Part shown: one piece after another, positions 1-64,000 of the stretch
Position numbering within the stretch: the first letter of the stretch is position 1
How the letters are laid out: the number at the start of each line of letters is the position of its first letter
Source: Romanomermis culicivorax
Taxonomy: Eukaryota; Nematoda; Enoplea; Mermithida; Mermithidae
Direction of reading: 5' to 3'
DNA length: 64,000 bases
Assembly (NCBI GenBank): GCA_963922205.1
Contig: CAWUHX010000070.1
Span: 1,116,001-1,180,000, forward strand
Notes under the pieces: generated by a model
Databases searched by the model: none
Seen by the model: only the letters and a program-made list of their open reading frames with translations
Told to the model about the DNA's origin: nothing
Translations under genes and position numbers: made by a program

Positions 1-1721
1 AGAAAAACTAACATAATATACTCGAAGACACTAAAGTCTAGATACCACATGTAACGTAAACAATCTGCCCCAATAGTTAGTTAGAACCATGCATGTAACA
101 GCTCCATGGCGCCAAGAGGGGGTAAAAAATATCTCAAGAAAATGCAAATTTAGACCTCAAAATTGCTAAAAATGTCTCAAAAATGCGTTTTCAAGTCGCA
201 AAAAGGCTCTATATGGCTCAACGCACTAAAAAATTTGACCTTCTCCACTCCACACTTTTGGATCAAAATTTTTGCTTAAAAATTGACATTTGTTCTGGGC
301 TTCGGTTCGGACAACTAGTCTGACTTCATCTAGCTATTGTATGCGATAAGTGAGTCCTCATAGCATTTCATACTCCCAATTACATGTATGGTTGAACGCA
401 TGTTTTCAAAATTTAATCACATGTGCACATGCACACTAGTTTTCAGTTTTTATTTATAGTGTGCGGGAAATAGTTTGGATAACGCGACAATTTAAAACGT
501 AACCGCATGTTTTTCAACGTGCCATTATTCAAACGTTAATTTTTAATCGATAAAAAACTGCTCAGTTTCAAATTCAACATTCTCTTAAATATCTTCATTT
601 TTATCTGTATATATGAAAAGGTATCATAAGTGATTCTAATGTTAAAGAATAACGTATCTCAGGGCTTAGAAGTTTTCACAAATGTGTACAGTAAATGTTT
701 CTTAAGGATCTTATTTTGACATCACTCAAAATTTCAAAAACCTTCTTAAATTTTTAAATCAAAATTTCAAAATGATTTGAAAAACAAAAACGAGATTGAC
801 AAATCATAAAAATCTTCTCAATGTACAGTTTTTTGTTAGGAATAGAGAAATATAGAAATAAAATGAAACGATAACCGATCTGATTTTCACATTTTTCGAA
901 TTTCGATGAATTTGAGGAAAAATCGTTAGTCTAATTTAAAAATCGCAGATTGAGATTATTCGGTCAACCACAATCAAAATTGTAGAGAATTTGCACTGCT
1001 TCACTAATCAGTGGTATTTCGTCAACTATTGGATTTCGTCAATTTTTATTTTCCGATGTCTTTTCTGCTTGCCACGAAAAATCGTATGAGTTTACAAAAA
1101 ATTCGTTGCTGAAAGATTGAAAATCGAGAAATTTATGATAATAATTTCTTTGAGAATATCGCAAGAAATTTCAACATTTTGAAAAATTTGGACAATTTCA
1201 AATTTTTCTGAAAATATTTTTTTCTACAATTACCTATATTAGCGACTGATAATTTTTTCTCATTCCAGTTAACTGTAGTGAAAAACTGAATCGATTTCCG
1301 ATTAGAGTTTTCAGAAGCTTCGATTGAAAATCGAAAAGTTCGCAAAAATTTGCCTTTTTGCTCGAAGAACTATATAATTTTGAAATTTTTTCCTGAAAGC
1401 GTTGCAGTTGAAAAAAGCTGTGGACAAAACGTTATTTCAGACAATTTTTCTCGGAAAATTGCTCTTTGCGTTTGGAAATTGAACTTCTCCTGGGAAAAAC
1501 AATTTTTTGGCTCTAAAAAATGATAATTTTGGCTGAAAGTCGATCTTTTTGTTGAAAAGGCATAATTTTTGTCAATTTTTTTCTTAAAAATGGCAATTTC
1601 CGTCTGAAATTCGTAGTTTTTATGAGGAAACCGTTATGTTTATTAATTTTTCTCCGAAAAAAGCGGCAATTTTCGTCTAAAAATCAGCGAAAAAATCTAA
1701 TTATATATTTTTCCCGTGCAG
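1..1721. other. AT-rich flank, probably intron of the gene ending at 2129
   Basis: No exon could be supported here on either strand. The sequence is AT-rich, with short stretches of open frame that have no coding character. Because an exon with a good acceptor starts at 1722 on the + strand and has no start codon of its own, this stretch is best read as the tail of an intron of a gene that begins left of the window. The last 20 bases form a pyrimidine-rich tract leading into the acceptor. Confidence 0.5.
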
Positions 1722-2129
1722 CTGACAGTACCGCAAGTCGGTCGACGTCACCGACGCAGCCTCACCGATATATCCGACGCGGCGCCGGCGAAACAACCCG
1801 AATCGTTGGTGAAACGACTCGCTCGCGGTTTACGCGCGCAGGAGAACGTTGCTGACGCCGCCGCCGGTCTACAACGCAGCGTAACGTGGTCGACGGCTTT
1901 AAAACAGCCGCCGGCGGCCGCGACGAATAGCGACGACGACGCGGGCGGCGTCGACGTTCCGGCGACTTGCGTTCGATCGCCCGAATCGGCGGCGTCCAAT
2001 ATATTTTTACCGTTGAGCAAAAATTTATCCGGTACGAATCAATCGTTGAATAGCGGAATTATAATGAACGTTTTCGGCGGCGGCGAGAACGCTGAAAGAC
2101 CGGCGAGCGGATTGAATGAACAAGATTGA
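1722..2129 (+). CDS. Last coding exon of an unrecognised gene (partial)
   Basis: The exon follows a pyrimidine-rich acceptor ending in CAG (1719-1721) and runs 135 codons to a TGA at 2127-2129. It is far richer in GC than its surroundings, which supports coding. The protein segment is polar and low in complexity: an Arg-rich start (GRRHRRSLTDIS), a basic helix-like stretch (SLVKRLARGLRAQ), then Ala-, Asp- and Ser-rich sequence ending FGGGENAERPASGLNEQD. No membrane segment or known domain is visible. An AATAAA at 2830-2835 is a possible but distant polyadenylation signal. The upstream exons lie outside the window, so no function is assigned. The phase of the upstream intron cannot be checked. 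Confidence 0.6.
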   Translation: MTVPQVGRRHRRSLTDISDAAPAKQPESLVKRLARGLRAQENVADAAAGLQRSVTWSTALKQPPAAATNSDDDAGGVDVPATCVRSPESAASNIFLPLSKNLSGTNQSLNSGIIMNVFGGGENAERPASGLNEQD

Positions 2130-2253
2130 TAGAAAAGTTGGTGATTTTCATTTTTTGCTAGACTTCTGCGATTCAGCCATCTGTATTGATTAGGCCACCA
2201 GCTTTTTGTACGAGTGTTGATTCAGTCACCGGTGCTTTTTAGCCACTCTCTAG

Positions 2254-3362
2254 CATACATGTAACGGGACCCTGAGGTCTGTGGCGTCGGAAGACTTTTT
2301 GGGGCTGGGGGTCACTGATTCCCAAAATTTTGGGGGGAGGGATCTATGAAGGCAAAAAAATTTAATTTTTTCACCAAAAAAGTCCCAAAAACGGTTCAAA
2401 AAATATTAATTCTTGTCTAAAAAATTGTAAAAAATGTATTGATGACGCGGAGCGTCCAGAAGATTGACATGTTAAACCATTATTTTTTCTAAAATTGACA
2501 TTTTTCAGTATTTTTCCAACCAAAAGTATAGGGGTGCCGGTGCCTATGACTACCATATAGCTAGGCATAGGATTGGAAAATCCTGGGGAGGTCGCCCAAT
2601 GGCTAGCCATGTGGCCGACGATTTCTAGGGGGGTTCGTATAGCACTCCCCCCAATGGTCTCAAGTCAGGCACGTTTCTCTCTTTTAGTGGAATAATTAAT
2701 TTTTACTTTTATTTAGTTACCCGACATACAGTTTTCTTAAAATTTGACATGTTCGGTGAGGAAATTCGATGATGGACTTAGGTTTTAGTTTGCATGAGAT
2801 TTCCAGGAAGATGAACGTCCAAATATAAAAATAAACCATTTCAATCCATGCTTTATGAAAACACAAATGATGTGTCATCTTTTTTGGAAAAAAATCACGG
2901 AAGAAATATTAATGAAAAAAAAATACTTTCGATGTATATGAGCTGTCGAAATACTGATGTTACTGGTCGAGAAGCGTACATGTAATTGGGAGGAGTGCTA
3001 TAGGAACCCCCACCCCAGAAATCGTCGGCTCTATGGCTAGCCATATGGTAATCATAGGGACTCTTATACTTTTGTTTGGAAAAATACTGAAAAATCTTTA
3101 TTTTTTGATGAAAAATATCAAGTTTTGAACAAAAAATGGTCAAAAATGTCAATTTTCTCGGCACTCCGCGCCATGAATATATTTTTTGCAGTTTTCTGAG
3201 ACAAAAATTACTATTTGTGAATCGATTTTCGGACTTTCCTGGTGAAAAAAATCAATTTTTTTTCTTCAGGGCCCCCTCCCCCTAAAATTATGGGAATCAG
3301 TAAACCCCGGTCCCAAAAGAGTCGCTCGACCCTCCAGACCTCAGGGCCCCGTGACATGTATG
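2254..3362. repeat. Inverted-repeat (foldback) element, about 1.1 kb
   Basis: Two arms of about 400 bp face each other. The left arm opens with CATACATGTAACGGG and CCCTGAGGTCTG, and the right arm closes with CAGACCTCAGGG and GACATGTATG. Inner parts also match in inverted form, for example GGCTAGCCAT near 2600 and ATGGCTAGCCATATG near 3030, and the GGAGTGCTATAGGAAC versus GTATAGCACTCCCC blocks. The arms have diverged and no clear target-site duplication was found. It lies just downstream of the exon ending at 2129. No coding capacity is seen; it is probably an old non-autonomous DNA element. Confidence 0.6.
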
Positions 3363-6300
3363 TCGAGAAGCTGACCCTCGGAACCTTTAACCCAACCAGA
3401 CTTTCAAGAATTTTTGAAACCTTTGAAATCCACATAGAAAGGTCGTAAAGCTACGTTTTTCGGCGAAAAAAAGTAATACTTGTTAAATGTTTGATTCATA
3501 CATCCCATTTTTCGGACTGGTCAACCCTTACCTTTGATAAGTTTATGAATCATTCCCAAATTCTTCCATGTTAGGCTATCTATAATTAACTTTTTATTTC
3601 AATTCGCTGCGTATTTGAACATTGGAATGTATATTTGATTGGGTGAATCAGCTCAGTGGCTGAAGTGACGCGATGGCTGAATCTATGTTCCATGTGTAAA
3701 AATCGTGACAAAAAGATGATAGTGGCTGAATTAACACAATCCTGCTATCTGGTTCGAAAATTTTCGAGCTAAAAAGCGTATCTTGCTTTAAATTTTCAGA
3801 GACGTTAGAAAACACGCATTTTAAAATTTCAGTTATTTCACTGTTTGGCAAAAAAAGTTTGAAAGTTTCAAGCCAAAAAGTTGTATTCTAATGCATTGAT
3901 AATTTTCATCATCTTACGTGTATAATTTTATTTTTATCATTAGATAATTCTCGGTTTTTTCGGGTATTTGATGATAATGATATCTTTCTATCAAGTTCCA
4001 CAAACTATTTCAAATCTTTGTAGATTTTTGAATTGTCTAAGACACGAAAAATTGAGATATATGTTGAAAAGATTATTCTTCCAGTGATCTATTTAAAATG
4101 TATGATTCTTCAACTTTGATCGCATTTATGTCACAATTTTTCGCAATCTGACTTTTTTGGACGTTTGAATAGCTTCAATTTTGATTTATTCGTATCATCT
4201 GACATAGAAATTTAAAAAATTCATATTTTTAAAGAATTACTACCTCCAAAAACATTGGAGTGTTCAAAAAGAGTTCAAAAACGCAAATGTGAAGCGTATG
4301 TTCGGCATTTTTCAGCGAAAAAATTTTTGATCTCTTCCGCTAGTCGGCGGAAAACCATCCAAAAAACAGTGCTTGGGAATCAAACATTTTTTCATAACTC
4401 GAAACCGAGATTCCTGTATCAGTTTCATTCATTTTATTTAACTTCAACTTGTATCGTTATAAATATAGATCATGGTGTATTGTAGAGTTTTTGGGCCACT
4501 CTGTCTGCATATCGTTTTTTCGTTTGTTTAGCATCGCCGACTTTCGTTCTAATCTTTCAATTCTACTCCACGTCGACGAACAATTTAAAAATCGTTTTAC
4601 GCATAATTTTACGTAAATTTTGAAATTACGTTTTTTATCAATTCATCTATCGATCGAGATTATTATTAAATTTTACGATTTCAAAAAGAGAAAAATGACT
4701 CCAGTGATGATATAATAAACTTTCTTCATTTCGATTTGCTCAAATTATTGCCTGGCTTATGGTACCATTTGACGCTAAAATTTTTTTTTGATCTTTATAA
4801 ATCGATTATGAAAATAATTTTTATATATTGCGTTTTTTCTAAATTACATTTATTGAATCGTGAATGGTTCTTTTATATCACGTTGCACTGAAATAAATCA
4901 GTTTATATTGTGTGTCAGAACCGTCTTACGTATGCACAATGCGAAACTTCCTATCACTTTCTGAAATCACTGCCTTTTGGGTAAAAAACAAGCATTTTCG
5001 CCGGTTTTCTTAGAAATCTCTAAAAATAATTTTTTTATGAAAAACCAATGTCTATCGTATTTAAAAATATCCGCCACCTGTAAAGATCAAGGCGCCCTCC
5101 TCCAACAAACCCTGACTTCAGAAATCCACTTTAAAGGGAATTCCCGTATATATAAACAGAAGGCGGAGCCTCCTGCTAGTTTCAGAAATTTTCATCCCTT
5201 GATGTGCCGCCCATTGAATTTTTTTCAAGATGGGATCTTAATTTTTTCAAGAAGGAATCTTGATTTTTATTCTGAAAATTTTTTCTAAGGTTATCGTAGT
5301 GTAAATAAACGCGCAAAATGACACTTGATCCAACTTTTTTGGTTTTCGCCGCGTCTATCGTTTTAAGTTGAATGGACTATACTAGTTATCGGAAACTTTG
5401 GAAGCTTATTCTTCCTGTCAGGTCTACACTGGAATTTTCGGCTTATAGAACTTCTGCTATAGTTCATTCACTTTCAGATGGAGCCTCGCTGCATGTTTGT
5501 TTTTTGCACGAGCTTTTTGCGTTCCAGAAGCTTATTTGGGAAAAAACGAACCATAGACTCTGCATGCAAAAGTTTTAATTTTGTGTCCGGAATTACACAG
5601 TGTTATGGTTGAAATGAGCCATTCATAGAAACCCCATCTTTTTGGATTGAAAAAAAAACTGAAAAAATGTATTTTTTGGTAGAACGGACTAAAAATAGCC
5701 AAAAATATCAATTTTCTCTCGTTTTTAGACAATAATCACCAATTTTGAATCGTTTTTTAGACCTTTTTGGCACAAAAGTCGATTTTTTCCTTTCAGTGAT
5801 TCGCCTCAAATTTTGGGCGAGGAATGACGCCACCCATAAAAAATTCACTTGACTCCCGTCCCTGCTTGACTCCGATACAGCAAATCTGTGCTGTCCTTTC
5901 ATGAGCATTTTTTTGCGTTCCAGAGGGCTCATTTGGAAAAAGAGAAAAAGTTCAATTTTTGTGTTCTGCCTTGCACACGGTTGAACTGTATTATAGTAAG
6001 TGCGGTTTCATAAACTTCAACCTTTTTTGAATAATCATAATTTCACATCATCAGCTTGCAGATTCGAAACGCCAATTTTCGCATTAAAAAACGTTGATCA
6101 TAAAATTTTTCGTTTCTATTCAAAAAAGATTGTTCATTTTCGTTTGATGCGCGAATTTATTAGTCAAAAATTTCGCCATTCTGCACATTAGCTGACAAAA
6201 ATGCCAATTTTCACTCGAAAACGACCGTATTTATTTCTAAATAGCCGAAAGTTGTGTAGTTGACCTATAATTTATAAATCATACTATATGGTCGTGTGCA

Positions 6301-6990
6301 ATGGCATTGAAAAATTTGGGACTCATCACAAACTTCATTTCGGGGTTTCCTCTACAGCAATATATAGAAAAATGATGTTCTTGTAAATTTTCCATTTTTG
6401 GTCAGAATGTACATGGGCGGTGCATTGCACATTTCTAGAGAATTAGTCCCCGAGGGGGGCGCCGAACCGGTTTTCTTGAAAATAACACACACAGTGAACT
6501 TTGGTGGAAAATTTATCCTTCTGGTTTTCTGCGCCTTTTTTGGTTGCAGTTCGGTTTTGTATGTTTTTATACGACATTTTTGTGGTTTTTCTAGTACATT
6601 ATTCTCGTGCTTTCTTTCAAATTCTTCATCGACAAATTTTTCGCCGCCTTTACGGATCTTAGGACAGCGACAGTTTTCATGACACAACCTCTTGCTAAAT
6701 TTGCTATAGCTTTTTGGTCAACAATGATTTTCTCTATAACTTCGTGGAGTGAGTGGTCAACCAAATTTTGACCATTCATGAGTCCGTCAAAAGGACAGAT
6801 ACACCATTTTGAAAGATGTTTTTGAATATATCTCGACGAGATCTACCGTTTGATATCAAAATTATCGTATTTTATGGGAGAAAACATTTTCTGGACAATA
6901 GTTCTTGATAGTTGACAGATGCAATTCTTTCAGTAGTAGCCTGATTTTAGGACTTGATTCTCAAATCGACGAAAAATTAATGATTTCTAT
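3363..6990. other. Intergenic region without recognisable genes
   Basis: AT-rich DNA between the first gene's 3' end and the mariner copy. A local direct duplication is visible: the stretch beginning GCGTTCCAGA near 5518 recurs in altered form near 5916. A copy of the dispersed 'AGTGGCTGAA' module lies near 3653. I see no exon, RNA gene or intact transposon. Confidence 0.5.
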
Positions 6991-6996
6991 ACCCTT

Positions 6997-8241
6997 GGCA
7001 AGAAAGTAATATCGAAAATTTGTCTACATTTTCAAAGTTTTATTACATTTTCATGAAGCATGATTAATCATCAAAATATGCCCCATTACTATCAATCACA
7101 CTTTACCATTTCGCAGGTAGCTTTGCAATGCCTGTATAATAAAATGCTTGGGGCTTTGAATCAAAAAAGTCCCGTATGAACATTTTGACCCGGTCATCCT
7201 TTTCAAATTCCATATTCACAAGGCTGTTCTGCAATGACCGGAACAAATAATAGTCTGATGGTGCAGTGTCTGGCGAATATGGTGGATGGTAACAACTCTC
7301 TATTTAATTCCTAGATTTTTGCCTGGAGAATGGCAATGGTATGTGACGGGCATTGTCACGGAGCAGAAGTACTCCTCTGCGGCTTACCAATGCAGGCTGC
7401 TTTTGAATCAAGGTATTTTGTAGACGATCTTCATAGACTTCAGCAGTGATGGTCAAACCAGGTGGAAGCAACTCAAAGTGGGCGATTCCATGCGTTTACC
7501 ACCATACACATAACATAACCTGGAGTGGGTGTAGATCAGGCCTTGGCACTTGTACTGGTTTCGGGTGTTTGCTGACCCATTGTCGCCTCCGGATGATGTT
7601 AACATACACAACCCACTCTTCATCCCCAAGATCAAGGAAAGGCTTGATTTTGTACCATGAGAGTAATGACATGAAAATGATAACATGCTGTTGCATAGCA
7701 TGATCACTCAACTTGTGAGGCACCCATGTTTGGAGCTTGCAAACCTTGTTCATCTGCTTCATTCGATTTTCAATAGTAGTGTGGGTAATGGCCAGGACTT
7801 CTGCTATTTCCCTAGTGGTTGCTTTTGGATCGAGGTCCAGCTGGTCTTGAATGCCTGCTTTTAATACTTCCCCTGGTCGTCCACTAGGAGGATCATCTTT
7901 GATGATGTGGGTGCCGGCCCTGAATTTCACAAACCACCGTTCGGCTGCACGTTTGGACACAGCAGGTTCACCATATGCTCGCCATATATTTCTCTTTGCC
8001 TCAGCTGCAGCTCTGCCCAAATTATACAAAATGCAATGATGTGTATGGTCGGGGAGGTAACACTTCGCTTTAGGTATCAATAAAGTGGACAGTATGATCC
8101 AACTGAAAACTGACCCCATTTTTCAAAACAATAATGTTTGCTCTTCCAAACAAACAATCAACAACCCAATTTATTTGGCTGAATTTTAAGAGAAAAGTTG
8201 ATTTATAACACATGACCAAATATCGAGATTACTTTCTTGCG
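6997..8241 (-). mobile_element. Mariner-type DNA transposon, degenerate
   Basis: The element is bounded by inverted repeats. CAAGAAAGTAAT at 6999-7010 is matched in inverted form by ATTACTTTCTTG at 8228-8239, with the match extending inward with a few mismatches. The minus strand carries a broken mariner transposase. A TA target duplication is not visible at the very ends, so the outermost bases may have decayed. It sits between the gene ending at 2129 and the gene starting at 9079. Confidence 0.85.
7103..8119 (-). pseudogene. Mariner transposase, inactivated by stops and frame loss
   Basis: This would be the enzyme that cuts and rejoins mariner ends with a D,D34D active site. The readable part begins near 8119 with a helix-turn-helix region (AAERWFVKFRAGTHIIKD, then DDPPSGRPG) and the usual linker WVPHKLSD. 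The first catalytic Asp is in DEEWVVYVN, the second in LLLRDNARHIPLPF near 7350, and the third in SPDTAPSDYYLF near 7240. The frame is broken by an in-frame TAA right after MLCVWW (about 7495) and again near 7310, where the third-Asp region needs a different frame. The catalytic residues survive but the gene cannot make the protein. The family call is secure from the three motifs in order. Confidence 0.9.
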
Positions 8242-9078
8242 AAACCAAGCTGATTTTTCTGAGTCAGTGAGAAATTTATCACATAGAACATTGCCCAGGC
8301 CTTAGATTGTATAACTGAATCTTTTTCACTGACGAATGAACTTTCTTTTACGTATTAGTGAATAAAATATTTCAATATGCAAATCAGGTGCAGAATCAAT
8401 TAAAGTTGAATGGGTTTCACCAAAGAAATTGTACTTACAGATAAAAAAAACCTGCATCGTAAGTTAATAAAAAATTTTAAAATTTATGCTACAGTAGGAA
8501 ATTACAACTTCGATCTTGAGGTCCGATTTACCGGGTGAAATTAGATTCAAATTCTACAGTAACTAGAGAAGAAAAAATGTCGGAAGTCGTACTTGCTCAC
8601 TTTTCTGAGAAATTCCAAGATTCCAGTTTTGGTAACGTGAAATTCTTCTCATCATTTGAAGATAATTTCGAGTGACTCTCATGCATGATACGGCCACCAC
8701 CAAATAAAACTTTCACGTTCATGATGGTCACGCACCGTACAAAAGTATACCTTTTGCTTTGGATTAGGTGGCCGTATTTTCGTCATACATATAGCACCAA
8801 TTTTGGTCAAAGATTTTTATTACCCCCAACACTATATAATGTCAACGAACGTTTATTGTACATTTTAGGATCGAACTGGTTTTTATTTCTCGCCGTCGAA
8901 CAGAAATTTTGTCCGAAGAAATTTCGCCTTCAAAAAAGGAAATACCATTCCTAGAAAATTTGGTCGTTTCTCGATGATTTGATTTTACTACCACAAGGTC
9001 GAAAGCCTGGACAGTGGTCATTTTTTGATACGATTACAGTAAACCCATTTTGGATTACTGTAGCTAAATTTTTTCTCC
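8242..9078. promoter_or_regulatory. Upstream region of the MGNKHS gene
   Basis: No exon is seen between the mariner end and the start codon at 9079. A TACTGTAG word ends at 9062, giving an AG 16 bases before the ATG; it could serve as a cis- or trans-splice acceptor, but it lacks a long pyrimidine tract. No convincing TATA box was found. An in-frame TAG at 9061-9063 shows that the reading frame does not extend upstream of 9079. Confidence 0.3.
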
Positions 9079-9439
9079 ATGGGCAATAAACATTCGGACT
9101 TGGTCAAAGGTCAAGTGGACAATCGAATAATTATAAAATCTTACGTCAGCAGGAACCAATTTTACGAAAACGGCGACGGATTGAGGTCCGGGTCGACCTT
9201 GGGCTTGAGCGGCCCTTATTACGGGCCTTCCTATTACCAGGAGCACACATACGACCCGAGGCTTAGGCGTAAAAGCGCCTCGGTCATCGGGACTAGCGGC
9301 CAAAATGGCGATTTTTCCCTGGAGCCGCAAAAATTGGTCGCCGACAAAGAAAATGTCCAAGAAGAAGGAGAAAAATCGACTACAGTAAAAAATGGCGAAC
9401 CGAAATTGGGGCGCCTGATGAGCAGTACTGATGATTCAG
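9079..9439 (+). CDS. Exon 1 of the MGNKHS gene
   Basis: Starts with ATGGGC in the context CTCCATGG and encodes 120 residues plus one base. The N-terminus MGNKHSDLVKGQ has Gly2 and Ser6, as N-myristoyltransferase substrates require. The middle is Gly/Tyr-rich (GLSGPYYGPSYYQEHTYDPR) and is followed by basic sequence (RLRRKSASVIG). The donor is CAG|GTACAT at 9440. Phase 1 at this junction is matched exactly by the next exon. Confidence 0.75.
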
Positions 9440-12400
9440 GTACATAATTTAGATATAGAATGGAGCCGATTGAGCCACTGAATCGATTCAGCCACCATTT
9501 TTACATATGGAGTATTAATTCTCTCACAATATTGTTCAAGCTAATTGTATATACAGATTCAACGATTTTTTGAAAGTAAAACTTAAAAATTTTCATGATA
9601 CATATACAAATTAAAGCATGAGTAAGCTCACTTTACAACTGTGGAAACACATTATAATGAATCATTTTTGAATTTATCGCTACACCACATGAATTCTCTC
9701 ATACCAAATTTCAACGAACGAAATGCTGGTAATCGTGTGAACTCAAAAAATTGATTAATTTATGGATAAAAGATCAGTGGCTGAATTGAAACAGTGGCTG
9801 AAACGACTAAAATACGATTTTCGAATAATATTTCGACCAAAACCCATCGATTTTAATTCAAAAAGTTAAGATCGGACACTATTTTGAAATAAAAGTGATT
9901 TCAGTTTATTGTCATGTGATGGTTTGCTGAAAATTCGAAATCAATAACAGTCTTGAAGTATTAATTTGATAGAGTATTTAATACAAAAAGTGATTCTACA
10001 TGTAAATGAAAGCTTGATGATTTTTGGTTATTTCCCGACGAAATCTGTCGATAAGTGCATAGATAATTTATCACTCAAAAATCAAGCTCCTTTATTGATT
10101 TCCATACAGAAAAAACGCCAGATCGATGAAAACTGGTGTTTTGAAAAAAGGGAAGCAAATCTATCGATTGGTATGTAAACTAATGCTGAAACAAACGATA
10201 TGATCTTTACACCATTCTGAAATAATTACGGCAATTAATTAATTCAAGAATATGACAAAAACTAGATTTTTTTCGAATATATTGCTGAGAAAACAGTTGA
10301 TCCGTATGTGATTTATCATTCAAGAATCATGACTGGGTAATAAATTTGAACACTAACGATCCGGTTTGTATGATACTCTGATCCAAAAAAATGTCATGAA
10401 TCAAGAAAAGTGGTCTTGTCGGCTAGATTCGTATTTAGTGCATGATTTATCGCAACAAAAAGATCAAGATTACGCATTGACTTGATACATGAAAAACTCT
10501 ATTCAGTATGCTGGAAAATGATTTTTAACTAATGAAAGCTTGATTTTTGAATGGAGCACGAAAAAATACATGGTAAAAATATATTTATCGATCAGTGAAA
10601 AAATTTGCGATCAACGAAGTAGAATATTTGATCTGGAAATCTGATCATGAATCGATGAAAGTTTGATTTCCGATGACAATTAGATTAAGGTTTTCTGATC
10701 TCTGAAAAAAATTAATAAATCATGATTTTTTAATGTACGTGATAGAAAGAGAATTACTTACACGAAAAACGTGAGTTTCGGTACTGAAAATCAGTCTGAA
10801 CCTTCAGAGATTCCTTCTTGAATAGATGTCTATTGATCGATCTTGCTCAAAAAATCAAGGTCGCATTTTTCAACATAGTTGGGTACCGAAAAAACTGATA
10901 ACGAGTCAAAGAAAATCTGATTCTTGAATAAATATCAGCGTGAAATTTATTCCTTGTAAAACTCAAGGGTCAATAAAATTTTGATTTCTGTGAAAATAGG
11001 GGCAAAATTTTATCGATCGGTATTCAAATTCATTTCTTTGAATCACCAAACTGTAGCAATTGATCCTAAAAAATCTATCGATTAATAAAATTGAGATCAT
11101 TCACTTTAGTTTCAAAAATAAAAAATTCAGGATTATGATCCTGATATTGAATATATAATTGTGAAATTTTTGCATTCAACTTCTATTGATCGATATGATT
11201 TGTGACTCAAGAAGTCGAAATCTTTTTGTGTTATTGATACAAAACAATTGAGTCCCTTTCAGACGCTTTACTACTCGATTCTTAAAAAGTTCTACATCCA
11301 TTTTTGGGACACCCTCTACACTTTTCTGGAAGAATTCTGCACTCTCTTACAGAGGTCAAAAAATTTTTTTCTTACCGTTGGTCACCGGTCTATTCACAAG
11401 TGAGCGATTTCCAACTGAGCGATTCTTAATTGAGCGATTCCCAAGAGAGCGATTCCCCATTGAGCGAATTCCCGAGTGAGCGAATTCCGAATTGATCGAT
11501 TCTAAACGAGCGATAGAGAATGGCCTTATATTTTTCTATGTATACATTTCTTTTTCCTTTCGTTCTGTGTGTTGCTGATGTTTTCGTTTATGTATATTTT
11601 GCATTTTCATCTTTTGTCTCTGCTTTCTCTAAATTTTTTTTCTCTTTTTTCTTGTCATTTACTTTTTTCTTTTTAGATCATAAGACAATACATTACAAGT
11701 TGTCATTTTTAATAAGCATTGTCTCCCATATAATTCTTATATAATTCGGCACCCTCTATTTTATATTTAATTTTATCTTTTGTGATTTTTTTCTTCACTC
11801 TTGCCTACTTTTCATCTTAATTTTTTGTTTTTACTTCTTTTTCCTTCCCTCTTTCTATTCTCCTGATTCTTTCTTTTTTTGTTCTCCTTTCACATTATTT
11901 TATCGTTCTTCCTTGCTGTTTTCTCTATCTTCTTTCTTTCTTGTCACTTTTCCACGTTTTTTTCTTTTTCTGATGCTTTTCCATCTATTTTCACTTGTTC
12001 TTAATGTATTTATTTTTTTACGTTTCCTTTCTCTTGATGTTTTGTTTACACTTTTAAGAAGATTTTCGCACTTACAACGATAAAAGATCCAAGCATGCCG
12101 AACTGTACAAGAATTATACGGAAGACTACGGTTATTTAAAATGACAACTTGTAATGTATTGTATCATGAGCAAAAAAAGAAAAAATTAGACGACAAGAAA
12201 GAAGAAAATGAAAGAAAGCACAAGACAAAAGATGAAAACGCAAAAGCATACATAAACGAAAACGTAAGCAATACACACAGAAAACGAAAGAAAAGGAAAT
12301 ACACGCAAAGAAAAATATGAGGTAAAGAAGGAAAATATGAAGATAGTGTTATTCTATTCTCAATCGCTCGTTTGGAATCGCCTAATTGGGAATTCGCTCA

Positions 12401-15400
12401 TTTGGAAATTCACTCAATTGGGAATCTCTCACATGGGAATTCGCTCAATTGGGAATCGCTCAATTGGGAATCACTTACATGGGAATACCCCTTGATCACC
12501 AGTGTCCTGCAAATCGGTGCCAAAAATTTATACTGTATCTTTCAGGCTACAATACCTTTTGCTTGACCGATTCGGACAAGAGTCAAAGGGCGCGGGCCCA
12601 CGGTTCCCGCACCTCGTTGCTCCAAGAAGAGGGGGACGTTTCCGCCACTAAAATCCCCGCTCCGGCGCATAGGGACGTCCCGCATCAGCCACCGTCCGTA
12701 TTCTCTCCGCCGCACCACCTGATGACCGGCGGCATGCCTCGACCGCCAACTTTCGTCGCCTATCCGCCACCGCCGCCTTTTTTCGGCGTGCTACCTCATC
12801 CGCCACCGCCGCAAATGTTTTTCCCGCCCCCGCCGCCGCCTAACGAAACCAAAACGGAGAAAAAAATGCGCAAAAAATTTGAAAAACAAATTTTCAAACA
12901 ACAACAACAACAACAACAACGTCTCGGTTCTTCGAACGACGTTTTTCGAGGACTGCCGCCGGCGCCCATGATGGCGCCGCTTATGGCGCCCTCGCATTTC
13001 GGAGGACGAGCGCCGCCGCCTTCGCACTTGTATAGAACAAAAAGTGTCGATAACGTGAACGGGGCAGATTTTTTCGGGCCGAACTTCGCCCCCTGTCCCA
13101 TGTTCGAAGACCCGAGATTTTCGACCATGCCGCAACCTCAGGTTTTGGCTGCTTTTGGGACCATTTCCATTTTTTCGATTTTCCTGACACTGTTCTTTTC
13201 TCGGATCTTGACAAAACTAGGAACCAAATTTTGCCCGGATCCGGATTTGGGGCGGAATTCGAATCCGGTATGCTCGGGCTTAGGACTTGAGAGCTCAATT
13301 TTTTTCTCCCTATTTTTTCATTTTATTTTTTCTGATTAATTTTCTGACTGTTTTAACATATTTTTTTCGTGAAAGTTTTGGCCAATCTTATTTGCTTTTT
13401 ATTTAGCATTTCTTTACTTTTTTTGAGTAATTTTTTTGTTACTGATTTTAGAATTCTTCCGTTTCTCTTGCGAACGCTTCATTTTTTACTTTTTTCAAAT
13501 TTTGTCTTGCTGTTGGTATTTTAGATTCTATCTTCCTCCATTCCAATTTTCCTTCTGCTAACCAATTTTTTTATTGTTTTTTGTTTATTTTTTTATATTA
13601 TTTCATTCTCTTCATGTTTGAACTTTCTTCTGTTTAATTTTTACTTTTTTTGTTCTAATTATTACTATTTTATTTTTTATTTCATCTTTTCTAATTTTTT
13701 CTTTTCTATTTTTCTAATTTTCACTTTTTTCTTTTTCTAATTTTTACTTTCTCTTTTTCTAATTTCATTTTTCCTCTGTTTTTTTTACTTCGTTGCTTCT
13801 TTTAACTTACTTTTTTGTTTTCTTAACTCTTACTTTTTCTTTTTCTAATTTGTACTTTCTTTTTTGTTCAATTTTTACTTCTTTCAATTTTTATTTCCTC
13901 TTTTTTCTAATTTTTACTTTCTTATTTTTCTAATTATTTTCTTCTTTTTACAGTTTTTAATTTTTTGTTTTCTAATTTTTACTTTTTGAATTTTCAATTT
14001 TAGTTTTCTTATTTTTCCAATGTTTACTTTTTCTTTTTTCTAATTTTATTTTTTTCTAATTTTTGTTTTTTTTTCTCATTTTTACTGCCTTGTTCTTCTA
14101 ATTTTCAATTTTTTATTCGTCCAATTTAAACCTTTTTGTTTCTTCAATTTTTCTTTGATTGTTTTTTATTTTTATAATTTGTACTTTCTGGTTTTCTAAT
14201 CTTTACTTTTTTGCTTTCCTGATTTCTTTCTACCCGTTCAATTTTTACTTTTCTGCTTTTTCAATTTTTCTTTTTTGGTCTTTCTATTTTTACTTTTTTC
14301 TAGCCTTTAGTTTTTCGTTTTTCTAGTTCTCTTTTTCTGATCTTTATTTTTGTGTTTTGATTTTTTTTTAATTTTTAATTTTTTCTATTTTTCATAATTT
14401 TTTACTTTTTGTGCTTCAGGGTGGTCCATTCGCCCTCCCGCTGCCTTTACCTCCGCCCAAGTGCCATTCCTATTCGCATTCGGACGTCCACAGCGTTTTG
14501 GGCGTCGGAGGCAGCGACTCGATGGCCGCCGACGGCCCCTTCCAGCAACAACAACCGGCTACACACGGCCGAAAGGGCAAAGCTTATTACAAAGAAAAAC
14601 GTCGAACGGGCGCCGGCAGCGTCGACGGCCTTTCGTTGGCCGGCGGCGTGGAATGCCACAGTTCGTCAGTTTTCGACCAAACTGTACGAAAATTTAGGCG
14701 CGGATTGAGCAAAAATCGAAAAGAAAATTTGGAACACGAGGAACAAAATACGAAATTTGAAGAAGAAAGAATGGTGAGAAGCGATGGTCTTTTGGATTAT
14801 ACCATGGAACAGGGCGCCCCGAAAATGGTCATTAGTACAATAACACAAAATTGTCAGTTTTCTCAATGTGAAAATTATGTTGATTTAAGTTCTGAAATTT
14901 ACACACCTTCGATATTAGTTCATAAATTTGTATATTGTGCCCTTACAGCAAGACATGCACAAAACTGATCACATGATCAAAAGGATCAGATGGTTTTAAG
15001 ATAATTGTGCAAAGACTCAGCACCATAAAACAAATCAACCAATGGAAATGACTGTAGCTTAATTGTTAGTTGATTGCGAAACCATTCATTTTATAATTGT
15101 TTGTAAAATCAGTTGATAGTCTGCTTTTCATGAAATTGTTTTAATTTCTAAAGCAAGTGCTATTCACTATATTCGCTGTGTTTTGCTAAAAATCACATGT
15201 CGCATAGGACTGAAAAACTGAAAAAACGGTCACTACAGTAAGGCGTGGTTGTTTAGCTGATTTAAAATGATTAGGTTACTTTCGGGCCACATGAATCAAA
15301 AACTGACACGAAAATCAGTAGTTGACTGTTTGCACGTTCTGATGTAAATTTTTGTAAAATATTCATTTTCTGATTTACTGTATTCGTATTAAACGTGGCT

Positions 15401-18400
15401 GTTTCTGTTTCTCAGTGATTATTTTCTGACAACAATTGCATTGTTCGCTCATTTCCTTGTTCTACGTCACTAATTATGACAATTTAACGAAAATTAAGAG
15501 ATTTTTTCTGCATTAACCAAAAGAAGAGAAGTGCTGAGAATCTCAGTAGTCATGAAAATGTACATTCTGACAATTTTGACCATCAAATGAAAGTTGGAAC
15601 ATCTGCTAAAGTCGAACCCAAAATTCGTGATGACAATGAATTTTCCAAAACAGTTGTTGATGTATAAGCTTGTGCTTTACAGAATTCTGCAATTAATTCT
15701 GATGTCGAATAGTTAAGACTGTTCACAGTCATGATGAAAAATGCTGCTGCTGCATCATACACAAAAAGACTCTGCAACACTCGTTTCGGATCCACTGGCA
15801 ATCCGAACTCACATGGCTAGAAAAGTTATCAAATAATGAAGTCAAATGTACAATCTGCGAACAAAACAAATGAATTATTCTCATGCTTAGCTCTTGTAAA
15901 CTCACTTAAATATTTATTTATAAGCAGGTCATTAGCTCGAAACTTTGTGCAAAAAAATGTTGGTTTTTTGGTGGAAGAAGATACAAGTTAATGAGAAATG
16001 TTCAAAAAACATATTAAAATGATTTTGAATGATTTTTAAGCAAACTAAAAAATTGATTTTTCCTTATGAGGAAAAAATTTTTGGAGTTTTTCCTCAAATG
16101 GGACGAAAAGTTTTTGGCAAAAAAATACTGGTGTGTAAAAAACCGTCTTATATCCTGAACGGCATACGTCAAATACATTCCATGCTCTTCATTAGCATAT
16201 TGTGTTTTAACGTAGTACTGAAGTCGTCAAATTGAAATTTCGGAAACTAAATTTTATGAAATTATTTCAAGCAATATCGTGCATATGGGACTTCGGCAAC
16301 ATGACAACATACAGTAGATGAAATGGGCGAGTTGCTGAATTGAACCACAGCATAATGTACTTGCAATACAATTTTTTTAGCTTGAAAATATTTATGATTA
16401 CTACATTAACATAATAACTAAAGACTGATTCAATTGAGTCGCTAGTTGAAATAACATATTCATTCTCTGTATGGTTAAGAAATAGTGGCTGAAATGGATA
16501 AATTGCTGAATCGTAAAACAACACATCATACTGTACATTTTATGAAATTTTTACGCTTCCAAAATATCGAAATTTATTGATTTTACACTTGGTAGACTGA
16601 TGGCACGCAGTGATTCAATTGACAGTGGCTTAAATGAGCTGGTTGCTGAATTGAACCACGGTAAATTATATTTTCGATGATCACTCCAATAAAATGACGT
16701 CTGCAACAGCGATTATTTAAAATAAAGAAATAGTAGCTACAATGGTCTATTCCTAAGTGAATGATTCCCATGTGAGCTATTCTCAATTGAGTGATTCCCC
16801 ATTGAGCGAATTCCCAAGTGAGCCAATTCATAATTGAGCGATTCCCATGTGAGGGAATTCCCAAGTGAGCGAATTCTCGATTAAGCGATTTCCATATGAG
16901 CGAATCCTCCATTGAGCGATTCCCACGTAAGCGATTCCCAATTGAGCTAATTCCCAAATGAGCGAATTTTCAATTAGGCGACTCCAAACGAGCAATAGAG
17001 AACAATACATTACAAGTTATCATTTTTAATAAGCATTTTCGCTTATGTAATTGTTATACTTCGGCACGTTCCATTTCCTATCTAATTTATCCCTTGTGAT
17101 TTTTTCTTCATTCTTATCTATTTTTCATCTTATTTTTTTTGCTTTTACTTCTTTATATTTATCTTTTTCTATTCTCCTGATCCTTTTTTTGTTCTTTTTT
17201 CACATTATTTTTTCTTTCTTCCTTGCTGCGTTGTCTATCTTGCTTCTTCTTTCTTGTCACTTTTTTCATGTTTTCTTTTTTTTCTAATGCTTTTCCACAA
17301 GGAAAATTTGAAGAAAGTGTTATCAGATTCTCGATCGCTCGTTTGGAATCGCTGATTTGGGAATTCATTTAATTGGAAACCGCTCTCTTGGGAATTCGCT
17401 CAATCGCGAATCGTTCATTTGAGAATTTGCTGACTTGGGAATAGCTCACATGAGAATACCCCGCTACAATGAGTAGATCGAAAAATCGTAACATATCATA
17501 GTGTAGATTCGATAAATTTTTTCAATTTCAAATTAAGTATTTGAAAGTATTTAGCGGCTAAAAGTGACAAGTTGCTGAATCGAGACAATTCCTACTGTAA
17601 TTTCAATAAAATTCTCGCCGATTTCAAAAATGATTATATTTTCAAGAAATAATGCGCGTTTGACACAGTGGCTGAAATGAATCATTCTTTGAGTATCGGA
17701 ATTCATAGAACCTTTAATTTCTCTACAATTTTCTCAGGTTCAAAATACGGATGACGTCATCGAAGGTCAAAAATCGCCGTCACGTGATCAAAACGGCGTC
17801 GTTTTCCGTTCGACGACGACCGACGGCGGCGAAAAAATTTACGAATCGTTGAGCAAGGTCGTGACCGAAAAAAACAGTCTTTTGACCACGGCGGACGTCG
17901 AATTCGAAAAAAATCGCGAAACGAAAGGAGCGACGCTAGATTTTAGCCGCCCGGAATCGTTCGAGTTTCGGGAAGGTTCTAATCTGGAGAAGAACCAACT
18001 CAACAACAACGGCGTTTCTCAGAAGAAAACTTTGGTGACCGAAGACGCCAGGCAAGTTATGCTCAGAAATGAAAAATTATTGGCCGAAGCAGAAGCGGCG
18101 AAAAAAGTTGACGACCAAGGATCGGAGGTTACTGTAGAAGTGGTGGGCGAAGTTACTGTAGAAAATTTGGAAAAGCATACTGTAGAATCAACGACGACAA
18201 CGCCTGAAGATCAAGAAAAAATGGTCGAACCTACCTTGAAGCCTTTTCTACCAAAAAGACAAATTGCCAAACCGCAAAATTTCGATCCGATGGATTCTTG
18301 GCGTAGTTTAAATTCTATACCAAATTTACAAACTTTGCGCGATCATTATCAAAAATACGATTTGTCGATCGGTCGGGAAATTTCGGTCAAAGAAAATTTG

Positions 18401-21400
18401 CGTACGAAAATTTGGCCTACGATTCCGAACCGTTTCGCCCAACCGGAACCCGTCTATTTGGGGTACGACGAAAAATTACCCGAATTCAAAAAACGACTCA
18501 TCGAAACGGGAACTTTCGATTTTGGACCACCAACGACGACGACGAAAACGATGGCGGAAAAAAATTCGACCGATTTCCGAAAAAATGACGACGACGACGC
18601 CGAAAAAAGGGACGAATTTTCGCCAAATTTGAATCGAAACGAAAAATTTAGAACGAATTCTTCGACGAATCGTCCGGCGGAGAATTCGGATATCGATTTC
18701 AGGTATTTTTTCGACTTTTTGGGTGATCCAGTAATAATACTGTCAGATTCTAGTTTTCAGTTTTTTGGATCTACAATCAAAATTACTGTAGTGCTAGATA
18801 TTGAGGCTCCCCATGCTCGCATTTTTAAAGAAATACATATATTATAACTTATCCCACATTATAAGATATCCCGTTTTATAACATATCCTATGTTATAACA
18901 TCTATACAATGTTATAGCATATCCTACATTATACTACGTTCCATGTTACAACGTATCTCATGTTATAACATATCGCATGTTATAGCATATCCTACATTAT
19001 AAATATCCAATGCATAAGTTTTTTGAAAAAAAATTTTAATATGTTATAACATAGGGCTGTGTTGTAGCAAAAGGCTATGTTATAACATATGGCTTCGGTA
19101 TAAAATTGTTTTTTGAAAAAAATTTCTTTTATGTTATGACATAGGTCATTGTTGAAACATAGGCCGTTGTTATAACATAGGACCATGCTATAACATACAG
19201 CATGATACTTATGGTATACTTAATGTACAGCATGTTTATACATTGCTGTATCAAGTGCTAATGTCGTATTTGCTTCAAAAGGTATGTCTTTTAACAGGCA
19301 GATGTATTTTATGTGTGTGTTGTGACAAATATAACATGACATATGTAACAACATGGGATATCTTGTAACATGGGATATCTTCTAACATGAGATATGTTAT
19401 AACATAGGGTATGTTATAACATATATATCCTTTAATGTGGTATATGTTATGATGTGTAACATGTTATAACATATTATATGTTAAAACATGCCATATATTA
19501 TAACATATCATACACTATATTATAAAACACCCCATGTTATAACATACCTCTCCATGTTATAGCATACCTCTCCATGTTATAACATACACTGTGTGATAAG
19601 ATATGCTGTGTTATAGCACAGCTCCTCATGCTATAACATATGACCATATTGTAACTTAGGACCATGTTATAACATAGGGCTATTTTATAGCACATGGCGT
19701 CCATTGCACTATATGGTTCTGTCGCTTACATTCTTTCAGAAAGATATATCTTATAACATGCTGTACAGTTATAGTGTTGCGAACCTCACACACACAAACG
19801 GATACTTGAATTTTAATATTATAGATTTAAAAAAATTCAAACCATTGAAGTATAATATGATTCTATTGTATAAAATTTGAACCAAATTTCGGATCTTAAA
19901 ACATAAATTTACCCTGAGAAAATAGATTAAAACGATTTTAAGCAAAAAAAAATTTTGTTCTTAAAAGTTTACTGTTGTCTAAAACATTTTTACACTAGGA
20001 TCTAGCGAAATTATTCAAAGTCAAGCATTGTAGTTTTATGGACAGTTTTTCATATGAACGAAATCATCATAAACAATTTCTGCGTTAATCACTAAATTTA
20101 TTTGTGTCCATAACTTGCGTCAAAGTTTAAACATGTGAATGTTTAGGTCATCAAATATTCTATTTTCTGAAAAAGTCGAAAATTATGTAGCCTCAAATTC
20201 GCTTGATTAGGAATGGGAATCGAATTTTATAAAGCAATAAAGTAATTAAATTTAATCTCGACCAAATGAGATCTTTTAAGGTTTAAGATCAGAAATCTTG
20301 AGAATTTAATTTCACTGATCAAATTCTACTACTAATTTTGAACCATGTATTTCTACTGATTTGAACTTCTAGTTTTTGATAACGTCATTTAACTTCAGCT
20401 AGAAATTATCCATTTGTGAACTATAGTCTGTTTAATATAAAATGCTTTCAGTACTGTCGTCAAAATCGTCCACATAGAGCTCTTGTGGTGAAATTTTTCA
20501 CTCGAAGAATTGTTAAAGATGAGGTCAGTATGCTCACAAATTTTCAGTTTTATACGATGATTTGTTTATCAGAAAATCGTGAAAATTTGAAATACTACTT
20601 GCTTTCCGCTTTCATTATTTGGAAGCATTTCGGGAAAAACAGACTATAGACAATAAAATTTCCTCATCAAAAAATATGCGATTTGAAAATATCGGCGAAA
20701 GCTAGATTTACAATAAATTTTGTAATTTCATCCATTACAGTAACCGATTTTGTCAAATTTACTGCGGTTACCGCGGAAAATTTTTTTGATTTGTTGATTT
20801 TAAAAAAATTTTATGCCAATTAGAATTCTGGGTATCGAAAGTGCGTCAAATTATTAAAGTCTCCTATATTTAAATATTTTCGAGATTTCGGAAAGAATTT
20901 CGAATGATCCAAAATCCTTGAAAAAAAGCAAATCTTGAAAAAAATGAAAAGAAGAAACGGTTGTAGCAGAGAAACGAATAAAATTTTCATTACTGTAAAG
21001 GTTTACTGTAGCTCCAAAATTATTCAACGGTCGAATGCGTAAAAAGTACAATTATTGAAATATTTACAGTCAGTTTTCTGCATCTTCTACAGTTATTAGT
21101 AATTATGGATGCATACATTGCACACACGAATGTTCAAACATAGAGCTATTCAGATCGTGGGATTATTTGATAATTGGCAAATTGCACTTGTTTGTTTTTT
21201 TATCCGAGTCGAAAAATGAGATATCGCAAATTTTCTTGGTTAGGAATCGGGATCGATTCCTCTAATCTAATAAGAACGTTTTTTTGCCACGTGTAAAGAT
21301 TTTTATATGGATGATCAAATTGAGCTCGCCTTCAGAATCAGGAACTCGGGGGAATTTTATAAAACAGAAATAGAATTTCTATGCCAAATTTTTCAGGTTT

Positions 21401-23270
21401 CAAAATATGAGACTGATCATTCTGGATTTGGTTTTTCAGTTATGAAATCAATTTTATTGATATTACCAAAAAATTCATCGCTAATTCTGACCTGTGGTTC
21501 TACTCACTGTTTTTTATCAAATTTTATCAAAAACACAGACAAAAAGAAAGTACCAAAAGTTTTTACCGCCGGATTTTTTACTCAAAAATGATGAGAGTTA
21601 GTTGAGTTGGCTCACAAACTTCCAGTCTAATGCTACATAATATAGTTTAGCAGAAAATCGTAACTCCTCATATTTACTGGCATTTCAAGAAAAATAGACT
21701 ATAATACATTGAGTTTCAATTGATTTTTAACTTCCATCATTTATTTAAAATATGAAAAAAATTAGCTGATTCCACCGATTAAACAGATTTATCTGCTACA
21801 ATGGGAAATTATCTTATCTTGCAGACGTCGGATTTGCAAGTTTTGTCTTTTGTAACCTGTCTGGAATTCTGATAAACAGAGTGAGCCAAAAAGAGGCGAC
21901 CGGATACTGACTTTCATAAATTTCAAATCGGTGAAGCTTTTTAATGCCGTTTCTTGCCGTCGATAGATAAAGCATCTCGCTTAAAAACTGAAAAGTTTCA
22001 ACCTGAGTTTTCAGCCTTTTTTTTGCTCAAGTATAGACTGACTAGAATCAAAAATACTAAACGTCGATTTTTTTGCAAATAAATTGTGAAAAATTGATAG
22101 AAATTAGCAAAATCAACATGTTTTCCAACAGAAAAGTACACTAGATGCAATCATGAGAACCATATAACAGCTGGAAACAACAAGAAAGCCGTTTCAGTGT
22201 GTCCTACTTTCTGTTTCACCAATAATTTTAATCGTTTTTCGATCTGGTCAATGACAGAATTAATTTTGCTTTTACTTTGATTTTCTTTCAATTTCGAAAT
22301 AAAAGCTCTTGATTTTGGCGAAATTTCGCCCATATTGAAACAAGAAGTTAATGACTTTAAATTAAGCGTAACTTACAAATCTGGGTGATTTTGAAAGTAT
22401 TATTGTGTGTAAACAGCTTTTCAAAACTTTTTTCACAATAGGACAACTTTTACACTTTAATTTCACAATTTTTACTCTTTGAAAAATGACCAATTTTACT
22501 AAATTTTTGTTTGTATAGTAACCATAAATGCTAGGAGCATAAAATTTGGCCCTTGTAATAAAGACAAATAGGGCATTCTAATACAGCAATCCGCATTAAA
22601 AAAGCTTCATCCGTTCAAAAGTCATGAAAGTCATGAAAGGCTCATCATGTATGTAGAACAATATGTACAAAATTCCAAAAAGCGTGACATCGTTCAGGAC
22701 TCTCTGGGGACTACGTGTAAGTCTTGTGTCAAATTTTTTTTCTTTTTCAGTTGGGTCAACGATTTAGAAAATCGTTTTAAACGTGAACGCGAACAATACG
22801 ATCGAGAAATTGAAAATCGTAAGCAAACTTTGCAACGTCAGAAAATGATCAATAATAACCAAGGCGAAAAAATCGATGATCTATTGACCAATGGGAAAAT
22901 CGATCGGTCGTTATTAACTAATACTAATAATAGTAATGATCAAGAGCATATCATTCCAATAGTTCAAAATAATGTACGCCAAAAATTGGCCATGTTCGAA
23001 AACGAAGCTCAACGTTTGCATCATCAACATCAAAAAGAAATAATGGAAATGAAGCAACAGCCGAAACGTTTCATTAGCCCGGAAAGTAAGACTAACGGTT
23101 TTCATCATTTGCCTGAAAAATATGCAAATTTGGAAGAAGAACCTATATATATACCGAAACCGGATTACGATAATGATTATGGTAAAAAATCGCAATTTAC
23201 AAACGGATATTCGTCGAATGATGATCACGATGAATTTCGATATTCGAGATACAATAACGATAGAAGATGA
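9079..23270 (+). CDS. Five-exon gene: possible N-myristoylated, proline-rich scaffold-like protein (family not recognised)
   Basis: Exons 9079-9439, 12546-13141, 14420-14773, 17738-18702 and 22751-23270 join without breaking frame (phases 1, 0, 0, 2) and give 931 residues plus a stop. The N-terminus MGNKHS fits the consensus for co-translational myristoylation, which suggests membrane attachment. Residues 121-319 are rich in Pro and His, with PPPPP runs and a Gln run. Residues 320-437 are His/Gln/basic. Residues 438-759 are acidic and charged. The last 172 residues begin with a strong helix (WVNDLENRFKREREQYDREI) and end in Asn/Asp/Tyr-rich sequence. Such a layout is common in cytoskeletal or junction adaptors, but that is inference only. 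Codon use is GC-rich in exons 2-4 and more AT-rich in exon 5. The end of exon 2 has an alternative donor at 13268, also in phase 0, which would add 42 residues. Confidence 0.75.
9440..12545 (+). other. Intron 1 of the MGNKHS gene
   Basis: Between 9440 and 11386 the intron is AT-rich and holds loosely repeated words such as GATCGAT, AAATTTGATTTTTGAA and TCAAGAATCATGA, suggestive of an old, decayed repeat field around 10150-11240. A copy of the 'AGTGGCTGAA' module lies near 9778. From 11387 to 12492 it is occupied by a foldback element, which ends only about 54 bp before the next acceptor (TTTCAG at 12540-12545). Confidence 0.6.
11387..12492. mobile_element. Foldback element with tandem-repeat arms, copy 1
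   Basis: The left arm (11387 to about 11710) starts GGTCTATTC and carries about eight copies of a ~15-bp unit close to GTGAGCGATTCCCAA. It then continues with unique sequence ending ACATTACAAGTTGTCATTTTT. The right arm (about 12138-12492) is the reverse complement, beginning AAAATGACAACTTGTAATG and ending in repeats of CTCAATTGGGAATCG and then GAATACCCC. The flanks carry an 8-bp duplication with one mismatch: TGGTCACC (11379-11386) and TGATCACC (12493-12500). The element has no coding capacity; open frames here are translations of the repeats. It lies in intron 1 of the MGNKHS gene. Confidence 0.85.
12546..13141 (+). CDS. Exon 2 of the MGNKHS gene: Pro/His/Gln-rich
   Basis: The acceptor is TCTTTCAG|GC, and the phase-1 junction makes a Gly codon followed by YNTFCLTDSDKSQRARAHGS. 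The exon encodes a proline-rich stretch (FVAYPPPPPFFGVLPHPPPP, then FFPPPPPP), a lysine-rich segment (ETKTEKKMRKKFEKQ), a run of about seven Gln encoded purely by CAA, and more Pro/Met-rich sequence. Proline runs of this kind could bind SH3, WW or EVH1 domains. I place the donor at CAG|GTTTTG (13142). A better-looking GTATGC at 13268 would extend the exon in the same phase through hydrophobic, intron-like sequence, so the end is uncertain. Confidence 0.75.
13142..14419 (+). repeat. Intron 2: 1.1 kb pyrimidine-rich (CTAATTTTTACTTT)n-like tract
   Basis: From about 13290 to 14415 the + strand is overwhelmingly T and C, built from many imperfect copies of units such as CTAATTTTTACTTT and TTTTTCTAATTTTTAC. 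The unit length drifts between about 12 and 30 bases. It fills the intron and merges with the polypyrimidine tract of the exon 3 acceptor (GTGCTTCAG at 14411-14419). It looks like a slippage-expanded polypyrimidine tract. A purine-rich stretch of similar size lies at 40420-41215. Confidence 0.7.
14420..14773 (+). CDS. Exon 3 of the MGNKHS gene
   Basis: The acceptor is TGCTTCAG|GGT. The exon encodes 118 codons in phase 0 at both ends. It starts GGPFALPLPLPPPKCHSYSH, continuing the proline-rich character of exon 2, then becomes basic (GRKGKAYYKEKRRTG) and ends in a charged stretch (FRRGLSKNRKENLEHEEQ) at ATG|GTGAGA. The open frame runs on past the donor for some distance, but composition drops to AT-rich at 14774, which supports the donor chosen. 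Confidence 0.75.
16318..16680. repeat. Repeated 'AGTGGCTGAAATG...GTTGCTGAATTG' modules
   Basis: A module of the form AGTGGCTGAAATG, about 8 bases, GTTGCTGAATTGAACCACG, followed by AT-rich sequence, occurs near 16322, 16490 and 16625. Diverged forms lie near 3653, 9778, 17555 and 17668. The spacing here is about 135-170 bp, so this looks like a decayed tandem array of a dispersed repeat. No terminal repeats or coding sequence are visible. Confidence 0.45.
16744..17462. mobile_element. Foldback element with tandem-repeat arms, copy 2
   Basis: This shorter copy (719 bp) has the same architecture as the copy at 11387. It starts GGTCTATTC, carries about 15 units near GAGCGATTCCCAATT, has the inner sequence ACATTACAAGTTATCATTTTT, and ends in inverted units closing with GAATACCCC. 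It is flanked by a perfect 8-bp duplication, GCTACAAT at 16736-16743 and 17463-17470, which fixes both ends. The inner unique part of the right arm is partly deleted compared with copy 1. It lies in intron 3 of the MGNKHS gene. Confidence 0.9.
17738..18702 (+). CDS. Exon 4 of the MGNKHS gene: long acidic/charged exon
   Basis: The acceptor is TTTTCTCAG|GTT and the exon encodes about 321 residues. Visible features are a Lys/Glu-rich middle (EDARQVMLRNEKLLAEAEAA, probably helical), two related repeats (EVTVEVVGEVTVENLEKHTV), and a segment that looks folded and may be the most conserved part (DSWRSLNSIPNLQTLRDHYQ, then EPVYLGYDEKLPEFKKRLIE). An Asp run (DDDDA) and an Asn/Arg-rich end follow. The donor is TTCAG|GTATTT with two bases left over, matched by the next exon. 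The open frame continues beyond the donor into AT-rich sequence that I regard as intron. Confidence 0.75.
18846..19770. repeat. Field of palindromic ATGTTATAACAT units
   Basis: Over about 900 bp the 12-bp palindrome ATGTTATAACAT and close variants (TGTTATAACATA, ATGTTATAGCAT, TATGTTATGAC) recur dozens of times at irregular spacing of about 15-40 bases, separated by short words such as TATCC, AGGGC and CTCC. Because each unit is its own reverse complement, the strand can fold into many short hairpins. It is not a regular satellite with a fixed period, nor a CRISPR array, since the spacing varies and spacers are not of even length. Confidence 0.8.
20422..20648. repeat. MITE, 'TATAGTCTG...CAGACTATA' family
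   Basis: A 227-bp element with inverted ends: TATAGTCTGTTT at the left and GGAAAAACAGACTATA at the right, with AAATGCTT and AAGCATTT just inside. It also shows the inner word ACTTGCTTTCC that marks this dispersed family. TA at each outer edge would fit a Tc1/mariner-type MITE, but that assignment is inference. It lies within intron 4 of the MGNKHS gene. Confidence 0.65.
21877..22649. mobile_element. CAGGGTG-ended non-autonomous DNA element, copy 1
   Basis: The left end reads CAGAGTGAGCCAAAAAGAGG, a slightly decayed form of the terminal repeat seen intact in the copy at 45371. The body matches that copy over long stretches, for example AGAATCAAAAATACTAAACG and GATGCAATCATGAGAACC. The right end is damaged (GGCTCATCATGTA in place of GGCTCACCCTGTA) and has lost the inner terminal-repeat bases. 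A short minus-strand frame in the body (about 22151-22333) has a counterpart in copy 2 and could be a remnant of a transposase N-terminus. No function can be shown. Confidence 0.75.
22751..23270 (+). CDS. Last exon of the MGNKHS gene: coiled-coil-like helix and Asn/Asp-rich tail
   Basis: The acceptor is CTTTTTCAG|TTG; the two bases carried over make a Ser codon, then WVNDLENRFKREREQYDREI. Residues are heavily charged with a likely coiled coil over the first 50, then Asn-rich sequence, a second helical stretch (QKLAMFENEAQRLHHQHQKE) and a Tyr/Asp-rich end (DEFRYSRYNNDRR) before TGA at 23268-23270. Codon use is more AT-rich than in exons 2-4, but the phase match supports it as the final exon. 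Confidence 0.75.
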
Positions 23271-23491
23271 AAATGTTTTCTTTTGAGAAATTCAAATTTT
23301 TCGGTAGTGGATGTGAATTTTTTATGAAAATTTTGATATAGATCAATAGATCTTGGAAAGTTCTATTCAAAAATAGTAATTATATCGACGGACATTTCAT
23401 TTTTATTGAGTCATTACTATTTATGAATCGTTTCTCGATTTTGGAATCCACCACTGATTTTTTGTTGCTCAAATTTCTTTTGTATGGTATT

Positions 23492-23518
23492 TATATATAT
23501 ATATATATATACATATAT
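23492..23518. repeat. TA microsatellite
   Basis: An uninterrupted (TA)n run of about 20 bases followed by ACATATATGCATATG, in the 3' untranslated or flanking region of the MGNKHS gene. Confidence 0.8.
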
Positions 23519-23859
23519 GCATATGACTTCGGATTTTATTTGATGCGTTTTCTATGAATTTTTTGCGATTTTAATTTTTACGGATCAAATTTTCAATCTG
23601 ATCACCTTTCTTACGCGAAATCATGTCGGAAAATTAGTTTTTCATATATTTTCTATGTTTGTGTGAATTATTCTTTTTTATTTATTAATGATAAAGTTTT
23701 ATTTTTTATCAAGTTGAGTCGTAACGTCGATTACGGAATGAAAAAGTAGAATCGAAAATCAAGGAAATACACAGAGAAAATAAGAAGTTGATTTGCAAGT
23801 AATATACTCGTAGCATACGAAAAACATCGCTCATTTAAAAGTAAGTGTACTGTATTCTT

Positions 23860-23865
23860 AATAAA
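23860..23865 (+). terminator. Candidate polyadenylation signal of the MGNKHS gene
   Basis: AATAAA about 590 bases after the TGA. No closer perfect hexamer was seen; GATAAA near 23690 is a weaker alternative. Confidence 0.35.
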
Positions 23866-23870
23866 AAATT

Positions 23871-24764
23871 ATTCACATGTTTCCTTCACATAAAATCCAA
23901 ATTTTGCTGAATTTAGAATAAAGTTTGTCAAGTCAAAAATTTGGCGCAAGATTTGCAGGAATTTGGAAACTTTACACTTTAGCATTCCAATGAGTCTTGT
24001 AAAATGACATTGATTGATCGAAGTGCCCAAATATGCATGGTGGAATTTCAATCCGAGGTTTTCGCCTTGAATTGCATATTGTCTGTTTTTCTGAAATGCT
24101 CGGGAAAGCAAGCAGTATTACACATTTTTGCGATTTTCGCGGCGGGCCATATGCTTTATAGGCCTGGTAGTGATAATACCCAAGCGAGAGTAACTTTTTC
24201 AAGGAAAAATCTTACTGTATGAACTTTGTACAAACGATTTTGAAATTATAATTATAGAACTAATTTTGGTTATTTTACAATTTGGAGACACTAAATAAAA
24301 AAAACAGGCGATAGGTGTTATGCTGAACAAAGAATGAATGTTTCTTATCGTACTGTAATACAATCAGTTCTTTTGTAATATGCTTGTATAAGGAAGAATA
24401 TTAGAAGTATATACTAGCATGAAATGCTTACAGAAAGAAAATTTTTCATTCAAACACTTCTCGCGGGTTGTTATGTAGAACTTTTTCAAACATTTTCTGT
24501 AATGACATGATTTGGCAAAAAATAACCGAAATGTGGAATAGTTGCCTCCAACTTTTATTATTTACCATAGAATTTCGAGAAAAAAATTTATGATAAAATT
24601 TTCTGATTCACCCTCTGAAAATATTTTTTTCTAAACATTTTGCACTTTTTGTGTAATTATTTCACTGTTTTGTGCTAAAATCAGGTTACAACATTGTCCA
24701 AAAATTAATTTAATATGTGGTCAAATCGTCCAAGTTATTCGATAAGTGAATTTTTCTGACGTAT
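23871..24764. other. Intergenic, nothing recognised
   Basis: AT-rich sequence without supported exons, RNA genes or terminal repeats, up to the target duplication of foldback copy 3. Confidence 0.4.
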
Positions 24765-24772
24765 TTCCAACA

Positions 24773-25755
24773 GGACTATTCTCGTGTGAGCGATTCCAAG
24801 TGAGCGCATTCTGAAATGAGCGAATTTTGGACGATTCTCAAATGGGCGATCAACAATGCAATAGCACTGTTTTTATATTTTCCATCATTACCTTACATTT
24901 TTCTTTGTATGTATTTCTTTTTTCTTTCGTTTTCAGTGTGTGTTCAAAAACTTACATAAACAAAAGTCTCTGCTTCCTATTATTTTCTTTTTCTTGTCAT
25001 CAACTTTTTTCTTTTTTGTAATGAAATAATACATTACAAGTTGTAATTTTAAATAACCATCATTTTCCGTATAATTCTTATACAGGGGTATTTAATTTTC
25101 TCCCCAGAGATTTTTTCTTCATTCCTACTTGCTCTATCTTCATTTTTTGTATTCTCTTACTCCTTCCTTTGTTCGTTCTTTTTTTCACATTATTTTTTCT
25201 TCCTTTCTTGCTGCTTTCTCTATGTTGCTTTTTTATCACCTTTCTTCATGTTTTCTTTCTTTTTTATTGCTTTTCTACCTATTTTCACTTTATTCATTTT
25301 TGTTGACGTTTTCTTTCTTCCAGCATTCTTTTGTTTATGTTTCTTATAATTATTTTCCATTTACAACGATGAAACACTCAAGCATGCCCAACTGTATAAG
25401 AATAATAGGATAGACTATGATTATTTAAAATGGCAACTTTTAATGTATTGCTTCATGATTTGAGCAAAAAAGAAAAAACTGGTTGACAGGAAAAACGAAA
25501 ATGAAAGAACGCAGAGACAAACGACGGAAATGTAAACACATACATAAACAAAAGCATAAGCAACGCACACAAAAAACGAAAGAAAAAAGAAATACACGCA
25601 AAGAAAAATATGAGGCAAAGAAGGAAAATATGAGGATAGTGTTATTCTATTATCGATCGCTCGTTTGGAATCGTCTAATTGGGAATTCGCTCATTTGAGG
25701 AATGCGCTCACATGAGAATCGCTCAATTGGAAATCGCACACTTGGTAATCGACCG
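24773..25755. mobile_element. Foldback element with tandem-repeat arms, copy 3
   Basis: It starts GGACTATTC and has a shortened left repeat zone (GTGAGCGATTCCAAGTGAGC). The inner sequence ACATTACAAGTTGTAATTTT and the inverted right arm (AAAATGGCAACTTTTAATG onward) end in units CTCAATTGGAAATCG and GGTAATCGACC. A perfect 8-bp duplication, TTCCAACA, lies at 24765-24772 and 25756-25763. The repeat zones contain fewer units than in copies 1, 2 and 4. It lies in intergenic DNA. Confidence 0.85.
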
Positions 25756-25763
25756 TTCCAACA

Positions 25764-26428
25764 CAGCTCTCTAAAAAATGAATAAAAATGATGTTTTAAA
25801 CAATAGAAATCCTGTTTTCTTGAAAAAATGCTCTTAAACCCTCAAACTAATAAGCAAGTATTGTTATTTCCAATTTGCGTTATCTTCTGGCATCACAAGT
25901 CGTGTGTCTACCTACCCCAAAACTGACTGTTTAGGTAGAATTTTGTCAGGAAAAGATTCTACAGTAAAAGCTTTGTGTGCAGTTTTGGCGATTGTACTTA
26001 TTTTCGTTCAAAATAGTATTTCATTCTTGTCTATAGTTGGTTTTTTTATGAAGTTGAAAAACGACAAAAAAATAAGTATCGCCATCAGTGTCATCTACAC
26101 AAAACTTTTTGTAGGATTTTTATTCAAATTGACAGGAAACACTAAGAACGCGAAATTATACTTGCTTTCCACATTTAGAAGCATTTCAAAAAAAAAGAGT
26201 GCAAATATCTTTACGAGAGCTATGATTTCGAGAGGTAATTTTCGTCTTGAAAATCGTAAACCAAGTTATCATGGTGTTCGGATCACTTACAGTCACGATC
26301 AAGGGATAGTGGCCATTTTATGAAATTTTTACTGCTGATTTACATCCGCCTTTCACAGGGACAGACAAAGTTTCATGGCTACTGCTACTCACGATAAATC
26401 GATTCAAAATTACCTAATTACTGCCATG
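25764..26428. other. Intergenic with MITE fragments
   Basis: The stretch contains words of the 'TATAGTCTG' MITE family (TACTTGCTTTCC and AAGCATTTC near 26160-26190, and TTTTCTTGAAAAAATGCT near 25815). An open frame of about 139 codons spans these repeat words and has no coding character beyond that. Confidence 0.4.
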
Positions 26429-27660
26429 GGTCTATTCCCAAGTGTGCGATTCCCAATCGAGCGAATTCCGAAATGAGTGAATTCTCAATTGGGCGACTCC
26501 AAACGAGCAATAGAGAAAAAAGTAACATTTTCTTCACATTTTCCTTCTTTACCCTATATTTTTCTTTGTATATATTTCTTTTTAATTCCGTTCTGTGCGC
26601 TGCAGTTATGTTTTCGTTTATGTGTGTTTTTGCATTTTTATCTTTTATCTCTGCTCTCTTTCATTTTCATTTTTCTTGTCATCTTCTTTTTCTTTTTTGC
26701 TCATGAAACAATACATTACAAGTTGTCATTTTTAATACGCATTGATTCCCATGTAATTGTTATACAACTCGGGACGCTCTATTTCCTATTTAATTTTATC
26801 TTTTGTTATTGTTTCTTCATTCTTATCATACTTTTCATCGTAGTTTTTTTTTGTCTTTACTTCTTTATTATTATATTTTCTATTCTCTCGATTCTTTCTT
26901 TTTTTGTTCTTTTTCAAATTATTTATTGTTTCTTCGTTGCTGTATTCTTCGCATTGCTTCTTCCCTCTTGTCACTTTTCCACCAATTTTCACATTTTCTT
27001 AATGTATTCATTTTTGTTGGCGTTTCTTTCCTTTTGATGTTTTCTTTCTTCGTGCATTCTTTGTTTATATTTTTATGAAGATTTTCATACTTACAACGAT
27101 GAAAGACTCGAGCATGTCGAAATGTTCAAAAATTATACGGGTGACTGCGGTTATCTAAAATGACAACGTATAATGTATTGTATCATGAGAAAAAAGAAAA
27201 AATTAGGTGACAAGAAGAAATAAAATGAAAGAAAGCACAGACAAAAGATGAAAACGTAAAACCATATATAAACGAAAACATAAGCAATATACACAGATAA
27301 CGAAAGAAAAAAGAAATACGTACTAAAAAAATATAAGGTAAATAAGGGAAATTTGGAGAAAGTGTTATAACATTCTTGATCGCTCGTTTGAAATCACCTA
27401 ATTGGGAATTCGCCCATTTGAGAATTCGCTCAATTGGGAATCGCTCACATGGGAATCTCTCAATTGAGAATTCGCTCAATTTGGAATTCCCTCAATTGGG
27501 AATCGCTCACATGGGAATCGCTCAATCGGAATTCGTTCACTTGGAAATTCGCTCACTTGGGAATCATTCACTTGGGAACCATTCTCTTGAGAATCGCTCA
27601 CCTGGGAATCGCGCACTTAAGAATCACTCACTTTGGAATCGCTCACATGAGAATACCTCC
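26429..27660. mobile_element. Foldback element with tandem-repeat arms, copy 4
   Basis: At 1,232 bp this is the longest copy. The left end is GGTCTATTCCC and the left arm includes ACATTACAAGTTGTCATTTTT near 26711. The right arm has the largest repeat zone, with more than a dozen units such as CTCAATTGGGAATCG and CTCACTTGGGAATC, ending in GAATACCTCC. Possible 8-bp flanks (ACTGCCAT left, CCTGTCAT right if the boundary is shifted) match at only six positions, so this duplication is weak. Long Ser/Leu/Phe-rich open frames inside are artefacts of the T-rich arms. Confidence 0.8.
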
Positions 27661-30600
27661 TGTCATATAGGGTAAATGAAAGTGCAGAATATCAATTTTG
27701 ACCTTTATACTGATAACCAGACCAGAGATTTCTTCAAAGTTAACATTGGCCGAGAAGCAAAAAAAACATATTCGATAATTCAACCAATATACAGACCATA
27801 CAACTGGGTGGAAAATTGACCTAATCCAGACATAGTGAAACGTTAACAATTTTTCATTTAAAAATCTTACCATAAGGGCTCTATGTCAACGATTTTGGCG
27901 ACAGTACTGATTTTTGTCACTTTTCAATTTGAAAGCATTTTATAAAAAACAGACTTATTTTTCTGATTCCAATAAAATGGCGACTTTTCAAGGACGGCAG
28001 GAATTCTTTACTTCAAAACACAAAAAATTTGAATTCGATCGATTGGATATCGTTGAGATCTATCCACCAACATGATTGAAAATCATTTTTGACGGGGTCA
28101 AAATTTGGTTACCTATCAGATTTTCTTTGTCTTATAATGAACTTGTCGGGCAAGTTGGATAACATACCAAAAAATAAACTTATCAACAAGTTTTTCTTGA
28201 AATAGTCCTAAATGGTAGAAAAGCTATAAAATTCAAGGAACAGTAAAACTTTAAAAGGTAACAAACCTCGTGAAAATAAGGCCTTTTTTAAAAATAATAT
28301 ACGGATTCGAGGCTGATAAAGTTAAATTGGAGTAGAATTTTTTATTGTCATTTATGCGAAATCGTGTTATTATTGACACCCTTTTGTGCAGACGAAATAG
28401 CGTGATCATACGAAATGCGATCGCAAAATGTGAATACAGGTGCAGACGACCAGCAGTTTGAGAAGCGTCAATAATACTAAAATAGTTCTAGCTTAAATCA
28501 CAGGTTTGAGCTTCGTTTCATTTTATTGCCACTTTATCTATTGTGTTGAATATATAGCAATAAATGGGTGACTTTTCTATCTGCTTTGTTAGATTGAGAG
28601 ATTATTGTGTCTGAAAAACCTACGCATGAGTCGAACCTTGAAAAAATCTGTGCATTTTTCGTCCAAGTTTTGGCCATGCGTTCCAAAATTTTTTGACTGG
28701 TATTTTATTCCAGAGTGTTCTTCCTGACATTTTCAGAAAGAGTTTTTCAAGAGGATTCGAAATTTGTAAATTGAGTTATGATTAAATCATTTACAATGGA
28801 TATGACTATTCAAAGATCTTGAATATGCAAATTAGGTGTAAACTCGATGGAAGAATTTGGCGTATTTACATGCATTCGAAAAAGCACACGTTAATCCAGA
28901 CAAAAAAAATTTCTCAAACTTCAAATTCGTCATTTTCCGAGTGCAGTTACTGTATTCGTACAATGAATTACTGTACTCGGAAATATCGGACATCGTCGCG
29001 CAGTTACTGTGCTTTTCTTAAGCAAACATTGCTTAATGCCCCCACACAAAAATGCAACTAATCTTGTGTATGTATACAGTATACAGTAATTTCCACGTAT
29101 ATAATTCTTGTCCACTCTTCTCGCATTTGTTTATACACACTGCCCACTTGAGCAACGTGTATTAGAAAAAATATCCATTATGGGACAACGCGGGTATTAC
29201 AAGTGCTAATGGACTGCCAAGTTTTAGCAGACGTGTGTGTTTTGACACACATTTTCGTGTGGCTTCGCTGGTCACTCTACATTTTGACCTGTGAAATGGT
29301 CAACAGAAAGTGGACAATGTTTGATTATTGAATGGGAACAATTATGTACGGATGGGTGGTCAAAATTTTTTATCGTTGTTAATAGGAAAAGGATGTTCAA
29401 TTTTCTGATTTTTTAAGATGTTTTCTTAACCTTTTTTTCATTTAATCATTGTAGTATTTTATAATTTCTGAGCATCTTTTTCGACGTAAAAAGAAAGCAT
29501 CGTTCCATTTTTGTCAATTTCAGGTGAATATGAGATTGCACGTTTGTGAGCTCATTCCAGTCGAAAATTTTTTACAGTTTAAACATAGTGTGAAAATTGC
29601 ATAGGTTTTTTTACTTTCTCTAGCTTTTCTGCAAAAACAGACTGAAATTTTTCAATTGAATTTGGAGATTTTTCATATTTTGAAGCAATGCCTTTTATGG
29701 AAGTTACCATTCACTGAACCGTATCATGGCAGTGTGGGAATTGCTAAAGTTACGAATATTTTGTCCTCATTTTCTCACAGTGAAATTGTAAACAGAATTT
29801 TAGCCGGACCCCTTGACTGTGTAATCTGTTTTTTAATGAATCTGCCATGAACAGATTTTGGGATCGTTTGCCCAAAGTCCCTATTGGAGATCTCTTGATC
29901 AGTCGGCCACATTTGCTTTTGGAATCCTAAAATTTTATGCATGTTACATTGTAAACTACTAGTCGAAATAAGCAGTAGGCGGTAACCGGGTCATATTTAC
30001 AATATTTGCATAGTGATCGATGCAGCAGTGAAAACCATGTTGAATTGCTAAAATATATATTTTTCGACCACGAGAAATTGCAAGTTTAAATTGCTCGTAG
30101 AATTTGACTATTTCAGCTCCGACTCTTATTTACATCAAAATTTTCATGAATGCCCGACAATCCGAAATACCGTTCGTACCGCATTTCGAGGGGGAACGTT
30201 TTCCGGTGGAAACTTATATATGTTTAACATGTTATACCGTGTTAGACAGCCCAGAAAGGTTTCACGTTACACTAGTAGTTCCTCCTCAATTGATCTGATT
30301 TACACTTAAAAATTTCCATAAATGTACTTAATAATGGACTGACTTGAAATGATGCATCTCTATTTTGACGGAGCTATGGATAGTTAAAGTTTGGTTGACC
30401 GTACGAAATTTGGCTCGCTGTCGATGTATGCCCGGGATATACTACAACTGTGAATTTCAACAAAGTTTAAAGATTTATAATATTTTAAAGGACACGATAT
30501 CCGTTTGTGTGCACATGGAGTTATTTCAGGATCTCATCGAGTTGCCTACTTTTTTGCAGGAAATTTTGACAGGAGATGGGTTTTTTCGAGGAAAGAAGAA

Positions 30601-33454
30601 AGCATTTCCACCACCTCTGCAACGTAAATCAATCAAATATGTGGCTCTTATGCCAGATTAGTTTTGAGCTCTATTGTTATTCCATCACAATCAAGTATGC
30701 TTCGTTTAGAAAAATTGTGTGCAACTATATAGCTTCATTTTCATATTTATGATAACTTTGGCTATCTTTCATTTCAAGTCAAATATGCTGGGGGTCTGTC
30801 AGGATCTACTTTGCATCAAACCCTCCATGTTGACTATTTTAAGCAAATTTCACTGTAAACAACGTTCATCACCGGAATAGACGGCTTCTGTACCACGACT
30901 GAACTCAACGATGAACCATCGAATGTACCGTAACTTATTCTCCATAACGGAATTCATATCGCTAGAAAACGTTGACTAATCAGTTGTATAAAAATAGGTG
31001 CAACATTTTTTAGATTGAAATTTGCATCAAACGGTTGAATTTTGGCCTATAATCGCCCGATTTCGGGGACGACATTTTATGGACAAAATTCAATTTTATG
31101 GCGCACTCGCTATATGTCAACAGGCATACAGTCGTTTTGTCGAATTGAAGTCGAAGTATATTCCGAATATACTGTTTCTAACGATGGGACGTTCCGGAAT
31201 CTAAATTCTGAAATTGTACATTACATGCTATAGTGTATTTGGTAGCCCACAGAGTAATGTTAGACTAACCGTTTTTTCCCGTTTACACATATATTTGCAT
31301 AAATGTGTCAAATAATAGAAAGTTGGCATTTGACCTGACGAACACATAGGATGTAAAAATGAAACTAATCGCATTTGATAGAGCCAGCTAATATAAATAG
31401 AGTAGCTCATGTAACGAGTGACTGACTTTACACAGACATGGAACTTTCGAACCTTACAGAAATTTAGAAGGATATTGCAGAAGCCACTGGAGGTTGATGA
31501 TTAATCGTACGAACATTCCTGCAATTTTCAAGATGATTTATCGAACCCATCCTTTGCCACTAAACATGCTAAACATAAACATATCTGGAAAAAGCAAATT
31601 TCCATTGTTTACCATTTTTATGCAAATTTTACTGTAAAGAAGGCCCGTGGGGTAAATGGTAACATTGCATATTTCTTGGGGCTATCAAATGCATTACAGC
31701 TTGTGCAATTCCAGAATTTAGACTTTAAAACGTCACCTTGTAAGTTTTACGCACGACTTATCTCGAGTAGTGCTTCATTGGTTAATGAGATCGAGTAATG
31801 ACGAAGTTTGCATGTTTTACAGTGTTTATGCAAATTCCATTGTTAACCCTTAATCAGCCATGCGCTCGGAAAATTTTCGAGTACTCTATTTTTTGACTGT
31901 TTTTAAACTGATATTTGCGCTTGAGGTCTAAAATTCTCGGTAGCTGTGGAGAATGCTTTATCTCACACTGTTGAATAAGTTTCAACCATTTACGACTATC
32001 AGATCTCGAGATACTGTCAGAAAAGTGGGACATGAAACAGGGTGTCCCAACACATATTTGAGAGTTATGAGTGATGTATTGCATCAGTAGAGTCCACTAT
32101 TCACCCTTCTTTCCATATGAAACTCATCGCATGGCATGTCTCCCACTTCTACGGCAACGTCGAGTACTGAAAACGTGTCTACATCTAATTTGCATATTCA
32201 TAATTTTTACACATTATATCTCCGTAATCCCAACACAACCAACATATTTCAAAGTCTGGAAAATAGCCCTCTGAAAATATCATGAAAAATACCTATGAAA
32301 TAAAATTACAGCAAAAGACCTTCACTCGAAAAATTTTGGAGTGCATGGCCAAAACTGGGGTTAGAAAATGCACGGATTTTTAAGGGTTAACTACGTCTGT
32401 ATAGAGAAAAGGATGACGTGACTATGACCTATGAAATGCATTATTGATATGTGTGATTTCAGGAACCCTGTAAACCATGTGAATGGTAGCAACATAATGG
32501 GGTCAAGAAAATTTTTTTTGCCAAGCTTTAACCGGCCATAACTCAATCAAAAAAAGAAATAAAGCATTTTGAATTACATTTTTGAGAACAACAAAACGAG
32601 ACGCATCGATTGATGTTCAACTTTCATGATTTTGTCTCCAAAAAATTTTGCTTCTAAAAGTTCTATTCTCTAGATAATCAGATGTTATCCTGATCAATTT
32701 TTCGAAATCGAATTTCCTCGAAGTTGGTCAATAAACTGGGATTTTCGTAGCTTGTACCAAGGGGTAAACTTTCCAACTAGCTTCATGAGGTTATGGCTAT
32801 TTCTCTATGTACATTAGATAAGCTTTCTTGTATTCTTAGTACAACAGAGAACTGTATTGTTTTTTTTTCTCCTACAAATCTTCTAGTCGTGTTTTCTATA
32901 CAAAGAGCGGCGCTCTTTGATATTTTTGATTGGAAATTTTGTGTGTATAAAAGTGCGCATACTTTCTTTTATGCGAAATTTTCATTTCTTTTTTTTCCTT
33001 TCTACATACTCTATATCTCAAAATTGAAGACGCGCCACCCCCCAGAAGAACGCCCGGGTCGTGTCTCTAAAAGTGTCAATCAAAATCTGTCAAAATTTTG
33101 ATGTTGAGACAAAAAAGAGAGAGCGAGGCGAGAGGATGCTATCTTATCAACGGCGCTCTATTTTTGACAAAAAGCAGCGAAAGAAGAATGTGCTTGTCAA
33201 AAAATGTCGGAAGAGCAAAAAGGAAAATGGAGATTAGTTCTTTAATCTTGATGGATTTAGGGTCAAGCGAGATGAGGCAATTTCCTCAAAAATGAGGTGT
33301 TTTCTCAAAATTTGACTCCTATGTTTACCATTATGTATATTATTATTATTATTCTTGAATGACACGTTTGGGCTTTAGTCTCTCTCTCTTCTTCGTCTTA
33401 AATGTCAAATATTAACTTTTAGAGAGATAGAATATTATCATTATAGCGGCGGCC
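27661..33454. other. Intergenic region upstream of the frizzled-related gene
   Basis: A right-hand MITE end (GAAAGCATTTTATAAAAAACAGACTTA) lies near 27930. Between about 29500 and 32300 there are several diverged copies of a dispersed repeat marked by TTTATGCAAATTTTACTGTAAA and TTGCATAAATGTG-like words; the same family occurs near 36900-37200 and 39840. No exon with credible splice sites was found. Two short frames near 30100 and 31030 show slightly better composition but belong to these repeats. Confidence 0.45.
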
Positions 33455-33464
33455 TATATATAAA
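33455..33464 (+). promoter_or_regulatory. TATA box of the frizzled-related gene
   Basis: TATATATAAA in a GC-flanked setting (GGCC before, CCCGG after), 88 bases upstream of the ATG at 33552. Transcription would be expected to start near 33485-33495, leaving a 5' leader of about 60 bases. The position and context make this the best core promoter in the window. Confidence 0.7.
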
Positions 33465-33551
33465 CCCGGAGTTTAGTACGATATTAGCATTTTTCGAAAA
33501 TCGTCGGCCCTTAAAAAATCCGCGACATTCGACTATAGCTATTCGCCCGCC

Positions 33552-33926
33552 ATGCAAAAAATACGGTCGCTAACTTTCCTCGCTATTGTCGTTTATTCTT
33601 CTTGTTTGAATAATAATTATGCAAATCGGTTATCATCATCCGACGAAGCCATTTTCGATTCGTCTATTTACGTGTCGGACGATTCGTCGGCGGCAGCGGC
33701 GGCGGCGTCGTCGTCCTGGCCGATGTTGAGCGCCGGCGCCGGCTCCAAAATGGGCCAAGCCGCCGCTTGCGTCAGCATACCGAGAAATTTTAGCCTATGC
33801 CACGGCATCGATTACGATAAAATGCGTTTGCCCAATTTGTTGGAGCACGAAACGTTGGACGAAGCGGTGCAGCAATCCACGCCCTGGGTGTCCTTATTAA
33901 GGCTCAATTGCCATACGGAAGCAAAG
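33552..33926 (+). CDS. sfrp: sFRP exon 1: signal peptide and start of CRD
   Basis: The ATG at 33552 opens MQKIRSLTFLAIVVYSSCLN, a typical signal peptide. A Ser/Ala-rich spacer (an Ala run encoded by GCG/GCA) precedes the CRD, which starts at AACVSIPRNFSLCHGIDYDK and includes the hallmark LPNLLEHETLDEA and WVSLLRLNCHTEAK. The donor is AAG|GTAAAA at 33927, phase 0. One N-glycosylation site (NFS) lies in the CRD. Confidence 0.92.
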
Positions 33927-36900
33927 GTAAAACGGGATACTGTCGAATTTTTGCGTTGATTTTTTATTGCTGGAAAGCGTTTTTCATTGTCAGTCAGGAA
34001 TAATGCGATTTGGGTACCAATCGACAGATTTTCTTGAGATCTATCGGAATATACTTTCTAAAATCCTCAATATTCTTTTTTGACGAAGTTAACAGGTTTA
34101 AAGTTTGCTGTCGTCCATGATTTGCAGAATTGTTACTACAGTAAGAAAGAGGGGATTTTGATATTTTTGCAGTTAGTTTCGTGATTTAAAGAAATAATAT
34201 TTTTTCCGCACAAAATAGCTCTACTAAAAAAGCTTAAGAGGTCAACCCAGAAATTCGGTCAAAAATAGGGGTACAAAATTTTAATTTTTACGTCTGAATG
34301 ACGGTTGTTTATGGCCCAAGAAATCAGAGTCAAATAAAGAAAAACAATAATTCATCTTCTAAAGACTCGTTCACGAAAAATTATAAAAATCTGAATTTAT
34401 TCCCACAGCTCTATTCTCATCTTGAAACAAACGTTCAATAATTTCAAAAAGGTCAATAATTTAATATTTTTGAATTTTATCAAAGAGACATTCTAATTTT
34501 TTTTCTTGATCATGTTCGTCATTTTATTTCTCCATAGAAGGGTATTTTCTTCTTGAAACACATTCTTAATCTCTAGAATGATTTTTTGATTTTTTCGGCA
34601 AAGTCAATACTCTTCATCCTGAAACACGTTCTAGATTTCTTCCTTAAAACAGAATTTCATTTTTCCGATAAATTCTCAGTTTTAAGAATATATTGCTTTG
34701 CAGAAACACACAGTCTAAACATTTTTGTTCAACAAATTTTAATTTTTTTCGATTACATTTTCAAATTTTAGATTTCAGTCAAGTGAAAGCGTATTTACAC
34801 AAATATAAAAATCTTCACTCTTTACATGTTAAAAAGAGCAGAATATTGTTGGAAGTGGGAAAAACATGGAAGATCAAATAAAAAAAGACAAAAGAAGAAT
34901 TATTCGTCAAGGGTTCTTCATTCTTGTTCAGAAAAACGGTATTCGCATAATTCACAAAAATAGTCAAACCCAGTAAAATGAAGAATAGAAATTCGTTGAC
35001 AGTCAACTATCGGATTTTTGGCTTTAAAAAATTAATTGTGGTTTTATATAAGTAAGCTGACAAATTTCCAGTCCTACGTGACATAATAATTTAGCTTGTT
35101 GTCGTAAAAATATAAAATAATACTTGCTTTCCATTTTTAATATTATAGAATTATCATTTGTTTATCAAACGAAATTTTTTTCACATGAAAAATTCTCACG
35201 TTTTTTTTGTTCAACAAACAAATTCATGTTTTAACAACAGATGTTGTCTCATCCTTTAGGGTTTTTTTGTTTTAATCAAATTTTATAATCATTTTCGTAT
35301 TCATTGTTTATTTTTTCTGTCATTTAGCTTCATCGTAATTTATTTGCGCACTCCGTATGAATGCCAAAGAAACCGCAAATGAAAAAAAAACAAAACAAAA
35401 ACAGTCCCATCGAACGCCTGAATAATTTATAGATAAGAACGAAAATGAATCGGAAAGTGTACCTGGCACAGTTTATTTCGATATTTATGAGAAGTTGATG
35501 AAATGAGCAGCGAATGTAAAGTGCAACCTTCATGGTTGAAACTTTTTCTTCGAGTGTAAAGCAGCACAGTATACAATAAAAATGACTCTACATTCATTTT
35601 TTTAGTTGGGAAACCAGTGCAATAATGGTGTAAAGCCCCAGTTTTTTTAGCAACGTTTTGAACTTAATGTTTTAAGGCAAAATTTGCCGCTTTAAACCAT
35701 TCTCTATTTCAGCTCTTCCTTTGCTCCTTATTCGCCCCCGTCTGTTTGGAACGGGCCATCTACCCGTGCCGTTCCTTGTGCGAAACTGTGAAAACCGGTT
35801 GCGAAAAGCGAATGCAAGCCTACGGTTTCCCCTGGCCCGATATGCTAAATTGCGCCAAATTTCCGGTCACGAACGACATGTGCATTCAACCGCGGGAAAA
35901 TTATCAAGGTAAAATGAAAAAATGTAAAGTGAAAGAAATGTAAAGTGGAAGAAATGTAAAGTGAAAGAAATGTAAAGTGGAAGAAATCTAAAGTGAAAGA
36001 AATATAATGTGAAAGAAATGTAATGTAAAAGAAATGTAAAGTGAAAGAAATGTAAAAAATGTAAAATATCTGAGTTGGGATTTCATGAGCGTGGAGGGTG
36101 AAATTGGGTCAAATTTTTTATTGTTTTTTAATGTGGTTAATTGGATACTTTTGCCGTGATCTATTCACAAGTATTATTTTGTTGTGTGGGTTTTTTTGAT
36201 CAATTTTCAGTCGACTTTCCGAGTGATTTTCCTTACTGCTGATGTGTGATCGAGATCAATTTGCAATTTTAGTTGTAAAGTTGGACAATTTTGGATCAAG
36301 TCCTAGAAGACCCATCAACAATTTGATTTGTAATCGTAATTATTACTATAGTTTCATGTTGAACTTATGGACCTATTTATTGCAATAGTAGGCTGAAAGA
36401 TGCTATGGCTTGACGCCTGGATAATTTAAGATCTTTAATATACTTTAGAAGTGCAAAAGAGAACATTATTACGTGTGATTCTTCTCAACTTTATGAATCA
36501 GCAAAATTTAAATAAAAATGAACAAAAATCTGCATAAATGTCAATATTACAATTATAAATTTCGTGCTTATAGCGTTTTTATAAAATGGTTCTAAATTGA
36601 AAAATTATAAAAATTAGCATTTTGATCGAATACTTTTAGCATAGATTTTTTCACTCAAAAAATTTAGCGGTTAATTGAATAGAGTCACAAATTTCCATTC
36701 CTATGTGACACAGGTTTAGTAGAAATTAGGAATAGGAAATAATGCTTTCTGTTCACACTTGTACAATTTATAAGCATTTCGAGAAAACAGGGTATACATA
36801 TGTGCTATGTTCCGGAGATTCACTTCTTGGCACATTTCATGGAGATTTCTGGAATCATATGTGCATGCTGAGCAATGTTGCACTGATAATTTTTGTCAAC

Positions 36901-39900
36901 AGGGCTTCTTTAAACTGAAATTTGCATAAATGTGCTACATATAAATGATCCCAGAAACTCTAACAGATACTATGGACAAGCCTAAAATCACATTCGATAG
37001 AGCTCACTGGCATAGGAAAAGTTTCTCATCTGTGTGCTCTTCTCATAGGAATTTAAAGATGAACGCTAATTCCGATGAACATCATTGTACCCTTCACAGT
37101 TGTCTGTCTGATGCGTTTCTCAACATCACCTAATCTTCATCCGTTTCTGAGGTGAACTTACCATTGTAGACCATATTTATGCAATTTTTAATGTAAAAAA
37201 GATACACTGCACGCATGCCTATAAGCTATCAAATGGACTATAACATGCAAATGTTCGAAATTTAGGAAGACCCTCGCGGGTAAGCTTCTGGAAATGGTTA
37301 AAGTTCTGTTAGGTTTACACTGTGTGATAGAGTACCAATCGCTAAATACAGTACTGAAAAGCATTTTAAAAATCTATACTTCAATAAAAGCATTAGTATC
37401 TTTTTGAGTCACTCTGTAAATGATGTAGTACAAAAAATGCAATTAATAAAAATTTCGGTCAATTTTCTTCTCTCCTCTCCATAAAAATTTATTCACCGCC
37501 CCAGGGAGGGCGTAGAGCGATTTTTCCTCTGTTCGCCCTATTCGCCGACACGTTACAAAAATCTACAGTAGCAAAAATGGGCGGCGAAACCCTTTGATCT
37601 TATTGTTCGATGTCGTAAAAAGGAGTATGTACGATATCCTCAAAATTAAGAAAGATCATGAATTTAGAATTAGAATTTGTTTTTTTTTCTTCTACTTTTT
37701 TCGGAATAATTTGGAAAAAATCGCCTTTTTTACGGCGGTCGTATAATAATCATCGGCGAAATGTTGCAATTTTTAACCTCGGCGGGGCAGGCAGTTTGCT
37801 TTTTATTATTGGCCGTCTTGTATAAACACACACAAAAATTTATTTTAGCTAATTTTCCGCCTTTTAAAGCAAGCTTAGGCTGCGCGCGCGTTAGAGAAAG
37901 ATCAAAAGGAAAAAGCCGCCCGGCTCTAATATTTACATAAGTATGTTTATGTAATCGCTTTCTATATTTTCTATCTTTCCTAGAAGAAAATTTTACAAGC
38001 AGCTTTTTGGTGTTACTTCGGAATTATTTCTTCCCTCCCTCTCCCTCTCAATATTTGTTTTATTTGAATAACGTAAAGTCCTACGGTTACGATTTAATTC
38101 GTATAAATAATAATATGTTAATCAATCTGAAACGCCTCGAGCATGCCCCTGCAACTTGTGTGGTTCATGATCAAAAAGTTTAGAGATAGATAAATATACA
38201 TAGGCTTATTGGGCAGAAAGTACATAAATTTTGAAAAACTGTCAATCAGTCAAGGCGTAGGTTTGCAGCAACGAAAATGGAGGGGGAGATCAACCAATTT
38301 TTTGCAAACTTTGACCTCGCATATCTGGATCAAAAAGGAGGGTACGCCATTTTAAATTATGTTTTTGAATAGATTTCAACCAGACCTATCGATTGATATT
38401 CAAATTATTTTGTTTTAAAGGAATAAAAATCACGTTCGTGTCGAAAAGTCATAGCCTGTACGGTTTCACCCCTGTTCAGCGAAACACACAACAGCTAAAC
38501 TCAAAATAGCGAGACTCAATACAGTGAAGTCGCAATACAGCGATTCTCAAAACAGCGAGTTCGTAGAACAGATTCTCAAAATAAAGAATTTTCAAAAAAG
38601 TTATCTTCTCAGAATGAAAAAATGGAGATTGGGCGGGGTAGACGTTTTGGCGCATGGCCTATTTGGTCCGCCATTTCGATCCGGTGGATGTTGGTTGTCA
38701 CACATTTTGGCGCCAATCTCCAGATTTCTCCGTCTATAGCATGTGTTTTCACATTACAGCTTTTTATTCTACTTTGCTTATTATTAACATATCTACATGG
38801 ATGTTTTTTGTTTCCTTTTTCCTTTATTGACTTACTCCCTTTTGTATTGTTCTTATTTTGAGCCACTTTTTGTCGTTTTTGTTTAATTTTTTCAGGTTGT
38901 GTACTTTTGTTATATTTTTTACCTACTTTTTATTACATTATTTTACTTTTCATTTCTTCATTATTTGTTTTTTGTTTTGCCTTTACTGCTTAATTATTTT
39001 ATTCATTTCATTGCTTATTTAATTTTGTTTTATTCATTTCATTAATTGATTTTTTTGCGATTAGGCTCCATACAAAACAATTTTAATTAGGAATTCTTAT
39101 GATGATTTTTTGTTTTTGTTTTTGTTTCAAACGTTTTCCAAAAATTTTTTCTGACTGATATTTCTTTGTGATTTTGGAATAGTCCGTTCGTGCATACCTA
39201 CCGCAACTGCAGCACAAAAGCATGTGAAACTTAGATAGCCAAATTCAACTAAAAATAGACACTCAACTAAAAAAAACGATTTTAATATACCTAATTTGCA
39301 TATTTATTTTAAAAATGATGTGTGCGTTTACTCTAACGCATAGAACTTTTTACTATTCGCTGTATTGAGATTCGCTCTTTTGAGAATCGCTGTATTGAGA
39401 TTTCGCTGTATTGAGAATCGCTGTTTTGAGAAACGCTATTTTGAGTTTCGCCGTTGTGTGTTTTGCTGTATTGGGGACACGCAGTGTGTACCATGCATGT
39501 ACATCATAGAAATGTGAGTTGTGGGGTGTCTGAACCGAATTTTTTCCAAAAGTTCTCCGAACTCAGATAAACTCCGTTTCTGAATCTTTCTCAGTGTGCT
39601 CTTTCAGTTCCAACAAAAGAAGTGTAACTTATTTTTTCATTAAATTTCCGATTGTGTCGCAACACTTTGGCGCCCATGATGAAACGAAAATGTTTGTGCC
39701 CTCGTCTCGAAAATTCAAGGTCACACCGCTACATTACTTCACTAGGGAACGTTCGCCGATAAAAATTCATTATCGTCTATTCCATAAGGCGATCTCAGTA
39801 ACGTTACACTAGACGTTCTTCCAGTGAAACTTATTTACACAAAAATTTACATAAATATACTTGATAATGGTAATTCAGCCTATACTTGATCTCAGCAACA

Positions 39901-42900
39901 AACGAAGCTTAAGAATCGAGCCTGAATTTTAGAAAACTTTGAAAAGGTCTAGATTAACAGTGGTGTAAGGTCCGTTCATGAACATATGAAGTAAAGCTCG
40001 AGATCAAATATAAACTTTGGCATATGAACTACAGCAACAACGAAAACTCACGTCATGTAAAGATTTTAATCTGCTTAAAAACAGACTTTACAAAAATCAC
40101 ATGAAGCAGCTGGATGCTGCTTTACAGAAACTTTACACTTAAGGATTTTAGAATTCAAAACGATTAACTTTTTTACCTGGAAAAACTACTTTCACAACTA
40201 ATTATTCATTTTTATGGGAAATTGAACACTCCTTTGACAGGAGACGGCGACTTTGTTTTTCCTCGAAAAAAGACACGAAAATATAGGTCCGTTTGTTCGA
40301 AGGTTTGTTTTTGTTGTCTCTGCTTTCATTTTTCGCCGCTTCCTTGAGAAAAAAGATTCACCGGTAGTTAATCATTCTTAAAACAAAGCGAAGACAAATA
40401 ATTTTTCAATTATATTTTTATTTTTATAGTAGAAAACTTCATGTAATGGCCGAAGTTTTTGACAAACGTCAAGACGGAAGTAAAGTCAATGAAAAGTAGA
40501 ACAAATTTATTGTATGCAAAAATAAACGAAAAATTAGGTAAAAAGATAGTGAAAAGTAAAAAGCAACAACGAACTGAGAAAATATGGGAAGAAATAGAAG
40601 AAAATTCTAGTGTAGTAAACATATACTAAATGAACAGAAAAAATATATAAATTGAAATACAAGCTCAAAAAAAATGAAAACGAGGCCGTAAAAGAAAAAT
40701 AGGCGGTAAAACGAAAAACTTGAAACAAAAATAAGAAATTGTGAAAAAATAAAAGCACAAAAAACAAAGGAAAGGTAGCAAAAAGAGCGTGACAGGAAAT
40801 AAAAATTCGAAGTTGAAGAAATAGAACTTGAGAAATTCGAATACTGGAAGCTAAAGAAAAGAAATGAAAATTTAGGAAATAAAAGAACAATAAGTGATGG
40901 AGAAATAAAAGGAATCGGAAACAATATTCATAAAAAATAAGAAAAGAAATGAAAAAGTTTTGAAAAAACAAATGGAAAAAAAGACAGAATAAAACCAAAA
41001 AATGCCTTTGAAAGAAAACGAAACGAAAATGATAAGCTAAGAAACGCAAAAAACAGAAGAAAACTTGAAAGCAGTTCTAGAAGATGAAAGTTTGAAAGAC
41101 AGTAAATGTTGGTGGTACAAAAGTTATAAATGAGGAAACGTAAAAAATAAAAAAACGATAATACGTCGAAGTACATAACAAAAAAAACAATGAGAAAAAT
41201 GAGAAGATAACAAGAAAGGTATAGTCTGTTTTTCTTTGAATGATTGTAAATAATGAAACTGCAAAGGAAGTAATATTTAACTTTTTATAACCCATACATC
41301 AAATAGAACTGGAAATTTGTGAATCCATTCAACTTCAACAATTTGTTGGTAAAAAATTCTGCTTGTGTAAAGGATTTTAAAGACAATGCTTATTTTTCGC
41401 ATTTTTTAATTTGCAAGCATTTTTTTAAAACACTTGAAAAAAGCAATATGAGTTATATTGCATAAACAAAGATGTCAAATTTTTACAGAATTGATATTTC
41501 TTAAAATTAGTTGAAAAATATCGATTCTAGAAAGGCTGATGAGGCAAAAATAAATGACGAAAAAAAATTCGAAAAATCTACTCCGAAAAGAGAAATATTA
41601 CAAAATTATAAAAACTAGGGCGAATGAAAGAATCACAAAAAAACAAAGAACGATCTTGAAAGTTGCGTAACAAGTGATCAATTTCGAAATTACTGTAGCC
41701 AAAAAACACAAGAAAGAACAGGAAATGTAAAAAACTAAAAATAACGACAATGTTTTTTCGAGAGAGAGAATGGGGTCATATTTTCGGTTCGCCTTTGATC
41801 TTTATACATGATAAATAAAATACAAATGACAAAAAATTTGCTACCATTTGAAAAAAGCGTCAAAAAATTGAAACGACGATATTAAACACGTTTTTAAAGG
41901 TACGTATAGCGAAATTTGTTCTTCTTTTTTTATTTGATGATTCAAAATGAGGCACGGCACTTTAGAATTTTTCCAGGGAGGTCCGACGACGACGACGATA
42001 GATATTTTTTTGATAGCCCATATTTAACACTAATGTGTGTCGTGCGCAAAAAGGATTGCATTGACCTTAGACGACTTTAACTTCTCGGCACTTCGTCGAA
42101 CGTGAGGCTATTAAACAAAAAAAAATGTTCACATTTTTGATAATTTGATTGACCAATTGAACAACAAAAACAAAACGGAATCAAAGAAAATTAGCCGCGA
42201 AAAGTGAAAATGTGAATTTTCACCAAAATTACAGGGTTGTGGACCAGAAAAAAATAATTTCGCTACCTACATTGTGGAAGAATTAAAAAAATAATACAGT
42301 AATCAGGTTCAAATTTCGATATTACTGTAGAATTTTCTCTCTATCCTCCAGGTTGATCCCTCAGTCAGCTAATTTTTGTGAACTGACAGTGATCAGAACG
42401 AAGTTGAATTTGCATTTTTTACAACTTGATTTGCAGGTTATAATGCAGGAACTCATACCAGAAGCAAGTTTTTCTACCATATTAAATTTAGGGTATAGAC
42501 ATGTTTTTAGGCGAGCTGGTCAAACGCACACTGCCAGAATGGCAATAATCTTTTTTGATTCTCAAAATTTCCTGTAATTCTTAAAAAGTATCACGTGCCG
42601 AAAAGTCTTTCATTGAGCTAATCAGAATATACAAAAATTGCATACATGTATCATCAAGGATATAATTTTCAAAGTCAAAAAATGATAATGCTATAGTGCT
42701 GCAGTACAGTAACCGGAGCAGGTAAGAAGTTCCACTCTTTCTGCATTTGATAGAAAATTTACTACACGCCCACCGGAGTTTAATTTCATCCAAAATCCAC
42801 AAATTGAGCGCTCTTATCCTATGTGGAACCTATAGTAAATTTTGTACTTTAGCCATCCCTGGTTTTATCGGAACAGATCATTAAAAGTACATGAATGTTA

Positions 42901-45900
42901 GCAAAATGTCATTTTGTGAGTATCAATCAAAAAGTTATGCACTTTGCTTTGTTTGGCGCAAGTTTACGTGAATTACTGTAATCAAATTCTTGAAACATCA
43001 TTTATGTCATTGAAAATTTTGAATTTTGAACATCTATCGGCTAAAATATATTTGGAGCGTTTAACGAATCAAACGGAGAATTTTAGCTCGTGGTGCTTAT
43101 TTTGGAGTAAAGGCTAATTTTTTTCGATTTTGACCATTTTTTCGACAAGTTCATCACTATGTTATAACGTGTGGAATTTCTCCGATCCCCCCCAATTAAT
43201 CAGCTTAAAACGTCATTTTGGAAATTATAAGATGCTGATTTAATCAAAGAAATGCGTTTTTCAAAACATTTATAATTCGTCAAACGCTAGCCGAAATTGT
43301 GTCAAGGTTCCGACCCAGTGCGCATTGCAGGGTCGATTCCTTCAATTTTTATTTGTGGTAAATATTTTTACACTAGCTCTAGCCGGGTACGTATAGGCAA
43401 TCTTCCTCGAAATGCTTGCAGTTATTAAGACTGCTATTTTATATTTTTTATCATTTTTTGTCAGATTATGTACCCCATAACACAGAAAATTTGAACCTAT
43501 CCTTGCTATTTTTCGAATAAAAAATCCTACAGTGGAAGATCTGTGTCAACGACTTTGAGGGCTCTAGTATTTATTTTTTGTCATTTTTCAATTTACAAGC
43601 ATGTTATGAAAAGCTGACTATAGTTTTTTAATAATGACGTAAAAGTTGACAAAATTAATGGCTTACTACCAGTGAGTACAGCTCAGTATATAATGTATAG
43701 TCTGTTTTTCTTGAAATGCTTCTGAATAATGAAAGTAGAAAGCAAGTATTATTTCAGATTTTCTAACAAACAGTATACCATATAGGACTGAAAATTTGAC
43801 AGCATACTGACCTGACCTGTAACAATTTTACGAGTCAAAAATTTTATAGTAGGACCTCTGGGTAGACGATTTTGACAATTATACTGATTTGTGTCATTTT
43901 TCTAATTTGAAGCATTTGATAAAAAAACAGATTATAGGTATGTACATTTGAGCTATAAACTTACGGAGGTGAAAGCCTACTCGTGTCAATATTCCGGGTG
44001 GACCAATTTTTAGGACACCCTGCACGTTTTGTCCAATATATCTTCTCAGTCGTTTAAAATCGAGTTCGTCACATTCGTCCATTTTTTCAGTCAATCAATC
44101 GTGCTCGTCGTGTGATCAAGTGGATACGTTCGAAAACATTCTTGATCACTTTTGTCGATCAGATTATGGTATGTTTTGTTTTTTGTTTCCAACCCATTCC
44201 ATACCTCTTTATGGAAGAAAATGCGTGATATGATATATACGTTTTTACTGTAGCGCTGAAGTGGAATTTTTCGTGTAAAAGTAGACTTGACAAAAAATGA
44301 TTAAAAATCACATAAGGTAGAGCAAGGAAATCGGACATGATCATACGAAAGCTTGGGAAATTCATGCCAACACGTTTTGTGACGTTTTTTTCGGGCATAT
44401 CGTTCCGTTGGCAATGAATTAATTCTTGAAATGGTCATGAAAAGCAGTTCTTTGCTACTTAAAAAAATTCCGAGTCTTCTAAGCTTTATCCAAGATTTCG
44501 TCCTGTAGTCAGAGGGTAGACCAGAGTTAAGGGGTCTCCCTTTACTTCCACGAGCACGAATTCTTTGGCAGAAACAAAAATTTCGTAGATTGACAAACTT
44601 TGGACTTTGATTTTGGTAGAACACTTGTTTTTTGTTTGTTTTTTTTGTTTCCAATTTCGACACAGATAGTTAAATTAGAAATTTAAAAACCATTCGGCGA
44701 TGGAAAAATTCTACGATAAGAATGGCTCGCCGCTGAATCTCAGCACACTGCTTTCTTGTAAATTTTCAACTTGTTTCATACAGCTCGTTTTTTGGGAAAC
44801 TTTTCGAGGGACAACCTCCCAAAATCCAGTTAGCATTCTACAGCAATTGTCGCCTTTTCACACAGTTTTCAAAGTAAAAGTCCACGCTTTGGGTCGAAAC
44901 GCTTTACAAGTGAAACGGGGCAAAGCTTTCAAAGTGAAATCGCCGCAAAATGTGCAAAATTTTCCCTTGAACGGTCTAAAGTTGAAATTGACCGACGGCG
45001 GCGACGAAAATAACAACGAGACACCCTGTCCGTGCAACGTTTTGTCGCAAGATAGGAGTTTAGAGAAACGTTACCTGGTCATGGCCAATAGGACGTCCAG
45101 CGGTGATTACGTGCTAAATTTAGTATTACCCTGGAAGAAAGATAAAATGGTAGGCTTTTTGAAAATGCTTCAAAAAGTGATCATCAACTACAAGATTTTC
45201 AAGCTTAACAAATTTTTGGGTGATTACTGTATGTTGAAAGCAATCGTGATAAATGAGACTTGGCCTTGAAAGTTATTGAAAGAGCTACAGTAAAAATGAT
45301 AATCTTTGGAACGACTTTGCAGTCTTCCAACAAAGTGCATTTTTTTATTCTCAATTTTTCCATCTTTAGACAGGGTGAGCCAAAAAAAGGCGACCGGTAC
45401 TGACTTCCATAGTTCTCAAACGTATGGAGCTTTTTAATGCCGTTTCTTGTCGTCGATAGGTAAAACATCTGGCATAAAAACCGCAAAGTTTCAGCCAGAT
45501 TGCTCGAATATTGACTCACTAGAATCAAAAATACTAAACGTCGGTTTTTTTGCAAATAAATTTTGAAAAATTGACAAAAATTGACAAAATCAACATGTTT
45601 TACAACAGAAAAGTACACTAGATGCAATCATGAGAACCATATAACAGCTGGAAACTACAAGAAAGCCGTTTTAGTATGTCCTAATTTCTGTCTCACCAAT
45701 AATTTTGATCGCTTTTCGATCTGATTTGACAGAACTGATTTTGCTTTTATTTTGCTTTTTTTCCCAATTCCAAAATAAATGCTCTTGATTTTGGTAAAAT
45801 TTTGCCCATATTGAAACAAAAAGTTGCCTGTAAACGGCTTTACAAAACTTTTCTCACAATAGGACAACCTTTAGAACTTTTACTTTCATAACTTTTACTT

Positions 45901-46895
45901 TTTGAAAAATGACCACTTTTACTCAATTTCTGTTTGTAGAGTAACCATAAGTGTTAGGAGCATAAAATTTGGCCCTTGTAACAAAGACAAACAGGGCATT
46001 CTAATGCAGCAATCCGCGTTATAAAAGCCTCATCCGTTCCAAAGTTATCAAAGTCAGCACCGGTCGCCTTTTTTTTTGGCTCACCCTGTATAAAATCATT
46101 AATCGAAATCGGATTATTTCTACAACATAAGCTATTCGAAGTTTGTGACAGTATGATTTTTCTTCGCTATAGTCTTTTTTAGAAAATGAACTACAGAACT
46201 CTTGACCTTAATTCATTTACAGTAAACTAGTTTTTTGACCAGATTTCCGTCAATACGAGGACTTATGGGTTGAACTTGATCTAAATCTTACAGAATTGAC
46301 ATATAGTACATTTTTGATTATTTCTATTTTACGATGTTTGTGCACAGATTCTTGCTGACGTCAAAAATAAGTCCTCATTCCTCGTACAGTAATACTTTAA
46401 TTAGGCTCATTTCCGCTATAGTTAATTTTTTTGAAGCAATTTAAGCGAGCCAAACGTATGTTCCACAAATTGGATTGCAAAACTTTGGGCACCAGGATTA
46501 GGGAACGGGCCAGGCGGGAGAGAACGAAAATGTTGACCACTCAAGCGGCGGCGGGCTCATCGCCCCAACGTCATACCCGACGCCCGCCACCCACTAACCA
46601 AAATGGTTTTTCGACGCCGGCGCCGTCCGGCCGTCGACGAAACAACGGCAACGGTCAAAAAAATCATCGTCAAAAAACGCCGCCGACGGCCCAATTGGCG
46701 GTCAAAAATGGGCTCCGAACGTCGGGGCAACAACACAGGCAACGAAAAATTGAAGACGAAAAGTTGCTTGCGCAACACGATCGTCGAAATCATCATCGTC
46801 ACCATCATAATCAAAATGGCAGAAAAAACAGGAAAAATTCCGCGGCCAAGAATGGGCGTCAAACGAACAGAAGTTTGGAAGACACGTTTTTGTGA
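33552..46895 (+). CDS. sfrp: Secreted frizzled-related protein (Wnt antagonist), five exons
   Basis: Exons 33552-33926, 35713-35908, 44091-44168, 44866-45149 and 46437-46895 join in frame (phases 0, 1, 1, 0) to give 463 residues. sFRPs are secreted proteins that bind Wnt ligands through a frizzled-type cysteine-rich domain and so shape Wnt gradients. Here exon 1 gives a signal peptide and the first three CRD cysteines, and exon 2 the other seven, for the canonical ten. Exons 3-5 give the six cysteines of a netrin-like domain. There is no seven-pass membrane part, so this is not a frizzled receptor. The C-terminus is basic and low in complexity, as in other sFRPs, and may bind heparan sulphate. 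Intron 2 is 8.2 kb and full of repeats. I use the family symbol only; orthology to a particular member is not shown. Confidence 0.92.
33927..35712 (+). other. sFRP intron 1
   Basis: AT-rich, ending in CTATTTCAG. It contains diverged copies of the 'TATAGTCTG' MITE family (TACTTGCTTTCC near 35125) and repeated CTTGAAACACATTCT-like words between 34420 and 34640. No additional exon is needed, because exon phases match across it. Confidence 0.6.
35713..35908 (+). CDS. sfrp: sFRP exon 2: remainder of CRD
   Basis: Starts LFLCSLFAPVCLERAIYPCR and continues SLCETVKTGCEKRMQAYGFP, WPDMLNCAKFP and NDMCIQPRENYQ. The seven cysteines and the YPCRSLCE...GCE...WP..L.C pattern are diagnostic of the frizzled CRD. 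The donor is CAAG|GTAAAA at 35909 with one base left over. Confidence 0.93.
35914..36066 (+). repeat. 16-bp minisatellite beside the exon 2 donor
   Basis: About nine imperfect copies of GTGAAAGAAATGTAAA (variants GTGGAAGAAATGTAAA and ATGTGAAAGAAATATA) start a few bases after the sFRP exon 2 donor. Each unit contains no strong donor itself. It is a local tandem expansion inside intron 2. Confidence 0.85.
38469..39476. mobile_element. Second foldback element type, CGCTGTATTGAGAAT arms
   Basis: The left end (CCCCTGTTCAGC, then AAACACACAACAGC) and the right end (GTTGTGTGTTTTGCTG, then TATTGGGG) are inverted copies. The left zone has units such as CTCAATACAGTGA and GCGATTCTCAAAACA. The right zone has the complementary units CGCTGTATTGAGATT and CGCTGTTTTGAGAA, seven or more of them. 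The plan equals that of the GGTCTATTC foldback family, including ends of the GGGG/CCCC type, but the repeat unit is different. No clear target duplication was seen. No coding capacity. Confidence 0.75.
40420..41215. repeat. A/G-rich tract (GAAAAATAGAAAAA-like)
   Basis: About 800 bp where the + strand is mainly A and G with spaced GAAAAAT, AAAAGAAATG and AGAAAACG words. On the minus strand this resembles the pyrimidine tract at 13290-14415. Long hydrophobic frames on the minus strand (Phe/Leu/Ser-rich) are a by-product of T-richness, not genes. Confidence 0.55.
41220..41445. repeat. MITE, 'TATAGTCTG' family (decayed)
   Basis: Starts TATAGTCTGTTTTTCTTTGA and ends near TTTGCAAGCATTTTTTTAAA. The inverted terminal pairing is partial at the right end. 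Same family as 20422-20648 and 43696-43936. Confidence 0.5.
43696..43936. repeat. MITE, 'TATAGTCTG' family
   Basis: A 241-bp copy with TATAGTCTGTTTTTCTTGAA at the left, GAAATGCTT just inside, and AAGCATTTGATAAAAAAACA followed by GATTATA at the right. The interior shares words with other copies (AGAAAGCAAGTATTATTTC, AGGACTGAAAATTTGACA). A further damaged copy immediately precedes it, ending AAAAGCTGACTATAG at 43623. Confidence 0.65.
44091..44168 (+). CDS. sfrp: sFRP exon 3: start of netrin-like domain (78 bp)
   Basis: The acceptor is CCATTTTTTCAG|TCAATC. With the single base carried from exon 2 it reads VNQSCSSCDQVDTFENILDH, then FCRSDY, leaving one base before the donor ATG|GTATGT at 44169. 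The C-x2-C followed by ILDHFC is the conserved link between CRD and netrin-like domain in sFRPs. Both phases match neighbouring exons, and the two other frames either stop or lack this motif. Confidence 0.9.
44866..45149 (+). CDS. sfrp: sFRP exon 4: core of netrin-like domain
   Basis: The acceptor is CTTTTCACACAG|TTTTC; with one carried base it starts VFKVKVHALGRNALQVKRGK. It includes the paired cysteines PCPCNVL and the stretch RYLVMANRTSSGDYVLNLVL, then PWKKDKM. One glycosylation site (NRT). It is Lys-rich, as in the heparin-binding netrin-like domains of sFRPs. The donor is ATG|GTAGGC at 45150, phase 0. Confidence 0.92.
45150..46436 (+). other. sFRP intron 4 with a DNA element
   Basis: More than half of this intron is the CAGGGTG-ended element at 45371-46088. 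The remainder is AT-rich with no exon. It ends in the short acceptor TTTTTTTGAAG, which lacks the usual C before AG. Confidence 0.65.
45371..46088. mobile_element. CAGGGTG-ended non-autonomous DNA element, copy 2
   Basis: A 718-bp element with terminal inverted repeats of about 28 bp: CAGGGTGAGCCAAAAAAAGG then CGACCGGT at the left, and ACCGGTCGCC with a T run then GGCTCACCCTG at the right. Ends of the CAGGGTG type and this length suit a mariner-like non-autonomous element, but the superfamily is inferred. A minus-strand frame at 45655-45867 resembles the one in copy 1. It sits in intron 4 of the sFRP gene; the other copy sits in the last intron of the MGNKHS gene. Confidence 0.85.
46437..46895 (+). 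CDS. sfrp: sFRP exon 5: last netrin-like cysteine and basic tail
   Basis: Starts QFKRAKRMFHKLDCKTLGTR, containing the final conserved cysteine, then a highly basic tail (RERARRERTKML) and a long Arg/Asn/His/Gln-rich low-complexity end, closing with TGA at 46893-46895. The tail is longer and more repetitive than I would expect for an sFRP. It may be poorly conserved filler. Frame and start are fixed by the phase-0 junction with exon 4. Confidence 0.88.
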   Translation, partial: QFKRAKRMFHKLDCKTLGTRIRERARRERTKMLTTQAAAGSSPQRHTRRPPPTNQNGFSTPAPSGRRRNNGNGQKNHRQKTPPTAQLAVKNGLRTSGQQHRQRKIEDEKLLAQHDRRNHHRHHHNQNGRKNRKNSAAKNGRQTNRSLEDTFL

Positions 46896-47513
46896 CAATA
46901 TATTATGTGGTAATAGAAAACCCTCTGAACCAGAGTCAGTCAAATCTTTGTTGCCCCATAACTTCATCAAAACGGAAACTTGATCTTCAAAAATCATATC
47001 TTATGGAAGAACTCGACTAAATCGATCGATTGATATCTAACTTGTACAGAAAACTCTCCTTTGTTCGAAAAACCCCGAATTTGAAAGAAATTTTTTGGCA
47101 GCATCTTTAGAAATCACAGATGTCTATCGATTGATACCAAACTCAACATAAACTTTGTCCAAAAATTATGATTCCATCCAAGTCTAAGGTCCGAATCTTT
47201 TTCCCTCGTGGTCATCATCTTCCGAAAAAATTTGCATAATTTTTATACATCAGCTTTAAGCGCAAAGTTATTTGTCGTTGTTTTTTCTCGGCCAATGCGT
47301 TGTCCCGAATTTTTGTTTTTTCATCGTTCTCTAACTGGTGTCGTGTAGCCGATAATTAATTAATTAATTAACTTGAGTTTTCTGTGTTTTTGATCAACGA
47401 GCTTCCTGTACATAAATACTTTATTTTCTTTCTCTATTTGCTAATTCGTAATCGATTTTCCCCCTATTTTTGTGGGTTAAAGAGTACGTCGTAAAATTTT
47501 TAATTGTGATCTG

Positions 47514-47519
47514 AATAAA
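47514..47519 (+). terminator. Candidate polyadenylation signal of the sFRP gene
   Basis: AATAAA in the context GATCTGAATAAAAAATAC, about 620 bases after the stop codon, followed by an A-rich and then T-rich stretch. A TTAATTAATTAATTAA run at about 47356 lies in the 3' untranslated region. Confidence 0.5.
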
Positions 47520-47719
47520 AAATACAAAACAAAAAAATCGACACCTATGAATAAACCGTTATTTTCATTTTTATTATGTAATGTCGGATTTACGCGCTAT
47601 AAATTATTAGTCTTTTGTGTATATACATGTTTCCATTATTTCATTGTGTTGTAGTTTTATGTCCGTTTCGCGGTTGTTTTGGTCCCCAAGAAAATTTTCA
47701 TTCAACAGCCGAAATTCAG

Positions 47720-48560
47720 AAAAATAGGGTGTTACTGTATTTCATATCTACGCAAAACAAGTCCGCGGTCTGTTGATCTTGAAACGCTTGTGAATAATCA
47801 AATTTGGAAAGTGATAACTGGAAATTAGGGGCCAAGTTCGGGGTATGCACGGCTCCGGGGACTGAGTAATGAGACAAGGTCATGCAACTCACACCAAGGA
47901 CCTTTGAGGCCTCTCATTTAAAACGAGTTCCATGCAATTTTCACGATTTTCGATGAGCCAGTCATCTGAGTGACTATCCATTCATTTTGAAATGATCGAT
48001 GCAGCGATCCCATGAAAGTAAGTTCAACACAGAGAAAAATACCGCGCTCATTACTGTACTCAACGCAAAATTTTTCGTCAATGAGCGGCGAACAGAACAG
48101 CCGAGAATTTCCTTCTATTTTCCTTGGTGAAGTGGTCAAAATTTCTCTAATATCACTTATGTATCGACGCACTTCTGTCAAAATCCACGGTGGATAAGCG
48201 TTATGTTTTTCCATTCAGTTGGAATGAAAAATATTCCATTGTCATGAAAAAATTAATTGTTTTTCTACAGTATAAAATTTCTCACCAAGTAAAAATTGGG
48301 TGTCAAAGTGAACCTGTTTTTTGCTTTTCGCTGCGCGTGTATCATTTTAAATTAAGTGGAAGTGGGCTATAATCACTCGGGTCAAACAGGTTAACTTCGG
48401 GTAGCCTCAGTTTATCTACAGCAATTTTCATGTTTTCCGTGATAAAGTCAGTATGGCCACTTACATACCCTCCTCTTGGCTATGACTTTTATCATTTTCG
48501 ATGAATAGGTCATCAAAATGGCCAACGGGCACTCGGATCACTCGAAAACTTATCAATGAC
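47720..48560. repeat. Dispersed repeat related to 61440-61990
   Basis: Words such as TTCTACAGTATAAA followed by a CTCACC/TTCACC block and TGTCAAAGTGAACCTG correspond to a stretch near 61800-61870. No termini or coding sequence could be defined. It may be a fragment of a larger element. A TGAAATGATCGATGCAGCG word near 47990 also recurs near 60545. Confidence 0.35.
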
Positions 48561-48664
48561 TTTAATTTCAGAATTTTCACTTGGAAACGTCCCCTCTCGT
48601 TATAAATTATTTCAGGAAACCGATTTCTAAAAATGACATTGAGGAGTCTGGGCTTCGGGAATCA

Positions 48665-48847
48665 CACCCAATAATTCCGCCAAAAATGAAGATACTTGCA
48701 CTACACATTGAAAAAATTTCAGTCGATCGTATACGTTGGAGGAAACACGAATCTTTCACCCAAAACGCTACGAATTGGGTGTCGTAGATCTATTCCTATA
48801 AACATGATTTATAATTGCATCTTCATTTTTGGCGGAATAATTGGGTG
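48665..48847. repeat. MITE, 183 bp, CACCCAATAATTCCGCC ends
   Basis: Inverted termini of about 29 bp: CACCCAATAATTCCGCCAAA then AATGAAGAT at the left, and ATCTTCATTTTTGGCGGAAT then AATTGGGTG at the right, with one mismatch. The interior is unique and short. No convincing target duplication. Confidence 0.8.
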
Positions 48848-48884
48848 TAAAAGTCTGCCATATTTGGTTCAGGGTTGATAAAAC

Positions 48885-49110
48885 CGGATTCAGCTCCAAC
48901 CGGTTTGCGTCCAAACCCGGATCCGCTGGAACCCTGCTCTACCCGGATCCAAAAATTTATGGATAAAACATGGCGCCGATTCCAGTTGAATCCAGATCAA
49001 CGCCGAATCCGATGAGTAAACGCCGACTCCGGATATGAACCGGATCCAAGCGTCGGTTCCAAAAATGTCAGTAAAATCCGGAACCGGATAAGCCAGCCAA
49101 AGCAGAAATG
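48885..49110. repeat. Degenerate CCGGATCC-rich repeat
   Basis: The words CCGGATC, CGGATCC, GGATTC and AACCGG recur at irregular short spacing on both strands, giving a locally GC-richer patch. It resembles a decayed tandem array with palindromic cores. No gene is supported. Confidence 0.5.
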
Positions 49111-49549
49111 GTCTCAGATTATTTCTGTGTCCACATATGGTTGCAGTCTCGGACCCGGCGCCCAAACAATGTTAAGATATTATGTCATGAATTTAAGTCG
49201 AGTTGAATAATTAATGTGTGGTCATGCAAGTGATCCGATGACCTTTTGAACATAAATATAGTCCAAAAAGTTCGTAAAAAGTTTTCGTAATAATCTTACA
49301 CGTCGTCCAGTCATATTGTTGATGCGAGTGACCACTGAGCCCAGCAACCAGTTGTGCTCAAGGTTCTCCACACGGTTGCAGTTTTGGATCTGGTGCCAGA
49401 TCCAAGTTTTGATAGTATGATAGTCACAGATGACCAACGTCATTTCTTGAGCTAAGCCCTAAGGGAGTAAGTCATGTGTGGTCAACTGAGTGACCGACCG
49501 ACCACATGTCACTGATATGACTTTGTGAACAAGAATTGTTCAAACAATA

Positions 49550-50462
49550 TGTAACGACCAGATTTGTGTGAGGTACTTTACTTCTACCAATTGGTCGATA
49601 CGGCGGGGCAAATAACGGGACGGGGGCACGGGCGAACGATTACAAATACGGGGCGATAATATACGAACAATCGACGGTCGCTTGAACGTCGACAATAAAC
49701 GCGCTTCGAATTAAAATACGGACGGGGGCCTCGGTTTAAGTGCTTTCGAATAGTCGGCCGCTTGCAAATGTATAAAGACGGGGCGAGCGCGGGAGTCAAA
49801 ACGGAAACAACCACAAGAATAAGAATCAGAAGAATGATCAAAATCACGCTTTGCTTCTTCTTTTATACGGCGATTTTGGCCACTCCCTGGGCGCTGCGGG
49901 AGGTCGAGCTTCTGTCCATCTTCTTCCGCCAATCGTCGTTTCCGGCTACGCTTTTTATGCTTTCTTAGTTACGCCTCTCTAACGCTTTTCTGGTACCGTA
50001 TGCTTTCTGTGCTTCACTTGCTTTCTACGGTGGGCTTGGCCACACCTCTGTGCTTCTGTGCATGCTTCCTGTATCGGTTTCTCTGTATACACACGTTTTG
50101 TGGGGCCGCCGCTACTGTTACACTTGAGACTACTGTACGGCGGGGCTTCTACATATTTTACTGTGTGCAGGTGTTGTTTACGATTTTTACGGGGGATTAC
50201 GGTAGCTGTGGAATGTGTAGTTTAGTGTAGGTTCTAGGGGAACAGCTGCCGTTTGTGCAAATTAATTAGGGCATCTTAATTGGGCTACCGGGGTGTGAAC
50301 GGATCAAAATAAAGTACTTCACGTAATTTTGTAGGAATGTTTGGGTGTGAATCCCAGACATCCTTGAGACGATAAAATGTGAAAATAAAATAATATCTAA
50401 TAAATGTCTATTACATACAGTATGCTACATGTTTACAGTACTGCTTTAGCAGGTACGTTACA
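49550..50462 (-). repeat. 3' LTR of the retrotransposon
   Basis: Begins TGTAACGACC and ends GGTACGTTACA (+ strand). It differs from the other LTR by a handful of substitutions and small indels, mainly around 49795-49850. The 116-codon sense frame present in the other LTR is broken here. Confidence 0.93.
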
Positions 50463-50475
50463 TTTCCCTCCTTCC
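50463..50475 (-). promoter_or_regulatory. Polypurine tract
   Basis: TTTCCCTCCTTCC on the + strand, that is GGAAGGAGGGAAA on the element strand, directly abutting the 3' LTR. This is where plus-strand DNA synthesis is primed in LTR elements. Confidence 0.85.
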
Positions 50476-50493
50476 GGAGTTGAACGTCCTCGT

Positions 50494-53400
50494 TCAAGGC
50501 TTTCGAGGTTGAGGAGGGGTGGGGGTAGATGCGATAGTTGCTTTCCGAGGGTAGAAAGGGGTTGTCTCGTTTACATGCACCGTAAATGTAATATTCTTAT
50601 GGGGGTGTTTGAGTGTAACGTTGGGGTACATGAAGTTTGTAACTGTATAGGGCCCGTTCTGGCGAGGGAGGAATTTGGGAGTCAGCCCTTGTTTACACGA
50701 ATGATTTTTGTAGAGAATAAGATCACCTGCCTTGTAATGTATGTTCTGAGCATGCTTGTTATACTGACGGGTATAGTGGGCTTGGGCTTTTTGCAAACTT
50801 TTCTGCACGGTTGAGAGTGCTTCTGTGAAATGCGATTTTACACGAAGGGCGTAATCGTCTAAGTCAACCATGTAGGACGTGGGGAAAAAATTTAAAGCTG
50901 CATCTGACGGCAGATTAGCTTGTCTACCGTGGAGTAATTCAAATGGGGGATATGAAGTGCTATCATTTTTATGGATGTTGATCGAAAAAAACGGCATACG
51001 GGAGATAAGTATCCCAATCAGTGTGATTTGAATTGATGTACATGCGGATACGGGTGGCTAGGGTTTGGTTGCAATGCTCAACTTCTCCATTGGCAATGGG
51101 ATGATATGGGGTAGTGTGAATTTTCTGAGTATTGCATAAACTGGTGATCCGTGAGAAGAGATCAGATACGAAGTCGGTGCCACGATCACAATGGATGATT
51201 TTTGGGGACCCATGACGACAAACAATTTTGGTTACGAATAGCTTGGCAATAGTGGCTGCAGTGATGTCAGGGGTCGGGAATGCCTCTACATACTTTGTGA
51301 AATAATCGATGAAAACGACAATGAACCGGTTGCCGTCTTCAGTGAGGGGTAACGGTCCCATGCAATCAACACCAACTCGATCAAATGGGCCAGTTGGCTG
51401 AATTGGTACCAAGTTTGCATGCACTTTGTGTCTAAGAGCTTTCTGTGTCTGGCATGGGTGGCAAGTTTTGCAGTAACGTTTGATATCACGGCTCATTTGG
51501 GGCCAAAAATATTTCTGTCTGAGCAAGTGTAAAGTTTTCCTGGCCGCAAAATGACCTGTGAACTTGCTGTCATGATGTGAGGCGATGAGATGCTGGACTT
51601 GCGACTTGGGAATGTATAGTTTTGCCTGTTTGTCGACTATACGGAAGAGAATGTTTTGATGCACTGCGAATTTGATCAGAGTAAGGGGGTGTTTTTGGGC
51701 GATTTTTGCTAAAATACTTTTGACAGTTGGATCAGTGCGTTGGAGTTCGGCAAAGTTTTTCTGTTGCTCTTCTTGTTCAGTTGCTTCGGCTTCCAAAACT
51801 GAATTGATAGTTGATATTTCGGGGCGGGTTTCTAATTGCTCAATATCAAAGGATTGCTTTGCTGTCTGTGAGGGGAATCGAGAGACGGCATCTACGTTGC
51901 GGTTAGCAGTGCCTTTCTTGGGTCGAATGTCTAGCTGAATACCAGAGAGGGCTAATCCCCAACGGGCAATGCGAGGGGACGGGTTTTCCTTTTGTAAGAC
52001 TGCCTGAACTGCTGTGTGGTCAGTGTGTACAATGACATGTTGCTGGAAAAGATAAGGGCGGAAATACTTGACAAATTCGACTACTGCAAGGGTTTCCAAC
52101 TCTGTGATTGGGTAGTTGCGTTCTGCGGGTTTCAATGTGCGGCTCCCAAAAGCAATGGGGCGATCCTGACCTTTACTATCTAGCTGACTGAGAATGGCGC
52201 CGATTCCGAGTTTTGAGGCGTCAGTTTGCAGAATAAATGGTTTTGTGAAATCGGGATGCTGCAGTATTGGGGCATGGATGAGTAATTCTTTGAGCTTAGT
52301 GAATGCATTTTGCTGTTCAGGGCCCCAGGAAAATTCGGAGTTCTTTTTGAGTAGCGATGTGAGTGGGCTAGAAACTTGGGAGCAATTTGGGATGAATCTG
52401 CGATAATATGAGGGTAGGCCAAGGAATGACTTAACTTCTTTTGAGCTTTTGGGTGTGGGTATGTCATAAATGGCCTGTACCTTATGGGGATCTGGTGAAA
52501 TGCCTTGCTGGGAAATGACGTGGCCTAAGTATTGGACTTGGGGCTGGCAGAATTTGCATTTTTGTATGTTTAGCTTAAGGCCTGCTTGTGAGAATCGGGC
52601 AAGAATAGTGTCTAAACGTTCCAGCATTTGGGCATGGGAGTCTGCGAATACCAAAACATCGTCGAGATACACAAGGCATGTGTTCCATTGCAGACCCGAA
52701 AGAATAACATCCATTAACCTTTGGAATGTGGCTGGGGCATTGGTGAGTCCAAAGGGGAGGTAATTGAATTGATACTGGCCAGCTGAGCAATTGAAGGCCG
52801 TTTTTTCTCTGTCTGCTTGTGCTATGGGAATGGAATAGTATGCATTGGATTGGTCAAGGGAGGTGAAATATTTCATTCCACGGAGGGTGTCTAGAATTTC
52901 GTCTATCCGGGGCAAGGGGTAGGTATCTTTTTTGGTGACTTTGTTGAGGCCTCTAAAATCAATGCATAAACGATGGCCTCCGTCTTTTTTGGGAACTAAA
53001 ACTGTGTTGGTACACCATGGGGAATTGCTTTGGCTTATGACACCTGCTGCTGCGAGTTGCTCAACTTCTGCTTGTATGATTTGCTTTTCTTTTGGGGAAG
53101 TCCGATAAAGTTGTCTACGTACGGGTTGGGAGCCATTGGTGTCAATTGTATGTGAAACGAGGGTGGTTCTACCTACATCCATTTTGGATTTAGCATATAA
53201 TGTAGGGTACTTCGATAGGGCGCGTAGGAGTTGCATTTTCTCTGTTTCTGTGAGGTCACTGGAGGTCAAATTGACATTTTCTTTTAACCATGTGAATGTA
53301 TCAAAACGGTTGGGCTGGTTTTGCGTTGAAGGGGTTAGATTAGCGGGAGCATTTTGTTTTGGGATGTAACATGAGACTGTACCAATGCATGTTCCAGGAT

Positions 53401-54262
53401 AAAGAATTTGGGCTGTTTCTTGTGTGTTTAGGACCGATATGCGTATGCGACTGTTTTGATTCTCAGATATACAAGCTGCGAAATGGACTTTGGGATTCTG
53501 TTTGGGTTTTGGGGTGAATTCAAGCTGTTTGACCTGTAAGTACGATTTGGGCAAGGGGACAGTAAATTCGGTTACTGTACGGGGTGGTAATTCTAATTTC
53601 TCATCCAAATAAGTTCCACCACGAGTTGAAAGAGGGCTATATTCTAGGCCATCACAAGGTAGTATAACATTGCCAAATTTGACCTGTGATTTTTGATTGT
53701 TGATAGTGTATTCCGAAAAACGACTGAGAAAGTTTTTGCCTAGAAGGATGTCTGCTGTGCAATCTTTTTGGACATGGACCATGATTGTTTCCTGGATTGT
53801 TTGGGCTGTCACTGTGACAAAAGTGGTTCCTACAAAGTGAATCGGAAGATTATTTGCTGCTTTTGCTTGGACTAGCGGGGGTTTCATGTCTAACTGTAAA
53901 AGTTGAGCGATTCGGGAATCAATGAGTGAGTAAACTGCACCAGTGTCAATCATGCCTTTTGTCATTAATTTGCCGTTAAGTGTGATTGGAATATGAGGGG
54001 TATGTTTCTCAGGTACGTTTTGGGGTGGCTTATTTGATGCAGATTGGTGAATTTGATTAATGAGTTCGATTGCAGGAGTTCGGGGGGTATCGATATCGAC
54101 AAGGACGTATTTCTGCTGTGTTTGCGCCCCACGACGATTAGCTAATTCTAAAAGAGCATGGCCGAATGATGGGGGAATAGTCTCATGTAAATGTCTGTTG
54201 TTTGATGGTATTTCGTATGCATGTTCGTTTGTGGCATGATGCTTTGGAGAGGGGAAATATTT
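50494..54262 (-). CDS. pol: pol: protease, reverse transcriptase, RNase H, integrase (one frameshift)
   Basis: The frame opens immediately after the TGA that ends the Gag-Env frame and stays open for 3.2 kb. The first in-frame ATG is at 53965, just before the protease active site MIDTGAVYSLID. Counting from that ATG: RT core with DFRGLNK (~337), LPFGLTNAP (~403) and YLDD (~433); RNase H with TDAS (~581), TELE and HTDHT (~647); integrase zinc finger H-x3-H...C-x2-C (~797-838); and the D,D,E core (VDCMG ~867, HCDRGTDF ~925, NGEVEHCNQ ~959). At 50985-50991 a run of seven A (T on the coding strand) shifts the frame, so the upstream frame ends at 50969. The integrase C-terminal region (FELLHGRQANLPSD, YKAGDLILYKNH) continues in another frame to 50494. 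This is either a recent mutation or an assembly error in the homopolymer. Confidence 0.93.
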
Positions 54263-57200
54263 TCAAAGAACGAGAAACGAATAAAAGACGCCTGCAATAA
54301 CTACAGTAATAACGGCGAGATTGATAATGATTTGCAGGGGTCCTTTGAGTAAATTGTTTAATCCGTCTGTGAGACTTTGGGTGGTACCGGTTATTACATG
54401 TTCTATGCCTTGACCGGCGCCAGAGAGTGTATTTCCGAGTGCTTGGCCAGTGCCTGAGATCATGTTGTAAACTGTATCGGAGTTGAGAGACATTTGGGCG
54501 GTGTAATTGACGAGTTTTTTGACAATGTTTTCGAGTGTGTGAGTTTTGTAAATGTATTGTTTCAAAAAGAGTAAGTTGGTTGAAATAGTTGCAAGTTGAT
54601 CATGGAAAATTGCCGGTGTATTAAAATGGAAAAGGGAGAAATTTTGGTTCCAGACAATTTCTAAAGGTAAATTTGTGACATGTGGGGATCCTGTTTCACT
54701 GACCCATGTATTATTCTGTTTGTAAAGGGCTACATGCATGTGATGGCAGTCAACGGTTTGCGAGAAAGGGGTCAAATCGTTGCCTCCTGGATTTGAAAAC
54801 ATGAGTTCAGTTCCTACGAGAATGGGCAAAAGTTTGTAGCATGTTTGGTTGATTTTATGGTTGTAAAAGATTTTAGATGCATTTACTTGTTTACAGGGCC
54901 AGACTGTGAGGGCTTCTCCTGTGAATTCTGCTATGATGTCGGTTCTCTGTAGGAATGCACGCGCTCCAAGGGTTGCATCAAGACGTAAAATTTGCCATAC
55001 GAGATCAAGGTGACGCTGTGCCTGTCTGCATAATTCATTCCATACATTTTTGAAATTTTGAATTTCGAATTCCTGTATTTTGTCTGCTAGATAGTTTAGT
55101 TTTGCATTGATGGGTTCAAAATCATCAAAATCGTATAGTGTAGTATGAGTTTCGTTGGTTTTTGGGGTTAAAAATGCGTTACGATGTGGGGTGCTTTTGT
55201 CTAATTGTACAATAATGCCTTGTTCGGTTAGAATGCTGTCTTGGATTTCTGGGCAATTGGGGTTCGAAAAAACTGTATTTTTAACCGAGAATGCACCTTG
55301 TAGCTCTTCTATTATCATGTGTGTTTGCGTGAGTTTGATGGGATGTGTATTTTTGTATTCGAAAGGGCATAAGTTTTCAAATGCGGTTTCATTCCAGATA
55401 ATGGATCCGTCGGCTGTGACACAATGACCTGATGTCGGTTTGCATGACCCTAGGTCGCCTAATGTACCTGTCATAGATTTTCCATTCCAAGATGCTATTT
55501 GTCCTATTTCTATGATGACGTTAGTGACTGAGGTACAATGGTCTGTACAACACCATGTGTATTCTACGCTTAGGGAGTTATTTGTTGACCAAAATCCTGG
55601 TTGGGTTTCGTATAATTTTTGACCGTTGTGTTCTTTGTCTATAACGATTGCCTTACAAACATGTGGGGTTAGATTTTGCATTTCGGTTTGGTCGAAGACA
55701 ATACCTTTTGATCCAAAAAATCCTGTATTAGTACAAATTTTGCGTTTGCGAACACTGCATTTGTATGCGTCTGTAATGTGGGGCTTAGTGGAGGGGATAT
55801 AGATTTTTCCGAATGTTTGTACGGGTTTGTCTACTGTGGAAGGGGGCATGCATGATACAAGTTTTGGTATGCTGACTGAGTGACCGCTCAATGAAGTTCC
55901 ACACATCTGAAATTGGGCACTACACGATGTGGGGATTATTATACATAAAAATATACAATACAATGGCCAATGTAGTGTTTTAGTGGAGGCGGCGGGGTAC
56001 TGTATATTTTCGTTCTGGCCGGTTTGGCGTGGCGGCTCTTGGTGTTGTTCGGTTTTGGGTTGAGGGGGTGGCCGGTTTGCAATCTGAACATTCTGTAAAA
56101 CTTTAGAAGTTGAGTCATGGGATGGGGTTTGGACTTGCTTACTTGTGGGGGTTGGTAGAAGTGTTTGGCGGGGGCGGAATTGATAGGGTTCGGGGGTCAG
56201 GCCATGGAGAAGGGATAACAAGTTGCGGCCTGTTTTTGACGGGGTTTCGGGGGCGGTGGGCGGCGTTGTGTCTTGCTTTCGGGGGATCTTGTAGCCTACG
56301 GGGATGGTGGGCGGCGATTTTTCGATTTTTGCGGCTTCAGGCGTGGGGGGTGGTGACATGGCGCACCAATCGGGTACGTCCAGATCAAGGACGTATTCGT
56401 CACTACGGCGGTGGGTGTTGGGCATGATAGTTCCTAAAGTAGTCTGAGGGCCGTTAGTTATGGCGGGTAATTTTGAGTAAAATGCGGGGTCGTCAATGTC
56501 CATGAGGGGTTGGGGTTGCCTGTACTCAATGCAATTTTGAATATTACGACTCTGCTGATTTGGACAATATCTGCTTGTATGACCTCTCTGCTTGCATATA
56601 AAACATTGAAAATTGGAGTAGGGTTTTGAAGGGCAGTTATCTGATCTATGTCCTGTTTGGGAGCAGTGGATGCATGGGCTTTTACAATCACGTGTACTGT
56701 GATTATTACGGAAACAGATTTCACATGATTTTCGGGTACCTACTGATTTACAATTACGAGCTACGTGTCCGATTTGTCCACACTGGAAGCATGTGGGTTG
56801 CCTGGGGGTGGTATTGTTCCTGTAAGCATTATTCCTGCTGAAAGTGTTGTTACTGAAATTGTTGTAGCTACTCTGTTGTGGGGGTTGAGGTTTTTGTTTG
56901 ATCTGCAACTGTAAATCTTTTACTTGTTGTTCTAACTGATGCAAAAGATCCTGTTGGTCTGTATTTTTGGTTAGGGAAAAGATGGGTTCGGGTTTTGGGG
57001 GTATGAAGGGAAGGACGTTAGATTTTAACTCATTTCTAAGAATTTGCTGTTCAATGTAAGCTGCTTCGTCTGACATTTCTTTTAGAGTTGCGAACCTTCT
57101 ATACTTAATTGCTTCCCTGATTTCGTTTTGCATGCCTTCTACAAAGAGGGGTTTTATGATCATTTCTCGTGCGTCTGTGTTAAAGTTAGGGTAGGCGAGG

Positions 57201-57718
57201 GTTGCGAGATGTTCTAGATCAAATAAGAATTCCGTTACTGTTTCTGATCGCTTTTGTTTTCTTTCGCGTAAGAATTGTTGATGTAGCTCATTATCTCTAT
57301 TGTTTGGGAAAAATGCCTGTAATGCGACTTTATACTGCTCGTATGTGTGGGGAGGGTTTTCGGAATTTGCTAAACTTTTGAATTTTGCTAACGCGGCTCC
57401 TCCTAAATGAATTTCTAAACATGCCAACTTTAACTGTACGTCTGTATCTTTCATGCCTTGGAGTGCCATGAATTGTTCTAATCTTTTGTTCCATTCACCA
57501 AAATGTTGGGTCACGCCGCCCGTGAATACTGTAGGTTTCGCGTAGAAATTGTTTGCCATGTTATTACGAATGTTTGCTGTTCTTAGATCGTCTATTAGGG
57601 TAGGGTTTACTGTATTCTGATTCAATTGTGTGCGTAGGGTACGAAAATGTTCTGAAAATAAATCGTTTATCTGTTCTCTAACGATTTCTCCTAAATGATC
57701 TTGCGTTTGGTGGGTCAT
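54263..57718 (-). CDS. gag-env: Gag fused in frame to an envelope-like glycoprotein (1151 aa)
   Basis: Residues 1-300 are a capsid-like Gag region (FTGGVTQHFGEWNKRLEQFM; RKQKRSETVTEFLFDLEHLA). Four CCHC zinc knuckles lie at about 310-323, 332-345, 349-362 and 372-385. A proline-rich linker follows (~450-580). A hydrophobic segment, LHWPLYCIFLCIIIPTSCSA (~582-601), looks like an internal signal peptide. Then comes an ectodomain with about 20 cysteines and several N-glycosylation sites (NNS, NET, NQT, NNT, NFS), a Gly/Ser-rich amphipathic stretch (~1088-1120), and a C-terminal membrane anchor (~1127-1151) with almost no cytoplasmic tail. It ends at TGA (54263-54265). It is unusual that env sits before pol and in one frame with gag. 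The frame is also open for 111 codons upstream of the ATG, back into the LTR. The glycoprotein family is not identified. Confidence 0.88.
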   Translation of the reverse strand: MTHQTQDHLGEIVREQINDLFSEHFRTLRTQLNQNTVNPTLIDDLRTANIRNNMANNFYAKPTVFTGGVTQHFGEWNKRLEQFMALQGMKDTDVQLKLACLEIHLGGAALAKFKSLANSENPPHTYEQYKVALQAFFPNNRDNELHQQFLRERKQKRSETVTEFLFDLEHLATLAYPNFNTDAREMIIKPLFVEGMQNEIREAIKYRRFATLKEMSDEAAYIEQQILRNELKSNVLPFIPPKPEPIFSLTKNTDQQDLLHQLEQQVKDLQLQIKQKPQPPQQSSYNNFSNNTFSRNNAYRNNTTPRQPTCFQCGQIGHVARNCKSVGTRKSCEICFRNNHSTRDCKSPCIHCSQTGHRSDNCPSKPYSNFQCFICKQRGHTSRYCPNQQSRNIQNCIEYRQPQPLMDIDDPAFYSKLPAITNGPQTTLGTIMPNTHRRSDEYVLDLDVPDWCAMSPPPTPEAAKIEKSPPTIPVGYKIPRKQDTTPPTAPETPSKTGRNLLSLLHGLTPEPYQFRPRQTLLPTPTSKQVQTPSHDSTSKVLQNVQIANRPPPQPKTEQHQEPPRQTGQNENIQYPAASTKTLHWPLYCIFLCIIIPTSCSAQFQMCGTSLSGHSVSIPKLVSCMPPSTVDKPVQTFGKIYIPSTKPHITDAYKCSVRKRKICTNTGFFGSKGIVFDQTEMQNLTPHVCKAIVIDKEHNGQKLYETQPGFWSTNNSLSVEYTWCCTDHCTSVTNVIIEIGQIASWNGKSMTGTLGDLGSCKPTSGHCVTADGSIIWNETAFENLCPFEYKNTHPIKLTQTHMIIEELQGAFSVKNTVFSNPNCPEIQDSILTEQGIIVQLDKSTPHRNAFLTPKTNETHTTLYDFDDFEPINAKLNYLADKIQEFEIQNFKNVWNELCRQAQRHLDLVWQILRLDATLGARAFLQRTDIIAEFTGEALTVWPCKQVNASKIFYNHKINQTCYKLLPILVGTELMFSNPGGNDLTPFSQTVDCHHMHVALYKQNNTWVSETGSPHVTNLPLEIVWNQNFSLFHFNTPAIFHDQLATISTNLLFLKQYIYKTHTLENIVKKLVNYTAQMSLNSDTVYNMISGTGQALGNTLSGAGQGIEHVITGTTQSLTDGLNNLLKGPLQIIINLAVITVVIAGVFYSFLVL

Positions 57719-57938
57719 TCTTGGTTTACGATGGGATTTCTGCTTAAATGCTTCAATTTTTGCTTCACGCTGTATTCGTTTAAATGTATCGCTTAATGTC
57801 TCGTTGGAGGGGATTTCCAGTTTGCTTAATACGAATACCGTCTTACTGTAGGAAATGATTACTACTGTATTATCTAATGCTTCTAAATGCCCGGATAAGA
57901 GTACACCTAACTGGGGGCAGGGAGTTCCACTGGTTAAC

Positions 57939-57956
57939 GTAACGGTACGGTCACCA
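57939..57956 (-). promoter_or_regulatory. Candidate primer binding site
   Basis: On the element strand the 5' LTR is followed by TATTT and then TGGTGACCGTACC. TGG is what pairs with a tRNA CCA end. The tRNA cannot be named without a search. This site lies within the open frame that leads into Gag. Confidence 0.45.
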
Positions 57957-57961
57957 AAATA

Positions 57962-58877
57962 TGTAACGACCAGATTTGTGTGAGGTACTTTACTTCTACC
58001 AATTGGTCGATACGGCGGGGCAAATAACGGGACGGGGGCGCGGGCGAACGATTACAAATACGGGGCGATAATATACGAACAATCGACGGTCGCTTGAACG
58101 TCGACAATAAACGCGCTTCGAATTAAAATACGGACGGGGGCCTCGGTTTAAGTGCTTTCGAATAGTCGGCCGCTTGCAAATGTATAAAGACGGGGCGAGC
58201 GCGGAAGTCAAAACGAAAAAAGAACCACAAGAATAAGAATCAGAATCATCGTCAAAATCACGCTTTGCTTCTTCTTTTATACGGCGATTTTGGCCACTCC
58301 CTGGGCGCTGCGGGAGGTCGAGCTTCTGTCCATCTTCTTCCGCCAATCGTCGTTTCCGGCTACGCTTTTTATGCTTTCTTAGTTACGCCTCTCTAACGCT
58401 TTTCTGGTACCGTATGCTTTCTGTGCTTTGCTTGCTTTCTACGGTGGGCTTGGCCACACCTCTGTGCTTCTGTGCATGCTTCCTGTATCGGTTTCTCTGT
58501 ATACACATGTTTTGTGGGGCCGCCGCTACTGTTACACTTGAGACTACTGTACGGCGGGGCTTCTACATATTTTACTGTGTGCAGGTGTTGTTTACGATTT
58601 TTACGGGGGATTACGGTAGCTGTGGAATGTGTAGTTTAGTGTAGGTTCTAGGGGAACAGCTGCCGTTTGTGCAAATTAATTAGGGCATCTTAATTGGGCT
58701 ACCGGGGTGTGAACGGATCAAAATAAAGTACTTCACGTAATTTTGTAGGAATGTTTGGGTGTGAATCCCAGACATCCTTGAGACGATAAAATGTGAAAAA
58801 TAAAATAATATCTAATAAATGTCTATTACATACAGTATGCTACATGTTTACAGTACTGCTTTAGCAGGTACGTTACA
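57962..58877 (-). repeat. 5' LTR of the retrotransposon
   Basis: 916 bp, TGTAACGACC...GGTACGTTACA on the + strand. On the element strand it carries a TATA box (TATAAAAG, 58274-58281) expected to drive the genomic RNA. A sense frame of 116 codons (58346-57996) starts upstream of the TATA box and is broken in the 3' LTR, so it is probably not a gene. Confidence 0.93.
58274..58281 (-). promoter_or_regulatory. TATA box in the 5' LTR
   Basis: CTTTTATA on the + strand, read TATAAAAG on the element strand within CGCCGTATAAAAGAAG. The same sequence occurs in the 3' LTR near 49857. Transcript start is expected about 30 bases toward lower coordinates. Confidence 0.6.
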
Positions 58878-58901
58878 AATTCATAAAGATTTTGAAAAAT
58901 A

Positions 58902-58973
58902 GGGTGCAGCCAGGAGTCGAACCTGGGTTACCAGCATTTCGGGCTGATGTCCTCACCACTAGACCACCACACC
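58902..58973 (-). tRNA. tRNA-like gene, anticodon GAA in an atypical loop
   Basis: On the minus strand the 72 bases fold into a cloverleaf. The acceptor is GGTGTGG/CTGCACC (seven pairs, two wobble), the D arm GTCT...GGAC, the anticodon stem TCAGC/GCTGG (one G-U) with loop CCGAAAT, and the T arm CCAGG-TTCGACT-CCTGG. A box (TGGTCTAGTGG) and B box (GGTTCGACTCC) are good, and a T5 terminator follows (TATTTTTC). The loop gives anticodon GAA (Phe), but position 33 is C instead of the near-universal U, and the body resembles Glu/Asp-type tRNAs more than Phe. It may be a pseudogene, a SINE head or an unusual tRNA. It ends 24 bp from the LTR element. Confidence 0.6.
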
Positions 58974-60079
58974 ACGAGGTGAACCCAGATTAAGGTGCTC
59001 CCCTAGGCTACGATTTTTTAGGACACAACTCCAATGCTTGGTGGTCGTGAACCTACGACCTTTTTGGCAAGTAGCAGCGTACCTGCTGCTTTTTGAACTG
59101 CCGACCAATGAAGTTGCTAACTTTTTAGAAGCCAAAATGCCAAATAAGCTAGTTTCCCTCGGAAGTACCCTCAGTTGAGTAAGCCCTCAGACCCTTAAGG
59201 TCAGGGCCAATAAGGGGATTTAGGTTAACAATCGGGTCCCCTACAGTATGCCATTCTTCAAATGGCACCGTCCCTCATTCCCAGTAAATGAGGACTAGGG
59301 ATTGGCACCCCTGACCCGGCCGCGTTGTCCATTACTCTGCAGCATTAACCCTAGGATAAGGCCGAGGTACACCATAGGTTTACCTGTGGTAGTACCAGCT
59401 GGGTTAGGTTCCCGAAGTAGATAAACATAACGGAGCCACCCAACGGGGTCACAGCATGCCACTTCCAGTGACATGACCATATTTCCTATGGGATATGGTA
59501 TGGGTTTCCCATCAATGTGACTGATCACCAATTTCAGGTAATGTGACATGGCTCCCAATTTCTACTTAATGTGACACTACTTTGCATATTCATAATTTTT
59601 ACACATTAAATGTCTTCATTGCAAATTAAATGATCAACTTAGTGAATCTTCATTGAAAATTAAGTAATTAATTTGGTAAAATAATTTGACAAGTGTCAGA
59701 ATTCACCATTCAAGTGAAAAATATCATTCAACTGCATGTATAGATGTCACAGTATGCAACAATATATGACAACAACAGTATGCTGCATTTTTACATCACA
59801 TAGCTTGTTCGAAAATTTCGTTTCAATTAAAACAAGACGGCGGTGCCGCAAAAATTACAAAAACCCCATTCATAGTTCAAAGGTGGTACCGCGCAGTACC
59901 ACCTTTAAATGGATAGGACAACCGGCACTGTGCGGTGAAGTATGACAGGGCCTTAAGCCACGAGCTGAATTCTTAATGGTTGCAGTTTTGTATGCAGCAC
60001 CGCAATGGTCACAGAAGACAATATGTTATTAGGCGTGAGGGAGTAAGTCATATCTGGCCATTTTGTACTTCATTCCTTT
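58974..60079. other. Intergenic, GC-richer patch of unknown origin
   Basis: From about 59160 to 59560 the sequence is GC-richer than its surroundings (TTAAGGTCAGGGCC, GACCCGGCCGCG) and may be part of an unrecognised element. The small minus-strand frame at 59295-59558 (87 codons) shows no known motif. The rest, to 60079, is AT-rich. Confidence 0.35.
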
Positions 60080-60266
60080 TGTCACGTGTCGCACGGCTGT
60101 ACATCACCCCTTCGTAACTATCGCAACACCAGCTCGGTAGTTCAATCGGTAGAACGCTGCACTATAGTCAACAAGATCCGGGTTCGAATCCCGGTCGAGC
60201 AATATTTTTCAAAAATGGTGTTTGGCGATGGTTACGATGACAACGCGTTTACCCATTTACGTGTCA
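60080..60266 (+). repeat. TRIM left LTR
   Basis: 187 bp, TG...CA ended, containing a tRNA-like block at 60131-60201. Shared with the right LTR apart from a few changes (for example CACGGCTG versus CACAGCCG). Confidence 0.8.
60131..60202 (+). tRNA. tRNA-like sequence in the TRIM left LTR
   Basis: The acceptor AGCTCGG/TCGAGCA pairs at six of seven positions. The D arm GTTC/GAAC is perfect. The anticodon loop CTATAGT is canonical in form (anticodon ATA). The T arm CCGGG-TTCGAAT-CCCGG is perfect. The anticodon stem (CTGCA versus CAACA) does not pair, so this cannot be a normal tRNA. The A box TAGTTCAATCGG and B box GGTTCGAATCC fit the Pol III consensus. It is best read as a tRNA-derived promoter block rather than a working tRNA. 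Confidence 0.55.
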
Positions 60267-60353
60267 TGGCGGGGCTTGGATTGGTCCCACATTGGTGGGC
60301 CGCAGAACCTGCATCTTCAACGGACGAGGTCGTCCTTCTTTCAAGGGGGGGAA

Positions 60354-60540
60354 TGTCACGTGTCGCACAGCCGTACATCACCTCTTCGTAACTATTGCAA
60401 CACCAGCTCGGTAGTTCAATCGGTAGAATGCTGCACTATAGTCAACGAGATCCGGGTTCGAATCCCGGTCGAGCAATATTTTTCAAAAACGGTGTTTGGC
60501 GATGGTTACGATGACAACGCGTTTACCCATTTACGTGTCA
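60354..60540 (+). repeat. TRIM right LTR
   Basis: 187 bp, TG...CA ended, preceded directly by the polypurine tract AAGGGGGGGAA and followed by the CTTT duplication. Confidence 0.8.
60405..60476 (+). tRNA. tRNA-like sequence in the TRIM right LTR
   Basis: Same block as in the left LTR, with GAATG for GAACG at the D-arm edge and CAACG for CAACA in the unpaired anticodon strand. A and B boxes are unchanged. Confidence 0.55.
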
Positions 60541-60621
60541 CTTTTGAAATGATGGATGCAGCGCAGTCAAACTTTCATTCAAAATTATGGAAGGCTCTTT
60601 GAATGATACATGACTCTTGAT

Positions 60622-60818
60622 CATACATGCACATAGGGGGGGGGGTAAACCCCCATACCTGAGACCCTGGCCTAAAAAAATCGTCAAACACCCCCCTGAA
60701 CTTTTTTTAAAACAGCTTTTTTGATGATTTTTGTGCATATTTTGTATGAAAAACAAGCTTTCAGAACTTTTTTTTTGTTTTTTTGCTCACCCACGCCATT
60801 CTTGCCGTGCATGTCTGT
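60622..60818. repeat. Dispersed CATACATGCACA repeat, copy 1
   Basis: Starts CATACATGCACATAGGGGGG, then TACCTGAGACCCTGG, CGTCAAACACCCCCCTGAA and GCATATTTTGTATGAAAAAC, ending near GCCGTGCATGTCTG. It matches 63566-63781 over most of its length. Confidence 0.7.
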
Positions 60819-62010
60819 GTCCAATGACTGTGAAATGACTTTTCGGTAACCAGTTGTGTCTCCGAATACGACTAGCTTCAGCCAGAGCTGGATCCAGGGC
60901 GGATCCTACCATACATGCACAGCATAGAAATTCCGCTGGGGTCAGCGAGGACAGGGGGTGGAATACAAAATTTTTCTTCCGTTCTTGATAGCGAAAAAAC
61001 GATCTTAAATAGGTCTTCTAACATCCAAGCAGCATATTCTCATATTAGTAAGATATGTGAAATTATTTGCCTAGACTGCACTTTTTAAAGTTTTAATGCT
61101 ACTTTTTTGGACTTCAAGTATGCTTTGTATAGAAAAATTGTTAAACTACAGCATCATTTCCATTTTGATGACGATTTTCTGTTCTCTCTTGCTCATTTTC
61201 CTTTGTCATCTTCTCGATCATGCCGGTAGTCAAATCTGCTGAGGTTCAGCAAGAATCTGCTGGGTGTTGAAATCCCCCCCCTTCATGTATGGATCCAACT
61301 GATGTCTAAAAATGTCCAACTAGGTCCAATTTTAATGAAGGCAACGAAAAACGACATGAATTCATGATAAAAAATTACTGTTTTCTGATCTAGCCCAAAA
61401 ATATTGTGAATGAAACAATCTAGAATAAAATGTTTTTGATGTGCTTTCCTACAGTAGTCAGTTTACATTGCAGGAATGTGACTGCTTTTCATTAATTTGC
61501 ATATTTAACTGACCACCCTCTTTGAGAGAATGCGAGACTCAATGACGCAAATGCATAGTGTGCATATAACAATGGCGCAATTGACCAGGGCGCAAATGGC
61601 AACAAACCTTTCAATCTCACTTATTTGCATAAACATGTTTACTGAATATTTGAACATCACTTTATGTACATATTTCGCTCTTTTTGAGTGAGACCATCGT
61701 GATTGGCATGGCGCTAATGTTTTATCCAAACCAAAAGTGGATAAGAATGACATTATTTCTATAATTACACCGACTAAAATCGTCAGGAAGGAATGCAGCG
61801 TTTTCTACAGTATAAAGTCTTTCACCGCACAAATTGTGTGTTATACTCAACCTACTTACTTTGCTTGTCGCAGACACACCGCGCAAGCTCAACGGGAGGG
61901 GATACTAGTCGGTCCAAAACTAAAATGGAAAAAATTCCCCCGGGATGATGAGCGGCATTGGTCATTGACATGATGAAATGGTCAAATTAGAATCATCCAA
62001 CACTGACATA
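60819..62010. other. Intergenic, no gene recognised
   Basis: AT-rich. The part from about 61440 to 61970 shares words with 47720-48560 and is probably a copy of the same dispersed repeat. No exon, RNA or terminal repeats were found. Confidence 0.4.
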
Positions 62011-62349
62011 GGCCCAAATTACAGAAAGTGGGTAAAACGTGGGTAAGAGTAGAAGTAAAACGACGGATAAAATCGTAGGTGAATAAAACTCGACTAAAAT
62101 CTCGGGTTAAAGCCGTGTAAAGTTCGGGTAAAATCGCATGTTATTTTCACGTCTTTTTCATCAACTTTTTACCCGACTTTTACTTTAATCACTTTCAGTA
62201 ATCTCGAATTGGATAACATCGATGGTTTAAAAAATTACTCACGCTTTTACCTGCCTTTGACCCGTCATTTTACCCGAACTTTACCTGGCTTTAACCCGAG
62301 ATTTTATTCGAGTTTTACCACGTTTAACCCACTTTTTTTAATTTGGGCC
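62011..62349. repeat. Palindromic MITE, 339 bp, GGCCCAAATTA ends
   Basis: The two halves are inverted copies along most of their length: GGCCCAAATTACAGAAAGTG at the left versus CCACTTTTTTTAATTTGGGC at the right, and ACTCGACTAAAATCTCGGGT versus ACCCGAGATTTTATTCGAGT inside. The arms are themselves full of short GGGTAAAA and TTTTACCC words. It is flanked by ATA on both sides (62008-62010 and 62350-62352), a possible 3-bp target duplication. Confidence 0.85.
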
Positions 62350-62352
62350 ATA

Positions 62353-62896
62353 AAGTTCTGTCCAAATTAAAAATTTTAAGCTTTGCACGATTTCGGATTT
62401 GCCATAAGGATAACACTGCGTTTTGACCTTGAGAAAGTCGCATGTCAATCCCAACACAATATCGTTGTGATTTCTGCTATCTAATGGCCTAATAATGTTA
62501 ATGTAAATGAAAATGATCAAAAAACGTTATGAACCCGAAAATTTTCAATTCGACATTTACCGGCTCAGGATTCATCTGAGCAATCAGGGTTTTAACCGCT
62601 CTTTCGTGCGCTAAAATCACGCCCATAAACTGACCGAGTTCGAAAAACTTGAAATTAAAACGAAAAAAACTAAAAATAGAGAAAAAAATCGGGCTAAAAC
62701 GCGACGCCTGCCTTCAACGTCGTTCCACTTTCAGCGTTCCATCCTGCGTTTAGGCCACAAAGAAAAAATTCAGATTTCAGCAATGTGCTTTATACAGTTT
62801 GGAAGAATTTAAAATTTTTTTGACGCAGTTTATGTAGAATCTGTTTAGTCAGCGAGTGTTTACATGGTTTCGAATCCTCAAGTGATTATAGCGTAC
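62353..62896. other. Intergenic, nothing recognised
   Basis: AT-rich sequence between the palindromic MITE and the solo LTR; no supported feature. Confidence 0.4.
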
Positions 62897-62900
62897 ATAT

Positions 62901-63434
62901 TGTCAGAGGCAGTAAAACTTATATGCAAATTCTTATGTAAATTTTTATGTTATTTTTGTTTATGTTTACATTGAGACAACGTACATTCTTTTAAGTCCAG
63001 TGTGCAAATATGTCATAAACTTCTGATAAGCAATATAGAAACTGAACTTAAATGATAAACATGAAACGTCAATCTTTGAGACTCGTTTGGCTGAGAATAA
63101 GCCAGTAACTAAATAAACCAAAGATAAACTTTCGTGAAACCTTTAGCTAGTTTCCACACTAGCGACGACTGCAAACCTTATTCTAGCTAGCCTCGGCCAG
63201 CGCAAATGCCAGTCCTAAACTGACATGACCTAGTAAACCGAGACACCAATAAACGTTAGCAAAACTTCACTGATAAGCTTGCACATAAATAGCAATACTC
63301 GAGACCTGTTGTGCTCTTCTTTCGTTTTAATTATTTTCCTTAATAAATTGTGAATTAAGGATTTTTGTATCATTTACAATAAATATTTATGCGTTATCGA
63401 ATACCCACTGTAAAAGGTAAATCGAGGTCTGACA
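62901..63434 (+). mobile_element. Solo LTR, 534 bp
   Basis: Starts TGTCAGAGGC and ends GGTCTGACA, so the ends are TG...CA inside a 7-bp inverted repeat (TGTCAGA/TCTGACA). It is flanked by ATAT on both sides (62897-62900, 63435-63438), a 4-bp duplication. It contains a TATA-like CACATAAATAG near 63283 and AATAAA near 63343. No internal domain follows, so it is probably the product of LTR-LTR recombination. It is unrelated to the other two LTR types here. The parent group (for example BEL/Pao or Ty3) cannot be told. Confidence 0.75.
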
Positions 63435-63565
63435 ATATATGTCATCAGCGGATCAGTTACTAGTTAGATCCCGTTGAGATTTATTATTTGAAAAATTCCT
63501 CTTCTAGATATGGTGGCGTAAAAATTCGTTTAAAATGTCGCTGCCCTCACATTTGCCTTGCTACT

Positions 63566-63781
63566 CATACATGCACAGGGGGTAGAAGTGAAAAACTCTC
63601 TTACCTGAGACCTGGGCACCCCTAGCCCGAAAAAGCCGTCAAACACCCCCCCCTGAATTTTTTCGAAGACATATTTTTCGATGATTTTTATGCATATTTT
63701 GTTTGAAAAACAAGCTTGTGGAACTTTTTTTTTTGCTCGCCACCCACCTCCCCCTGGGAAATTTTTGCGGTGCGCGTCTGT
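63566..63781. repeat. Dispersed CATACATGCACA repeat, copy 2
   Basis: Starts CATACATGCACAGGGGG, shares TTACCTGAGACC, CCGTCAAACACCCCCC and GATGATTTTTATGCATATTT with copy 1, and ends near GCGGTGCGCGTCTG. The poly-T stretch near 63725 and the C-rich core are also shared. Confidence 0.7.
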
Positions 63782-64000
63782 CGTTGCCGATGTATGAACA
63801 TCACGATATTTGTCCGTCATTTTGTTCGATACCTTTTTTATGTCACACTAAGAATCATTCATTTCAATACACAAAATACACAGAGTTAATGATTGAAGAT
63901 TTGATTCCTCAACAAAGAAACAGCTCAACTTATCTACAAAACTAAATATGAATATCCCAATGAAATTTTGTTAAATTTCCAGTATTCTACGATTTATGCC

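What the first reader, a model, noticed from the sequence alone, without database searches (positions are those of the whole stretch)
49550..58877. LTR retrotransposon with gag and an envelope-like gene in one frame, upstream of pol
Seen directly: one 1151-codon minus-strand frame holds four CCHC knuckles, a proline-rich linker, an internal signal-peptide-like segment, a cysteine-rich glycosylated ectodomain and a C-terminal membrane anchor; pol follows. In known retroviruses and env-bearing LTR elements of the Ty3 and BEL groups, env lies after pol and is usually made from a spliced RNA. Fusion of Env to Gag would tie the glycoprotein to capsid precursors at equal amounts unless it is cleaved or spliced away. 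I know of no described family with this order, though I cannot search.
Basis: partly seen in the sequence, partly recalled or inferred. Interest (0 to 1): 0.88.

Follow-up and report, generated by a model that had tools for sequence, protein, structure and literature searches.

The report
Retroelement with envelope inside Gag-Pol
A young, multi-copy virus-like jumping gene, in what is probably an invertebrate's genome, carries its membrane-fusion protein in the middle of one giant protein, between the capsid part and the enzymes, instead of as a separate gene at the end, and distant relatives share this layout.

The parts
57962..58877 (-). 5' LTR, TGTAACG...CGTTACA ends
49550..50462 (-). 3' LTR
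57939..57956 (-). putative primer-binding site TGGTGACCGTACCG..., near-identical after the 5' LTR in 10 of 10 other copies read; tRNA not identified
   Evidence: assignment is inference
50463..50475 (-). polypurine tract directly before the 3' LTR
   Evidence: read directly
54263..57718 (-). ORF1 of this copy: Gag + Env, 1151 codons; the stop is private to this copy among 39 checked
57059..57430 (-). Gag capsid region (Retrotrans_gag 6e-5, Ty3_capsid 6e-4; both below Pfam's curated cut-offs)
56564..56791 (-). four CCHC zinc knuckles (nucleocapsid)
55916..55966 (-). internal signal-peptide-like hydrophobic segment (residues 585-601); nearest upstream Met 131 residues away
54332..55915 (-). Env ectodomain, class III fusion protein; 12 Cys conserved in 14 of 14 full-length env rows compared
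54281..54331 (-). C-terminal membrane anchor of Env
53720..53956 (-). retropepsin-like protease
52514..52996 (-). reverse transcriptase
51944..52327 (-). RNase H
51098..51613 (-). integrase, H2C2 and core domains
50494..50997 (-). integrase C-terminal part in another frame in this copy (GPY-like motif read directly; no significant Pfam match)

Best explanation
This is a member of a Ty3/gypsy LTR-retroelement lineage whose fusion glycoprotein is encoded inside the Gag-Pol frame, between nucleocapsid and protease, giving one Gag-Env-PR-RT-RH-IN polyprotein (shown from sequence). Inferred mechanism: Gag is translated in the cytosol; the internal signal sequence then brings the ribosome to the ER; the class III ectodomain is translocated and glycosylated; the C-terminal anchor stops transfer; PR-RT-IN is made back in the cytosol. 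Signal peptidase would free Gag from Env, and the element's own protease would free Pol from Env's cytosolic side. Env would thus reach membranes without a spliced env mRNA, and Gag and Pol would begin life tethered at the membrane where Env sits. This works like a flavivirus polyprotein (capsid, then envelope, then protease and polymerase; recalled). Env probably serves membrane fusion, that is cell-to-cell or horizontal spread.
For: Order and single frame: 50 of 76 scored copies have an open frame of at least 2470 codons; 27 of 39 copies are stop-free from the Gag part through Env into RT (these copies were found by their Env protein, so Env being stop-free in 39 of 39 is partly by choice). 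Relatives: of the 12 hits are single ORFs with CCHC-Env-protease-RT-IN (protease by DTG motif only in P0008), 2 start at the signal peptide and run Env-protease motif-RT (P0011; P0002 ends at the start of RT and Pfam matched only its Env), and 1 is a nematode gene model Env-PR-RT (P0006). Topology: a hydrophobic segment before Env in 13 of 13 and an anchor after it in 12 of 13, the pair that leaves Gag and Pol cytosolic. Fold. Selection: env pN/pS 0.155 in 7 of 12 copies chosen by leader DNA only, 0.07 and 0.107 in two env-chosen sets; gag 0.20 and 0.19, PR-RT 0.08 and 0.10 in those sets. Co-inheritance: env and RT-IN distances correlate over 12 sequences (Mantel r 0.66, p 3.5e-4) and share well-supported groups. 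Recent mobility: LTR pairs with 0-9 mismatches over about 890 bases and 4-bp target-site duplications in 9 of 10 top-ranked copies. In the internal region no splice-donor-like site has fewer than 2 mismatches, and their number equals chance. No Met close to the window's signal segment.
Against: No RNA or protein data. Signal peptide and anchor are judged by hydrophobicity only; P0006 shows no anchor, P0012 has two hydrophobic segments before Env, and P0001, P0005 and P0007 have further weaker peaks inside Env or Pol. Equal Gag:Env:Pol output is unusual for a particle. In 7 of 12 relatives a Met lies within 24 residues before the hydrophobic segment (P0002, P0005, P0008, P0009, P0010, P0011, P0012), so separate starts are possible there. 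The two searches that found the 12 relatives admitted only long proteins (about 870-2760 and 1260-4010 aa), so a separate env gene could not appear; the one that admitted such lengths found 3, one of them (P0013) behind a BEL-like integrase end. Fold model of medium confidence (pLDDT 66.7, pTM 0.42; poor stem). Trees disagree on P0001, P0006, P0007, P0011. The splice scan leaves out the LTR and uses a general consensus.
Confidence: 0.72

Rival explanations
1. The open frame is kept, but Env and Gag-Pol are separated at the RNA level: splicing removes the env block for Gag-Pol, or joins the Gag start codon to Env for an env mRNA.
For: Known env genes are usually expressed by splicing (recalled; reported for a zebrafish ERV env in a passage and for barley Bagy2 in a passage). 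Acceptor-like sites number 7 against 4.5 expected, a weak excess. A donor in the LTR was not looked for.
Against: Donor-like sites in the internal region are at chance level (11 against 9.9) and none has fewer than 2 mismatches. A continuous frame across the junctions is kept in 27 of 39 copies and 9 of 12 long relatives, which splicing alone would not require.
Confidence: 0.2
2. Env no longer serves infection; it has become a membrane-anchoring and assembly domain for particles that stay inside the cell.
For: Fusion of Env to Gag and Pol would tether the particle proteins to internal membranes; copies multiply within the genome.
Against: The whole ectodomain, with 12 Cys kept in 14 of 14 rows, is conserved among relatives of 17-40% identity and shows pN/pS well under 1 within the genome; a simple anchor would not need that.
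Confidence: 0.15
3. A one-off rearranged or chimeric copy, or a misread non-glycoprotein domain.
For: This copy itself is damaged.
Against: 76 scored copies, 11 of 12 leader-picked copies and 12 long relatives share the layout; Pfam and fold results.
Confidence: 0.01

Closest known systems
Dingle elements of the annelid Dimorphilus gyrociliatus (PMC7854359; passages read)
   Same: Ty3/gypsy element with an env resembling herpesvirus glycoprotein B, the same fusion-protein class
   Different: The env protein is described as found downstream from the integrase, not inside Gag-Pol
Anakin, BEL/Pao elements with a chuvirus-derived glycoprotein (PMC7642597; passages read)
   Same: Glycoprotein captured from chuvirus-like negative-strand RNA viruses, the same broad glycoprotein group
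   Different: Different retroelement family. The passages read place env of earlier BEL-Pao elements downstream of the polyprotein and list Anakin's glycoprotein last in a figure legend. The group's 2023 survey (PMC10084718; passages and Results section read) reports Gypsy fragments beside such glycoproteins in Hymenoptera and other orders and one unclassified complete element in Bemisia tabaci, but no clear capture by Gypsy
Errantiviruses (Drosophila gypsy and kin) and canonical retroviruses
   Same: LTR element with Gag, Pol and Env
   Different: Env is a separate 3' gene made from spliced RNA, and of another fusion-protein class in errantiviruses (both recalled)
Single-ORF Gag-Pol elements such as Troyka (PMC12440569; abstract and passages read)
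   Same: One Gag-Pol frame
Flavivirus polyprotein (recalled)
   Same: Capsid, internal signal sequence, envelope, then protease and polymerase, in one polyprotein threaded through the ER
   Different: No homology; no reverse transcriptase, several envelope and membrane proteins, class II fusion protein

Membership tests
Ty3/gypsy (Metaviridae) | PR-RT-RH-IN order | tested here: met
Ty3/gypsy (Metaviridae) | RT/IN closest to Ty3 among solved proteins | tested here: met
   Ty3 Gag-Pol E=8.5e-121, Ty3 RT 4.6e-93, then another enzymatic polyprotein 1.1e-60
Ty3/gypsy (Metaviridae) | Ty3-type Gag capsid plus CCHC | tested here: inconclusive
   four CCHC knuckles clear; capsid profiles match at 6e-5 and 6e-4, below curated cut-offs; Retrotrans_gag over its cut-off in relative P0005
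Ty3/gypsy (Metaviridae) | LTRs with TG..CA ends and 4-6 bp target-site duplication | tested here: met
   4-bp duplications in 9 of 10 other copies; none visible in the window copy
Ty3/gypsy (Metaviridae) | place of its RT inside a named Ty3/gypsy clade | not tested
   no set of named gypsy RTs was at hand
Class III viral fusion proteins / Monjiviricetes glycoproteins | profile match over the curated cut-off | tested here: met
   PF24664 67.6 bits against cut-off 27
Class III viral fusion proteins / Monjiviricetes glycoproteins | gB/G fold with long central helix | tested here: met
Class III viral fusion proteins / Monjiviricetes glycoproteins | fuses membranes | not testable with these tools
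   needs experiment
Retroviruses and known env-bearing LTR elements | env as a gene 3' of pol | tested here: not met
   env lies upstream of PR; only 31 bases lie between the end of the last pol frame and the 3' LTR
Retroviruses and known env-bearing LTR elements | spliced env mRNA | not testable with these tools
   no RNA data; donor scan of the internal region at chance

The most novel reading that the evidence does not exclude
A deep, still unnamed lineage of animal Ty3/gypsy retroelements invented a flavivirus-like strategy: Gag, a class III fusion protein and Pol are made as one chain that crosses the ER membrane, so that signal peptidase and the element's protease, not splicing and frameshifting, produce the parts of an infectious particle. 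The env was gained once and has travelled with pol since.
Probability: 0.5. Interest if true: 0.9.

Novelty: new variant of a known kind. Interest (0 to 1): 0.82.

Why it matters
Gag-Pol-Env order and spliced env are treated as near-universal in retroviruses and env-bearing retroelements. A mobile, conserved lineage with Env inside Gag-Pol shows another way for a retroelement to gain an envelope, raises a clear topological and stoichiometric question that can be tested, and gives a Ty3/gypsy capture of a Monjiviricetes-type glycoprotein, of which a 2023 survey found no clear case for Gypsy (PMC10084718).

Tried and rejected
One-off insertion: rejected. Non-glycoprotein: rejected. The frame end after Env as a functional recoding site: rejected, because only the window copy has it (1 of 39). 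tRNA-gene targeting, suggested by a tRNA-Phe 24 bases from the element: not supported, as 0 of 20 terminal pieces from 10 other copies hold a tRNA by ARAGORN (about 350 bases of flank each). Single-sequence fold: useless (pLDDT 33.5). Relatives in IMG/VR and in GTDB contigs: none confirmed (one pattern scan each). PDB by sequence for Env: no hit with the single sequence; with profile A3 the best was herpes gB at E 0.011, not significant alone. Origin of Env (from a virus, or exchanged with BEL elements): the env tree does not resolve P0013 (support 27). A search of this genome with P0006 for other env families did not complete.

Rows dropped before counts: L015 for unequal length; copies differing by more than 4% or 5% in a region, which removes shifted frames; 5 of 12 leader-picked copies (one truncated to 350 bases in the stretch fetched, four not passing a gapless start-to-end filter) from pN/pS. 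Only 12 of the 40 leader places were fetched. Env-chosen sets were picked by Env protein score, which biases env pN/pS downwards; the 7 leader-chosen copies are the fair estimate, without gag or pol from the same copies and without a formal test against 1. The ten copies used for LTR age and target sites are top-ranked ones, which favours young copies. The 76 open-frame lengths were copied by hand into the script. P0002 has no full RT and was left out.

Papers: ten full-text searches; neither their listings nor the passages that I read of eleven papers describe a Gag-Env-Pol element. Most subscription papers, and preprints as such, are outside that library. Also read in passages without use: PMC8556966, PMC8220671, PMC8742986, PMC9040795.
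Full report
What is there. The minus strand of 49550-58877 is one LTR element: LTRs of 916 and 913 bases with TGTAACG/CGTTACA ends, a putative primer-binding site, a polypurine tract, and in this copy two long frames. ORF1 (1151 codons) holds a Ty3-like Gag with four CCHC knuckles and then an envelope-like block; the next frame holds PR-RT-RH-IN, and the integrase C-terminus lies in yet another frame. Pol matches Ty3 Gag-Pol at E=8.5e-121.

It is a family, not an accident. In the same 359-Mb genome the 76 scored env matches, the window's own included, are 98-100% identical (4208 first-look candidates, so 76 is a floor). Fifty of the 76 have an open frame of at least 2470 codons. In 39 of these copies read piece by piece (the top 19 and the bottom 20 of the list), the frame from the Gag part through Env into RT is stop-free in 27, Env is stop-free in 39 (the copies were found by Env, so this is partly by choice), and a stop directly after Env is found in one, the window's own. 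The two-ORF appearance is therefore damage in this copy; the family's coding unit is one Gag-Env-Pol frame. As a test blind to Env, I searched with the leader DNA (40 places scored of 1101 candidates) and fetched the expected env position of 12 that were not among the 76: 11 of 12 hold Env over at least 1723 of 1725 positions (96.6-97.6% identity, some with small gaps), one holds 350 bases within the stretch fetched.

It is recent and has been under selection. In ten other, top-ranked copies the LTR pairs differ by 0-9 mismatches over about 890 bases and 9 of 10 have 4-bp target-site duplications; the window copy is older (11 mismatches) and shows no duplication. pN/pS for Env is 0.155 in 7 of 12 env-blind copies, and 0.07 and 0.107 in two env-chosen sets (19 and 20 of 20 copies); gag is 0.20 and 0.19 (11 and 15 of 20), PR-RT 0.08 and 0.10 (12 and 19 of 20). 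Env is held about as strictly as the rest; no formal test was made.

The layout is old. Nine (P0001, P0003, P0004, P0005, P0007, P0008, P0009, P0010, P0012; 2293-2707 aa) are single ORFs with a CCHC knuckle, then Env, then protease (in P0008 by its DTG motif only, in P0009 weak), RT and integrase. Two start at the signal peptide: P0011 (Env, DTG motif, RT, IN) and P0002 (Env, DSG motif, then an RT start read directly; Pfam matched only Env). One (P0006, a Meloidogyne gene model) has Env-PR-RT. One carries a dUTPase before Env (P0008). These two searches admitted only long proteins, so they could not show a separate env gene. A third search, with an env profile and lengths of about 320-1010 aa, found three more: P0013, whose Env follows what looks like the end of a BEL-type integrase (DUF5641 E=0.015, below cut-off), i.e. 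in the usual place, and P0014 and P0015, Env only. So the same env family exists in the usual order too, and which order came first is open. Env and RT-IN distances correlate over 12 sequences (Mantel r 0.66, p 3.5e-4; 0.68 and 6.5e-4 without P0006), and both trees give (window, P0012), (P0005, P0009), these four together, (P0003, P0004) and (P0008, P0010); they disagree on P0001, P0006, P0007 and P0011. A single gain into Gag-Pol followed by joint descent is the simplest reading, with some exchange not excluded.

How it likely works. A hydrophobic segment precedes Env in 13 of 13 sequences and an anchor follows it in 12 of 13 (window and 12 relatives; the Meloidogyne model showed no anchor), just the pair that keeps Gag and Pol in the cytosol while the ectodomain enters the ER. 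P0012 has two segments before Env, and P0001, P0005 and P0007 have further weaker peaks, so the count is not clean in every case. In the window the nearest Met upstream of the signal segment is 131 residues away, and splice-donor-like sites in the internal region are at chance level (11 against 9.9; acceptors 7 against 4.5). In seven relatives a Met lies within 24 residues, two of them being the ORFs that begin there, so separate starts are possible in part of the family. I infer a flavivirus-like polyprotein: internal signal, signal-peptidase cut after Gag, stop-transfer anchor, element protease freeing Pol. Shown: order, single frame, fold, conservation, a selection signal. Inferred: targeting, cleavages, fusion activity. 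Not explained: how Gag would be made in excess over Env and Pol.

What is known. Dingle, a Ty3/gypsy element with gB-like env, has it downstream of integrase (passages). Anakin is a BEL/Pao element with a chuvirus glycoprotein (passages); the same group's 2023 survey found Gypsy fragments beside such glycoproteins but no clear capture by Gypsy (passages and Results). In rotifers the fusion-protein env is ORF3, the usual place (passages). Troyka has no env. Phrase searches for Gag-Env, Env-Pol and env-upstream-of-pol gave nothing relevant. Within that library, by ten searches, the layout appears undescribed; preprints and most subscription papers were not covered.

Verdict.

Noticed in passing
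P0013: A relative of this env follows a BEL-type integrase end (DUF5641, E=0.015, below cut-off), suggesting that the same env family also exists in a BEL/Pao element in the usual downstream place.
   Followed up: partly
P0008: A dUTPase domain (E=7e-21) lies between Gag and Env in one relative, so the Gag-Env linker accepts other insertions.
   Followed up: no
P0014: An env fragment of this family is filed under a gammaproteobacterial metagenome-assembled genome, on a 1.4-kb contig; probably animal DNA binned with bacteria.
   Followed up: no
G000 C122:529082 and C122:537491; C2:2957097 and C2:2965498: Pairs of copies about 8.4 kb apart in the same orientation, as expected of tandem elements sharing an LTR.
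   Followed up: no
window 58902-58973 and 60080-60540: A tRNA-Phe-like gene 24 bases from the element, and two tRNA-Ile-like sequences in a direct repeat of 187 bases spaced 274.
   Followed up: partly
window 11392-11502, 12362-12486, 16764-16985, 25656-25751, 27400-27654, perhaps 39355-39473: Dispersed arrays of one 15-16 bp minisatellite (unit like ATTCCCAATTGAGCGA) on both strands.
   Followed up: no
window 18842-19689: Several arrays of 17-20 bp units containing TATAACAT.
   Followed up: no
window 12386-13339 and 17849-18847, plus strand: Two frames of 317 and 332 codons without a Pfam match; they overlap or adjoin repeat arrays and may be chance.
   Followed up: no
G000 C117:992573-993922 (L041): A COX1-like stretch covering 2-436 of the 436-position profile in a contig of about 1 Mb or more, open only when TGA is read as Trp: probably mitochondrial DNA inserted in the nucleus.
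   Followed up: no
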